Shown here: in pieces, positions 1 through 64,000 of the stretch
Layout of the letters: each line of letters starts with the position of its first letter
Numbering within the stretch: the stretch's first letter is position 1
Assembly (NCBI GenBank): GCA_947561395.2
Contig: OX387190.1
Coordinates: 28,948,858 to 29,012,857 of the forward strand
Source: Buxus sempervirens
Taxonomy: Eukaryota; Streptophyta; Magnoliopsida; Buxales; Buxaceae
Length of the DNA: 64,000 bases
Direction of reading: 5' to 3'
Translations under genes and position numbers: made by a program
The notes under the pieces: model-generated
What the model saw: the letters and a program-made list of their open reading frames with translations, nothing else
Told to the model about the DNA's origin: nothing
Databases searched by the model: none

Positions 1-931
1 TTCAGTGTATATTTGGGGGATTTCAAGCATGTTTTACCTCATTGGAACACTTTTGAACCATGCCAAGTAAGTGCTAAAATTTTAGGCTTCAATTTGGGGT
101 AAATGGTACACTTTGAGCATGAAAAAGAGCATGAAAATCTGGAATTTTAGGAATGCTTTTGGGTTTCAAGCATGTTTACATGATTTAATTGTTGTTTGTG
201 CAAATAACATGTTTTGTATACCACTTTTTGGGCATGTAATATTTTTGTGCATATTTGGTGCTTGCTTGCTTGTATTTAGCTTCATTATTTTTGTCATATG
301 TACCTTGGCTTGAAATTGAATGCATGGCTACGAAAAAGAGTGGCAAGGGGCTGGGACGTTGTGAATGTTACCACAATTTAAAATTGCACTTGAGCACTTG
401 AAACAATTTGCACAGCCTACCCTTTACCTATTAGGAAGTTGAACCATGAATGTGTGTAGCTTGGCGCACCGAGGTCGTGACTTCGGAAAGCGAAAGTGAA
501 AACATTTACCTTAGAATTTGGGTCAATGATGTGATGACAATGGGATCTGTGATTCGATTCCGGGCATCACTAGACTTGAGTTTTAAGTTGCCAATTAAGC
601 CAAAACCCAAAAACCATACGCTTGAAGGTGGAGAAACACGTTTTCGGCTAAAAGCACACAATTGCGTTTGGGGAAATTGGGTGTAAATGTGGGAAGGCCG
701 TTTGCATGTTTTACAGGCCAGGGTATAATGTGAATACCATGTTGAATGAAGGTAATACAAGGTGGCAAGGTAAAGCCATGTTCTTTTCCTAAATTTCGGG
801 AATTTTGCAAGTATGATGTCCAAGCCCAATTTGGGGCAAGTTTTGAAGGTCAAATTAAGGTGAACATCAATTGGGAATGAAAAAAAATCAAATCTGGTGA
901 AAAAATGAGGCAAAAAGGGCCATTTCGGCAA

Positions 932-1071
932 TAACCGGTAACTCAGGCCGGTTAATAACAACTCTGTTCATATCCGGTACATATTTCCGGATACAAAGAC
1001 ATATGCGGATATCCGGTTAGGTTGACCGGATACAATAAGGCATATTCTTATCCGGAATAGTATACCGGATA
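932..1071. promoter_or_regulatory. Dyad array 1: four 23-bp TATCCGG/CCGGATA units, 39-bp period
   Basis: Units lie at 932-954 (variant TAACCGG/CCGGTTA), 971-993, 1010-1032 and 1049-1071. Each has 7-bp inverted arms and a 9-bp spacer, and unit starts are exactly 39 bp apart. The same structure recurs at 12464-12563, 16596-16657 and 17345-17484. The function is unknown. Regular dyads beside promoters suggest a protein-binding operator (inference). Confidence 0.85.
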
Positions 1072-1399
1072 CATTCAAAAAATGCACAAATTGGCTTTTC
1101 AGCCCAAATTTTCAAAATAAAATGCCTAAAACACTGTGGATAATCCTTAGGCACCCCGAAAAGAACATAAGAAATGTTCCCAAAAATACAAACTCAAAAA
1201 AAAAAATACAAAAAAAAAAAAAAAACAAAAAAGGATAAAACATTCTTTCAAGATTTAACCTAAGTTTGAAAATCAAAGAGGAAACCAAGGTGTCATATTT
1301 TTTGACACCAACTCAACTCAAGCATATGTCAATCCAGCTTTAGAACTGGAAAATCTTCTAAAATGCATCAGATTTCAAATCAAAAAAAAAAAAAATAAA

Positions 1400-2212
1400 A
1401 ACCTTTGGTTGGTTACTTTTATCAATCAAATCAAAAAAAAAAAAATGAAAACCTTGGTTGGTTATTTTTATCAATCAAATCAAAAAAAAATGGGACACTT
1501 GGAAGCCCTAGAATATTCCATGAAAACCTTGGTTGGTTATTTTTATCAATCAAATCAAAAAAAAAATGAAAACCTTGGTTGGTTATTTTTATCAATCAAA
1601 TCAAAAAAAAATGGGACACTTGGAAGCCCTAGAATATTCCATGAAAACCTTGGTTGGTTATTTTTATCAATCAAATCAAAAAAAAAAAAAAAAATGAAAA
1701 CCTCGGTTGGTTATTTTTATCAATCAAATCAAAACATTTGTGGGATACTTGGATAGAATATTCCAAGACACCTTTGGTTGGTTATTTTTATCAATCAAAT
1801 CAAAACATTTGTGGGATACTTGGATAGAGTAGTCCAAGACACCTTTGGTTGGTTATTTTTATCAATCAAATCAAAACATTTGTGGGATACTTGGATAGAG
1901 TAGTCCAAGACACCTTTGGTTGGTTATTTTTATCAATCAAATCAAAACATTTGTGGGATACTTGGATAGAGTAGTCCAAGACACCTTCGGTTGATTATTT
2001 TTATCAATCAAATCAAAACATTTGTGGGATACTTGGAAGCCCTAGAATATTCCAAGACACCTTTGGTTGGTTATTTTTATCAATCAAATCAAAAAAAAAA
2101 TGAAAACCTTGGTTGGTTATTTTTATCAATCAAATCAAAAAAATTGGGACCCTTGGAAGCCCTAGAATATTCCATGAAAACCTTGGTTGGTTATTTTTAT
2201 CAATCAAATCAC
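1400..2212 (+). repeat. 71-bp tandem repeat with shorter variants
   Basis: Units share the core GGTTGGTTATTTTTATCAAT. The clearest copies begin at 1771, 1842, 1913 and 1984, exactly 71 bp apart. Flanking units are about 47-76 bp because a segment carrying TGGGACACTTGGAAGCCC or an A-run is present or absent. About a dozen copies lie just upstream of gag. Tandem arrays in untranslated parts of Tat-lineage elements are known and can seed satellites. Confidence 0.95.
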
Positions 2213-2322
2213 AAAAAAAAAAAAAAACAAAAACAAAAACAAAAAAATTTTTTTGGCTGGTGTTCACCTAACCTACTGGTTTACATATATAGGGGTGTGA
2301 CTCAAGCTAAGTGGAAGCTAAC

Positions 2323-5300
2323 ATGTTCTATTCATTTTTTTTCCCTCAGGTACATTTACACTTATTGGCAATCATTGCTCCCGTGACCAGATCCAAAGCA
2401 AGAACAATGAATACTGAAGAGAACCAAGCCCAAGCTACCGTCCCTGCTCAGGACTTTACTCAACTGCAGGAGCAAGTGGCTGGTCTGGCCAAAATGCTGG
2501 GGGACCTACTGGCGGCTCAGGCCCAACAGGCCCAAGCCCCGAACCCGGCATCTACTTCCCATCAGGCACCACCACCTCAGGCCTACATTCCGCCTCCGGT
2601 TCAGCCCATGCCTGAGCCCATTTCTGAACCAGTCCCTGAACCCATTCTGATCAGGGAAAATATGGCGGAGTCTGAGAAAGAGCTGGAGAAAGAAAAGGCC
2701 CGAGATGAGATGGAAAAGAAAATGCTGCTGAGGATAGAAAGAATCCAGGCAGAGCTGAAAGAGGTGAAGGGGGGAGGCAGCCATGCAGGCACCACCTTCG
2801 AGGACCTGTGCATGTACCCGGACGTCTGTCTACCGGCTAAGTTCAGGTGCCCGGATTTTGACAAGTTTGATGGCACGGGCTGCCCATTAAGCCATCTGAA
2901 ACTATACTGCGGGGCCCTGTGCCAGTTTGGCCGGGACGATGGAATACTGATCCAGCTCTTCCAGAGGAGTCTGACCGGGTCAGCCCTTCGGTGGTTCGCT
3001 ACAGTGGACCATGGAAGGATTAGAAGGTGGAAGGACTTGGCCGATGCTTTCCTGGACCAGTACAAGTTCAACTCTGAGATCGTGCCGGACCGGTACGACA
3101 TGATGAGGATGACCAAGGGGAAGGATGAACCGGTACGGCAGTATGCCAAGAGATGGAGAGAGGCCGCCTCCCAGGTCAGGCCACCTATGCAAGAGCCAGA
3201 GATGATCTCCACATTTATGGGCACACTGGGGCAGCCCTTTTACAACCATTTGGTGGGCCAGATCACCACCAACTTTGCTGCCTTGGTACAAGTGGCGGAC
3301 CGGATCGAGGAAGGGGTCAGGTCAGGAAGGCTGATAGACTACTCTACTCTGACTGGGCAGTCTGATTCCTCTGCCTCCATGGCCCAGAAGAAAGGGGCCG
3401 GATTTAAAAAGACGGGGGCCCGAAAAGAAGGGGGGGTGAACCTGGTCCAGGCTCCTCCAGCCAAGAAGCCACTTCATGTGAGCATCTCGACACCCCAACA
3501 GGCCCAGCAGGCCCAGCAGTTGTACCAGACCCCGCTGAATGTCAACTTCTCTCCTTCCGTGCCAGCTAACACAAGGAGGACTTTTTCTAAGGAAGAGCGG
3601 GATGCCTGGTTCGCGGCAAGAAAGAACCGGGTTTTCACCCCTCTACCCATATCTCTTTCCCAACTATTGCCAACCCTGCTAAAGGGTGAATACCTGACTC
3701 TGAAGGAGCCTAACCCGAATGCCACCAGGGGAAGAAATTTTGACACATCGGTCACCTGTGACTTCCACATGGGTGCACCGGGGCATTCTACAGATACCTG
3801 CTGGGTATTGAAGCATGCGGTCCAGGACCTGTTGGACCAGAAGGCTTTGGTCTTTAACACTGCTGCACCCGCCCCGTCGGGGAATGATATTGGGCAGAAT
3901 CCTCTGCCTTACCACAATGGGGCAGGCCCATCCAACTCCATCACTGCCATATCCACCACCAGAAGGGCCTTTGACCCGTCACAGCTCATAGCTCCCGTGG
4001 GGACCACGGTCCAGGTCCGATTTTTCCCAGAAGAGGAAGAAGAGGAGATCAACATGGTCTCCCAAAAAAATAATACAGCTGCTGAGGACATAAGTTCCTC
4101 TTTGAACCGGGTCTCATCTCTTATGACCCAGATGAATACTGCAAGGCCCCCATTGGTCTTGAATTGCAGTCCACCCATTTGCTCCCCATCCAAGCCGTCT
4201 AAGGCTCCACTGGTCATCAATCTTGACCCCACCACTGCTTCCATCACTTCTTCTGTCCCCACCAAACCCAAACTTCAACCCCTGGTTGTAAATGTGCAGC
4301 CAGCCCATACTATCCCTAAGCCGGCCCATACATCCCGGTCCAAACTCCAGCCATTAGTGGTTAACATCCCTAAATTAGCCTATTCAGAGGCCGCTGTACC
4401 ATGGAACTACAGCGAGGGAATCACGGCTACGGTTCCAATGGTCAGGAACCAGAACCAGGAGGAGGTGAACCTCATGACGAGGTCGGGGAGATGTGCAGGG
4501 GGTGAAGAGAAGGAGAAAGAGACAGAAGTGGAGAAAGAAAAAAAAGAAAATGAAGAAAAAAGAAAACAAAAAGGAAAAAATAAAGTGGGAGAAGACACCC
4601 CCCAGGGTGCAGAAAATGAGGCAGCAGACCTCATAAAAATAATAAAAAAGAGTGAATTCAATCTTGTGGACCAGCTAAACAAGGTCCCGGCCCAGATTTC
4701 AATACTGGGCCTTTTGCTAAATTCTGAAAAGCACAGGGATGCATTGTTAAGGGTGCTACAGAGTGCACACGTATCCCAGACCATTGATCCGGACCAGCTT
4801 GGTAAAATGGTTGGTCAAATATTGTCACATAATGTGATAAGTTTCTCAGAGGGTGAGATCAGCCCAGGTGGGTGTTATCATGTGGACCCTTTGCACATCA
4901 CTGTGCTTTGTAAGGGCTGCATGGTTGCACGGGTTTTAATTGACAACGGGTCAGCGTTAAACGTTTGCCCGTTAATCACTTTTACCAAGCTGGGTCTGGA
5001 CCAGTCAAGGATCAAAAGAAATGGACGGATAGTAAGGGCTTTTGATAGCTCCAAGACCCACTCCCTAGGGGAGATTGAACTGCCGGTCACAATTGGGCTG
5101 AATATCTTTAACATCACATTTGAGGTGATGCATATACCCGCAGCCTTCAATCTGCTCCTAGGAAGGCCGTGGATACATTCGGCTAGGGCAATACCATCCA
5201 CGCTCCACCAAAGAGTGAAGTACATAAGAGGGCAAAGGGTGATAACAGTCCTAGCCGAAAACTTGGTGCCGCCCATCGTGTCACCTGATGTACCATTAAT

Positions 5301-6111
5301 AAATGTGGACTTGACTGTCGACAAGATTGCATTCCACTCATTTCAATTTGAGGCGGTCAATTACATACCTGGGGGGTGTGAGAAAAAGAAGGAAAAGGGG
5401 ACCACTGCAGAGAGGATGGTCAAGAAAGTGATGGAGAAATACCACTTTCACCCAGGGAAAGGCCTGGGGATCAATCTGCAGGGGATGGTGGAGCCAATCA
5501 CGGCTAAGAAACTGATCCCCAAGGTAGGGTTGGGCTTCAAGCCCAGAGGCTGGAGAAGAATGAAACACGAAGAAGGGGAGAGCAGAAGCAAAGGAAAACT
5601 CCCTCACTTAAGGGAAAGTTTCCCTAAACCCTCCTACATAATCCAAATTTCTCCGCCTATGGACCAATCAAAACCTCCCTACTACAACATCAACCCATTT
5701 CAGAAGCCTGTTGTTTCGGCCCTACAACCCTATAACCCCTCTCCAATACTGGGAGCAGCAGATGGGCTTGGGCCACAGCCCGAGCAGCAGTCAGACTATT
5801 CTGAAGATGTTGGGGCCTTCTTCGCCATGACTGAAGGCGAAAAGACTGACGGTGACATGGACCTGCCGTTCATTGACTGGGCCGCAGTGAAGATTCCAGA
5901 GGAGGTCACTTCTGGACTGAGCCCCGTAGCAGAAAAGGGCAGTACCCACCCGGTGATGATGGCATCGGATGCTGGGCTTGAGGAGCAGGCTTTCCCTATT
6001 TCCCCTGCTCCCAAAAATTTTGTACTAAACAATTGGGAGGAAACTCCCCTTACCTTTGAAGCAGCGTTAGTTCGGCAAACTGACGCGGCTTCCAAAAAAA
6101 AACTCCAATAG
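2323..6111 (+). CDS. Gag-protease polyprotein of the Tat/Ogre element
   Basis: This 1262-residue frame encodes the capsid precursor and the protease that matures it. A proline/glutamine-rich and charged N-terminus is followed by a retrotransposon gag domain (about residues 175-340, with CPDFDKFDGTG and GSALRWF). A histidine/cysteine knuckle-like motif, CDFH...GHSTDTC, lies near residue 480. A Lys/Glu-rich linker follows, then an aspartic protease with active site DNGSALN near residue 874 (4942-4953). A G-patch-like segment (about 1026-1080, GKGLGI...GLGFKP) is typical of this lineage. I take the first ATG at 2323; the ATG at 2407 is an alternative because the family N-terminus VTRSKART precedes it only narrowly. 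It ends at TAG 6109-6111, inside an overlap with the pol frame, where an A9 run could allow frame change. Confidence 0.93.
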   Translation: MFYSFFFPQVHLHLLAIIAPVTRSKARTMNTEENQAQATVPAQDFTQLQEQVAGLAKMLGDLLAAQAQQAQAPNPASTSHQAPPPQAYIPPPVQPMPEPISEPVPEPILIRENMAESEKELEKEKARDEMEKKMLLRIERIQAELKEVKGGGSHAGTTFEDLCMYPDVCLPAKFRCPDFDKFDGTGCPLSHLKLYCGALCQFGRDDGILIQLFQRSLTGSALRWFATVDHGRIRRWKDLADAFLDQYKFNSEIVPDRYDMMRMTKGKDEPVRQYAKRWREAASQVRPPMQEPEMISTFMGTLGQPFYNHLVGQITTNFAALVQVADRIEEGVRSGRLIDYSTLTGQSDSSASMAQKKGAGFKKTGARKEGGVNLVQAPPAKKPLHVSISTPQQAQQAQQLYQTPLNVNFSPSVPANTRRTFSKEERDAWFAARKNRVFTPLPISLSQLLPTLLKGEYLTLKEPNPNATRGRNFDTSVTCDFHMGAPGHSTDTCWVLKHAVQDLLDQKALVFNTAAPAPSGNDIGQNPLPYHNGAGPSNSITAISTTRRAFDPSQLIAPVGTTVQVRFFPEEEEEEINMVSQKNNTAAEDISSSLNRVSSLMTQMNTARPPLVLNCSPPICSPSKPSKAPLVINLDPTTASITSSVPTKPKLQPLVVNVQPAHTIPKPAHTSRSKLQPLVVNIPKLAYSEAAVPWNYSEGITATVPMVRNQNQEEVNLMTRSGRCAGGEEKEKETEVEKEKKENEEKRKQKGKNKVGEDTPQGAENEAADLIKIIKKSEFNLVDQLNKVPAQISILGLLLNSEKHRDALLRVLQSAHVSQTIDPDQLGKMVGQILSHNVISFSEGEISPGGCYHVDPLHITVLCKGCMVARVLIDNGSALNVCPLITFTKLGLDQSRIKRNGRIVRAFDSSKTHSLGEIELPVTIGLNIFNITFEVMHIPAAFNLLLGRPWIHSARAIPSTLHQRVKYIRGQRVITVLAENLVPPIVSPDVPLINVDLTVDKIAFHSFQFEAVNYIPGGCEKKKEKGTTAERMVKKVMEKYHFHPGKGLGINLQGMVEPITAKKLIPKVGLGFKPRGWRRMKHEEGESRSKGKLPHLRESFPKPSYIIQISPPMDQSKPPYYNINPFQKPVVSALQPYNPSPILGAADGLGPQPEQQSDYSEDVGAFFAMTEGEKTDGDMDLPFIDWAAVKIPEEVTSGLSPVAEKGSTHPVMMASDAGLEEQAFPISPAPKNFVLNNWEETPLTFEAALVRQTDAASKKKLQ

Positions 6112-9100
6112 TGGAATGCCATTTCCCTGAAGGTTCTAATGGGCCTTCGTCTTCAGGGGAATTATGTTTAGAAGGCCCACAAAAAACCCAAAAAGATTTT
6201 TCTATTTTTTCTAGAAAATTTAATTTTTTCAAAAAAGTCCAAACCACTTATGAACCATATAATCAGACCGAATTGGACCAGGTTGAATATGACTTCGACC
6301 TTGAGCTCGACTTTGATCTCATGGGGGTCGAAGAAGAGACCGAGGTCGAAGAAGAAGACGTTCCAAAAGAAATTGAATACCAATTGGAACGTCATGAAAA
6401 GGGGGTCCAACCTAATATTGAGGAGACCATATCCATAAATCTTGGGACCGAAGAGGACCCAAAAATTGTGAAAATCGGGTCATGCTTGTCTGATGTGCAG
6501 AAAATTGAAATGTCACAATTCTTGGCAGATTACAAGGATGTGTTCGCTTGGTCATATCGGGACATGCCGGGGTTGGACACTGACATGGTGGTGCACAAGT
6601 TGCCAATTTTGCCAGGGGTTAAGCCGATTAAGCAGAAGCTGAGAAGATTGAAGCCTGAATGGACCTTGAAGGTCAAGGACGAAGTGGTCAAACAATTCCA
6701 AGCTGGATTTTTGGCAGTCTCTACATACCCTGAGTGGCTTGCAAACATAGTGCCGGTACCAAAGAAGGACGGGAAGGTCCGAATGTGCGTGGACTATAGA
6801 GACTTGAACAGGGCAAGCCCAAAGGACGATTTTCCGCTTCCACACATCGACATCCTGGTCGATAATACTGCGGTACATAGCCTGTTTTCCTTCATGGATG
6901 GGTTCTCAGGATATAATCAGATCAAGATGGCTAAGGAAGATCAAGAGAAAACAGCATTTATCACACCTTGGGGCACATTCCACTATACAGTCATGCCGTT
7001 TGGGCTTAAAAACGCTGGGGCAACATACCAGCAGGCCATGACTGCACTATTCCATGACATGATCCACAAGGAGATGGAGGTCTATGTGGACGATATGATT
7101 GCCAAATCATGCAAAGAGGAGGACCACTTGATCAATCTGAAGAAAGTGTTTGATCGGCTCAGGAAGTACAGTCTACGGCTTAACCCGGCTAAATGCGTCT
7201 TTGGGGCTACATCAGGGAAGTTATTGGGGTTTATAGTGAGCCGAAGAGGAATTGAAATTGACCCGGCAAAAGCCAAGGCCATAATTGAAATGCCAGCACC
7301 CAGAACTGAGAAGGAGGTCAGGGGCTTTCTTGGAAGGATTCAATACATAAGCCGGTTCATAGCACAGCTCACTGCTATTTGTGAACCAATTTTCAAACTT
7401 TTGAGGAAAGATAACCCGACGGTCTGGAATGAGGACTGCCAGCAGGCATTTGACACAATAAAGAGGTATTTGCTGAACCCACCTGTGCTAGTGCCACCAA
7501 CTCCAGGAAGACCACTGATCCTGTACTTGTCAGTGTTGGAAACGTCAATGGGATGTGTCTTGGGGCAGCATGATGAGACTGGTAGAAAAGAAAGGGCAAT
7601 TTACTATCTGAGTAAAAAATTCACGGAATATGAAGCCAAATACTCACCATTGGAGAAGACTTGTTGTGCTCTAGTGTGGGCCACTCAGAGGCTAAGGCAT
7701 TATTTCCTTAGTCACTCCACACTATTGATATCCCGGATGGACCCGCTGAAATATTTATTTGAGAAACCGGCATTGACTGGCAGAACGGCTAAATGGCAAC
7801 TACTACTGTCCGAGTTTGACCTCACGTACATCACCCAGAAGGCAATCAAAGGTCAAGCCATAGCTGATCACCTGGCTGCACATCCTTTGCCAGAATATCA
7901 ACCCTTGAAGACCAACTTCCCAGATGAAGCAATTCTGTACACTGAAGAGGAAGACAGTGAGAGTTCTTGGCAGATGTTCTTCGATGGGGCCGCCAACATG
8001 AATGGGAACGGAATAGGGGCAGTCTTGGTCAAACCAGATGGTTCACACATCCCAATTGCAGTAAAGCTGAGATTCCAGTGCACCAATAACATAGCAGAAT
8101 ATGAAGCATGCATAATTGGATTGCAAGCAACCATGGATCACGGAGTAGAGGAACTTGACGTATACGGGGATTCGAGTCTTATCATCTTCCAAACAACTGG
8201 TGAGTGGAAAACCAAGGATCACAAATTGATCCCCTATCACCAGTATTTGGAAGAAATAAGCACAAATTTTACTCGAATTTCCTTCAACTATATGCCAAGG
8301 GCCAAGAATCAGTTTGCGGATGCTCTAGCAACCTTGGCTTCAATGGTCAGCATACCAGAAGGAGTAGACATCAGACCACTGGAAATTGAGGTCCGAGATG
8401 AACCGGCTTACTGTCTCGTTCTAGAGGGAGCACCAGAAGAAGCACCATGGTTTCAAGATATCAAAAATTTCTTGAACAATCGGAGTTTGCCAGAAAATGC
8501 CACTGCTACTGAGAAGAGGACAATACAGAGATTGGCTGGTCAATTTCTGCTAAGTGGTGGACATGTGTACAAGAGGTCACATAATGACATTTTGCTAAGA
8601 TGCGTAGCCAAGGCTGAATCGGAAAGGCTGATTGAGACTGTACATGGAGGAGTCTGTGGGCCCCATATGAGTGGGCACATGCTGGCTAAGAAGATCCTGA
8701 GGCTGGGATACTACTGGACAACCATGGAGCACGATTGCTGTATACATGTCAGGAGGTGCCATCAATGCCAAATCTATGCAGATAACAAGCATGCACCCCC
8801 AGGTGAGCTGCACAACATGACATCACCCTGGCCCTTCTCTATGTGGGGCATAGATGTCATCGGCATGATCTCCCCTAAGGCATCGAACGGACACAGATTC
8901 ATCCTGGTGGCGATTGACTACTTCACTAAGTGGGTGGAAGCAGCCTCTTATGCAAATATCACAAGCAACCATGTTATTAAGTTTTTGAAGCACAACATTA
9001 TTTGTCGCTATGGACTGCCAAGTGCTATAGTATCAGACAATGCTTCAAATATTAAGAACAAGGACATGAAGAAAACGTGTGAGCAGTTTCAGATTACCCA

Positions 9101-9695
9101 CCACAAGTCAGCTCCGTACAGGCCAAAAATGAATGGGGCAGTAGAAGCAGCAAATAAAAATATAAAGAAAATCATTCAGAAGATGGTAGTGAGTTACAAA
9201 GATTGGCATGAAATGCTGCCACTTGCTCTACATGCCTACAGAACCTCGATCCGAACCTCAACTGGGGCAACCCCGTACTCCCTAGTCTATGGGATGGAAG
9301 CAGTCTTGCCCGTGGAAGTAGAGATCCCCTCACTCCGAGTGCTCATGGAAGCAGAACTAGAAGAAGCCGAATGGGTCCAGTCAAGACATGATCAACTTAA
9401 CCTGATAGAAGAAAAACGGTTGAAAGCACTTTGCCATGGACAGTTGTACCAGAAGAGAATGGCCCGGGCCTACAATAAGAAAGTGAGGCCCAGAACTTTC
9501 CAAGAAGGAAACTTAGTGCTAAAGAAAATCCTACCATTTTTGGAAGACCCTCGTGGTAAGTTCAAGCCCAATTGGGAAGGCCCATATGTCGTCAAGAAAG
9601 TCCTATCAGGGGGAGCACTCATCTTAACAGAAATGGATGGGTCAGATTTTCCTGAGCCCATTAACTCTGATGCGGTAAAAAGGTATTTTCCTTGA
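6084..9695 (+). CDS. Pol polyprotein: RT, RNase H, second RNase H, integrase
   Basis: The protein makes cDNA and integrates it. Counting from 6111 (1194 residues), an acidic N-terminus leads to reverse transcriptase (MCVDYRDLN near 222; catalytic YVDD near 325, at 7083-7094). A first Ty3-type RNase H (about 463-590) begins LYLSVLETS where an Asp is expected, so it is probably inactive. A second, archaeal-type RNase H (about 620-745) keeps its acidic residues in FFDGAA, AEYEA, YGDSS and NQFADALA. Integrase has an HHCC zinc module (about 843-887), a DDE core (WGIDVIG, VSDNAS, GAVEAANK) and a C-terminal GPYVV segment. There is no ATG at the left edge, so translation probably depends on fusion to gag-pro. 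No stop or frameshift is present; it looks functional. Confidence 0.95.
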   Translation, partial: RGFQKKTPIVECHFPEGSNGPSSSGELCLEGPQKTQKDFSIFSRKFNFFKKVQTTYEPYNQTELDQVEYDFDLELDFDLMGVEEETEVEEEDVPKEIEYQLERHEKGVQPNIEETISINLGTEEDPKIVKIGSCLSDVQKIEMSQFLADYKDVFAWSYRDMPGLDTDMVVHKLPILPGVKPIKQKLRRLKPEWTLKVKDEVVKQFQAGFLAVSTYPEWLANIVPVPKKDGKVRMCVDYRDLNRASPKDDFPLPHIDILVDNTAVHSLFSFMDGFSGYNQIKMAKEDQEKTAFITPWGTFHYTVMPFGLKNAGATYQQAMTALFHDMIHKEMEVYVDDMIAKSCKEEDHLINLKKVFDRLRKYSLRLNPAKCVFGATSGKLLGFIVSRRGIEIDPAKAKAIIEMPAPRTEKEVRGFLGRIQYISRFIAQLTAICEPIFKLLRKDNPTVWNEDCQQAFDTIKRYLLNPPVLVPPTPGRPLILYLSVLETSMGCVLGQHDETGRKERAIYYLSKKFTEYEAKYSPLEKTCCALVWATQRLRHYFLSHSTLLISRMDPLKYLFEKPALTGRTAKWQLLLSEFDLTYITQKAIKGQAIADHLAAHPLPEYQPLKTNFPDEAILYTEEEDSESSWQMFFDGAANMNGNGIGAVLVKPDGSHIPIAVKLRFQCTNNIAEYEACIIGLQATMDHGVEELDVYGDSSLIIFQTTGEWKTKDHKLIPYHQYLEEISTNFTRISFNYMPRAKNQFADALATLASMVSIPEGVDIRPLEIEVRDEPAYCLVLEGAPEEAPWFQDIKNFLNNRSLPENATATEKRTIQRLAGQFLLSGGHVYKRSHNDILLRCVAKAESERLIETVHGGVCGPHMSGHMLAKKILRLGYYWTTMEHDCCIHVRRCHQCQIYADNKHAPPGELHNMTSPWPFSMWGIDVIGMISPKASNGHRFILVAIDYFTKWVEAASYANITSNHVIKFLKHNIICRYGLPSAIVSDNASNIKNKDMKKTCEQFQITHHKSAPYRPKMNGAVEAANKNIKKIIQKMVVSYKDWHEMLPLALHAYRTSIRTSTGATPYSLVYGMEAVLPVEVEIPSLRVLMEAELEEAEWVQSRHDQLNLIEEKRLKALCHGQLYQKRMARAYNKKVRPRTFQEGNLVLKKILPFLEDPRGKFKPNWEGPYVVKKVLSGGALILTEMDGSDFPEPINSDAVKRYFP
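6094..6102 (+). promoter_or_regulatory. A9 homopolymer in the gag-pro/pol overlap, candidate -1 frameshift site
   Basis: The gag-pro frame reads TCC AAA AAA AAA CTC CAA TAG. The pol frame is the -1 frame and is open from 6084 (after TGA 6081-6083). The 27-nt overlap 6084-6110 therefore contains nine consecutive A, a classic slippery context. Ribosomal -1 frameshifting or transcriptional slippage would make a gag-pro-pol fusion. Ogre elements are known to use splicing between these parts, so an intron remains an alternative. Confidence 0.55.
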
Positions 9696-10632
9696 GTGAA
9701 TATTTCTAGGAAATGATCCGAGGCCATTTTTCTTTATTTCCTTCAAAAATTCTAATCCCTAGTCTAGCCAAGTCGAGCCGGTTCGTTTCTTTGATCAACC
9801 TAAACCGGATTTACAGTCAAATTGGGGCAAAATCAATTGGGGCAAAAGTGAGGAAAGAAAAAGAAAAAGAGAGGAAAAGCAATGGAAATGGCAAATGAAA
9901 GCCAAGTGTGAAAAAATGCAAAAAATGCAATTTGGGGGAAAAGGGTTAAATTCATCATGACTGTAAGTCCGGTTGACCTATTTCCACACTTGAAAATTTT
10001 TTGGGCCTTTAATACCCTTTCTTTCATAAACTGAGCCTAGCCTTTATTTCGTCCTATTTTTAAGCCCTCGGTGATCTTAGTTTGTTCATTCAAATGTCAG
10101 AGTAAGATTGGTGATGACGGAATTCAGAAGCCGGCCCTAGTGAAAACCGTAACTGGCGCTAAGGGCAATATTGGCAAAAAGAAAAAAAAGAAAAAAATAA
10201 GAAAAATGAAAGAAAATCAGAGGTTGAGTTGATAATGGGGATTTGAGCTTCAAGCAAAGTTGGCATGAGCAGAATGGGGCAGTTTTGGCAGTTGGGGATG
10301 ACTCTAAAGGTCCTAAGATGGACGGTTCTGATCCCTCGGTATTTTCTGGACTACCCTTTTCATTATTTAACCTGGTTTTAATTCTCTTAATTATAGGTGA
10401 TTAAGTGCATGGACCAAATTTCAAAAAAATACAAAAAAAATATAAAAAGGAAAAATTATACTTTGGCCAGTGATGAGAAATCAAATACTTTTCATAAAAC
10501 CTTTGTTTTTACAAGCATCTGAGCATTCTGAGGCCAATAATATAAAAACTTTATTTTGAATTAAATCCTTTGTATTTCCACTATTGGAGTTCAATTTTGT
10601 ACAAAGGTATGAAAAATGTGCAGGAAATAAAG
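9696..10632. other. Non-coding spacer between pol and the convergent antisense genes
   Basis: No gene is seen. Purine-rich stretches (9850-9890, 10175-10215) and an A/T-rich part (10420-10590) would hold the 3' end of the sense genes and of the antisense transcript, which converge here. Confidence 0.6.
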
Positions 10633-12334
10633 CTAGTCTCCTAGCCGCTCCTCAAGTTCCCGAATCCGAGCTGCCTGAGCTGCAATGACTCCTGAAGCCC
10701 CCTCTGCAGCGGGATCACTCAAGAAGGAAATGACCTCATCTGAAAGGGCCTGCCTGATCCGCATACTCCTAAGGCTAGCCAAAGTATCCTGGTACTTCTG
10801 CCGGATCATACGGACCTCGAAGCGACGGGCCTGCCTCTGCTCCTCCAGCTTCTCTTCCACAGCAATACGGCGTGAGATCTGCTCCTCAAGCTGCCTCTCC
10901 AGATAAGCGCCCTGTATCCTGAGCTCCTGGGCCTCCCGTACCCATATCTGCTGAAGCCGCTTATGAGAAGCCCGCTCAGACTCTAGAATGTCCTCATAGG
11001 TGGGAGCCAAGACTACAGGAGGATCTTCGGGTACCGGGGCCTGAGTCTGTATCTGTTCCTTAATCCAGAAGATATAATCCTTCACATGGGCTTCTGAGAA
11101 GACTGGACCATGCATGAAACGGACATAGGACCACTCCTTCATCAACCAGGCATTCAGCTTCATAGAAAGGGGCCCAAGACGATCCTCATATCCACATGGG
11201 ATGATAATCCCCTGGGTCGCTCGGAACTGACGAAGGACCCGCAGAGGAAGATACAACACTGCATGCTTCAGGCCCGCTAGGATCAGAAAGTTGCGGTCAC
11301 GGAAGCTAATCACTGTCTCTGCATTAGGCTGATAAGTACCAGGCCATCTCACCTGGTCATCCTGAAGCGAGCCCAAGAAAGTGAACCAGCCCTGTTTGCC
11401 CCCTGGAATATCGGGACACCCCCTGTTGCTCATCAAGAGGGGAACTTTTAGACTCGGGAAGAAGTGCCGATTGATCTCTTCAATCTGGCTCAAATGATCA
11501 AGTAGCCAAAGCTGCAAAGGAAGAGAGAGGTGTCAGCACATTGTAAAAAAAAAAAAAAAAAAAAGCAAGAAAGGCAAAAAAAAGAAAGCCAAAAAGCAAG
11601 AAAAAAGAAAAAAAAAACTTTTTTACCTGCAGGATCTGGGCACATGCTAGGAAGCGTTTCGACTTTCTATTGTAGCAGTCGGTTAAGGCCTGATATATCC
11701 CAGCTAAAATCATAGGGGCCAACCTCTCCCGCTCCCTAACCTGGCATATCACAGAAATCAAGGCCAAGTCCACCTCATCATCATCCCGTGGGAAAAGCAA
11801 CTGGTTGACCACTATCAGGGTCAACGCATTGAATCGGGCCTCCTTATCTTCCCCCCTCAAAAGCTTCTCAGTCAAAAAAGCCTTAGATAGGGTCAAAAGG
11901 GTGTCAGAATCCCCCAAGTCCTTCTTCCCTATGCCCAAAAAAGTAGAAGCTTCCTTCTTGTAACTGGGCCTAAGAGGTGGATTCACCACATTCTCATCAA
12001 ACCTCAGGCCCAGGATGGTTTCCACCTCCTCAATGGTTGGGGTCATCTCATGGGTCCCAAAGCGGAACAAGTTGAGATCAGGAACCCAATGACCAATCAT
12101 GGCCTCTATAATCTCCCACTTGAAGGGAACCTTGGGAATGAGCAGGGTATGGCCTAGGTTGGTAGTACCCCATCTCCTCTCCTCATCTAGGGTCATAGAG
12201 TTAACCCACCTTGTGTAAAAGGAATCCACAGGGTTGTACCTAGTGAGATTTGGGGGTTTTGATCTAAAAGGTTGTTTTGCAGGGGAGGCAGTGTGGACAG
12301 ACAATAATGGGGCAGAAGATGATCCAGATTCCAT
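10633..12334 (-). CDS. Antisense gene A: DUF7745-like protein, two exons
   Basis: Exon 1 runs 12334-11627 and exon 2 11511-10633. The intron starts CAG|GTAAAA and ends TTTGCAG, and the frame is kept (528 residues). The N-terminal two thirds resembles the plant DUF7745 family, a relative of the plant mobile domain: FRFGTHEMTPTIEEVETILG, later FLACAQILQ across the splice and VLRQFRATQG. A long charged coiled coil follows (about 400-470, ERQLEEQISRR...) and the protein ends in ELEERLGD. I start at ATG 12334 because the upstream ATG (12445) overlaps a TATA box. Extra antisense frames related to plant mobile-domain genes are known in Tat-lineage elements. The role is unknown; DNA binding or interference with silencing is inference. 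Confidence 0.8.
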
Positions 12335-12443
12335 TGGATTTGACGAGAGCAAGCTAGAACTCAAGAGAAGGAAAAAAAAGGCGAAAAGGGGGTTTCTAAA
12401 CTCAAAAACTAGTAAAAAATGCTCAAATCCCGAGGCAGGTTGC

Positions 12444-12450
12444 ATTTATA
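12444..12450 (-). promoter_or_regulatory. TATA box of antisense gene A
   Basis: The minus strand reads CTATAAATGC, placing TATAAAT about 110 bp before the chosen ATG (12334). Dyad array 2 begins only 13 bp further upstream. The spacing fits a compact promoter with its regulatory sites directly adjacent. Confidence 0.65.
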
Positions 12451-12463
12451 GCATCTTTTAACA

Positions 12464-12563
12464 TATCCGGTAACTCAGACCGGATACAAAGGCTTTAGTA
12501 AGATCCGGATAAGTATACCGGATACAAAGACCAATCAATGTATCCGGTATGTCAGACCGGATA
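12464..12563. promoter_or_regulatory. Dyad array 2: three 23-bp units in the promoter of antisense gene A
   Basis: Units are 12464-12486, 12502-12524 (left arm GATCCGG) and 12541-12563. Arms are 7 bp and spacers 9 bp, with starts 38 and 39 bp apart. The array lies between the stop codon of antisense gene B and the TATA box of antisense gene A. Confidence 0.85.
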
Positions 12564-12783
12564 CCGAGAAAAAATGCAAAAAAAGAGCTAAGGATGAAAA
12601 AATCCAAATTTTTTACCTGTTTTACCTGCTTACATGTCATAATTGCATAAAATGGAGAACAAAAGATGTGCAAGACATGATAGAATGAATAAAAAGTTTT
12701 TTCATATATATCTGGAAGTTTTGTACAGGGATGATGATAAATACATGAAAAATGAAAAAATCCTAATCTACTCCTATGCAGGA

Positions 12784-15447
12784 TCATCCCCCGCGTCCTC
12801 GGCCGCGTCCACCTCTACGGCCTCTCCCCCAAAGTGCTCGGCCTCTAGAGTATGCAAGGATCCGCTCGGCTGCATGGCGAGGATGCCGACCTACCACCTG
12901 CTGAAGATGATACTCCAAGCAATAATCCTCGAGATCTGGGGGAGGAGCAGGAGTAGAATCTGGGGAAGAAGCCTCAGGCTCATCAGCAACCGGCCCAACT
13001 GGGCCCTCATCCAAAGCATCCTCTGCTCCCGCGACTCCAGAAGGCCCAGCATCAGCAGCAGAGGGGACAGGATCAGTAGTAGCTGAGTCCACAGAAAAGA
13101 GAAAAATCAGAGGACTCAAATATAAGGAAGAATAAAAGAGGAGAATTAAAAGAAGATCATACCAGGAATGTCTGCGGAAGGAGCAGGAGGATCCGGCTCG
13201 TCGAGACCAGCCACTGGGGCATCCTCGGGATCAGCAGCCCGAGCCGGAGATGGGTCAGGAATCAGGAAATCATGCTCAAAGAAGGCGTCCTGATCATGGA
13301 CCGGGCCCTGCACAAGTCAAACAAGCCTATCAGAATAGCAGAAACAGGAAAATAAGGAAAGAAATGAACATATGAGAAGGCCAGATACCTGTCTAGACTG
13401 GAGCTCAGCAACTAAGGCCTCCAGCTCCCTAATCCGGGCATCCCGCTGGGCCACGACCGCATCGTGCTCAGCGATCATATCATCGATCGCGGCCCGCTGG
13501 CTCTCAAACCGGTCCCGGATGGTATTCAGCTCGTGTACCTGTCAACAAGAACAGAAGGGGATCAGAAATGCATACAGGCAGAAAGGCAGACAAAAACAGG
13601 AAGAATACAAGGCTTACCGTGTCCTCGTGGATCCGGATACGGATCCCGCCAATCTCTGTCACCCCGGCACGAGTGGGTCGATCCATCAAGCACCCAATGG
13701 ACACCCTCTGGAACCACTCGTCATAATCTCCGGCTGCTGTGAGCCCCTCGGCATCCAGGAAGTGATCGAACTGATCGACATCGAAGCCAGGAAGGAGAGT
13801 ATCGGGACCCACAGCAGGAGGAGGGACGGGGATGCGAAGTGCGCCAGTGTGCTGGTAGTACAGGCGCTCTCCCAAGTACATCACCCTACCAAGCCTCCCA
13901 AGGAAGCACTGGTAGGGCTGACGTCGGAGATCTCTCTCAAAAGCATCCTGTACTGCCATCTCACGGGCAACTCCGACATCCACGTCATCTGGACGGGATA
14001 GAATGAGCTGCAAAGAAGCAAAGTGGTCAGATACAGTCAAGATACAGGAAAGAAAATAGAAGAAAAAGAATAAGACTTACATCAGATCGGCGGGCACGGT
14101 CTAAGTGCACCCGGGCAGTGCGAGGCTGGCTCCTATCAGCATCTCGGACCTGGGCCGACCACCGCAGAGCCACAGGAAAATCCGCGACCTCAGGTACCGG
14201 GGATGGGCGGAAGAAGGTCATATAGGTGTACATGAACACCTAGCAAAAGAAAAATCAGCCAAGAAAAGATAAAGCCTAAGGAATTAAACCAGACAGATGA
14301 ATTCAATACCTGCAGAATCTGCCAGAAGAACCGGCTGCTAACTCCATCGCCTCTCGGGGATGCCAGACCTCGAACTGCACGGCACAGTCCGGCCAAGATG
14401 GTCCCATAAATGAGCCGACCCCATGCTAGCTGGCGGGTCTGATGGAGATCTCTCAAAGCATCCAGGAAAAGTGGGCTGACGCCGGTCGTATCCTCCGGGA
14501 AAAAGCAGCTCCCAAGCATCAACAGGAATACGTGCCGGAAGATAGGCACAAAGGCTGCATCCTCCACGGAGATGGTCTCATGTCTCCTCTCGAAATGTCG
14601 AGCCAGACTCTCCCGCAGCCAGCTAATGGAGAGCCGGCCACTCCTCCCATCCCAGGCAGTAGGTGGCAGGGCCTGATACCCCAGAAGGAGGCCAATATCC
14701 TCCGCAGAAGGCCGCTCCAAGATGATGGTCCGCCCAGTCAATGGAATACCGGTGATCATCACAAAATCCGAGGGGCGGATCCCCAGCTCCACGTCCGGCA
14801 AATGAAATGACTGAGTCTCGGGGAAATATCTCTCCATCATGGCAAAAATAAGCGGACGGTCGGCTCTGAACGATGGAATACTGAGGAAGTGATCCAGGTG
14901 GCACCTCCCAAACTCCCGCCTGAGTGCCGGAGAAAGTGACCGTGCCAACTCGCTGAATCTCCCCCAGCTGCCGCGCAAGTGGGAAGAGTAGTAGGGAAGC
15001 GGCACATCGGCCCTGATGCACATAGAGGGGTGGCTATCCAAGCCATGGAGGAGCTCTGTATCATGCACAGAAGCCCTCAACTCCTCAGAGACCCCTGCCA
15101 GAGCTACAGCAACCCCCTCTGGAGCCATATCTCTGGCTCTGCCTCGGCCTCTACCACGGCCTCTCTCGCCCTCAGGGGCCTGATCCTGAACTCTGCCTCT
15201 GCCTCTGCCTCGACCCCGAGCCGGTGCAACCACGGGCTAAATTTCAAAGAGAAAGGTGTGAAGATTGATGTAGGAAGAGAATGAAGAAAGGAAAATTTTG
15301 AAAATCTACCTCAGCAGAGCTCTCTCTGGAGTCACCTAATGGCTCCGACACGGTGGCGCTGGAACTCGCCTCCGTACGAGCCCGCGAAGTGGAGGGCTGA
15401 TCAGCTGGGTCAGCCTCCTCTCGCACACGAGAGCGACTCCTAGCCAT
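12784..15447 (-). CDS. Antisense gene B: plant-mobile-domain (PMD)-like protein, seven exons
   Basis: Exons on the minus strand are 15447-15310, 15236-14310, 14239-14081, 14007-13618, 13538-13389, 13307-13163 and 13082-12784. All six introns have GT and AG ends, and the lengths (138, 927, 159, 390, 150, 145, 299) keep one open frame of 735 residues from ATG to TGA. Exon 2 opens with an Arg-Gly-rich stretch and holds a PMD-like fold (ERYFPETQSFHLPDVELG..., GIPLTGRTI). Exon 5 is a coiled coil, exons 6-7 are acidic and proline-rich, and the C-terminus is again RG-rich. The PMD family includes Arabidopsis MAIN and MAIL1, which act in transposon silencing. The conserved splicing and intact frame imply selection. 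Its biochemical role is not known. Confidence 0.8.
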
Positions 15448-16590
15448 CTACACAGGGAAGTGTTTTATGAATTTCAGTTTAAATTTATGAAATTTTGCTT
15501 TGCTTATAGTTCACGTTCAGTTTTACATGATTTTTCCAGGTCATCGTGAATCGTGTCCCGAGGTTATTTGGTATTTCTGTCCAATTAACAAGATATTCTA
15601 TTGCTAAGGCACTTCCAAATGTTGTCCTAAGATATTTCTGTAAAGTTTAATATTTTCTTAATTTGCTTTCAGGATTACCAGACGTAATCAGAAAAACAAT
15701 GTGCAGAGCAAAGTCCATTCAAGAACAAGTCATGGAGGCACCGCCTCTATTGGAAAAGTGTTAAAGTGAAAAGTCCAAGCAGGTTGAAAAAAAAAAAGAA
15801 CAGCATGGCATTTGCGATCCAAGGGTAGTCAGAGGCATTCATTATCAGCAGTGCAAAACCAATCAATGGACAGAACCAATTGAAGAGACAGGGCAAAATT
15901 CAAATACAAATTCCTACCATGAACAATTCAATTGGGAATTGGTATGAGAACAAAAATATAGCAAGACTTACAGCAAATGAGGAATTAAAGTTTGTTCCAA
16001 CAAGCAATCAGGAAACAAGTAGTATGCAATCAGAAAATTGTCAAACATGGTCAATCTCAATTCATATAGCAATTCAGTTCAAACAGGAATCATTCAGAAA
16101 TTGCCAATTGATGGGTAATCCAAAGTTCTCCACTGCTAAGACAGAAATATGCAAAATTCGTCCAAGCCACAACCAAGTTGCTACCAATGTGCAATCGGTC
16201 CACAAAAAAAAAAATTTTTTTTCTGCTTACCAATAGTGCCGAACAGGGGATTGCAATGTTGGAGGAAGGATCGGCCGGAAGCAGGAAGGATGCTTGGGAT
16301 GCCGAAAATCGAAGAGGACCCTCGAAGCCTGGGCAATAGCGACTGACAGTCGTTTGGAAGCAAAAAACCAGAAAAATACCGAACTAGGGCTCGGTCGCGG
16401 CAATGTGTGAAGGTCGCCGGAGTTGCAGACAGTCGCCGGCAACAATGAAAGGCGCCGGAGCTACCGGAAATGGCCGGAGAGGAAGGAGCAATCGTCGGGT
16501 GAAGGAGAAGAGGAAGATAACCGGTCTGAGTAATCGGAGCAAGAAGAAAAGAAGAGGAAAAGTCGCGGTCGCGCGCGACTTAAGTAAACC
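15448..16590 (-). other. Probable 5' UTR exon and intron of antisense gene B
   Basis: On the minus strand, GTGTAG at 15448 sits exactly before the ATG and looks like a splice acceptor. CACTATTG|GTAAGC at 16231/16230 looks like the donor, giving a 783-bp intron. The stretch 16231 to about 16560 is C/T- and GC-rich like a plant 5' UTR. No protein-coding frame here is credible. This places the transcript start just downstream of dyad array 3. It is inferred from splice-like signals only. Confidence 0.5.
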
Positions 16591-16595
16591 TGCGG

Positions 16596-16657
16596 GATCC
16601 GGATACTCAGGCCGGATACCCGCAGACCCTGTATTATCCGGATACACTTACCGGATA
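16596..16657. promoter_or_regulatory. Dyad array 3: two 23-bp units upstream of antisense gene B
   Basis: Units are 16596-16618 (left arm GATCCGG) and 16635-16657, with starts 39 bp apart and the same arm and spacer lengths as the other arrays. It lies directly upstream of the probable 5' UTR exon of antisense gene B. Confidence 0.8.
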
Positions 16658-16662
16658 CTAAA

Positions 16663-16846
16663 GAAAAAAAAGAAAAAAAATAGAAAAAAGCAGAAAAAAA
16701 TAGAGAAAAAAAACAGGAAAGAATAGAAAAAAAAGGAAATGAAAAGAAAAAAAAAAGAAGAAAAGGAAATGAAAAAAAAAAAAAAGAAAAAAAGAAAGGA
16801 AAAAAAAAAAGAAGAAAAGAAAAAAAAAAGAGAAGGAAAAGGAAAG
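16663..16846 (+). repeat. Purine-only low-complexity tract
   Basis: About 180 bp of A and G with almost no pyrimidines. It may have grown by slippage. Frames read through it (poly-Lys or poly-Phe) are not genes. Confidence 0.9.
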
Positions 16847-16873
16847 AGCAAAATTGTGCTACAATTTCTATTT

Positions 16874-17110
16874 TCTCAAAATCCTATTTTTGTCTTGAAA
16901 TCCACCTCACAGCCACGAGAGCTCTGTGGAATTTGGGACAACTCTGGGAAATGTGCCTGGTCAAAAGGATGATATCCACTCAATTTTCAACTTGGTTTGA
17001 TAAAAAATCAGTTTTCAAAAAATCCTATTTTTGGGCTTAAAATCCACTTCACAGCCACAAAGGGCTCGGTGGAATTTAAGAACTCTTGGAGAGATGCCCC
17101 CTTAAAGTGA
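16874..17110 (+). repeat. Two diverged copies of a ~144-bp repeat before the polypurine tract
   Basis: Both copies share AAATCCTATTTTTG, then AAATCCAC.TCACAGCCAC, then a GGTGGAATTT-like end. The first begins near 16877, the second near 17021. No gene is present. The repeat sits in the 3' untranslated part of the element. Confidence 0.75.
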
Positions 17111-17240
17111 GGGCTTTTTGGCAAATCTCCACTCAAAAATGGTTTTCTACAGAAATTGAATTGAACCGAGCAAATCATGCTCAAGGGAATGCAATTTGGG
17201 CTTGTCTACTCTTTGCAGCTCACTGCTTCGCAGCTCCCAC

Positions 17241-17253
17241 AAAGAGGGGCAGT
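17241..17253 (+). promoter_or_regulatory. Polypurine tract
   Basis: AAAGAGGGGCAGT lies immediately before the TGTAGACACC start of the 3' LTR. It is the expected primer site for plus-strand cDNA synthesis and fixes the LTR boundary and element orientation. Confidence 0.9.
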
Positions 17254-17344
17254 TGTAGACACCCCAAATTGCACAAACAATCATCAAAAATCATTATCTC
17301 CTGGAAAGCCAGCACAGAATTTGAAGAAAATAAACTTTTACCTG

Positions 17345-17484
17345 TATCCGGATACTCAATCCGGATACAAGTACTCCTTCATGTATCCGAAATGATTATC
17401 CGGATACATGTGAGCCTTAATGTATCCGGTACCATGTACCGGATACCTTAAGGCCCTTTGTTATCCGGTCTGATATACCGGATA
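17345..17484. promoter_or_regulatory. Dyad array 4: four 23-bp units in the LTR
   Basis: Units are 17345-17367, 17384-17406, 17423-17445 and 17462-17484, each start exactly 39 bp after the last. Arms are TATCCGG (one TATCCGA) and CCGGATA with a 9-bp spacer. The array lies about 160 bp upstream of the LTR TATA box. Related arrays are recognisable at the same place in the two solo LTRs near 39471-39610 and 42170-42305. Confidence 0.85.
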
Positions 17485-17641
17485 CCTTAAGTTTGCTCAA
17501 AATTAGGGTTTTCCGAGAGCTTTTCACTTTTACCATCATGTCCCTCATTAAATGAGGGGAAATCGCGGAAATAACCTTAGGGTTTAGGTTGGAGGGGTTC
17601 TAGACATTAAGTTGTGTCTACCAATGACCTTAGCCCTTGCC

Positions 17642-17650
17642 TATAAATAG
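17642..17650 (+). promoter_or_regulatory. LTR TATA box
   Basis: TATAAATAG, conserved as TATAAATAGG at the same position in the solo LTR (about 39779) and, reversed, in the minus-strand LTR (about 41990). Transcription of the element would start about 30 bp downstream. Confidence 0.8.
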
Positions 17651-19529
17651 GAGCCTTCTCCTTGAGCAAATGGCACAGAACTCTTGTTTTGAATTCTCGC
17701 AAAGAAGAACTCCAAGAGAAGACGAAAACCGCTGTGGAATCGCCTCCAGCACTCAGGTAAGCCTCAACTTTTCTTTTTATTTTCTGTCTTTACATTCCTA
17801 GATCTAGATCTCTTCTTCTACCTTTCTGTAGTGTAAAGCCTTGTTTGCATGTGTGGAAATCCTTCCCCGGCTCAAAGTATCTCAAGACTCCCCTAGCCGT
17901 AAAACGTGAAGGCGGATCTAGGAGAAACGAGACTGGGGATTGACCCTAGTGCTAGGACCTATGTAGCATAAGGCCTTTTTGATTGATTGTAAACCGTTCC
18001 ATATTCAAAGTACCCTTGATTATCTTAAAGAGAACAGAGGGAAACGATAATGGAACGGAACCCTAGGCTATGCTAGAACCTATTTTGTTGAATCTATATG
18101 CATGTATATGGATCTTGCTTGGTTTTTTTCACTTTTGCACACATATCACTATTTTGGCGGGATAGGCTCATATTTGGGGTTTATTGCATTTATTGTGATA
18201 AATCTCAAATAAATGGCCTCAATCAATTCTGGAATGCTTTTCGGATGATTTTGAAGTATTTGTGTTCATCTTACACGAATTTCATTTTTTATCAATTTTC
18301 GGATTTGGTTTTTACTCAAAAGTGGCTTAGCTTGACAGCACCTGTACCCTTACTTCGGACGTCCGTAACTTCATCATCCGGATGAATTTTGGGGCGATTC
18401 CAGAACCATGGGAAAGGTGAGGCTATCTAGTTTATGTCCACCAAATTTCATGAATTTCTATCTAGCCGATTTTTGACACTTCTCTGTCGAAGTTAAGTGG
18501 ACAGTTCAGGTCCAAGTACAGAACTTGTCACTTCGACGGACCGCCATGTGTTCGTTTTAAGTCCGATTCGAGTGATTTTTATTTCTGGGTACTCCTTTAT
18601 GAGTCTATTTTCAAATCCAGTTGGTTTCATAATTTTTGGATTCCATTTGAATTATTGGTAGCCGATTTACTCAGAACTGCTCATTTGCATTTTTCTGGGT
18701 AAATCTGTGATCTTCGGGGCCTGTTCGGGAGACCACCCAAGGCACATCCGAAGGGATTTTTGTATGAGGCTAGTTTCTTTGGAAAGATGGCCATACAGAC
18801 TTCAATCACACCAAATTTCACGGATTTCTATGTAGTCGATTTTTCTAGACAATTTTCCAAAGTTGCCCACTTACTACTTTTAAAAATCCCCAACAGCAAC
18901 TTCAAAGGAGCATAACTCCTAGGATTTTTATCGGATTAACTTGAGATTTTGCATGAGCTCCTTATTTATCATAATCTTTCAAATAGAGTTGGTTTGAATC
19001 AATTCAGAATTGGATTTGAAGGAGTTCAAGGCAAATGGCATACTTTTTACCGAATTTTCCGGATTTGATTCAAATTGGTTTTTGAGCAACTTCTACTTTG
19101 ATTTTCATCTTTTGAAATACTCCAGAAGTGATATTGACATAAGAGAAGATCTAAAATCCATTTGGATCTTCATGTGAAAATATCATACATTGTTCCTTTT
19201 TCAAGGTTTCTCATGATTTTTAGCAAGCTTTCTTACTTTGTTTTTTGCATGAATATACACTTGGCAACCACTTTGTGTGGATGAGTGGGGGTGCCTAACA
19301 CCTTCCCCCGTTCATAATCTAATCCCCTTACCCATCTCTGGATTAGATTTTCAAGTAGGATTATTTTTATCCTAGAATTTGTCTTTTGGCTATTTTTGCC
19401 TACTTTTGTATCTTTGGTGTCCATTCTCACCCCAAAATCATGAATGGTGGCGACTCTCCCAATTTTTGCGTTGAGCCCGTGTGTTGACGGAGGGACGATC
19501 ACTCCGGTGATTTTTTCCCATGTCTCACA

Positions 19530-20939
19530 CCTCCCAGACCTACAAAAGTCTTTACCCCCTCTGTTAAGCTCCGTCAACAAGTGGATGAAAAATGGTCCGT
19601 CCTTGCTGTCTGTGAACTTTGTGAAGAAGATATGCAGGTGGTTTCGTTTAAAAATACGGTAACCCGGCTATGGAAAAATACAACCTTGCTGAAATGCCTC
19701 AAAGTAGCGCCTCGACGATTCCTCCTAGTGTTTCGAAGTTTGAATGACAGAGATATCATACTCTCTGCGCAGCCATGGATAGTTAACTCCTTCTTATTGT
19801 TAATGGATGCCATTCAGAATGAAACGGAAGCTGCCTCCTTCTGTTTCAAACACTTGTACATATGGATGCAGATGCTAAATATGCCAAAAAAATTCCAAGA
19901 CACGGATGTCATAGAGGAGATAGTAGCTCTGTTTGGAGATATGATCGAATCAGAAATAAATGACGACGTGCTTGACTCGTCTGTGGTTTTCGCGCGTGTT
20001 CTCCTACCGATGGATCAACCGATTCCTTCCGGAGTTCACTTCCAGGTAAGTGCAGGTGAGCAAATCTGGTTAGATTTTCGTTTTGAAAGTTTACCCCCAT
20101 TCTGTTGTTCTTGTGGCCTTCTTGGCCACACTTTCTTGCGATGCAATAGCCCTTTCAAGGCATCGCAGGAAAGTGGTTCTAACAAAGTATGCAGGAAATA
20201 CTCGGAAGCTCTCAAGGCTCCCATGACGCGCCGGAAAAATCCACTTCTTAAAAGACAGCCGGAGAAGATGAAGGAAACGGCATTGCATTCGAGCGGTGAG
20301 CATAAGGCAAACTCGGCGGTTGAATCGGCTCTTCCGATCCCACCTGGCGGTAACTCGGAGTCTGAAGCGGCCGGGTTAGCCCAGTTTGGCGGTAACTCGG
20401 ACTCTGCTCCGTGCAGGAATGAAATGACAAGCGTGACAGATGCTGATCGCTGGCCAGGCGATCAGGCGGGTGTTGGGCTCGAGGGATGCGGTGTCCGTTG
20501 TGGGGAAGTCGATCATCCAGCTGGCGGACCGGTCAACGAAATATCTGGTCTTGCTCAAGCCTGGCGGGATTCTAATGGGCCGAGATGGGCTGGACCCAAT
20601 CTCTTAGTATCTAACTTCTTCTCGTTCTGTGCCCAGCCTATGAACGTGGATCCAACCATAGTTTTAAATGCGTCTCCCCATATCACGATCCATGAAATGA
20701 CTCAGCCCACCAAAATGCAATTGGACCAAGCTCCTCGGCCAGCCCAAGCAAAAAGAAAACCCAAACCCAAAATTGCTGCCACACCTGAAGAGGAACCGAA
20801 CCAATTTTCACCCCGGGAGGAAGAGCTCCATATACCCAAGAAACGAAAGTTCACTAGCTCCTTGTTTGCTGTGGGTAATTCTTCTTCTCCCCCAGTCAAC
20901 CATTCCCCACCACCTCTCGCCATCTCACTTCCTCCCTGA
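19530..20939 (+). pseudogene. LINE ORF1 protein, 5'-truncated (DUF4283/CCHC type)
   Basis: The open frame enters from the LTR boundary and ends at TGA 20937-20939, giving about 465 residues without an initiating ATG. The first third matches the DUF4283 RNA-binding fold common in plant LINE ORF1 (LKCLKVAPRRFLLVFRS, RDIILSAQPWIV). A zinc knuckle of the form CX2CX4HX4C (CCSCGLLGHTFLRC, about 20102-20143) follows, then a low-complexity Pro/Ser-rich tail. The protein would coat the LINE RNA. The stop overlaps the ORF2 start as TGATG, suggesting termination-reinitiation in the intact element. It is called a pseudogene because its beginning is separated by the LTR element. Confidence 0.8.
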
Positions 20940-23900
20940 TGAAAATTTTGGCCTGGAATTGTCGGGGGCTTGGGCGGCCTCCGACACGGCTACATTTGCG
21001 TAATCTGATACGCATTAATAAGCCCAATATTTTGTTACTCTTAGAAACTTTACTTAATGACAAAGCTTCTGAGTTTTTTACTAGAAAATCAGGTTTTGCT
21101 AACTATTGGTGGTCGGCGGCCAAGGATCATGCCGAAGGATTTTGTGTGCTGTGGGATGCTAGCTGCTCCATTGATGTGCAGATCATTAAGAATTGGTGTG
21201 TTCACCTGTCGGTTTCAGTTGAGTTGACTCATTTTGATTTAACGTTTGTCCACGCTAGTTCCAACGTTCAAGTGCAACACATGCAATGGGACTTCCTCAA
21301 AGATGTTAAAAATCTATGTCTCGGACCATGGTGTCTTCTAGGGGATTTCAACGTTGTATTGTACAACCATGAGAAACGAGGAGGAAACAGACTGCAGACC
21401 CGTAAGGCTCAACTGTTTGTTGATTTTATAAATGCTTGCTCCTTGATGGAAATACCGGGAAAGGGCATGAAATTCTCTTGGTGCAATGGGAGAGATGGGC
21501 TGGGAAGAATTAAGGAGAAGATCGATTGAGTGCTGGGGTGTACGGAGTGGAACCTTCTATTCCCTCATGTCGTGCTCTGGCAGGATCCAATCATCGGCTC
21601 AGATCACACACCACTCTGTCTCAACCTCAACAATGATCGGGCTCAGAAGAAGTCGACATTATTCAGATTCGAAAAATATTGGATTGAGGAAGAGAATTGT
21701 TTTCATACCATCCAACAGAGTTGGGGACAAGGGAATGGGGCTTGGCAGAGGAAAATGGGTAAGCTTAAAAATGATTTGAGACAGTGGAGTAAAAATTCGA
21801 TTGGGGATATACATAAGAGAGTCGGCAACCTTTATGAGCAGCTCAAATGGGTGCAGAGAGAGCTGGAGCAGAATGATGATCCTCTTCTTCTCAATAGAGA
21901 AAGGGCGCTACAGGTTCAGTATTTCAGCGCCCTCAGAGCTCAAGAGCAATTTTGGATGCAGAGATCAAGGATTAAGTGGCTTCATGAAGGGGATCTCAAC
22001 ACTAAGTTCTTCCATCTATCCACGGTGGCCAGAAAACACAAAAATAGAATCGTTTCTCTCAAAAACGATTTCAATGAAGAGGTCTCTAATCCCAAGGAGG
22101 TTGAACAAACACTTGTGGATTTCTACCAAGGTCTGTATACTTCTGATCAACTTCCTAGGGATTTCTCTTTGCTTAGTTTACTCCCCAAGATTGTTACTGA
22201 CTCTGATAATGCAGGGCTTATTAGGGGGGTCTCGGAAGATGAGATATGGGCAACTATCAAACGAATGGGTGCTCTTAAAAGTCCTGGCCCTGATGGGTTC
22301 CAAGACATTTTCTTTCAAACTTATTGGGATATCATTAAACATGAAGTGTGTCAGGTTGTTGGGGGGTTTTTTAATGAGGGCGTCTTTGCTCCTGAGCTCA
22401 ATTATACTCATATAGTTTTGATCCCCAAGATTGAGAATCCTAGGAGGCCCTCTGACTTTAGACCGATTAGTCTTTGCAATTTTATTTATAAAATTATTGC
22501 TAGACTCCTTGTTGATCGTCTGAGACCCATTATGCAAAAATTGATTTACCCCCAACAGTGTGCCTTTGTCCCTGGCCGTGTCATACAAGACAATATCTTT
22601 GCGGCTAATGAGTTATATCATACCATCAAATCCAAGAAAAAAGGTAAACATAGAGGTCTTTTTGCTGTTAAATTGGATTTGGCTAAAGCCTACGATAGGC
22701 TTCAATGGAACTTTATTGAACAGACTATGCATGCTTTTGGGTTCAATCAGATTTTCATAGATATGATTATGTGCTGCATTTCCTCAGTCTCCTATTCTGT
22801 TCTGGTGAATGGATCCCCCTGTGGCAAAATCTGGCCCTCCAGGGGAATCAGGCAGGGAGACCCCCTTTCCCCATTTATCTTCATACTAACTCAACAGGTT
22901 CTCTCATTTGCTCTGGTCCAAGCTGAAAATGCAAACATCATTCATGGTATCAAAGCCTCAAATGTCGCAGAACCTATCAACCATCTGTTATTTGCCGACG
23001 ATCTTCTCCTATTTGGTCGTGCAAATCAAGGTAATATTCATAATTTTATGCATATCATTGACCAATTTGTGGATATGGCAGGTCACAAGTTGAACCGTGA
23101 GAAGTCTGAATTATACCTCAGCCCATGTATTAAAGGAGCAGAAAAAGGGAGCATTTCTCATGCCTTTGGACTCAGACTGGTAATGGTGCCAGGTAAATAC
23201 CTTGGTATACCTATATTCCTAAATGCACCTAAGTCATGGCAATTCAGAGAACTTCTACAAAGGATCAACAAGAGGCTTACTGGGTGGAAGGCCAAGCTTT
23301 TATCTCAAGCAGGATGAGCAACCTTGATCAACTCCTCACTCATCAGTACAGCTCAATATGTCATGGCAGCGGTTAAAATCCCAGGAAAAGTTGTGGACAC
23401 TCTTGATAGGGAAGCTAGAGCGTTCTTTTGGTTTAAAAAAGACAGACATCGATCCTTTCATTCCATTTGCTGGGAAAGAATATGTCTACCGAAGCGGCTG
23501 GGAGGCCTCAACATCAAGAATAGCCGAAAGTTTAATGAGGCAATGCTAACCAAAGCCATCTGGTCATTAAACAATGGTGAAGCTAAAATCTGGAAGAAGT
23601 TACTCAAGGCCAAGTACTTCCCTAACACTGACTTTGTCGTAGCTAAATATACTCGATCCTCATCCTGGCTATGGAAACAAGTGTGCAAGACATCAACAGT
23701 TTTCAACTCGGCCACCCGATGGGTTATTGCGGATGGTCGAAGCATTCTGGTCAGTGATGCAAGATGGTGGAAAGGACATGTGCAAGAAGACATCTTTGGG
23801 GCTAATTTCAGTCCTGAGCTGAGGGTGGCTGACCTGATTGAGCAGAATTCTCGTCAATGGAATAAGGACCGTGTTCTGCAAATTTTCCCTCCACAATTTG

Positions 23901-25045
23901 CAGACCAAATCTGTACCATCCCTATCAGCAGATATGCGGCATCAGATAGAATCATATGGGAAGGTACAACATCGGGTAAATTTTCTGTTTCCTCCACTTA
24001 TAACTTACTTGCAGGGGTTGAAGACTCCATCAACAATCACGCAGAGGAAAAAAAATGGCTGTGCTTATGGCATTTGCCTCTACCCCACAAGATCAAACTC
24101 TTTGCGTGGAAAATGCTATGGAATGGCAGCTCAACAAGTGAACTTCTTCATGCCAGAATAGGGAGCCCAATGGCCGACTGCCCACTTTGCTTATCTGCCC
24201 ATGAATCTTCAACCCATCTCTTCCTCACCTGTGATTTTATCCGAGCTCTCTGGTTCGGATGCCTGGGTGGTAGAATCCCCACGTCTGATGTGGTAACAAG
24301 TATTAACGAATGGTTTTTTAATTTCTTGATGCAAATGGAAGGTAAGGGTGAGCAAGTTACCGCATGGGCAAATCTATGTTGGGCAATCTGGCTCACCAGA
24401 AATAAGGCAGTATTTGAAAGTATTCGTCCATCCATCCATCTTACTGCCTCCTTATTTCTCTCTCTTCAGGTCGACTCGAAAAGATTACTCAAGCATCAGG
24501 AGCATAAAACCAGACGAGGATAGGAAGTGATGATCATGTGGAAAAGCCCTGCGCATGGTTGGGTGAAAGTCAATGTAGATGGAGCTGCAAGGGGAGCTCT
24601 TGGGGAGGCGGCAATAGGAGTTGTTATTCGAGGTGAAGATGGTAGAGTCAAATGTTCGTTGGCATTATCCTTTGGCTGGCAAGATGCGATCTGTGCGGAG
24701 GCTCGCGCTGTAGTGGAAGGGCTAAAATGTGCCTTGGCAATCAATGCCAACCAGGTTATACTCGAGAGTGATTCACAAGTCATCATCAACTCGCTTACCA
24801 AACCGAATGTAAACATATGGAGGATTGACCACAGCCTTGACGAAGCTCGACACTTGGCCACTTTTTTTGCTGCTATTCATTTCTCTAAGGTGTACAGGGA
24901 AGCCAATTCCATTGCCGATGGATTGGCAAACCATGCCTTAGATAAGTTTTCTTGTTTTTGGTTGAACCAGGTTCCTCATGAGCTTGCTCACCTGGTTAGT
25001 GCTGATTGTATGGGGAGGACAACCCCGCGTTTTGTCCCATTTTAA
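20939..25045 (+). pseudogene. LINE ORF2: endonuclease, reverse transcriptase, RNase H, with three in-frame stops
   Basis: One frame runs from ATG 20939 to TAA after 25045, about 1368 codons. The endonuclease (MKILAWNCRGLG, GDFNVV, GSDHTPLCL) nicks target DNA. The reverse transcriptase (GPDGFQ, RPISLCN, KLDLAKAYDRL, RQGDPLSPF, LLFADDLLLF) copies the RNA. A zinc-binding LCLSAHESSTHLFLTC segment and an RNase H (NVDGAARG, CAEARAV, ESDSQ, ANSIADGLA) complete it. Stops at 21527-21529 (KID*VLG), 23315-23317 (QAG*ATL) and 24521-24523 (RRG*EVM) break it. The first two sit where family members have Arg, fitting CGA to TGA deamination. No frameshift is seen, so decay is recent and dominated by point change. 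Confidence 0.92.
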
Positions 25046-25170
25046 TATAAGCCTCATCTGGGTTTTATGTCAAAAAAAAAAAAGTATAGGACTAGTCAAA
25101 GCAAGTTTCTAATAGCAGTGAATTGACAATATACTCAACTTTCAACGTTTCAGCAACAAAAAACTCTTTT

Positions 25171-26180
25171 ATGATGCTGATGTTTGAAAATTCCGACACA
25201 ATGAAATCCCAGTATTTTGGCCGGTTCCTTAAGTCCTCAAGTTTGAAGAAAAATGCAATGTCTTAGTCTATTGGATTGCAAAATCCAAAATCCGACGTTC
25301 TCGCGATATATTTTCCTTATATCGACATCAGTATTTAATGACTTAGCATCATGCCCATACATAATACCAAGGCATTTTATTCCAGCCTATAATTAGCTCC
25401 TCTCGTCACTTGAACCCGACCAAAACATGGTGTTTGTTCTAATACCATTTGTTACGCACCTAATCATTGCTCCAAAAGCCCACCAACAAAAGTAGGGAGA
25501 AAATTTCTTTTATCATATTGGTATTTAAAAATGCCGACACAACGAAATTCCAGTATTTTGGTCGGTTCCTTAAGTCCTCAAGTTTGAAGAAAAATGCAAT
25601 GTCTTAGTCTATTGGATTGGAAAATCCAAAATTTGACGTTCTCGCGACATATTTTTCTGATATTGACATCAGTATTTAATGACTTATCATCATGCCCATA
25701 CATAATAATACCAAGGCATTTTATTCCAGCTTATAGTTAGCTCCTCTCGTCACTCGAGCCCGACCAAAACATGGTGTTTGTTCTAATACCATTTGTTACG
25801 CACCTAATCATTGCTCCAAAAGCCCACCAACAAAAGTAGGGAGAAAATTTCTTTTATCATACTGGTGTTTAAAAATGCCGACACAATGAAATTCCAGTAT
25901 TTTGGTCGGTTCTTAAAGTCCTCAAGTTTGAAGAAAAATGTGATGTCTTAGTCTACTGGATTGCAAAAATCAAAATTATATTATTTCTCGTAAATATATT
26001 CTCTTAACGACCCCAAAATGATTAGTCTAATTCTGCATTTCTCACGACACATTTTCTTACATCAACATCAGTATTCAATGACTTAGTGTTATGTCCATAC
26101 ATAATACCAAGACCAATACATGGTGTTTGCTCTGATACCATTTGTTACATACCTAATCATTGCTCCAAAAGCCCCAAGGC
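25171..26180 (+). repeat. Three tandem copies of a ~342-bp unit
   Basis: Units begin at 25171, 25512 and 25856 with ATGATGCTGATGTTTGAAAA or a close variant. Each contains TTCCAGTATTTTGG (first copy TCCCAGTATTTTGG), GAAGAAAAATG and CCATTTGTTA. The last unit is more diverged. Copy B of the block has only part of one unit near 47330, so amplification followed the duplication or copy B lost units. Confidence 0.85.
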
Positions 26181-27225
26181 TTAGGGGGACTATGTAAGTT
26201 AAGCACTTAACATTTAGGATCATAACACTTTCTCACTATCTAAATGTATGCGAATTATGAAACATTACATTTTTTGTAATTTTGGACATTCTCCAACACA
26301 GCCTAAATGATATTTGCAATTTTATTAGGGCATTTCATGCATCTTATCACCACTAAATTTTCTTTACAACAAGGGAGTTGGCTATGATAGTGCAATAAGA
26401 GCTCATATTGGATTCCATGGCTTCCCTTTCACCTCTACTAAAACCCTAAACCATGATCTGATGGTTTATGCTGACACTAATGCTTTACCTTGTCTCTATC
26501 CTCTTTAAGCAACCCCTTTCAAGCTTTCACAAAAGCAGAAAGCCCCATTAACCATAATAAGACAAACCACACCCAATCACAAAAGGATAAAGCACATTAA
26601 CTTCTCATTTTTATTAAAACAAAAACGTGGTCGTTTTGCCCTACTTGCAGGCGGCCGGAGAAGTTTAGTGGGCTGGACCTAAAAAGTCCATGTTCAAGAA
26701 CTTTGATTAGTATTCTGCTTAACATGACCAAAATTATTGTCAAATCCCCTTGTATATATACAAGACATATACTTGATCGAACTGAGTTTCAAACTTGCCC
26801 AAGATAAATAAATCATTTATGTTTTTGAATTCTTACAATCCTTAGACTAATTATGGATCATTAGGTCATAATACAAGTCACAAATCGAATTCCGTATCCG
26901 CGGATTGAAAGCGATCCGACCCGGTCCTGGGGTTTGAAAACTATGCAACCATTCTTAATTAGTAAATGTTTTGAATGATAGATTTAGCATACAAAATATT
27001 TGTTATAATGAATGAGGGGAGAATTGAATATTCCATCATGCATGTATGCAAATTGTATTATAATCTCATGCACATGATGCATGTTGCAAGAGAGACGTGC
27101 TTTGACCATATATTGAAATGAGTATGGTTTAAAAAAAAAAGAAAAGAAAATGGGAATATATTCAAATTAGGAGCTTATGAAAAGAAGGAAAGCTATAATA
27201 TAATATTACATAAAATTAGTAAGTG

Positions 27226-27663
27226 AAATTTACGTACAGTTAACCCCTTCAATTTTCCAACAATCCCACTTTTTCCCCTCTAAGGTTTCTTAGATATCAG
27301 TTTACCATCTTGAGGTTTTTCTACGTAAATATCATTAAAATCACAATTAGGAAAATATTATTGACAATTTGCCCCTCGTACTGCATTTAAAAGTTAAAAA
27401 AACTTATTTATGCCTTGAGTGTCTAAAATTTCGTTAGGAATAGATGTAAATCGACTCACTAAATGATAATCTTGTAGAGGTAAAATTGTCAATATATGTT
27501 TTATCTCTTGCCATATCATCAACATTGTTAAAATTTTAAAGGTCAAACCTTTAAAAGGGTAAGACTATTATACATGGCAAACCTCAACATCACATATTTC
27601 AAAAATCTAAGAGGGAAAGTGAGATTGTCTAAACCCTAAAGAGGTAAATCTTAAATAAACCCA
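27226..27663. mobile_element. Foldback MITE, copy in duplicated block A
   Basis: The first ~100 bp and the reverse complement of the last ~100 bp match imperfectly: AATCCCACTTTTTCCCCTCT against AATCTCACTTTCCCTCTTAG, and ATCTTGAGGTTTTTC against GATGTTGAGGTTTGCC. There is no coding capacity. The same element is at 48949-49377 in copy B, so it inserted before the block duplicated. Confidence 0.7.
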
Positions 27664-28114
27664 ATTATGTTATATATATATATATATATAATTAAAGCTA
27701 ATTTTATTAGGGCATGCATATAACTATTGTTCGAATTAAAGGTTCAAGTCATAGCCATCGCCGTCAAACAAAGTTTACTCTTGTTATAAAGAGGACAAGT
27801 TTTGGGCCCCCACTTCTCGTTGAAAAATGGTACAAAATTATCACCGGCATCACCGCCATTAATGGTGGACTATTTCAATATTAAAAAGAAAAACGCCTTC
27901 TCTAAATTTCTTTTTTCATGTTCAAGAACAATTAGTACTTTTGGACATCAATAAGTTGCAGCACAAGAAATGCTCCATTCCATTTTTCTCATTTCCCAGG
28001 TTTGTTTTTTATTTTTAGTCCCACAATTTTTTGGGTCCCATAGTAATTTTTTTGTTGTCTTTCCCAGATTGAAATGCTTGGAGCATGCTAACCCACCCCT
28101 TTATTTTCTTAGTA

Positions 28115-28140
28115 CTAGGAGAGTGCACGCGCTAAGCACA
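28115..28140 (-). mobile_element. 3' end of an older Helitron, interrupted
   Basis: Read on the minus strand it ends GCGCGTGCACTCTCCTAG followed by T, a Helitron-like CTAG|T terminus. The matching sequence in copy B, 49811 onward, is the 3' end of a complete short Helitron. Here it is cut after 26 bp by the element starting at 28141. Confidence 0.55.
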
Positions 28141-28252
28141 TCTATTCTCTTAAATGGAACGGCCTCGAGCTGACGTGGCCGCCTCGCGTTGCCTCGCCCG
28201 CCCGAGCCTCCCTTTTTCTATTTTTAATCGCCCGAGCCCGGCAGAAAACGGT

Positions 28253-29430
28253 GTCAGGCCTATCACAGACCTGACACTTCACACGTCTCTCTCTTACTCT
28301 CACTCTCTCTTTCCATCGTTTCAGCCACACAGGCGTCCCCCTTCTCTTTTTCAACTGCAATCAACTCAACTACTCTCCTGCAATGTTCGGATTGCAATCA
28401 ACTGCAATCAACTCAACTACTCTCCTGCAATCAACTCAACTACTCTCTCTTTCCATCGTTTTGGCCACATAGGCGTCCGTTTTCTCTTTTTCAACTGCAA
28501 TCAAATCAACTACTCTCCTGCAATGTTAAGACCTGACACTTCACACGTCTCTCTCTTACTCTCACTCTCTCTTTCCATCGTTTCGGCCACACTGGCGTCC
28601 GTCTTCTCTTTTTCAATTGCAATCAACTCAACTACTCTCCTGCAATGTTCGCATTGCAAGTAATCTAACTCTGAGGCGTCGACAGTAGGAATTTTCGTTA
28701 TTTTTTTCCCAAAAAAAACCTTCCATCGTGAAGAAATTTCCAGAAGGCTCCTGACCCCTCCTCAACCACCACAACGTCCGGAAGCTTCATCAAATCTCCA
28801 GGGCACACGCCATCCAGAAGCTTAATCAGATCGTCATGGAGGTCAGGCCTATCACAGACCTGACACTTCACACGTCTCTCTCGTACTCTCACTCTCTCTT
28901 TCCATCGTTTCGGCCACACAGGCGTCCGCCTTCTCTTTTTCAACTGCAATCAACTCAACTACTCTCCTGCAATGTTCGGATTGCAATCAACTGCAATCAA
29001 CTCAACTACTCTCCTGCAATCAACTCAACTACTCTCTCTTTCCATCGTTTTGGCCACATAGGCGTCCGTTTTCTCTTTTTCAACTGCAATCAAATCAACT
29101 ACTCTCCTGCAATGTTAAGACCTGACACTTCACACGTCTCTCTCTTACTCTCACTCTCTCTTTCCATCGTTTCGGCCACACTGGCGTCCGTCTTCTCTTT
29201 TTCAATTGCAATCAACTCAACTACTCTCCTGCAATGTTCGCATTGCAAGTAATCTAACTCTGAGGCGTCGACAGTAGGAATTTTCGTTATTTTTTTCCCA
29301 AAAAAAACCTTCCATCGTGAAGAAATTTCCAGAAGGCTCCCGACCCCTCCTCAACCACCACAACGTCCGGAAGCTTCATCAAATCTCCAGGGCACACGCC
29401 ATCCAGAAGCTTAATCAGATCGTCATGGAT
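28253..29430 (+). repeat. Tandem duplication of 589 bp inside the Helitron
   Basis: GTCAGGCCTATCACAGACCT starts at 28253 and again at 28842, and the two copies are near identical for the full 589 bp. Each contains smaller internal repeats of TCAACTCAACTACTCTCCTG. Open frames across it are composition artefacts or unrecognised scraps. The minus-strand reading ends copy 2 with GTVLAVKEI, vaguely like a kinase ATP-site lysine motif, too short to name. Confidence 0.9.
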
Positions 29431-29720
29431 GCCAGACGCTGCTCCAACTTCGCCTTGAGCTGCTGTGTTATAGATTTCCTTCACGGCAAGAACCGTCCCA
29501 CCGTTAAACCTCTCAAGGGTGACCGAACCTGTCAAGATTAGAAAATTTTTTAATTTCTTTTTCGATTCTTCTCTCCCTCCTCTCCTCTTCTGTGTTCTCT
29601 CTATGCCGATTTTCTCTCTCAATCCAGTTCCGATGAGATTTGCTTCCTCGCCTTCTGGAATGCTCAAGAGGGATCTGCCTTCGGGAATGTTCGAACTGTA
29701 AGTATCGATTGATCTCTGGT

Positions 29721-31674
29721 ATGGAGCGAACGAAATCGCCATTTAATCCATTCAAGTCGAAGAAGATACTTCGCTCGAGTTCTAAATCAGCTTTATCGAA
29801 TGTGATCCCAGCCACAGACGACTATCCATTGCCTGCAAAATTACAAGAGAAATCGTCGCAGATCCAGTCCCCAGATCAGAATCCGTGGAGCTCGAAAACA
29901 CCGAAGAAGCCCACGCAGATCCCACAACGAATCAGGAACCGTGGTGTTGCGCTTTCACTGAAGGAAGTGAAGAAGGCCGCCCAAGGGCTCCGGAAGTCGG
30001 AGGAAGCACAGTCTATTGCTAGATGAAAATCCAGTTAATGAATCGTCGAAGGATAAAGGCTTAATCAAGCTTCCGGAGAAGTAAGATCTTCGTTGCATTG
30101 TCAGAACTGTAAAGGATATTTACTGTATTTGAGAAACGACGAGGCCTTTTTTTTAGGTGTTTATTACCGTTTCAGTTGATTAATATCTTGCTTGGATGAG
30201 ATCTTCAATCCATTTTGATATTTAATAGTGTGATTTAGGTATGAGTTACTGGGTGAATTCTTCAATACCCTGGAGAGTTCGATTCGATTGCTTCGGTTGA
30301 AGGGCTCAATGTCGAATTACACGAACATTTGTCCCAAGATTAAAAATGTTCATCTTCTAAAATGGTTGTTCTTTTCTTTTTCTGTAATGACAATTTATTC
30401 TTTCAATTTTCAGGAAGTTTTCATATTCTCATTTAACTCAATTGAAGTTCATATTGCCGGAGTCAATTATGATAAAGAAGGTTCTTTTGCAAGTTAATGG
30501 GACTGAAAGGGGAAGGAAGCAGAAAAAAATATGCGAAAGCTCCAGTTTGAGAAAGGTCTTCCGGGGGCGGCTTTTGGATTTCTTCAAAGCACATCCTATG
30601 GTAAACTTGGTCTCTCTATTTTGTGCATATCATTTCGTAGGAAATCTAACTTTTGGAGCATGGTTTATATATTTGACAATGGGTTAATCTTATTCTTGAA
30701 TTTGTGTTTCCACAGATGTGTTGAATTTGATACAGGATTGAATTGTTTTTCTGACTTTTGATTCCCACAATTGCTCATATTCAATTTCATGTGCATTGTG
30801 TTTTAGTTTAATAATTATAATGAGTTATTACTGAATTTTTCTATTGGTTGGGAAAGTAAATCGGCTGTGGCATTTCCTGTGACATCTGCTCAGCATTTTT
30901 GCCTGCCAATATAAGGGGATAACAATGTATGTCAGGCATAACTTTTGTGTGACGAATTTAATAATTTATCTCCATTCAATGCCACACTGAATGTCACAGA
31001 TGATTTCATTTCATTGGTAACCCTTTTTTGCCATTTATGCAGCATGGGTTATTTGTATTACTGTTTGGTATTTTGGCACACAAACTTGGTAATTTTTGTT
31101 TAGATTTATTATAAGTTTTTCAAGAACCTTTAAATTTTTTATTACCTTCAATGAAAAAATCTGCTCAAAGTGGCACTTAAAATTCACTTATTCAATATTT
31201 TAGGTACTTCAATCTTTTTGTCATGAAAAATTTCTAATGCTTGCCTGCTACACGACAACTGCGATTTTGAAACTGATGGATGGTGCTCTGCTGTTTTTGA
31301 TTCTGATTTTATTAGAGATAATATGTTGCTAAAGATCACCCCTATGTGAACAGGTAGATGAAATTCCTGAGGAATTACTTCCAGAGCCATTCAATCGAGC
31401 AAAGAAAGATACGATTTCAATCACAATTGAAGCCTCCCACCCATATTCAATCGAGCAAAGAAAGATACGATTTCAATCACAATTGAAGCCTCCCACCCAT
31501 TAATTCCTCCTGAGACGTCAACTAATGCTCTTCTGGAGCAACATCAAGCTGCAGCATCTCATATTTCTGCAACTTTCCAGAGGCACTTTTCACGGAAAGA
31601 TTCCAAGTATCAAGCAAAGAATGCCCACAGTGAACCATCACATTCTTCTGCAAATCCAATGCTCCCTCTCCAGG
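29721..31674 (+). pseudogene. CDT1-like replication licensing factor, decayed copy with introns
   Basis: CDT1 loads the MCM helicase at replication origins and is held by geminin. Exon 1 (29721 to about 30081) starts MERTKSPFNPFKSKKIL and reaches LPEK only after a one-base frame change near 30020. Exon 2 (about 30240-30350) reads YELLGEFFNTLESSIRLL, then KGSMSNYTN. Exon 3 (about 30414-30600) reads KFSYSHLTQLKFILPES, then LRKVFRGRLLDFFKAHP. Exon 4 (from about 31354) reads VDEIPEELLPEPFNRA. These match the conserved central domain of plant CDT1 in order. A 56-bp tandem duplication (31389/31445) shifts the frame again, and expected segments between exons are missing. It lies inside the Helitron and keeps introns, so it was captured as DNA. 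Confidence 0.75.
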
Positions 31675-34600
31675 TTTATGTCGTTCGTGGTGTTGTTCCG
31701 TGAAGGACATATTTTATCCCTTTTTAATCAATGTAAAATTTGCAGATGCAGGGAGGATGAGCATCCTCTTAATGAGCTACTTATCTTGCAGCTTGGTGCT
31801 GAGCATGCTAATGGTCGTTAAGTTTCATTGTGCAAAATTTTTGGTAACCATTGGAGCCAAGAAACGAGAAGAGTATTGGGGAATCACTCAGTATGAATAC
31901 CCTATACACAGTAATATCTAACTTCTAGATACTTTTCTATGAAACAAATGAACTTTGTTTACATTTTTGGAGAAAACCTTGATTTTGCAGGGTAATGTGG
32001 AACTAAAGCTTGCAACTCATGAACCACAGTCCAAACAAAAGCAGTCTCTCACACGTAATTCAGGTTTGTTTTAAGACTTTTTTTTTTCAATATTTCATTT
32101 GTTTCAACATAATCAGTTGCCAAGATGCAAGCAACTGATTGACATTGTTCCTTAGGTATCTATGACTAAGATTCCAGACGATCTCCAGCAAGAACAGGAT
32201 CCTTTCCATCATCTGATGGTGTTATTTCACAAAACTTCATCTCTGTTGTGTTACCATCCACTTCACGATGTACTATTGCAGGGCCATGAGGTTTTTTAGT
32301 TTCACAAAACATGTTAAAATCCAAACATTTTCTTTAGAGAATTGCCTGTCTCTTAAGTTTTTCTATGCTTGCTTCCAAATGGTCTTGATTATGTGAAGAG
32401 CTGACCATAATATCAATATTCGTCATGTGGGGAGAAAGTTACCTGCAACAGGAACATATGAGAGGCTTCAACTCTCGATGGGAATACCCATAAACTTTCT
32501 GAGATAAAAAAAAATTATGGGGGAATTGGCTTCACTCTTCATGATGAAACTGCAAGTGAAAATTTAACAGCACAATTACATTTCCGATGAAATATATCCG
32601 TTGTATATATAATGATATTTGAATTGCAATTCAACTAGCTGCAATGAAATGCCAATAATATTTAAAATGTGTTTTTATCCATATATGAGACATATTTATG
32701 CCATACAATAGTGTCAATGATCTTTTTCTTCTCTTTGGGGTTCTCCCTATTCCACTTTTATAACTCATGTAGATTCATATTTGGACGACAAGCGAGAGTA
32801 TAAGTCTCTGTGCAAAAGCAAAGAAACACATCACGAAAGGTATATATGATTAAGAATTAAACATCGATCGTACATTCTAATAATTGTAGTTGAATTACTC
32901 CCTGCATCAATTAAAAATGAACAGGATTCCTACAGGGAACGCGCAGGTGCTATCCCTGGCTCTGCTTCTACTTCATCGCCGTCTTCTTCTTCGACTTTGA
33001 TGGCTCCTCTTAACGTTCGCCTGATTGTGGTGGTTCCGAAGAACATGTTTCCGACCGGGTTCTTTCAGGTTTTTTGATTTGAACCGGAGGCTCAGAGCTG
33101 TCGACTTTATCTCTTTCAACCTCTGGGGTTGGAATTCGGTGGTAAGTGATTTACGCTATACAGCGCTTGGCCTTGGGTGCCTTGGATAATAGTTTCTTGG
33201 TAAGTGATTCTGGTATTCAGGTTGTTAAGAATTTTTTGGTTGCTTCTTTTCTTCTCTATTTAGGGTGTATTCTTAACATTTAGAGCAATCGTACAGATTG
33301 GCGCCCTAATAATCTCCTCAAGAAGAAGAAGAAGACTACCTGGAGAAGAAGAAGCAATCGGCAATCGATCTCAATCAAGCTTTCGGTTTCTGCCCAAGCT
33401 CTATATACTGAAACTGGTTGGACCGTGGAGGAAGATGGTAGCACTTATCGCAAGGTCTACTTCATTTTCTTAGTACTCTGGGTTTTTTATTTCTCCATTA
33501 ATTTTATATTTTATTACTTTTGGTTTCAATATGTTTTAGATTCTTTGGGTTATTCAAACCATGCCAATTGTTAATATGCTCCGACCTGAAGGATTTCTTG
33601 GTTAAGCTATTTTTAACAAAAAGAAAAAAAAAATTTTTTTTCCATTTTAAAAACCGTTCCAATTTCATGTATGATCCATATAGCATAAATGAGATGCTCC
33701 GCCCTGAAGCATTTCATCGTTCAGCTATTTTTAGCAAGAAGAAAATTTATTTCCCATTTTAAAAAACAAAAACTCTTTAACAGTTGGATTCTCAGTTGTG
33801 CTTCAACCAATGTAACCGTGCAATCTCCAACATTCCTGTCAAAAAGCACCCCCCCCCCCCCCCCCCCAACATATGATCCCTCTCTACACCGAAGTACTCA
33901 TTGTGCAATCAATCCATAATTTGTACATTAGAACATCTCTCTGATTCTGTTGAAGTTTTTTACCCAAAAAAAAAACACCGCACAATTTCATCTCATTCAC
34001 GTCGAATGCAAATATCGGCCTAGGGCTGAAAATAAACCATATATATTTCGGGATAGAAATTCTTCCACTAAAAGATGGAAAAAAAATGAAGAGGAAATGG
34101 ACGATGAGAGCTCAGAACCTCATGGTACAAATCATGACCAGTTGGGATTACTTGAAGGGAGAAAAAGGCATTTGATCTTATATCTTACTCTTCCATTGAG
34201 CCTATTAATACATTCTCTTCCTAAATGGAAGCTACATGTTCTTTGGAAAACAAGGAAATATAGAATAAACAGATTCCCTCTTTCTGGCTAAGGCTTTGTG
34301 TAGTACCTTTTGCCTTATAATTGCACTGAAGTTTGAATCCAAGAAGATTTCAAAATTTTTCTTTCTGTTGCTTTTCTTCAATCAAATCCTACTTATGGGG
34401 AATTTCTGTTGGGAATAGCTATATGTCTTGGAAAATGATTCAACATGGAAATACCCAAGCAATCATTAAAGAATGTGAAATTCATTATACCGTATCTCTG
34501 ATTTTAGCATTTTGTATTAAAGATCGTTGTTCTCTTCTTTCTTTCTGATATCCTGAAGGTGTAGGGCATGCTTCAACAGTGACTGAGTTGGTAGAGGAAT

Positions 34601-36454
34601 GGTCTCCTGGGTCACGGTTTTGTACCGCGGAGTGTGCCGAGAACTGTAAGTACAAATTTCTGCCACTAAGACTGCTTCAATATCACATCACATATTTTAA
34701 CTACAATCTTTCATTCCTTTAAGCTTTCAAAAAAAATTTTTGTGTTGTTTTTCTTGAATCAAGCCCAACTTCTAGGGAGTTTCTGTTTGGAATAGCAATA
34801 TGTTGTTTATGAAGATGAGGAAGAAGATTGTCAGGAAGAAGATTGTGTTGTTTTTCTTTGTGTTGCTTTGCTCTGTCATAGTTTTTGTTTATGAAGATGA
34901 GGAAGAAGATTGTCAGGATGCTAATGGAGGATGTTGAGTTGATGGGTATGAACCTGAAATAAACCAAGGTCACTTATACATTACTGATGATCCAATGGAG
35001 GCTGTGTTTGCCTTTCATATTGTACTTAATTGTGAATTGCTCTGTGAAATTCAGCCCTTCATTTAATGGTGTTTTCGTTGAATCTCTCCTTTTAGTTGAT
35101 AAAAGCCCTATATATAGGTTTGCTGAAGAAGCAGAACAAAATTACATACGTCAGGCTATGCACTCAGTGTTTTTGCCATCCTTTCTATCTTGCATTTTTG
35201 CTAGATTTGTGCTGTATTGTAGACGGTGTAATGAGGATCATATGAGACTAATTGGCAATTTTTTTTTCTAATTGACACTTGCTACAGAATATTGTGATAC
35301 CAGAACTGCGCATGTTCGACCCTGAATTCTCACCTCAAGGTTTTTTTTTTCTTCCATTATTATTGATTGGAATTACATGTTCCATCAATTGATAGTTTCA
35401 TCCCAATTGTTGAGCTAACATCCTAATTCGTATCTCTTTTTAACTTGCTATTCCTCCATTTTCATTTTTGCTGTGAATGTAATTTATTAAATAGGAAGGC
35501 GAATGGGTTTGAGGATTCCTGGGATGCCATTCAAACTATCTCCCCCCCTCTCTCTCTCTCTCTATCTCTCTCTCTCTTCCCTTCTCTAATGTAATTAAGG
35601 TATATAAATATTTCAGAGGTTTGGAAACATAGTTGGAGTTTTTACAAGTTATGGAACTTTTCAAGAGAGACATGGATCCTAATTTCATGTCAATGGATCC
35701 TACTTTCATGTCAAATGTCGCTAAGGTTGCAACTACTCAAAATTTCTGTGAGTGTGTGCTGAATTTTTAGTTTAGTTAGGATATTCCCCAAGTAATTACA
35801 ATCTCCAGATAGTAGTTAATATGAGCTGAATATAATGTTTACCCACAAAAACAGGAAGGTAGAGCGGGTTTGTAAGTAAGCCCATCTAATGAAGTTTGAT
35901 AGTTTTAATAATGGTTATTGGTTTTACTTTATCAGAAAAAAAAAAAGGTGTAATAATATAGACATTTTTTATTGTTAAAAATATGTGAGCCATTGTGATG
36001 CCACCATCAATTTACGAGTTGGGTACAATCTTCTAACTATGAAAATCATGAAGAGATAATGTGCTGCGGTAAGCCTATAAACAATGATAATGACTTTTTT
36101 GAATGATTCATTAACTATAGTTGCATTGAATGGAAACTCTTAACTCTAAAAATTTTCTCATTCTGGCAGTTTACACATTGGATTTCCCATTTACATCATG
36201 TACCCATGAATTAAATATTATAATCAAGAAGATGATTTAGAAATTTCAGCTCTTAAGTTTTTTCATTTCTCAGCAATTAAATATTATAAACAACGAGAGG
36301 ATTCATTAACTATGGTTGTATGAACATTTTGTTGTATTTAACAATTTTCCCCTTTCAGATATTGACAACTTTACCTCTTTTATTTGAACTTACTAAGGGT
36401 AGACTTGGCATTTAAAATAAGGCAGCTAAGTCAAAATTATTATTAAAACTATTT
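31675..36454 (+). other. Helitron interior: exon-like scraps, no identifiable gene
   Basis: Short coding-like pieces occur. One at about 32944-33068 is Ser-rich and then reads MAPLNVRLIVVVPKNMF, ending at a possible CAG|GTTTTT donor. Another at about 33410 reads TETGWTVEEDG. A third at about 34565-34640 reads VTELVEEWSPGSRF. A small acidic repeat (YEDEEEDCQ) occurs twice in 34795-34925. I cannot name their parent genes. A C20-type run lies at 33847-33867 and a CT microsatellite at 35540-35580. The rest is AT-rich with nothing recognised. Confidence 0.4.
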
Positions 36455-36484
36455 GCCCGTGCGATGCACGGGCCCAATTGCTAG

Positions 36485-37544
36485 TAACAAATTAAGGGAA
36501 AAAGAAAAAATATGACGTTTTGAGTATAGAATGTTTAGCAATTATTAAGTGATAAACGTGGTGTTAACTTGTGGAACATGACAACTGGTCCCCAACATAG
36601 TCTCCTTGTTTTAAATTTTCAGTCCACCACCGACGAAATCTTCAAGTTGAACTTTGCCATCTCAGTTATCGGTTCCTTTCTGGCTTTGGTTGATTGTAGA
36701 AGGCGTTTTGAGTATAGAATGTTAGGCAATTATTAAATGATAGACATGGTGTTAACTTGTGGAACATGACAACTGGTCCCCAATACAGTCTCCTTGTTTT
36801 AAATTTTCGGTCCACCACCGACGAAATCTTCAAGTTGAACTTTGCCATCTCAGTTATCGGTTCCTTTCAGGCTTTGGTTGATTGTGGAGGTTGCAGAGAC
36901 CCACCAAGACGTTGAATTAGTGGCTTCAGTCAACATTGATTAGGTTGCATCTCATTGTACTCTATTTGTGGCTGTGAATATCGTGAAGTAATCAGTTGAG
37001 CTAAACTTGTGGAACATGAGCAACTGGTCCCCAACACAGTCTCCTTGTTTTAAATTTTTAGTTATGGTATGACACTCTTTTGGACATTATAAATCTCACT
37101 TTGCATGCTAGGTGAGAAATTTAGAGTTGCCCTTTCTTTATACACATGATGTGATTAATGTTGTTTGAGCCATCGCAGGTGTTATTTATTTATTTTTTAT
37201 CTAAGACATTTTATAAACTGCCTGCCGGCACATAGTCGGGATCCACACACACCTATTACTTACCTCCTATGGGGGCGTGTGGCTTTGTCATAGGGACTTG
37301 CGGGCCACACTGTGTTGCAACTCGAGCGACTTTCTTCGACATGTCTCAGCTAGGAGGCATAGTTGTTAAGAGAACTCCCATTATTATTGAGGGCGGGTTT
37401 CTGTAAGGAATAAAATTAAATATATAAAAGTTCACTCCTATTATCAAGTTAAGCGTTTGGTACGACTGGTGTTCTATATGGTATAAGATCCTTAGGTTAG
37501 CGCCAATTTCTTTTTTTTGAAAAACAAAATACTCCATGTGTAAG
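36485..37544 (+). repeat. Intergenic DNA with a 188-bp tandem repeat
   Basis: CGTTTTGAGTATAGAATGT starts at 36516 and 36704, and the two ~188-bp units are nearly identical. Part of the unit (CTTGTGGAACATGA, then CAACTGGTCCCCAACA) recurs near 37008-37065. No gene is recognised. The part 37170-37544 has no structure I can name. Confidence 0.8.
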
Positions 37545-40500
37545 TGTGAGATATGGGAAAAATCACTGGAGATGATTTCCCCTCCGTCTGCACACGGACT
37601 CAACGTAAAATGGGAGAGTCGTCACCATTCAGATTTTTGGAGGTGTGAATGGACACCAAGATCATAAAAAATATGCAAAAAGGATTAAAAGTCAATTCTA
37701 GAGTAAAAAAAACTCTACTTGAAAATCAAATCCAGAGATGGGTAAGGGGATTAGATTATGAACGGGGGAAGGTGTTAGGCACCCCCATTCACCCACACAA
37801 GGTGGTTGCCAAGTGTTTGTTCATGCTAAAAAAGATAAGAAAGCTTGCTAAAAATCATTAAAAACCTTTAAAAAGGACGAATGCATGATATCTTCACATG
37901 AAGATCCAAATGGATTTCAGATCCAAATGGATTTCAGATCCTCTTGCATGTCAATATCATATCTGGAATATCACCAAAAGATGGAAATCTAAGCAAAGAT
38001 TGCACAAAACCAAGTTGAGTCAAATCCAGAAAATTCGGTAAAAGATAAACCATTTGTCTTGAAATCATTCAAATCCAACTTAAATTAACTCAAATCAAAT
38101 CCATTTGAAAGATTATGATAGATAGAAGACTCATGCCAAATTTCAATCCATTCCGGTTAAAATCCTAAGAGTTATGCCTCCTTTGAAGTTGCTGCTGGAG
38201 ATAATTAAAAGTGGAAAGTGGGCAGCTTTGGAAAACTATCTAGAAAAATCTGCTCCATATAAATCCATGAAATTAGGTGTGAGTGAAGTCTGTATGGCCA
38301 TATTTCAAATGAAACTAACCTCATACAAAAATTCATTCGGATGTGCCCTGGGTGGTCTCCCGAACAGGCCCCAAAGATCACAGATTTACCTAGAAAAGGG
38401 CTGTTGAACAGCTCTGAGTAAATCTATTGCTCACGACACAAATGGAGTCAAAAAATTATGAAGCCAACTGGATTTAAAACTAGACTTCCATAGGAAAACT
38501 CAGAAACAAGAATCACTCGAATCGGACTTAAAACGAACACACGGCGCTCAGTCGAAGTGACAAGTTCTGTATTCAGATCAGAATTGACCTATCAACTTCG
38601 ACAGAGAGGTGTCAAAAATCTGCTTGATAGAAATTAATGAAATTTGGTAGGCCTAAACTAGACAGCCTCACCTTTCCCATGGTTCTGGAATCACTCCAAA
38701 ATTCATCCGGACGATGAAGTTATGAGTGTCCGAAGTCGGGGTACAGTTGCTGTCAAGTTAAGCCATTTTTAGAGAAAAACAACTCCAAATAGTGATAAAG
38801 TGTGTGTGATCCGTGCAAGATTAATCAAAATCCTTTGAAAATCATTTGAAAACATCCTAGAATTGCTTGAGGCTATTTACTTCAGATTTATCACAATAAA
38901 TGCAATAAATCCAAAATATGAGCCTATCCCGCCAAAATCATGTGCTATGTATGTGTAAGTGTAAAAATCATTCCAACAACATAGTAAAGATAGCATGCAT
39001 TCATATCAATCAAAACAGGGTTCTAAAAACAACCTAGGGTTCCATTCCATTATCGTTTCCCTTAATTCTCTCTCCCCGTTAAACACGGTTCTTCAAGATA
39101 ATCTTGGGGTACTTTGAATATGAAAGGGTTTCCACAGAATCACAAGGCTTATAGCATGCATTTAAAAAGGATCTAGAACACCCTAGGGTTCCGTTTCATT
39201 ATCGTTTCCCTTAGTTCTCTCTCCCCGTTAAACACGGTTCTTCAAGATAATCTTGGGGTACTTTGAATACGAAACGGTCTTCAAAGATTCAAAAGGCTTA
39301 TTCAAAAGAGGTTCTAGTACTAGGATCAATTCCCAGTCTCATTTCTCCTAGATCTCGGATTCACGTTTGTAGACACCCCAAATTGCACTGTCAAAATGAT
39401 CAATAATCATCAAAAATCATTATCTTCTTGAAAGCCAGCACAAAAATTGAAGAAAATAAGTTTTTACCTGTATCCGGCAACTCAGGCCAGATACATGTAC
39501 TCCTCTTTGTATCCAGTGAAGAATACCGGATACAAGAAGGCTTTAGTGTATCTGGTATTATATATCGGATACCTTAAGGCCCTTGTGTATCCGGCCTGAT
39601 ACGCCAGATACATAAGTTTTGCTCAAAATTAGGGTTTTCCGAGAGCTTTTCACTTTTACCATCATATCCTTCATTAAATGAGGGGAAATCTCGGAAATAG
39701 CCTTAGGGTTAAGGTTGGTGGGCTATAGACATTATGTTGTGTCTACCATTCTCACCAACCCTAACCCTAGCCTTTGCTTATAAATAGGAGGCTCCTCCTT
39801 AAGCAAATGGCCATTAACTCTTACCTTGAATTTTCTTCAAGAAGAGCTCCAAGAGAAGAGGGAAACCGCTGCGGAAGTGCTTCCAGAACCCAGGTAAGCC
39901 TCAAACCTCTTTTTAATTTTTGTCTTTAGATTTCTAGATCTAGATCTTTTCTCCTACCTTTCTGTAGAATAAGGCCTTGATCTGTGTGTGAAAACCTTTC
40001 CCTGGTTCAAAGTATCTCAAGACTCCCCCTAGCCATAAAACGTGAAGGCGGGATCTAGGAGAAACGAGACTGGGGATTGAACCTAGTGCTAGAACCTATG
40101 TAGCATAAAGCCTTTTGAATGATTGAAAACCGTTTCATATTCAAAGTACCCCATGATTATCTTGAAGAACCGTGTTTAACGGGGAGAGAGAACAAAGGGA
40201 AACGATAATGGAACGGAACCCTACGTTGTTTTTTAGAACCCCATTTTTATTGATATACATGCTTGATATCTTTGCTATGCTATTGGAATGGTTTTCACAC
40301 TTACACATGCATAGCACATGATTTTGACGGGATAGGCTCATATGTTGGGTTTATTGCATTTATTGTGATAAATCTGAAATAAATGGCCTCAATCAATTCT
40401 GGAATGTTTTGAAATGATTTTTAAAAGTTTTGTATTCATCTTGCATGAATTGCACATACTTTGTCACAGTTTTGAATTGTTTTTCTCCAAAAAGGGCTTT

Positions 40501-42405
40501 ACTTGACAGCAACTGTACCCCAACTTCGGACACTCATAACTTCATCGTCCGGATGAATTTTGGAGTGATTCTAGAACCATGGGAAGTGTGAGGCTGTCTA
40601 GTTTATGTCCACCAAATTTCATTAATTTCTATCAAGCGGATTTTTGACACCTTTCTGTCGAAGTTGATTGGACAGTTCAGGTTCAAATATCGAACTTGTC
40701 ACTTCGACGGAGCGTCATGTGTTCGTTTTATATCCGATTCGAGTAATTTTTGTTTCTGGGCACTCCTCCTTTATGAGTCTATTTTTAAATCCAATTGATT
40801 TCATAATTTTTTGATTTAAATTGTGTCGTGGAGAGCAGATTTACTCAGAACTGCTCAACAGCACTTTTCTGGGTCAATCTGTGATCCTCGGGGCCTGTTC
40901 GGGAAGTCACCCAAGGCACATCCGAATGAGTTTTTGTATGAGGCTAGTTTCTTTTGAAATATGGCCATACAGACTTCATTGACACCAAATTTCACAGATT
41001 TCTATGGAGAAGAGTTATCTAGGTGATTTTCCAAAGTTGCCTACTTGCTACTTTTGATTTTCTCCGGCAGCAACTTTAAAATAGCCATAACTCTTAGGAT
41101 TTCAACCGGAATTAATTGAAATTTTGCATGAGACTATTGTTTACCCTAATCTTTCAAATGGATTTGGTTTGACTAAATTTAAAATTGGATTTGATTAATT
41201 TCAAGAGAAATGGCCTTACTTTTTACCAAATTTCCCGGATTTGCCTCAACTTGGTTTTGTGCAACTTTTGCTGTGATTTCCATCTTTTTGTGATATTCCA
41301 GAAGTGATATTTACATAAAAGAAGATCTGGAATTCATTTGGATTTTCATGTGAAGATATCATATATTTGTCCTTTTTCAAGGTTTTCATGATTTTTTAGC
41401 AATCTTTCTATTTTCTTTTGACATGAATAACACTTGGCAACCACCTTGTGTAGGTGAAATGGGGGTGCCTAACACCTTCCCCCGTTCATAATCTAATTCC
41501 CTTACCTATCTCTGGATTTGATTTTCAAGTAGGGTTATTTTTACTTTAGAATTTGCCTTTTAGCACTTTTTATCTCTTTTTGCTTGTTTTTAATTCTTTT
41601 GGTGTCCATTCACACCCTAAACAAATGGATGGTGGCGACTCTCCCAACCTTTTACGTCGAGCCCCGGGTGTTGACGGAGGGGAAATCATCCCGATGATTT
41701 TTCCCATGTCTCACAACGTTTTACGGCTAAGGGGAGTCTTGAGATACTTTGAGCCGGGGAAGGGTTTTCATACACACATCAAGGCCTTATTCTACAGAAA
41801 GGTAGAAGAAGAGATCTAGATCTAGAAATGTAAAAACAAAAATTAAAAAGAGGTTTGAGGCTTACCTGGGTTCTGGAAGCACTTCCGCAGCGGTTTCCCT
41901 CTTCTCTCGGAGCTCTTCTTGGCAAAAGTTCTTGGCAAAAATTGTTGGCAAGAGAGTTAATGGTCATTTGCTTAAGGAGGAGCCTCCTATTTATAGGCAA
42001 AGGCTAGGATTAGGGTTGGTGAGGTGGTAGACACAACATAAGGTTTATAGCCCACCAACCTTAACCCTAAGGTTATTTTTGAGATTTCCACTCATTTAAT
42101 GAGGGATATGATGGTAAAAGGTGAAAGCTCTCGGAAAACCCTAATTTTGAGCAAAACTAGTGTATCCGGCATTTCAGGTCGGATACACTAGCGCCTATGT
42201 GTATCTGGCATATGTTGCTGGATACATTAAGGGCTACTTGTATCCGGCATGTTCCATTGGATACGAACAGATGCACTTGTATCCGACCTGAGTTGTCGGA
42301 TACAAGGAAAACTTGTTTTTTTCACATTTTTGTGTTGGTTTCAAAGGAAGCAATGATTTTTGCTGATTATTGATCATTTTTACTGTGCAATTTGGGGTGT
42401 CTACA
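37545..42405 (-). repeat. Solo LTR of the Tat/Ogre family, minus strand, interrupted
   Basis: The left part 37545-39367 is the reverse complement of the LTR 3' region (starts TGTGAGA). The right part 41721-42405 is the reverse complement of the LTR 5' region (ends GTGTCTACA). Flanks are GTAAG (37540-37544) and GTAGG (42406-42410), a 5-bp target duplication with one change. No internal region is present, so it is a solo LTR. It contains an internal 149-bp tandem duplication (about 39033-39300). Confidence 0.9.
39368..41715 (+). repeat. Solo LTR of the same family, plus strand, nested in the minus LTR
   Basis: It begins TGTAGACACC and ends TCTCACA, 2348 bp, with the family TATA box and four diverged TATCCGG-type dyads. 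It is flanked by a perfect 5-bp direct repeat, ACGTT (39363-39367 and 41716-41720). Removing it with one ACGTT restores the continuous minus-strand LTR. It is therefore an insertion followed by LTR-LTR recombination. Confidence 0.95.
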
Positions 42406-45400
42406 GTAGGGCCTCCCTAAAAATGGGTTTGAGTCCGACCCATATGTGAGGGGGAGTATTAGGAATATAATTGAATATATAAAAAGCTTTTGATAGGATT
42501 GGTGTTCAATAGTTTCAAACTCAAACTTTGGCTACGAACAGCTCAAAGTCTTACCACCCTTCCAAGATCTTTGAAAAGATTATTTTAGCTTAAGTGATAA
42601 TTATCATTAAACAATGTGTCAAATATCAAATCATAAAACTGTTTTAAACTCTGCAAGTTGTTCCATTACTGCTAGCTTTGATAAAGATGCATGTATAGAA
42701 GAAGATTGAGTATATCTTCTGCTTCAGATGAGTTCAAATATGTGCTTAAATGGGTACTTTTTTCAAGTGGGAATGGTAGCACTAGTTTCTAGGTGGAAGG
42801 AAAAGGCTGAAGTGTGACTTTTTAACTTTTGCATCCCACTTGGGTTTTTTTAAGGAATGCCAACCTAGTACCTCTTGTTCTTGTTCTTCAACCTCCTGCA
42901 GTCTTTGGAGTCACTTGGCCATCTTTTCTGCAAGTTCACACTAGCTTCAGAGTTCAAAGAGTTTGCTCAAAGTCATTTGATCATGGGTGGTTGTGGCATT
43001 TTTTTTAATCTAGTTTATGACTTAATTAAAAGAAGGGTTCTTTGCATCCATGCCCCTACATTATAAGATATTTACATCCATATCCTCCTGTTTTTAGTAA
43101 TTGTATTTATGCCCCTAAATTTAGCATAGTTGTTGCAATTATATCCCTAACGTCAGATTCCGTTAACTTTTGTTAGATTCCGTTAACTTTTGTCATTTAT
43201 TTTTAGTAAATGACTAACATAACCTTCTATAAGATTTTAAAAAAATGCTAGATAGCCTAATGAGTATGTGCTTGGCTAAATTTAAATGAATAATTATCAA
43301 TTAAGTAAATTAATATCAATAACTTAAGGTATAGATGCAATAAATATAATCAAATAAGAACATAAATAAAAATATAAAATAATATATTAGGGTAAATGTG
43401 AAATATTTTTTATTTATAGAAGGTTATTTTAGTAATTTAGTAAAAATAAACAATAAAGGTGAACAGACTTTAACGTCAGGGTATAACTGTAACGATTATG
43501 TTAAATAGAGGGACATAAATATAAATACTAAAAAGAAGAGGATATAGATGCAAATTTCTCATAATGCAGGGATATGGGTGCAAAAGCCCCTAAAAGAAAC
43601 CCATTTGAATCAACCTATGAGTGAAGTCAAATCTTCAAAAGTTATATTGGGATAGTTAGGATTTGCATTACATGTCATGATGTGTAGGCTTTCAACTGTT
43701 CATGAATAAACATTCTTCTTCCACCGTTATCCCCTCTGTCTCTTTATGGTATTTTCCACTTCCCTTTGGATTTTGAGCTCTGTACTTTGACTCTTGGACA
43801 AAAGTAAAGGAAAAAATAAAACAAACAAGAGGGGGAAAAATAGAAAAGATAAAAAAACAAAGATGGGGTGGGTGAGAACAATAATGAACTCTTGTTTTCT
43901 TTCTTTTCCTTTTTTTTTCTTGGAAATTAAAATTCTCATTTGTCCGTTAGCTTGAATTGGAGGCTACTTCATTTTGTTATGTTGAGGTTGGACATCAAGA
44001 AACTACATAAAACTCTGGGATTCCTATATGTTGTCGGAGTTTGGATACAACGTTTGAGAGAATGCAGGGTAAAAAACAAACCTATTATTGTCATCGGCTC
44101 CCTAAGTCAAGAAGCGAAAAAAATTAAATCGCGAGAGAGAAATTGCAAGAAATTGAAGGATTTGTATATTTTGAGAGCCTTTAGATACCGAAAACAGGAA
44201 AGAAGGTTGTTGGACCCATCATTTGAGAAAATGCAAGATCCAAGTCATCCAAATGCAGTCTTAGAAGTGGAAGAAATAATCAAATGTCATGGTCAAAGTG
44301 AAGTGAAAGGTACTTCTTTTTTTTAAAAAAAGTTAAGAACAACCCCCACAAAGCATTAAAAGATTGCCCAAAAGGACAAGAGAAAAAACACTAAAGTTGA
44401 GGATTTGGGTGCAAGTGAACTCAATAGTCTCAATATAACATTAATTAAGTTAAAGGCAACAGCTTATTACGCACGAGGTGAACGTGGATAGCATATGTTC
44501 CAGCATGAACAGAATAGGACTGACCGTCCAATAATAATAAATTAACAAGCCATCTAATGTGGGGCCTAGAGATCCAGAAGATATATAAAAGGATTGAAGT
44601 GCACAATCAGACACGCGTGGAGTATTTCAAAGATAAAGAAGCACCATTGATGTGAGCCCCATTCAGAATAATAAAATCATTTGATACTTGCTCTTCCACA
44701 AAAAAAAAATTGATACTTGCTCTAATTTTTCTTTTTCTTTTCTGGGGAGAAGAGATAGGGCCTTTTTTCTTTTTCTTTTCTAGGGAAAAAGGAAAGGGAT
44801 TGGGTTTTTGAGGTGCATTAAAGTAAGGTTTTCACGGTTAGAAGTTTATTTAGTAAATCTTATTTTCTCACTCTATATACTAAGTTTTAAATAAATAAAT
44901 CATACAACAAATAAAGAGACAAACATGTTGATTTTGAGGAATGTAGAAAACACAGAAACATTCAACAGAAAATAAGAAATGTAGCAAAAACGGATATAAG
45001 ATTTACGTGGTTCGGCAAATCACCTATGTCCAAGGAAAGATGAGAATTATTTGGATTAAAATATTGTTCTGGGGTTTTCTATAATGTGAAGTAGCCATAT
45101 CATCTTTATACACGGATTAAAGCCCTTGTTGCATTGGCTATAAGATTTGCTGCAACTAATAGTGGTTTATTCATACACGTATGTCTACGTCACTAAATCT
45201 CGTTTTGATTTAGTGATGTAAATACATACTACATGTATATGTAAGTTAATTGTGAATAATTACGGAAAGATACAATAGTCTTTTAAAATGTTTTGCAGAT
45301 GTTCTAAATAAATCATATTAGATAGTTTTTTTTTTTTTTTTAAAAGTTAAGATATTAGATAGTTAGAAGGCATTGAAGTCTTTTAAAATTTTGAAGGGGT

Positions 45401-45826
45401 ATAATGAGAAAACAAATATCAAGACTTCTATAATAGTAATATGTTTTAAAATAGTAAAAGCATACATCCATAAAAAGGGATAAAGATAAGGAGTCATTTG
45501 GATCAATCCAATTGAATGATTCTGTTCTTAACCAAGAAAAAAGCAATCTTTTGAGAGACTTCATTATACTAGGTTCAATTAATCAATTAAAGTGTGAATC
45601 TTACTAAGTGGGTTTAACTTCTTAAAACGGCATATAAAATTTATTACGGTACGTGTTCACTCTCTTTTTCTCTACTTTTTCCCCTTTGGGTCTAGATCAT
45701 TCTTCTTAAAATAATAAACGACCTAACAGAGATGGTTTGATCATGTATCATCAAGCCCTTTGACCACACAAATACATAGAACAACAGTACCGGGGATCAA
45801 ATGTTACATTTAGCAATTAAGGAGAA
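42406..45826. other. Intergenic DNA, no gene recognised apart from a MITE
   Basis: It contains the MITE at 43035-43590, short A or T runs, and a 21-bp near-perfect hairpin at about 45180-45229 (CACTAAATC/GATTTAGTG). A retroelement-like tag, ACGTGGTTCGGC, lies near 45006. Open frames are short and unconvincing. Confidence 0.6.
43035..43590. mobile_element. Foldback MITE with ~130-bp terminal inverted repeats, hAT-like
   Basis: The left end GGGTTCTTTGCATCCAT matches the reverse complement of the right end, GGGGCTTTTGCACCCAT. Similarity runs on imperfectly for about 130 bp (CATCCATATCCTC/CATCTATATCCTC). It is flanked by a perfect 8-bp direct repeat, TAAAAGAA (43027-43034 and 43591-43598). An 8-bp duplication points to hAT; a 9-bp Mutator-type site with one mismatch is possible. 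There is no coding capacity. Confidence 0.88.
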
Positions 45827-46032
45827 CTAGCAGGGTGCACGTGCAGTACTACACCTAGAGCGAGGGAACAGTTTTGCAATTGTCCAGATTTTAAATACAT
45901 AGGATAAAGTTTTGACTATTTTAACTCTATTTTAATGATGCCATTACAGGGAATGATAAGGGCTTTTTGTAAAAGCCGTGCATAGTTGTTGGCATGCTTA
46001 CCAAGGGGCCTATTTTCATTATATAGCATAGA
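45827..46032 (-). mobile_element. Short non-autonomous Helitron
   Basis: On the minus strand it starts A|TCTATGCTATATAATG and ends with the hairpin TGCACGTGCA, then CCCTG and CTAG followed by T. It is 206 bp. It shares its terminal pattern with the elements at 47647, 49811 and 52828. Confidence 0.65.
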
Positions 46033-46130
46033 TTTTACATGCCTATTAACTTGCCCCAGGGTGTTGCTATATAGTTATTAGTCACATCATTACAGGTTCT
46101 CTTGCATATATCACCGTACGATATAGTAGT

Positions 46131-47024
46131 TGTTGTAATATTTAGGGGAAATACTGTTCTGTATTATCAAATAGGTATCAGAATACGAATGAAATTGGGT
46201 AAACAATTAAAACAGTATCAGATTATAGATGCACGAATATGAGAAGAACAGTCAAGACAGAAAGAAGCAACAGATCTAAGCAGAAACAAATGTAAACAGG
46301 ATTGGAATAAACTTATCAGTCGAGGCGAGATTCAGAAATCTCTGTGCTTAAAGCCTTAAGCGTCCCCTGTAGAACGAATCTCTAGTGCGAAGGGTTGCTC
46401 GACGCTATGACTTCCAGCATTCAACGACAAACATGTCTCTCCAGTAATCCGCACAGAAATACTGGACAAATCGAACCCGCGTAGCAGTGTCACTCTTACT
46501 TTCAGAACAGAGAAGAAAAACACAGGCGTCCAACAAAGGCTGTATTCTCTGATTTTCGTGTGTCACCAAACCCTAATCTCTCTCTTCTATATATATGAGA
46601 GGAAACGAACGTTTGTGTCTCTTAAGAGGCACACGTTCACACAGATCACGTTAATTAAAATTAATTAACGTTAACCCAACGGTTATAAAACCCAAACGAT
46701 TGGAAAACGTTTTAGAAAAGAAAAATAAAACGTTTTAGGAAGTCAGCAAAAAATAAGTATAAAAAGATAGCATCACACACACGCCACGACACGACCGACC
46801 GGACGGCGGCGGCGGCGGCGCGCGATGCAAAGAAACCCCAACAACAAGAAACAGTGTCTCACTTTAGAGGTTGCACCCCTTTAGTTCCCACTATTCAATA
46901 TAAACCATTAGAAGTTCTCATAAACTTCCAATGTGGGACTATTCCTCCCACAAGAGACAAACACTAAATGACAAAACAACAAGAGGGAATTTTGAGCCCT
47001 CGAAAAAACCAATAAAATACAACA
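46131..47024 (-). repeat. Copia-like solo LTR
   Basis: It has TGTTG/CAACA ends, is 894 bp, and is flanked by a perfect 5-bp duplication GTAGT (46126-46130 and 47025-47029). On the minus strand it shows TCCCACATTGG, then a TATATATAG box, then AGAGAGATTAGGGTTTGG, an order typical of plant Copia LTRs. It contains a CGG microsatellite near 46801-46822. No internal region is present. Confidence 0.85.
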
Positions 47025-47646
47025 GTAGTGTGTCTAAGTACCAAGTATATTGCTTCACAGCCCCTCACATGTATGGTGTGGGGCCCTCCAAATGTATGGT
47101 GGGCCTCCCACTGAATGTGAGGGGCCCCCCACTGAATGTAAGGGCTGTATACAGCTCATGCTGCAGAGGATGAAAGTCCCTTCAAGACCATAGATAAGAC
47201 AATAAGTCGGCATAAGTCTAGTCAAAAGCAAGTTTATCATAGGGGTGAATTGACAACAGACTTAACCTTCAACATTTTAGCACATCAGGAATATTTTCTT
47301 CAGTAAAAGTAGTGAGAAAAATTCTTTTATGATGCTGATGTTTGAAAATGTAAACATCGTGTTTGGTTTGAAGAGAAATGAAATGTCTTAGTCTATTAGA
47401 TTGCAAAATCAAAATTATATTTTTTCTTGTAACTATATTCCCATAAATACCCACAATTACAATTAAATTATTTTGCCCAATTCACTTATTATCAAATCTT
47501 AGCATTCCACTTATTACTAAAATACCCTTGTTATAAGGCTCCATTTTGATATAAAGAAATGAGTAGTGTAATTCTTATGTTTCTCACAACAAATTTTCTT
47601 GCATTCCTTGACCTCTTGAATAAATGTATATTTCTTTTTTCTTACA

Positions 47647-47885
47647 CCAGGGGGATTGCGCGTAATAAATTAAAAAGCATTAATTTGTAAATATTTTTGT
47701 GAGACCCACTAAGAAAAACACTCCACCTTAAAAGTATGATCCTAAATCGCATGCCATTCGATTTGGTTAATTAGTTATGCTGACATGACATAACAAATCT
47801 TTAAAATGAAAAAAAGCTGAGGGGCATTTTGGGCATGAACTTTCGAACTCGTATCTTGCCTCATTGCTTTATATATTAGTATAGA
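47647..47885 (-). mobile_element. Short non-autonomous Helitron
   Basis: On the minus strand it starts A|TCTATACTAATATATAAAG and ends CGCGCAATCCCCCTGG followed by T, 239 bp. It is absent from the matching site in duplicated copy A, so it is younger than the duplication. Confidence 0.7.
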
Positions 47886-48948
47886 TTTGTTAAAAGCTAG
47901 TAGCAAGTTTCACAAACTTTCTCGCTATCGAAACGTGTGTGGGTTGCAAGAACATTGCATTTCTTACAATCTCCTGCCTTCTCGACACAAGCCTAAATGA
48001 TATTTGCAATTTCATTAGGGCATCTAATCCATTTACTAATAAATAAACTTTCTTTACTACAAGGGAATTGAGTATGATTATGCCGTAAGAGCCCATATTG
48101 GATTCCATGGTTTCACATTCACCTACATAAACCCTAAACCATGATCTGATGGGTTGACTGGATTCAATGTTGACACTAATGCTTCTCCTTGGTCTCTATC
48201 CACTTTAATCAACCCTTTGAAGATTTCACAAAAGGGTCAAAGCTCCATCAACCATAATAAAGACAAACTCCACCGAATCACAGCAGGATAAAGCAAATTA
48301 TTTTCTGATATTGTAGCAAAACAAAACGTGGGGTTTTGCCGTCCTTGCTGTCGGCTGGAAAAGTTTAATGGGCTGGACTTAATTAACATGGGCTTCAATA
48401 TTAAAAGCCCATGTTCAATAACCTTGATTAGTATCCTGCTTAATATGATCTAAAATATTGTAAAATCCCCTCCTAAAATATTGTAAAATCAATCGAACTT
48501 GTTTAGATTATTTTGGCCAAGACAAATAATTCATTTATTTATTTTTTAATCTTTCATCCTTATTAGACTAATTATGGATCGTTCGATCATAATACATGTC
48601 GCTAATCGATCTCGGTATTTGCGCCGGTCGAAATGATCCGACCGGGTCGTCGGGTTTGAAAAACTTTAATTGCAACCATGCTTAATAAATGTTTTCAACG
48701 ATCAATTCAGCTAACAAAATATTTGAAATATATAATGAATGGGTGGAGAATTGGATATTCCACCATGCATGTATGCAGATTATATTATAATCTCATGAAC
48801 ATGATCCATGTTGGAAGAGAGACGTGCTTTGACCATAAATTGAAATGAGTATAGTTAAAAGAAAGAAAAGGGGAACATATTCTAAACAGGAGTTCATGAA
48901 AAAGAAAAAAAGGAAGTTATGATATAATATTGCATAAAATTAGTAATA

Positions 48949-49377
48949 GATATTTACTGTTTACCCCTTTAAGTTTCCAACAATCCCACTTTCTCCTCTG
49001 AGGTTTCTAAAATATCAATTTACCATCTTGAGGTTTTCCATGTAACAATCCTAATTGAGAAAATACTAATTTGCCCCTCTTATTACATATAAATTATGCT
49101 CTGAGCACCTAAAATTTCTTTAGGGACAGATGTAAATTGGGTCTTTCTTTTTTTTTTTTCACTTTTTCTGCATTTGAGCTAATATTGTAAGCTAAAATTT
49201 CAATATGCGTTCATCTCTTGCCATCTCATCAACATTGTTAAATTTTAAGGGTTAAACCTTTAGAAAGGAGAGATTGTTATACACGGCAAACCTCAAGGTG
49301 TCGAACCAATATTTCAAAAACCTAAGAGGGGAAGTGAGATTATCTAAAACCCAAAGGGGATAGACTGTAAATATCCC
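48949..49377. mobile_element. Foldback MITE, copy in duplicated block B
   Basis: The left end GATATTTACTGTTTACCCC matches the reverse complement of the right end, GATATTTACAGTCTATCCCC. Arms continue about 70 bp with AATCCCACTTTCTCCTCTGA against AATCTCACTTCCCCTCTTAG. It is the partner of 27226-27663. Confidence 0.75.
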
Positions 49378-49810
49378 AATTATATGTATATGTAATTAAA
49401 ACTAATTTTATTAGGGCATGCATATGACTATTGTTCAATAAAGAATCGTCAAAATGAGAACCCGGAGAATGAATTATTCGAATTAAAGGTCCAAGTCATG
49501 GCCATCGCCGTACAATTTAGATCAGACAAAGTTTATTCTTGTTATATGTACGAGGATTAAGTTTTGGCCCCCCCCCCCCCCCCCCCCACTTTTTGTTAAA
49601 TCAATGGTTGTAGAATCCAATTTTATCACCGCCATCAACGTGGACTCTTTCATATTCAAGAACCTTTAGTATTTTTGACATCGATTAAATGCGGCACAAG
49701 AAAGATTTCCATTCAATTTTTCTCACTTCCCAGGTTTCTTTTTAATTTTTAATCCCATATTTTCTAGGTCCCACAGCATTTCTTTTTCTTTTTCTTGCAA
49801 TTTTTTAGTA

Positions 49811-49986
49811 CTAGGGAAATGCACGAGCTATGTGCCTTGCAAAAAATCAAGAAGGGTGTTATGTAGATAGTTATCAAACTACCTCCTACAGTTATTAGAG
49901 ACGTAAATAAGAGTATTAGCCGGAGGTATTTTCAAGTACAAATGTCAGGCTCGAATCAGGCGAATTCGCTTTGTAGATAATATAGA
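49811..49986 (-). mobile_element. Short non-autonomous Helitron
   Basis: On the minus strand it starts A|TCTATATTATCTACAAAG and ends AGCTCGTGCATTTCCCTAG followed by T, 176 bp. Its 3' end is homologous to the fragment at 28115-28140. Confidence 0.65.
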
Positions 49987-50588
49987 TTCAAACATGGTTT
50001 TAATTAATTAGATCATTGAGAAGGATTATTATTTGTAAGAATAAGCAAAAGGAATTAATTAGTAAAAATATGAAATGGGCTTAATGGGCTTGTGTGCAAG
50101 GGGGTTCAAGCCCAAATACTAAAGCTTTTAGAATGAAGAAACCCTGATTACAGGCTATGTCGGCACGAGAAAGAAAATTTAAACAAGAATTTTCTTCCTC
50201 TTGCCCTGACACCGACCTTCCCTCATTAAAGCTTGAAAGGCTAACCGTTTGTAATCTGATCTGATACGTGGTCAAATCCTGGTGTGAATACACACAAGGG
50301 CATTTCATCATGTTTTTATGCATAGATTCACACAGAATAATAAGGGGAAATGGAAGTATCCCAGAAAGATTTAGATATTGATTTAATAAAAAGGCTGGAA
50401 GACTGTTTCAGATGCGGCGGTTTAAGGTTCAATTCTGACCTGTTTATATAAAGAGTCATTGTTGAGAAAAGAGCTAGGGAAGTTCTTTCTTTGAGAACAT
50501 AAAAGGAGGGGAGGAGGAGGTGTTTGTTGTGATTTTTTTTTGCTCAAGTTTGAATAATATAGATTAGACGTCTCATTTCACTGGTTAC
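49987..50588 (+). promoter_or_regulatory. Promoter and 5' UTR region of the ERF gene
   Basis: A TATA box, TATATAAAG, lies at 50445-50453. Transcription would start near 50480, leaving a roughly 110-nt leader before ATG 50589. The remainder of this stretch is unique sequence without other recognised features. Mobile DNA (Helitron and MITE) begins only about 0.6 kb upstream of the ATG. Confidence 0.6.
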
Positions 50589-52206
50589 ATGTGCGTTTTA
50601 GAGGTGGCGAATCCACGAGACAAAGAACACCATGCTGGGTATCCATGGAGGAGGAGAAGTGGGAGAGACATTGATGAAGTGCCCTCTCAAGAACAACCAC
50701 AGCCACAACAACCACCATCCCAATCACCACAGCAACAGTTGCAGCAACATCGCTTTTTAATGGAGACTGCATACCCACCAATCTTTCCTGGTTACAATAG
50801 AGAAAGAGAAATGTCAGCTATGGTGTCCGCACTGACACATGTTGTGTCTGGTCAGAGGAGTACTGGGGATAGGGCGAGTGGTTCTGGGACATCAAATTTA
50901 GCTCCTGCTGCTTCTGGGGTTAGCTCCTCTTCTTCTCCTCCATCATCATCATACTCTTCTTCTTCTTCTTCATGGAATACTGGAGGGCAGAAGAGAGCCC
51001 GCGAAGAAGATGGTAGTGAGCAGTTATCTGAATCAGTTCCGAGGATTTACAGAGGACTTGGTGATTTCAGAGCTTCACAAGGAGAGTCATCATCTGGGGT
51101 TTCAGGTTAGGGTTGAACCAAACATCCATTTATCCTTCTTTTCACTCTCTCTCTCTCTCTATATTAATCTCTTTTTCTCCATATATAACCTTATTTCATG
51201 TAACTTTGCATGTATCAGTATCTTAACAGTATTATTTAATCTTAATTAGTATCTTCTACTAGTTCTTCTAAAACCTCTTTGAGGTTTAATATTCATCATT
51301 TATGGCTCCACCACATTAATATTTCACACGGTTTCAGAAAGAAACTTCTTCTGATTAAGAACTTCTCAACCATTCTTGAAAAAAATTAATGAAAGTTAGT
51401 ACTTTTGGCTTTCTTCTTTCTTCTAATAATGGAACTTATTGATCAGGTGACAAAAATTTTTTTTTTTTGGTCTTACAGGAACAGAAGGTCATGCTATTAT
51501 TACAACAAACACAAATATTACTACAACGACTCCATCTACAATCACTTCCTATGCAGAAGGAGCTGGTGGAGAGAGGAGGAGAAGATACAGAGGAGTGAGA
51601 CAAAGGCCATGGGGAAAATGGGCAGCCGAAATAAGAGACCCCCACAAAGCTGCAAGAGTTTGGCTGGGCACATTCGAGACAGCTGAAGCAGCTGCAAGAG
51701 CTTACGATGAAGCAGCTCTGAGATTTAGAGGAAACAGGGCAAAGCTTAACTTCCCGGAAAACGTTCAACTCGGGCCAACTCTTCAAGTTTCTCCGGCGAC
51801 CCAATTGACGATTTCAGATTCTCCGGCAGCCCTTTTCCCGGTTTCTCAATCGCCTCAGCCGTCGATTATCCAATCTCAATCTCTTCAGCAGCAGCAGCAA
51901 AGCTCAGACATTATGAGGGATTATCTTGCTTACTCTCAGTTTCTTCAAACCTCCGGTGACCTTCAGGGACAGCCCACGACTTTATTACATCCCATTTCCC
52001 ATTCTTCATCTTTGGCTTCTCCTTTTCAATCATTTTCTTCTCTGTCACTCGCCTCCTCTGTTACTTCACCCACTCCATCGTTTGTCCTGCCTTATTTCGA
52101 TCCACAGACGGGTTATTCCCTGTACCCGCCGGCGGATCACAGTCAGTCCGATAATCCGCCGGCGTCATGGACCGGCTCCGGTTATTATCCACCTTCGTCT
52201 AGTTAG
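50589..52206 (+). CDS. AP2/ERF transcription factor, group X (ABR1-like)
   Basis: Exon 1 is 50589-51105 and exon 2 51479-52206, with splice sites TTTCAG|GTTAGG and TCTTACAG|GAAC and the frame kept (414 residues). The nuclear protein would bind GCC-box or related promoter elements in stress and ABA responses, as known for this group. The N-terminus MCVLEVANP and the motif [15 protein letters not shown] are marks of the ABR1/ERF108-113 group. The AP2 domain (about residues 208-266) has [38 protein letters not shown] and [15 protein letters not shown] Gln/Pro stretch lies near residues 33-52, serine runs in the middle, and the C-terminus is Ser/Pro-rich. Length fits ABR1. A poly(A) signal-like AATAATAAAG occurs near 52507. 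The gene is intact. Confidence 0.94.
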
Positions 52207-52827
52207 TTTTCATCAATTAATTCTTAGAATGTATTTTTTTATTTATTTATTTTGACTCCCCTGGCCGGTTTGTACTTTTTTGGGATTGTTTTTCTGTTCA
52301 AACTGAAGGTGGAACGAAAGAGACGGCGCGAAGATCACAAAGTAGATTTTAGTTATTGACTTAGGCCCAAGTGTGATGTTTACATTCTCCCTCAGACTCT
52401 GTCTGAAGGGTAGTTGCTATTTGCTTTTCTTTCTTTCTTTGTTCCACTTTTTTTTCCCCTCATTTGGGGGAGGAGAGAAAAGATGTATTATGTTATTTAT
52501 TTGTATAATAATAAAGATTTCAGCTTGGTCAAGTTTACATCTTTGTATCTTATTTTTGGATCAGACATGCATGATTTTAGATTGTTAGAATCATACATCT
52601 TTTATTGAGCATTCAAGTTATTACTAAAATACTTTCTTATTATCACATCTTTCAAGTGTGATCCCAACACCACCCACTACTTACCACCACCACCACCATC
52701 ATGTATTAGCAAGGCCATCATTTTACAACCTACCTTTTTAATTATTGACAATTGCTTAATAATTATATTTGTCACCCATCATTTATTATAATGATATTCC
52801 TTACTTTGAAGATTTTTCTTTATTATA

Positions 52828-53042
52828 CCAGGGGAATGCCTAGGCTATGTGCAAAGCAAGAAAATTAGAAACAAAGAAGGTTATTTTGGGAATAAAATAT
52901 TATGTGGGTAGTCAGTTATGATACCCATACACGTGGCAGTAACAAACCTTGATATTGAAGTAAACTGAGAAAAAATTGAGGGCATTTTGGATATAAAATT
53001 TCAGTCAGAAAACAGGGGCTGGCTTTATATAATAGTATAGGT
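52828..53042 (-). mobile_element. Short non-autonomous Helitron
   Basis: On the minus strand it starts about CCTATACTATTATATAAAG and ends CTAGGCATTCCCCTGG followed by T, 215 bp. The expected TC start reads CC here, probably by mutation. It lies about 0.6 kb downstream of the ERF coding region. Confidence 0.6.
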
Positions 53043-54231
53043 ATATGTATATTCTTCTTTTAAGCACTTGGGAGGAGGAATTTAAATTTCTTCCATCCAT
53101 TTTTTTTCATAAATTTTTTTATTTAATTTGATACTCAAACTAGGGATTGACACATGTAATAATATTGCTTAACATACACTAATGCCCTCGCACATATGGT
53201 CAGTTGAGTTATGGGTGGATAGTCATTAAAAAGGATATATATATATTCAAGGGCTTAAAATTTTTTAAAGGGTATATATATATATATTCAAGAACATTTT
53301 GGGTAACCTACCCTACACTCCAGTTTATGGAGGAGGTGAAAGACCCCAAGAAGAAGAAGTTTTCCAAATTTTTACCCCAAAACACCTGGTCGTTTCTTCC
53401 CGTTTATAAAATCACTTCCCAGGTTTCCTTGAGAAGCCAGTTTACGTCTCAACTAAGCAAATTTTTTATTTTTTTATAATTTATTTCTTGGACCTGTCCC
53501 TTTTTTGGTAGGTTGTCTTTTCCTCTTTCTCTGTCTATATCTTGAGAGAGAACGTCATCTCTCCTTAACGTCACAACCGAACGAGACACACGTGACACGA
53601 GATCCTGAGTTCCAGTCGGAAGGACTTCTGGATGCTTGTGCCACGTGTGTATGAAAACGCGTGATGGACGGAATGCAATAGAGGTCAATGTATGACCTGT
53701 TTAGTTTCCACACCATGTACTTTGTTTTGGGCACGTGTGTTTTTTCCTTTCTGGGGAACTCGTATGATCCAGGTATCCAATGCCTCGGTTTGTTTACCTA
53801 ACCAATTTAGGTAAAAGTCTATCAGAAGTAATATTTTATTCATTGGCTGGGGCCCATTCCTGCCACATTTCACATTTTATTCTTCCTTTTAAGTTCTTTC
53901 GGGTAAAATAAGTTCAGTGGATGCTACTATTTAATCAAAAAAATCTACATTTGCCATCTAAATTCCAAAGGTGTTTGGTTACCAAAACAAAAACAAAAAA
54001 AAATTCCAAGGTGTTTCAGCTCAGTAACATGTGTTATTTAAGGGCTTAGTCTTTAGTCCTAAGGAAATGATATTTGCATTATGCAATCACGTTCTCTGTG
54101 ATTGCGTATCAATGGCTTGTTTTTCTGGTCATTCATGTTAATAATATACAAAGAATATAGGGTGACTAGAAAAATGTGTCAACAGTCCATAATGTATCTA
54201 TCATATAAGACAGTCGCAAGCTCACATCACA

Positions 54232-54463
54232 GAGGATTTGTATGCTTAGATTATAGGAGAGTAGATGACTTTTCAAATTAAAGGGGTCTGAGGATTTGTA
54301 TGCTTAGATTATAGGATAGTAGATGACTATTCAAATTGAAGGGGTCTGAGGATTTGTAAGCTTGGATTATAGGATAGTAGATGACTATTCAAATTGAAGG
54401 GGTCTGAGGATTTGTATGCTTAGATTATAGGAGAGTAGATGACTTTTCAAATTAAAGGGGTCT
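54232..54463 (+). repeat. Four tandem copies of a 58-bp unit
   Basis: Each copy starts GAGGATTTGTATGCTTAGAT (one TAAGCTTGGAT variant) and ends AGGGGTCT. The four copies, at 54232, 54290, 54348 and 54406, differ at only a few positions. Confidence 0.95.
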
Positions 54464-54672
54464 GACTGATAAAAAAATTTTAATCAATGCAATTTATTAT
54501 AAATAAATAAATAAAAGCTTTTTTCTCTTGTAAATCCCTTTCATATTTTCCCATTTTTTTCTTTTGATAATGATCATAATCCTTTTTTTTGGGTAAGGAT
54601 AAAAGGGAGTAAAGGCCTACTAGCGTGGCCTACCCCACATCCCTGCCTTAGTCGGGGCGAATATGGACCGTC

Positions 54673-54798
54673 ACCCTAGCACCACGAAAATGCAATGAAT
54701 CGAGATTGGTTTCAGTCCTTAAGACTATTCCCTGTACCCTAGCACCACGAAAATGCAATGAATCGAGATTGGTTTCAGTCCTTAAGACTATTCCCTGT
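54673..54798 (+). repeat. Two tandem copies of a 63-bp unit
   Basis: ACCCTAGCACCACGAAAATG begins at 54673 and again at 54736, and the copies are identical. The surrounding 54600-54880 looks like remnant repetitive DNA. Confidence 0.95.
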
Positions 54799-56060
54799 AT
54801 GCAAGAAAATTTGATCCCAAGACTTCCACTTCTAAACCACATGAGAGTAACCCACAGGAACATTAGGCCGTTAATCCTTTTGTTTCTTGAACCATAGTTA
54901 TAGGCCTAATGTGCAACACTTCTGTGCACACGTTTTATTAGTGCTCGTACATCAGATACACCACTCACAATTTAGGTAGATTATGGTGGTTTTAGGCTTG
55001 AAATTTGAAGTACGAACAACATATGGAAAATCAGTTACATGACATAAGTTTTGCCCAATCATCCCCATGAGTTTTGCACCACATTTCTTGCTGTTATAAA
55101 TCTTATCAAACTTGAGAGATAGGCTCTTTTAGTATTTCCATACTGATGGTAACTAGGGTTTGGCACGGGTTGTGTCAAGTATTTTAATCAAATTCAACAG
55201 CGACGTTACTTGATAAATCAGCAATGTTGTGGACAGCAGAACTCTCACATTTGACTTGCTTAGTTAGTCATTACCCTCCTCTTAGGTCTCTCTAGGATTG
55301 CCAAACCCAAAGAATCAACAGAAGACATGGTCTTAGGTGCATCTCACTTTCCATTGGACGTTTTGCCTCTACTGTACCTGGCAAGGACCTGCACCGAGCC
55401 ACTTCGTTTCTCTTTCAAACATCATTTCAGCAAACCTGACAATCCACCCTCCCAAACCTACCACTCCCAAGTCTAGGATTAGCTTAAGCCTGCCTTCCCA
55501 TACTTTTTTTCTTCTCCTTTCTACGTTTACACACACACACAATAAACATAAGAAACATTAATTAAGAGATTAAAACAGCATTTGAAAATCAAATTAATGA
55601 AAAATCCAAGATCGAAGCGGTACAAGTGAAAAGAAAACATGGCTTTCAGTCATATTAAGGAGTTGGAAAAATCTTGAAAGAGTACTAAATTTCTTTTCAC
55701 TGCTGTAAACCAAAACCTATTTTAATCCGGGCGTTTATAATGTTATGGGTTGGGTAGTATACAACAGTTTTAAATTCCTTCAGTTCAAGGAGGCATTTCT
55801 GAGTGAATTCTGAATGCTAGCCGCTGACCTTAAAAAGACCCACAAAAATGAATTTAATGCTAAGAAGGCATGCCTGAACAATCACATCATTAAGGATTAG
55901 TTGACATGTTGATCGGATCCAGTCGGCATACAAAACATTATCAGATTAAAACCTGCAAGAATTGGGTTGACATGAGAATTGTCACCTCATGTTGCAAAAA
56001 TCATCAGATGTGGAGCAGAATAGGGAGAACCAATATACCAGTGATAACATGAGAAAAAAT

Positions 56061-58614
56061 TTAGGCTTTCAGAGCAGCTTTGTGAACCATTGTTTCCTTG
56101 TGAATTTGGTGGCAACTCTTTTCAACAAGATCAAGCAACTTCTCCAAGCTCATTGACCACGAGTTTAGAATGTCATTGCTGTCCTTTGTTGTCTGGAAGG
56201 AAACTGTTCCCTCTGGCCTGTCAATCTTTGCCACCAAGGACTTGGAGACAACCATGTCCGAGAGGTGCTTCTCGGCATCCTAAAATGCAAAAATACAAAA
56301 ATGGAGCAACACGTTGTAAATTACTAATAATTAGAATGAAATAGACCAAACAAAGTCCTGCAATATCTTTACTGCATTGCCTTTTTAGCAAGTGAAACCC
56401 TACTCAGATCAAAAAATAAACAGAAATACAGTTTAAAAAACTAAATGGAGAAAGAAAAAGAAAAACTAATCTCTTGCACAACTTAAAACCTTCTTGTGAA
56501 ATTGCAGTTGCCGTCCTTGTTGCTATAGTATGGCTTACGCACTTGTACAAATTGTACCCCAAGTATACAAAGACAACAGAATAGTATAAAAGCGAATTAA
56601 GTGAAGGCATGTATACATTTATATTAAAATAACTGTAGTCAGCGCATCTGGGTGATGCACCCAACCAAGGCGACGGTCAGGAACAAAAAACTATTCGGTA
56701 CTTAATTGTTTTACACATAAGAGAAATACATACCAGGGGCGTCTACTGGTTCATTTCAAACCGAAAAGTGATCAAACCAAAATAAAGAAACTGAAAAAAA
56801 AGGTTTAGTTTATTTGCCTTTGTATTTTTTCTTTACTTTGGTTGCGGCAAAAAAAAGGTTTGAATTACTTTTGTCTGGTTTACAATTAGGTCTTCTATTA
56901 AAACTGTTGTCTTTACAACTTTCTTAAACTTAAATAACACACCTAAATAAGGCAAAAGGTACTCTGGCCAGAATATGAAATGTAAATGATTGGTGAGGCA
57001 AATCTGGACTCTCCATTTGACAAGGGACCTTCATAGGGTTGTAATTATCGAAAAAATAAAAAATGGTTCCTTAAAAGCAGTGTTTGAAATCCTAAAATAT
57101 AGGAAATGAAATGACAGAAACACATGCAAGTTTATTTCTAAGTTGTAGCTCAGCATATTTTTCTATCGGACTCTTGTAGGAGAGTTTTGAGTAGTAACTG
57201 AAACAAAAATATGGGAAACATAATCTCATTATCAGCAAAAAATAAGGAAATACTAGATTGCCACTTTAAAAATATTTTTTAAGGTAACACAAGGTTGTTT
57301 TAGAAAGATATTGCTTTATTTTTTGGCACTCCAAGACGCAATCTCCCAAAATATATGACATAGATAAACCCCAAAAGCAAATGTGTATTATTTGTTCTCA
57401 TGTAAAATGTGTATTATTTGTTCTCATATTGATCACATGCATCAACAATAATCCAATTTTTTTAATGTTTCTTAGGTTTTATATCAAGAATGTGATTAGC
57501 CTCTAGTGAGCTCTTTATGCCATGTAGAAAATTTATTTGCATTAAGAACTTAGAATGTAATCTAGGGCTGAATTCCCACATATAAAGAAGTATAATTCTC
57601 CAATTAAACTCCCACACATTAGTTAGCTGCACCAACAGGTTTCTCCGCTTGGTGCATGCTCCAGACAAACATAATTCAAATAAATAATAAGGATATTAAT
57701 TAAGCAACTGGTGCTAGATCCTAGCACCTTAATTCCTAGAAGCAAACAATTCACTGCCTCATCACAAAATCCCACTTGTTTTCTATTAAGCTCCAGGGAT
57801 TCAACTAGGTTAAGGCAGTTTAGATGACATGTTGACTACAATGGTTACAATAATAAAAAATACATAGGAAGTAGATATAAAAGTATCAAACCTGGACACT
57901 GAGGCATAACAGTTCTGCAAGTCTCTTCAAGGTAATCTTTGAGTAATATTTGGATACCACCAATATATTCTGAAAGCAAATAATTTCTTTCAAATGATTT
58001 GGTAGGCAAGAAAAAAATATGGAAGGTGAGAAAAAAATCAAGTTATAAAATTTCATGATGAAAACAATACATGCTCAATGACTCTTTGCCTTAGATCTTC
58101 AGCCGCCTTGTCACCTAAAGAACCTCCAAGAATATTCTTCTCACTCTCAAATTCATCTTTGTATGTGTCCCAAAGAGAGGTCCACTGGATCACCTCCATA
58201 GTTACCACTTGTTTCAACAGCATCCTGAGATATTAACATGTAACACATGCAAGAATAAATGGCATTAGGTAACAAAATAATTCACCGCGATAAAGCATGT
58301 TTTAAAGGAAGAAATAAGAGAACATAAGACATACCTAAAATTTGGAATTTCAGAAAGATTTTTATCTTCCAAGGTAGAGTTAAGAAGACTAGATTGCATT
58401 GGGTCATGAGGTGACAAGACTAGGTACCAGCAAATTTTCCTCAGGACCTGAAGATTAGAATAGTCATAAAAACCCCATTGACATAGGAAAAGCACAAATA
58501 TAAAAGACAGTTACCGGTATCCACTGTGAAGGATCTTCTTTTACAGATGGAATCTCATATATTGCCTTGTAGCTACGGCAAATGTCAATGTAATCATTGT
58601 TATGTGAGTGATAC
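56061..58614 (-). CDS. RPN5: 26S proteasome non-ATPase subunit 12 (RPN5/PSMD12), C-terminal half
   Basis: RPN5 is a PCI-domain scaffold of the 19S regulatory lid. Five minus-strand exons are 58614-58515, 58447-58335, 58224-58071, 57969-57892 and 56279-56061, all with GT/AG ends and matching phases, giving about 221 codons to a TAA stop. They read in order [70 protein letters not shown] and [19 protein letters not shown], ending [13 protein letters not shown], which is diagnostic of plant RPN5. This is the second half of a protein usually near 440 residues. Upstream exons are not found between 58615 and the window end. They lie beyond it, past a LINE, or are lost. The visible exons have no stops or frameshifts. 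Confidence 0.93.
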
Positions 58615-59187
58615 CTAAAAAGAAGGGAAAAAAGCAAGTTAAATGGATGCCTGATGCTTGGATCATTATGTTTAGTCAATGCTTTAAAAAAAAAAAAAGA
58701 TTTTATTCTAAATTCAAAAAGAAATTTTCTTTCTTAAAATATACCCGTAAAAAGAGCAAAAACCTAATGGCAAAAAGATCAAATAAGGAACAAAACCCAA
58801 ACTAATAAACAAGAACACCAAATCTGGAGACCAAGAAGAGGTTTAATCCTCCTTGTGCCAGACTTCCTCCCTAACGCACCTTAAGGAAAGAGATGTTTGT
58901 AAAAGATGTCATGAATCACCCTAGCATAACCAAGATGAGTGGACATGAAGAGAAAGTCGTGCAACTGTATGGCCACCAGATAAATAGAAAATGAATCCCC
59001 ATCATGTGTTTAAACAAATGAATATATCTAGCCAAAACCTCTTTGTTTCAAAAATGGCGTCACATTTTTTTTGCAAGTAGACTATAACATCAATGAACTT
59101 AATTTTTTTGAAATAAACCATACAACACAATGCATGTGAACTTTTGACAGATTTCAGCGGGGAGAGGAAAAGTTGGCTGATTCAAAC
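58615..59187 (-). other. Intron-like DNA upstream of the visible RPN5 exons
   Basis: AT-rich with A and T runs. No RPN5 exon or other gene is recognised. It is most simply intron sequence between the visible exons and the LINE. Confidence 0.5.
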
Positions 59188-59209
59188 TTTTTTTTTTTAT
59201 CGGAATAGT

Positions 59210-62200
59210 AGGCTATGTATTAATTTAAAAAGGTAGAAAACAAAGTACATGTACACTAACAGTGTACAGGAAGGAAAGGAAGAAAACAAGCACTATAGGC
59301 TCCTAAAATCCTTGCACAATAGAACATCCTGTAATAGTATACTGTTACCAGGATCCCTAGATGACTCCCATGATAAAATACAGCCAAGAGAGGCCCTGAA
59401 CAATTCCTGAGTGGATCTGATTTTATCATCAAAAATTCTCTTATTCCTTTCTTTCCATACAATTGCAGCTGGTGCCAAGCTCCACATCACTTGAAGACGA
59501 GATGCTCCCTTGGTTCTCCAACATGAGAGAAAGACTTGGCTTAAATCTTTAGGTTGGGCCCACACCATACCGAATCTCAATAAGTATTCCAAATCTCACA
59601 AGCCACACTACAGTGCACTCGTAAATGGTTAGATGTTTCCAATTGAGCTTTGCATAAAATACACCTATTGGGAAGCTGCCAGCCTCTCTTCATGAGATTG
59701 TCACCAACTTTTGAAGGAATACGAGGATGCCAAATCATACTCGATAGGCGGAAGTTGGAATCATGTTTGCTTACGTGGCTGTAAAGGCTCTTCACTGAAA
59801 ACTCCCCTGCTCTTCCTCATCTCCAAATCATTCTATCTTGACCACTACTAAATTACTAATACATTGTCCATTGATTCTCCCCAAGAGGTTAGCAAGGGAG
59901 TCCATCTCCCAATCAAACACGCTTCTCCTAAATTGGAAGTTCCAATTAGAACCAACTTCATTTTAGAGCATAGATCAGCAATGCAAGCTTGAGGGGATGT
60001 TGTAATACTATATAAATCTGGAAATGCCTCTTTGAAGGAGTTCTCACCACACCATGGGTCTTCCCAAAACCTTAAACGATCGCCTCTTCCCAGCTGAAAC
60101 CGCAAGCCCGGAGATACTAGCTTATGAAACCTAGAAACTGGCCTCCATAAACTCCAGCCCATATTACCATGTGATGGGGCTGACAACCATGACAACGGAT
60201 TGTAGCCATATTTTGTGGTTATTACCTTTCTCCACAGACTTGTCACTTCATACCCATATCTCCAACACCATTTTGCAAGCATGGTTTGATTGAAAAGACG
60301 CAAGCTTCTTATACCCAGACCTCCCTCATTCTTACTTTTGCATATCTCTTTCCAATTGACAAGGTGATACTTTCTAGATTCATCCCAGTTTGCCCACAAA
60401 AAATCTCTTTGTATCTTCTCAAGATCTTCAACCACTGAAACTGGAGCAAGCAAGGTAAAGAGCATGTATGTTGGAATGTTAGAGAGAGAACTTTTAATAA
60501 GTGTGATCTTGCCTCCTTTAGATAGAAAATTTCCTTTCCACATAGCTAACTTTCTCTTCATCCGAGCTACTATTGGTTCCCAAATTACCTTAGACTTGTA
60601 AGGTGCACCAATAGGGATTCCCAAATAAGATGTTGGAAAAGAACCCAATCTACATCCCAAAATGCCACACAAATCCGCTCCAATACCAGTTTCACCCACA
60701 TCAAACAATTCGCTCTTCTGTAAGTTCACCCTCAATCCCGATATGGCTTCAAAGCAAGTCAAGATAGATCTAACAATAAGAATCTGGGAGGCATGAGCCT
60801 TACAGAAAATCATAGCATTATCTGCAAATAGGACGTGCGAAATATGAATATTTCCACCATCATAGCTTACTCCTTCCAAAAGCCCCAGGTCATTAGCCCT
60901 CGTCACTAACCTGATAAAAGCCTCCATAACAATAATGAATAAAAGCAGGGAGGGGGGATCACCTTGCCGTAGACCTCTCGTGGATGGAAAGAAACCAACC
61001 GCCTCCCCATTGACCAAAATAGAGAAAGATGCTGAAGATACACAAGTATGCATCCAGCTGTACCACTTAGCTCCAAAACCCATCCTTCTAAGAAGGTACC
61101 ATAGAAGCTTCGCCTTCTCAATATCTAGCTTGCACATCACCCTATCATCTCCGTCTCTATGAATAGTGTCCAAGCACTCATTTGCAATCGTCACCGCATC
61201 TAGAATTTGCTTTCCCCCCACAAATGCGTTTTGATATGGAGATATTATACCTGGAAACACCTTTCTAAGTCTTTTTGAGAGGATCTTTGAGACTATTTTA
61301 TAGAAGCTCCCTACCAAACTTATTGGGCGGTATTCCTTCAAAGACGAAGCCTCCTCCTTCTTCGGAATGAGAGAGATGAAAGTGGCATTCATACTTCTCT
61401 CAAAATGAGCTGAATCAGAAAACTCGGTTGCTGCCTTCATAAAGTACTCCTTAATAACTTCCCAACACCTTTTGAAAAAAGCCATAGTGAAGCCATCTGG
61501 CCCAAGTTCTTTGTCCCCTTCTAGTTCTTGGAGTGTCTCCTTCACTTCTTCTTCCATTAATTGGCCTTCAAGCATATCCCTTTCAGCATCAGAAATACAA
61601 TCAAACTCCACCCCATCCAAGAGTGGCCGTACCTCCTTCTCCTGAAATAAGTCCTTGTAAAAATTCAGCATGGCCTTTTTAATCTCTTCTTCCTCTACAA
61701 GGAGAGAACCATCCACTTCCAAATGTTCAATATAATTCTTTCTTCCCCTTGCCTTAGCCATCTTGTGGAAAAAACTTGTGTTTTTATCACCAAGTTTGAG
61801 CCATAAGGCTCTTGACTTTTGACTCCAACTAATTTCCATCAACGATGGCATTTTCTTATACTCTAATTTCAGCTTTTCCTTTTCCCTTCAATTATCAAAC
61901 GACAAACCTCCCTCGTCCTCCAACCTCTCTAGCTCCTTCAGTCTAGCTACAAGAACCTCCATCTTTACATCCACCCTCTCAAATACTTCTTTATTCCACT
62001 TGATAATTTTTTATTTTAGTGCTCATAATTTTCTTGCAAACACATACGAGAGAGCCCCAAGAAAATGCAGCTCCTTCCACCATTCACCAACAAGGCACAT
62101 GAAAGACTTGTCCTCCAGCCACATATTCTCAAATCTAAATAGGGAGGCTTTTCGATATTCATTTTCACTTGTTAATAGAATAGGGGAATGATCTGAAACA

Positions 62201-62859
62201 GTTCTTGGCCATGCTGCAGCACCAAATTTTGGGTAAGTAGCTTCCCACTCCATCGATACCAAGAACCTATCCAACTTCGACATGATCGGAGATTGTTGAT
62301 TTCTTGACCACGTAAACTTTGCCCCTTTGAGTGGAACATCAATTAAATTCTGATCATCAATGAAATTAGAGAAATCTTTCATGGCTTGTGAGCAATACCT
62401 TCCTCCTATCCTTTCCGATGGAAACCTTATCACATTGAAATCCCCCCCAATACACCACAGCGTGCCACCAATTCCTCTTAAGGCAGCTAACTCCTCCCAC
62501 AACTTCCCAGATTTTGCCATATCATTCGGCCCATCAACCCCGGAAATTAACACCAGTTCGTTTCCTTCTATTTCCTTCAAGAGTACAGAAATTGCATACT
62601 GCCCCACCTCCACCTGTGCTTTCACATATTTCCTACTTTTCCAAGCTGTAACGATACCCCCTTGCGCAAGCAAGAGCACCCAATCAGCGCTGCCACTTTC
62701 CCAAATTTCGCCCATCAAAGACTGATTCAAGCTTCCAAGCTTAGATTCCTGAAGTATAATGACATCAGGATCCCACATCCTCAAACTAGCCTTCACTGCC
62801 ATCCCATTCTCCCGTGCATTAAGGCCCCTTACATTCCATGAGACAATCTTAATGATCAT
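59210..62859 (-). pseudogene. LINE ORF2: endonuclease and reverse transcriptase, several stops
   Basis: The endonuclease (62859-62023) starts MIIKIVSWNVRGLN and has GDFNVIRF and VSDHSPILL. In-frame stops between 62022 and 61852 separate it from the reverse transcriptase frame (to 59848), which has GPDGF, RPISLVGSFYKI, LRQGDP and a catalytic box FADN instead of FADD. Motif A reads KLDIEKA and then jumps to LLWYLL, so the YD part is deleted in frame. The last part (59795-59577, LPNRCILC, and 59592-59293) is in shifted frames. Enzyme activity is lost on three counts: stops, motif A deletion and Asp-to-Asn in the active site. Confidence 0.9.
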
Positions 62860-63743
62860 TATAAACTACTTTCCCCTTCCTGGTGCTGGATCTCCCTTGA
62901 ATTAAATCTGACCCACACAAATCACCTTTCTCCCTCAAGGACCAGGATAGTTTGTTCAACTCCCTTTCTATTTTTTTACTTGATCTCTTACCTTTTCCCC
63001 TCTTCTCTTCAATTGCCGTGAACAGCGCCTGTGCTTCCCTTTCAAAACCTTCAAAAGAAACGCCTAGAGCCTTACTAGGGCTTGATATATTCCTCAACAC
63101 CCATGAGAATGCCTGATCTAGTGAAACTGGGGTGGTAGGATAACAAGACAGCAAGGTAGGAGTTTGGAGAGGAGCTAACTCAGGCACATCTGAACATACT
63201 TGTAGCGTCGGCAATGGGTTTTCTACCTCCTTACATCGTCTTTCTTCACCGCCAATTACTCCTCTCCGCTCTTCCCATCGTTACAATTTTCAGCCTGGAG
63301 AGCTTGAACTTCATCATCCAAGCCTGTCTTTGGCAATAAACTTTGTCCGGTTCCCATCAACGACACCAAAATCTCTCTTCTACACTTCTCCATCGAGGCC
63401 TCAACCACATGTTCAATCTCCTTAGTTAACTCTTCCGAAATCAGACCTGTTTCTCCTTTCTCACAACCTGAGCCAATATGACTGAGACTGTGAGTGGGGC
63501 TGTAGCTAACACAATCATCCAGATGAGATAAATAGGGCCCAGCCTCAATAGCTAAAATAGGCTCCCCCACGTCAATAGGCCCTGGCCCACCGCAAACATC
63601 ACCTGCGGAGGCCTGATTCTCTTGAGATCCTCCCTGGTACTCATTTAAATTAGGCCCCTCGCGTACCACCTCAGCAAAACTTCCACAAGGCCACAAGACC
63701 CCACAACCTCTATCATCAACCTCCCGCTCCCTTACTACTTCTG
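62849..63743 (-). pseudogene. LINE ORF1 fragment, C-terminal part
   Basis: Two minus-strand frames, 63743-63256 (CGSFAEVVREGP near its start) and 63214-62849, are offset, so at least one frameshift lies between them. The second ends just inside the ORF2 start (overlap 62849-62859), as expected for a LINE. Only the low-complexity C-terminal part of ORF1 is represented; no DUF4283 fold or zinc knuckle is seen. The assignment rests mainly on position and the FAEVVR motif. Confidence 0.6.
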
Positions 63744-64000
63744 TTTTTTTGATGCATAATGAAGATGAGTGTATATATTATATGGGAGAAAAGTATAAAG
63801 TATGGAGTATACAATCATATTACACAAAATCAACAAACCTCACAAAACCCCAAGTATACCCCAAAAAGCAAAAACCAAGAACACTAACACTAACAATCCA
63901 CTGTACACGACAAAAACAGAGACCAAACTCTCGAGACTCCTTAATCAGAGACTGAACAAGCCATTCAGTATCTGATCACGTCCACATCTCACTCCATGGC
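63744..64000 (-). other. Window edge: possible 3' tail of another retroelement
   Basis: A 7-T run at 63744-63750 directly abuts the truncated LINE. Read on the minus strand, the stretch is T-rich and ends in ATGCATC plus the A run, like a retroposon tail. No coding sequence is recognised, and it is cut by the window end. Confidence 0.3.

What the first reader, a model, noticed from the sequence alone, without database searches (positions are those of the whole stretch)
932..17484. A 39-bp-period dyad array placed at every putative promoter of one retrotransposon
Thirteen units of TATCCGG-N9-CCGGATA (23 bp) occur in four arrays of 4, 3, 2 and 4 units: 932-1071, 12464-12563, 16596-16657 and 17345-17484. 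Unit starts are 39 bp apart (once 38). Spacers differ in sequence but keep 9 bp, and the between-unit DNA also varies, so spacing and arms look selected rather than merely copied. Array 2 ends 13 bp from the TATA box of antisense gene A. Array 3 sits at the likely start of antisense gene B. Array 4 is upstream of the LTR TATA. Array 1 is in the gag leader. This looks like an element-wide operator for a multimeric DNA-binding protein. CCGG also makes each arm a CpG methylation target.
Basis: partly seen in the sequence, partly recalled or inferred. Interest (0 to 1): 0.88.

Follow-up and report, generated by a model that had tools for sequence, protein, structure and literature searches.

The report
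Shared operator arrays in plant retrotransposons
A large plant retrotransposon carries the same short paired DNA motif, in evenly spaced arrays, in its terminal repeats, in its leader and in front of its two backward-facing genes, and the motif is kept while the DNA around it changes, so it is probably a landing site for a regulatory protein, perhaps one that the element makes itself.

Summary
All 13 units lie where stated; two decayed LTR copies in the window add eight. The genome (676.5 Mb) holds 28,399 exact units, 5 for the reversed pattern. Across six to seven element copies arms differ far less than spacers, inter-unit DNA or flanks (0.022 against 0.155, 0.142, 0.133). Units of one array share 95% of arm letters but 39% of spacer letters. 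These are selected cis-elements, not a neutral satellite. They are not confined to one element: a second Tat-type family, whose LTR matches the window only in the arrays, carries them 12 nt from its TATA box. Some relatives use TATCCGA/TCGGATA, changed on both arms (8,452 sites; 4,387 mixed, 15,795 expected if arms were independent). A sister family carries another arm, ATACGGG, at the same leader position. Both antisense genes encode plant mobile domain (PMD) proteins under strong purifying selection. Best reading: a VANC-like element-borne regulator and its targets. The binder is not identified; two second-family copies show no PMD gene, so a host factor remains a serious rival.

The parts
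932..1071 (.). Array 1: 4 dyad units in the leader between the 5' LTR and gag; first unit has both arms changed (TAACCGG/CCGGTTA)
   Evidence: same first unit in the 6 other leader copies, one of them (L011) with a further arm change
12464..12563 (-). Array 2: 3 units (4 in the other 5 copies examined) directly upstream of the gene A TATA box
12445..12450 (-). TATAAA of antisense gene A, 13 nt from array 2; invariant in 6 of 6 copies
10633..12334 (-). Antisense gene A: plant mobile domain / DUF7745 protein, two exons (236 + 293 codons), start codon inferred
   Evidence: Pfam; dN/dS 0.05-0.21 (exon 1) and 0.12-0.28 (exon 2)
16596..16657 (-). Array 3: 2 units at the inferred start of antisense gene B (a degenerate in-phase unit lies near 16518)
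13504..15447 (-). Antisense gene B: plant mobile domain protein; start codon probably in the exon at 15447, after a leader intron (inferred)
   Evidence: Pfam; ORFs and splice sites read; dN/dS 0.04-0.09 on the PMD exon
17345..17484 (+). Array 4: 4 units in U3 of the 3' LTR, 157 nt upstream of TATAAATAG at 17642
17254..19532 (+). 3' LTR of the element (interval of the match to the 5' LTR)
2311..9692 (+). gag (with G-patch) and pol: RT, two RNase H-like domains, integrase
39471..39610 (+). 4-unit array in a decayed solo LTR of the same family (+ strand)
42163..42302 (-). 4-unit array in an older solo LTR (- strand) interrupted by the previous one; some arms of the TATCCGA kind

Best explanation
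The arrays are protein-binding sites kept by selection: a two-fold dyad (7-bp half-sites, 9-bp spacer) repeated about four times per array, placed in U3, in the leader and directly upstream of the two antisense promoters. The most likely reader is a trans-acting regulator encoded by the element lineage itself, one or both PMD proteins of genes A and B. It would bind the arrays cooperatively, switch on or de-silence the LTR and its own two promoters (positive feedback), and act in trans on all copies that carry the motif, including relatives without PMD genes. Shown: selection on arms, spacing and position; selection on both PMD proteins; motif types that differ between relatives but change on both arms together. 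Inferred: that a protein binds, that it is a PMD protein, and that the outcome is activation or anti-silencing rather than repression.
For: Arms 72/3206 pairwise differences against spacers 320/2061, inter-unit 367/2593 and flanks 2050/15427 over four array sets of 6-7 copies. Among 12 LTR copies of mixed age, arms 0.056, spacer 0.332, inter-unit 0.278, downstream flank 0.095. Paralogous units in an array: arms 95.0%, spacers 39.2% (shuffled 28.5%), 228 unit pairs of 43 arrays, some of them the two LTRs of one copy. Spacer length 9 in 117 of 120 exact arm pairs with spacers of 0-30; period 39 in 74, 38 in 3. Array edge to TATA: 13 nt (gene A, 6 of 6 copies), 9 nt (gene B, measured in one of the 3 copies with TATAA), 12 nt (second family). 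PMD genes: dN/dS 0.05-0.28 (A) and 0.04-0.09 (B PMD exon, dS 0.28-0.52). Genome counts: GG/GG 28,399, mixed 4,387, AA/AA 8,452; independence would give 15,795 mixed and 2,748 AA/AA. Sister family L041: ATACGGG-N9-CCCGTAT, 28-bp period, at the same leader position; 633 exact sites, control 0. Analogy: VANC21 binds a motif in non-coding parts of VANDAL21, often in tandem repeats that differ between related elements (PMC5735166, sections read).
Against: Two second-family copies have the arrays but no detected PMD gene: one by tblastn and Pfam on four ORFs, one (L043) by tblastn at 1e-5. L041 shows neither pol nor PMD in its 10 kb. Either these rely on trans-supply or the binder is not a PMD protein. 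The TATCCGA type occurs in an LTR like the window's (L042) and in one like the second family (L040), so motif type does not simply follow family. No DNA binding has been shown for PMD; for MAIN/MAIL1 chromatin interaction is not known (PMC9899485, passages). The genome-wide PMD searches did not complete, so no PMD-array association could be tested. The leader array has no recognised promoter. Sites are not phylogenetically independent.
Confidence: 0.5

Rival explanations
1. The arrays bind a host transcription factor; the elements of this genome share the sites because all exploit the same host activator, and the PMD genes are merely two of the promoters it drives.
For: Two second-family copies carry the arrays without a detected PMD gene. 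The TATCCGA type appears in relatives of both families, as expected if both answer to one shared reader. Arrays abut TATA boxes as ordinary enhancers do.
Against: All rows listed (C1 up to 5.92 Mb) fall in ten clusters, all of them Gypsy elements or their LTRs; sites at host genes were not searched for beyond that.
Confidence: 0.3
2. The units act as RNA: each dyad folds as a short hairpin in the genomic RNA (packaging, export or gag/PMD binding).
For: Changes on both arms keep pairing. All arrays would lie in the full-length sense RNA (inference from position).
Against: Arrays sit 9-13 nt upstream of TATA boxes of three separate promoters. The C-to-T arm change that would leave a G-U pair is not favoured (1,745 mixed sites, against 4,387 for the G-to-A change), a weak argument because mutation rates differ. 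Double-mutant TATCTGG sites could not be counted.
Confidence: 0.1
3. Neutral satellite: units copied by slippage, with no function.
For: Regular 39-bp period, and exact unit loss in the window's array 2.
Against: Spacers of one array are not far above chance identity (39.2% against 28.5%) while arms are 95.0% identical; the true arm mask has the fewest differences of all 39 offsets. Arms persist in a second family whose LTR matches the window only in the arrays.
Confidence: 0.03
4. The sites are operators for an element-encoded repressor that limits copy number (negative autoregulation) rather than an activator.
For: Host PMD proteins MAIN/MAIL1 act in silencing (PMC5418596, abstract and passages). 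Sites at the repressor's own promoters would fit.
Against: Sites lie upstream of TATA rather than over TATA or the start site, which fits activation better; this is weak.
Confidence: 0.07

Closest known systems
VANC proteins and their targets in VANDAL (MULE) transposons of Arabidopsis
   Same: Short motif, often in tandem repeats, in non-coding parts of the element; related families differ in motif; VANC is an element-encoded anti-silencing protein (PMC5735166 abstract, section 5 part 1 and section 9; PMC10398659 abstract).
   Different: Here an LTR retrotransposon, a two-fold dyad with fixed 9-bp spacer and 39-bp period, and PMD proteins; no DUF1985/DUF287 hit among the six element ORFs given to Pfam. 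Binding is shown for VANC21, not here.
PMD-A1/A2 proteins of plant Ty3/gypsy elements
   Same: PMD encoded by a Gypsy element. Ikeda et al. found the PMD-A clades only in Gypsy elements and speculated that PMD captured by MULEs serves anti-silencing (PMC5418596, passages).
   Different: No cis-target was described for them in the passages read. Clade membership of genes A and B was not tested.
Retand/Grande-type elements with antisense ORFs and tandem repeats between pol and the 3' LTR
   Same: Related Gypsy elements with antisense ORFs proposed to regulate transposition (PMC11963269 abstract and passages; PMC7264820 passages).
   Different: Retand antisense ORFs mostly carry TRP28; here PMD, and no TRP28 hit. 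The repeats here are short dyads in LTR, leader and promoters.

Membership tests
Ty3/gypsy Tat-type LTR retrotransposon | gag-pol with RT, two RNase H-like domains and integrase | tested here: met
   RVT_1, RT_RNaseH/RT_RNaseH_2, RVT_3, rve in that order on window 6084-9692
Ty3/gypsy Tat-type LTR retrotransposon | two long LTRs flanking the element | tested here: met
   L026 and the 3' LTR, 99.56% over 2,279 bp
Ty3/gypsy Tat-type LTR retrotransposon | RT phylogeny within the Tat clade; primer-binding site | not tested
   no RT tree was built and the PBS was not examined; the label Tat rests on the domains and on recalled knowledge
Plant mobile domain (PMD) proteins | Pfam PMD score above the curated cut-off | tested here: met
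   gene A 51.5 bits and gene B 52.3 bits, cut-off 34.9
VANDAL/VANC system | MULE transposon encoding a DUF1985/DUF287 VANC protein | tested here: not met
   LTR retrotransposon; six ORFs given to Pfam, no such domain
VANDAL/VANC system | short motif in tandem arrays in non-coding parts, differing between related elements | tested here: met
   but the TATCCGA type occurs in relatives of both families
VANDAL/VANC system | element protein binds the motif and removes DNA methylation | not testable with these tools
   needs DAP-seq/EMSA and bisulfite data
Retand lineage | antisense TRP28 ORF between pol and 3' LTR | tested here: not met
   the four antisense ORFs tested give PMD/DUF7745 or nothing

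The most novel reading that the evidence does not exclude
Plant Tat-type retrotransposons evolved, independently of VANDAL DNA transposons, a self-encoded sequence-specific regulator (the antisense PMD proteins) with matching operator arrays in the LTR, the leader and the regulator's own promoters. The operator has split into at least three symmetric types in one genome (TATCCGG, TATCCGA, ATACGGG), so several such trans-regulatory circuits may coexist, and PMD-less relatives hijack them.
Probability: 0.4. Interest if true: 0.9.

Novelty: new variant of a known kind. Interest (0 to 1): 0.76.

Why it matters
The function of antisense accessory genes in plant LTR retrotransposons is described as unknown (PMC7264820, PMC11963269, passages). 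These arrays give a concrete, abundant and exactly defined candidate target (28,399 exact sites in one genome), so the question becomes a simple binding test.

Tried and rejected
Protein homologues and solved structures: none found; the protein set probably lacks plant relatives. Multi-unit patterns in viral contigs: 0; in prokaryote genomes: 2 contigs, taken as chance background. 'DOWN' motif of MAIN/MAIL1-dependent genes (CATGCAGTTT in the MORC1 promoter, PMC9899485): unlike this dyad, so no link. Paper searches for the motif letters and for PMD with anti-silencing or related terms showed no listed paper that describes such arrays by title or abstract start; for only 15 of 2,923 papers were listed and for only 15 of 60, so this is no proof of absence. 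Neutral satellite: rejected.

Not obtained: genome-wide counts at other spacer lengths, the PMD survey of the genome, and the count of double CpG-decayed sites; the genome search did not answer those.
Full report
Observation. One search confirms every unit and coordinate: 13 units in four arrays, 39 bp apart (38 once), among 22 matches in the window against a shuffle mean of 1.0. Eight of the extra matches are two 4-unit arrays in a solo LTR nested in another; one is a lone match at 10785. The window lies on C12 of a 676.5-Mb genome with 28,399 exact dyads, reversed-pattern control 5. Nine are copies or LTRs of the window's family and one is another family; in all ten the units form arrays.

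The element. gag with G-patch, then pol with RT, two RNase H domains and integrase on the + strand; two antisense genes, A (PMD/DUF7745) and B (PMD). The 5' LTR lies just upstream of the window and is 99.56% identical to the 3' LTR over 2,279 bp, so the insertion is young. In the five full-length C1 copies examined all five arrays are present at the same places: each LTR 4 units, leader 4, array 2 with 4, array 3 with 2. A sixth, shorter copy on C1 has LTR, leader and array 3 units, but one search lists none for array 2 and I did not fetch its middle. The window's array 2 lost one 39-bp unit.

Selection on arms. Over four array sets of 6-7 copies, pairwise differences are arms 72/3206 (0.022), spacers 320/2061 (0.155), inter-unit 367/2593 (0.142), flanks 2050/15427 (0.133). 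Arms are lowest in each set (leader 0.032, array 2 0.018, array 3 0.024, LTR 0.012). The flank figure is inflated for the LTR set, where some flank lies outside the LTR, and for array 3, beside A-rich sequence; leader and array 2 flanks are 0.066 and 0.071, still above their arms. In 12 LTR copies including old solo LTRs, arm differences sit mostly at the CCGG letters, and positions TATC and the outermost right-arm A show none; there the spacers (0.332) vary more than the downstream flank (0.095). Within arrays, unit pairs share 95.0% of arm and 39.2% of spacer letters, shuffled 28.5% (228 pairs, 43 arrays). Of all 39 offsets of the arm mask the true one has the fewest differences. Exact arm pairs: spacer 9 in 117, spacer 22 in 3 (where units overlap as palindromes), none at other lengths 0-30; half-site period 39 in 74, 38 in 3, the other distances (13, 25, 26, 52) coming from TATCCGGATA palindromes; 310 of 317 exact half-sites lie in arrays (34 sequences, 224,055 bases, chosen largely because they hold arrays). 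Some spacers are exact inversions of each other, for example ATACTCAAT and ATTGAGTAT, so spacer orientation seems free.

Promoters. Minus strand: array 2, 13 nt, TATAAA, in 6 of 6 copies. Array 3: 9 nt to TTATAA in the copy measured; 3 of 7 copies read TTTTATAAG and 4 of 7, the window included, TTTACTTAAG. LTR: 157 nt to TATAAATAG. Second family: 12 nt to TATATAAA. The leader array has no such neighbour that I recognised.

The antisense genes are selected for protein. Gene A: dN/dS 0.05-0.21 in exon 1 and 0.12-0.28 in exon 2 over six copies; some copies have stops, and L009 lacks 63 codons of the exon 1 alignment. Gene B: 0.04-0.09 on the PMD exon with dS 0.28-0.52 (one copy with a stop), and 0.04-0.30 on the next exon, where two copies are cut by the fetched stretch. 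Arms of array 3, upstream of gene B, differ by 0.024, far below these synonymous distances.

Other families. L023, L025 and L027 are one copy of a second Gypsy family: pol 68-71% and gag 36-39% identical in protein. Its 5' LTR region matches the window only in and at the edge of the arrays at E 1e-3; one further match, 307 bp at 69% and in opposite orientation, links L023:3501-3796 to L019, not to the window. It carries two arrays in each LTR. No PMD was found: tblastn of genes A and B gave nothing at 1e-3, and Pfam nothing for the four ORFs tried between pol and the 3' LTR. L043 is a relative of it (77-88% in DNA to L025 and L027) with TATCCGG arrays, and genes A and B find nothing there at 1e-5.

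Motif types. Of ten stretches fetched without regard to arrays (L035-L044; four beside the window, six at round coordinates) six carry an array of some type. L042, an LTR 72-81% like the window's, has 13 of 18 arms exactly TATCCGA and 17 of 18 with A at the last place. L040, an LTR like the second family's, has A there in 7 of 8 arms. So this type occurs in relatives of both families. It does not look like decay of a methylated CCGG: by the symmetry of that site C-to-T at its first C should be as common as G-to-A at its last G, yet it is seen in 1 of 18 and 0 of 8 arms (counted). L041, whose gag is 60% identical in protein, has a different dyad, ATACGGG-N9-CCCGTAT with 28-bp period, where the window family has array 1, and degenerate relatives in both LTRs. 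Genome counts: ATACGGG type 633, control 0; TATCCGA/TCGGATA 8,452, control 2; mixed 2,184 + 2,203, controls 5 and 2. Independent arms would give 15,795 mixed and 2,748 double. The sites are related by descent, so this is no probability, but it shows two symmetric types rather than one type decaying at random. For ordinary CpG decay (TATCTGG) 1,745 mixed sites were counted; the double form did not complete.

Reading. Geometry, symmetric change, fixed spacing and position next to TATA point to a dimeric DNA-binding protein. An element-encoded reader is favoured because the motif differs between relatives, as VANC targets do (PMC5735166), and because the elements carry two strongly selected accessory proteins whose own promoters hold the sites. 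PMD genes of tea make phased siRNAs (PMC10673657, passages), which would fit a host countermeasure. The weak points: no binding data, no genome-wide PMD-array association, array-bearing copies without a detected PMD gene, and a motif type that crosses families. For the last reason I lowered the novel case from 0.42 to 0.40 on checking and dropped 'one private circuit per family' from it.

Papers: of PMC5735166 the outline with abstract, section 5 part 1 and section 9; passages of PMC9289625, PMC11963269 (with abstract), PMC7156037, PMC9899485, PMC5418596, PMC7264820, PMC10673657; abstract and outline of PMC10398659. Plant transcription factor motifs resembling TATCC/GGATA are recalled only and were not tested.

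Noticed in passing
window 16560-16581, gene B start: A GC-rich near-palindrome (AAGTCGCG-GTCGCG-CGCGACTT) just downstream of the gene B TATA position, identical in 6 of 7 copies.
   Followed up: no
L041:3238-4415 and window 1375-2228: Long tandem repeats (periods of about 39-48 bp in L041; 46, 71 and about 120 bp in the window) sit between leader and gag in both elements, with units that look unrelated.
   Followed up: no
window 37677-42405: A + strand solo LTR inserted into a - strand solo LTR of the same family.
   Followed up: partly
window 19488-25045 and 59848-62865: LINE-type elements with endonuclease and RT domains, the first starting about where the 3' LTR ends.
   Followed up: no
L001, L022 upstream of the LTR array: A sequence shared by these two copies replaces the usual start of the LTR just upstream of the array.
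   Followed up: no
LTR spacers, e.g. L014:213 against L008:236: Spacers inverted between fixed arms, as if units flip through their own inverted repeats during copying.
   Followed up: partly
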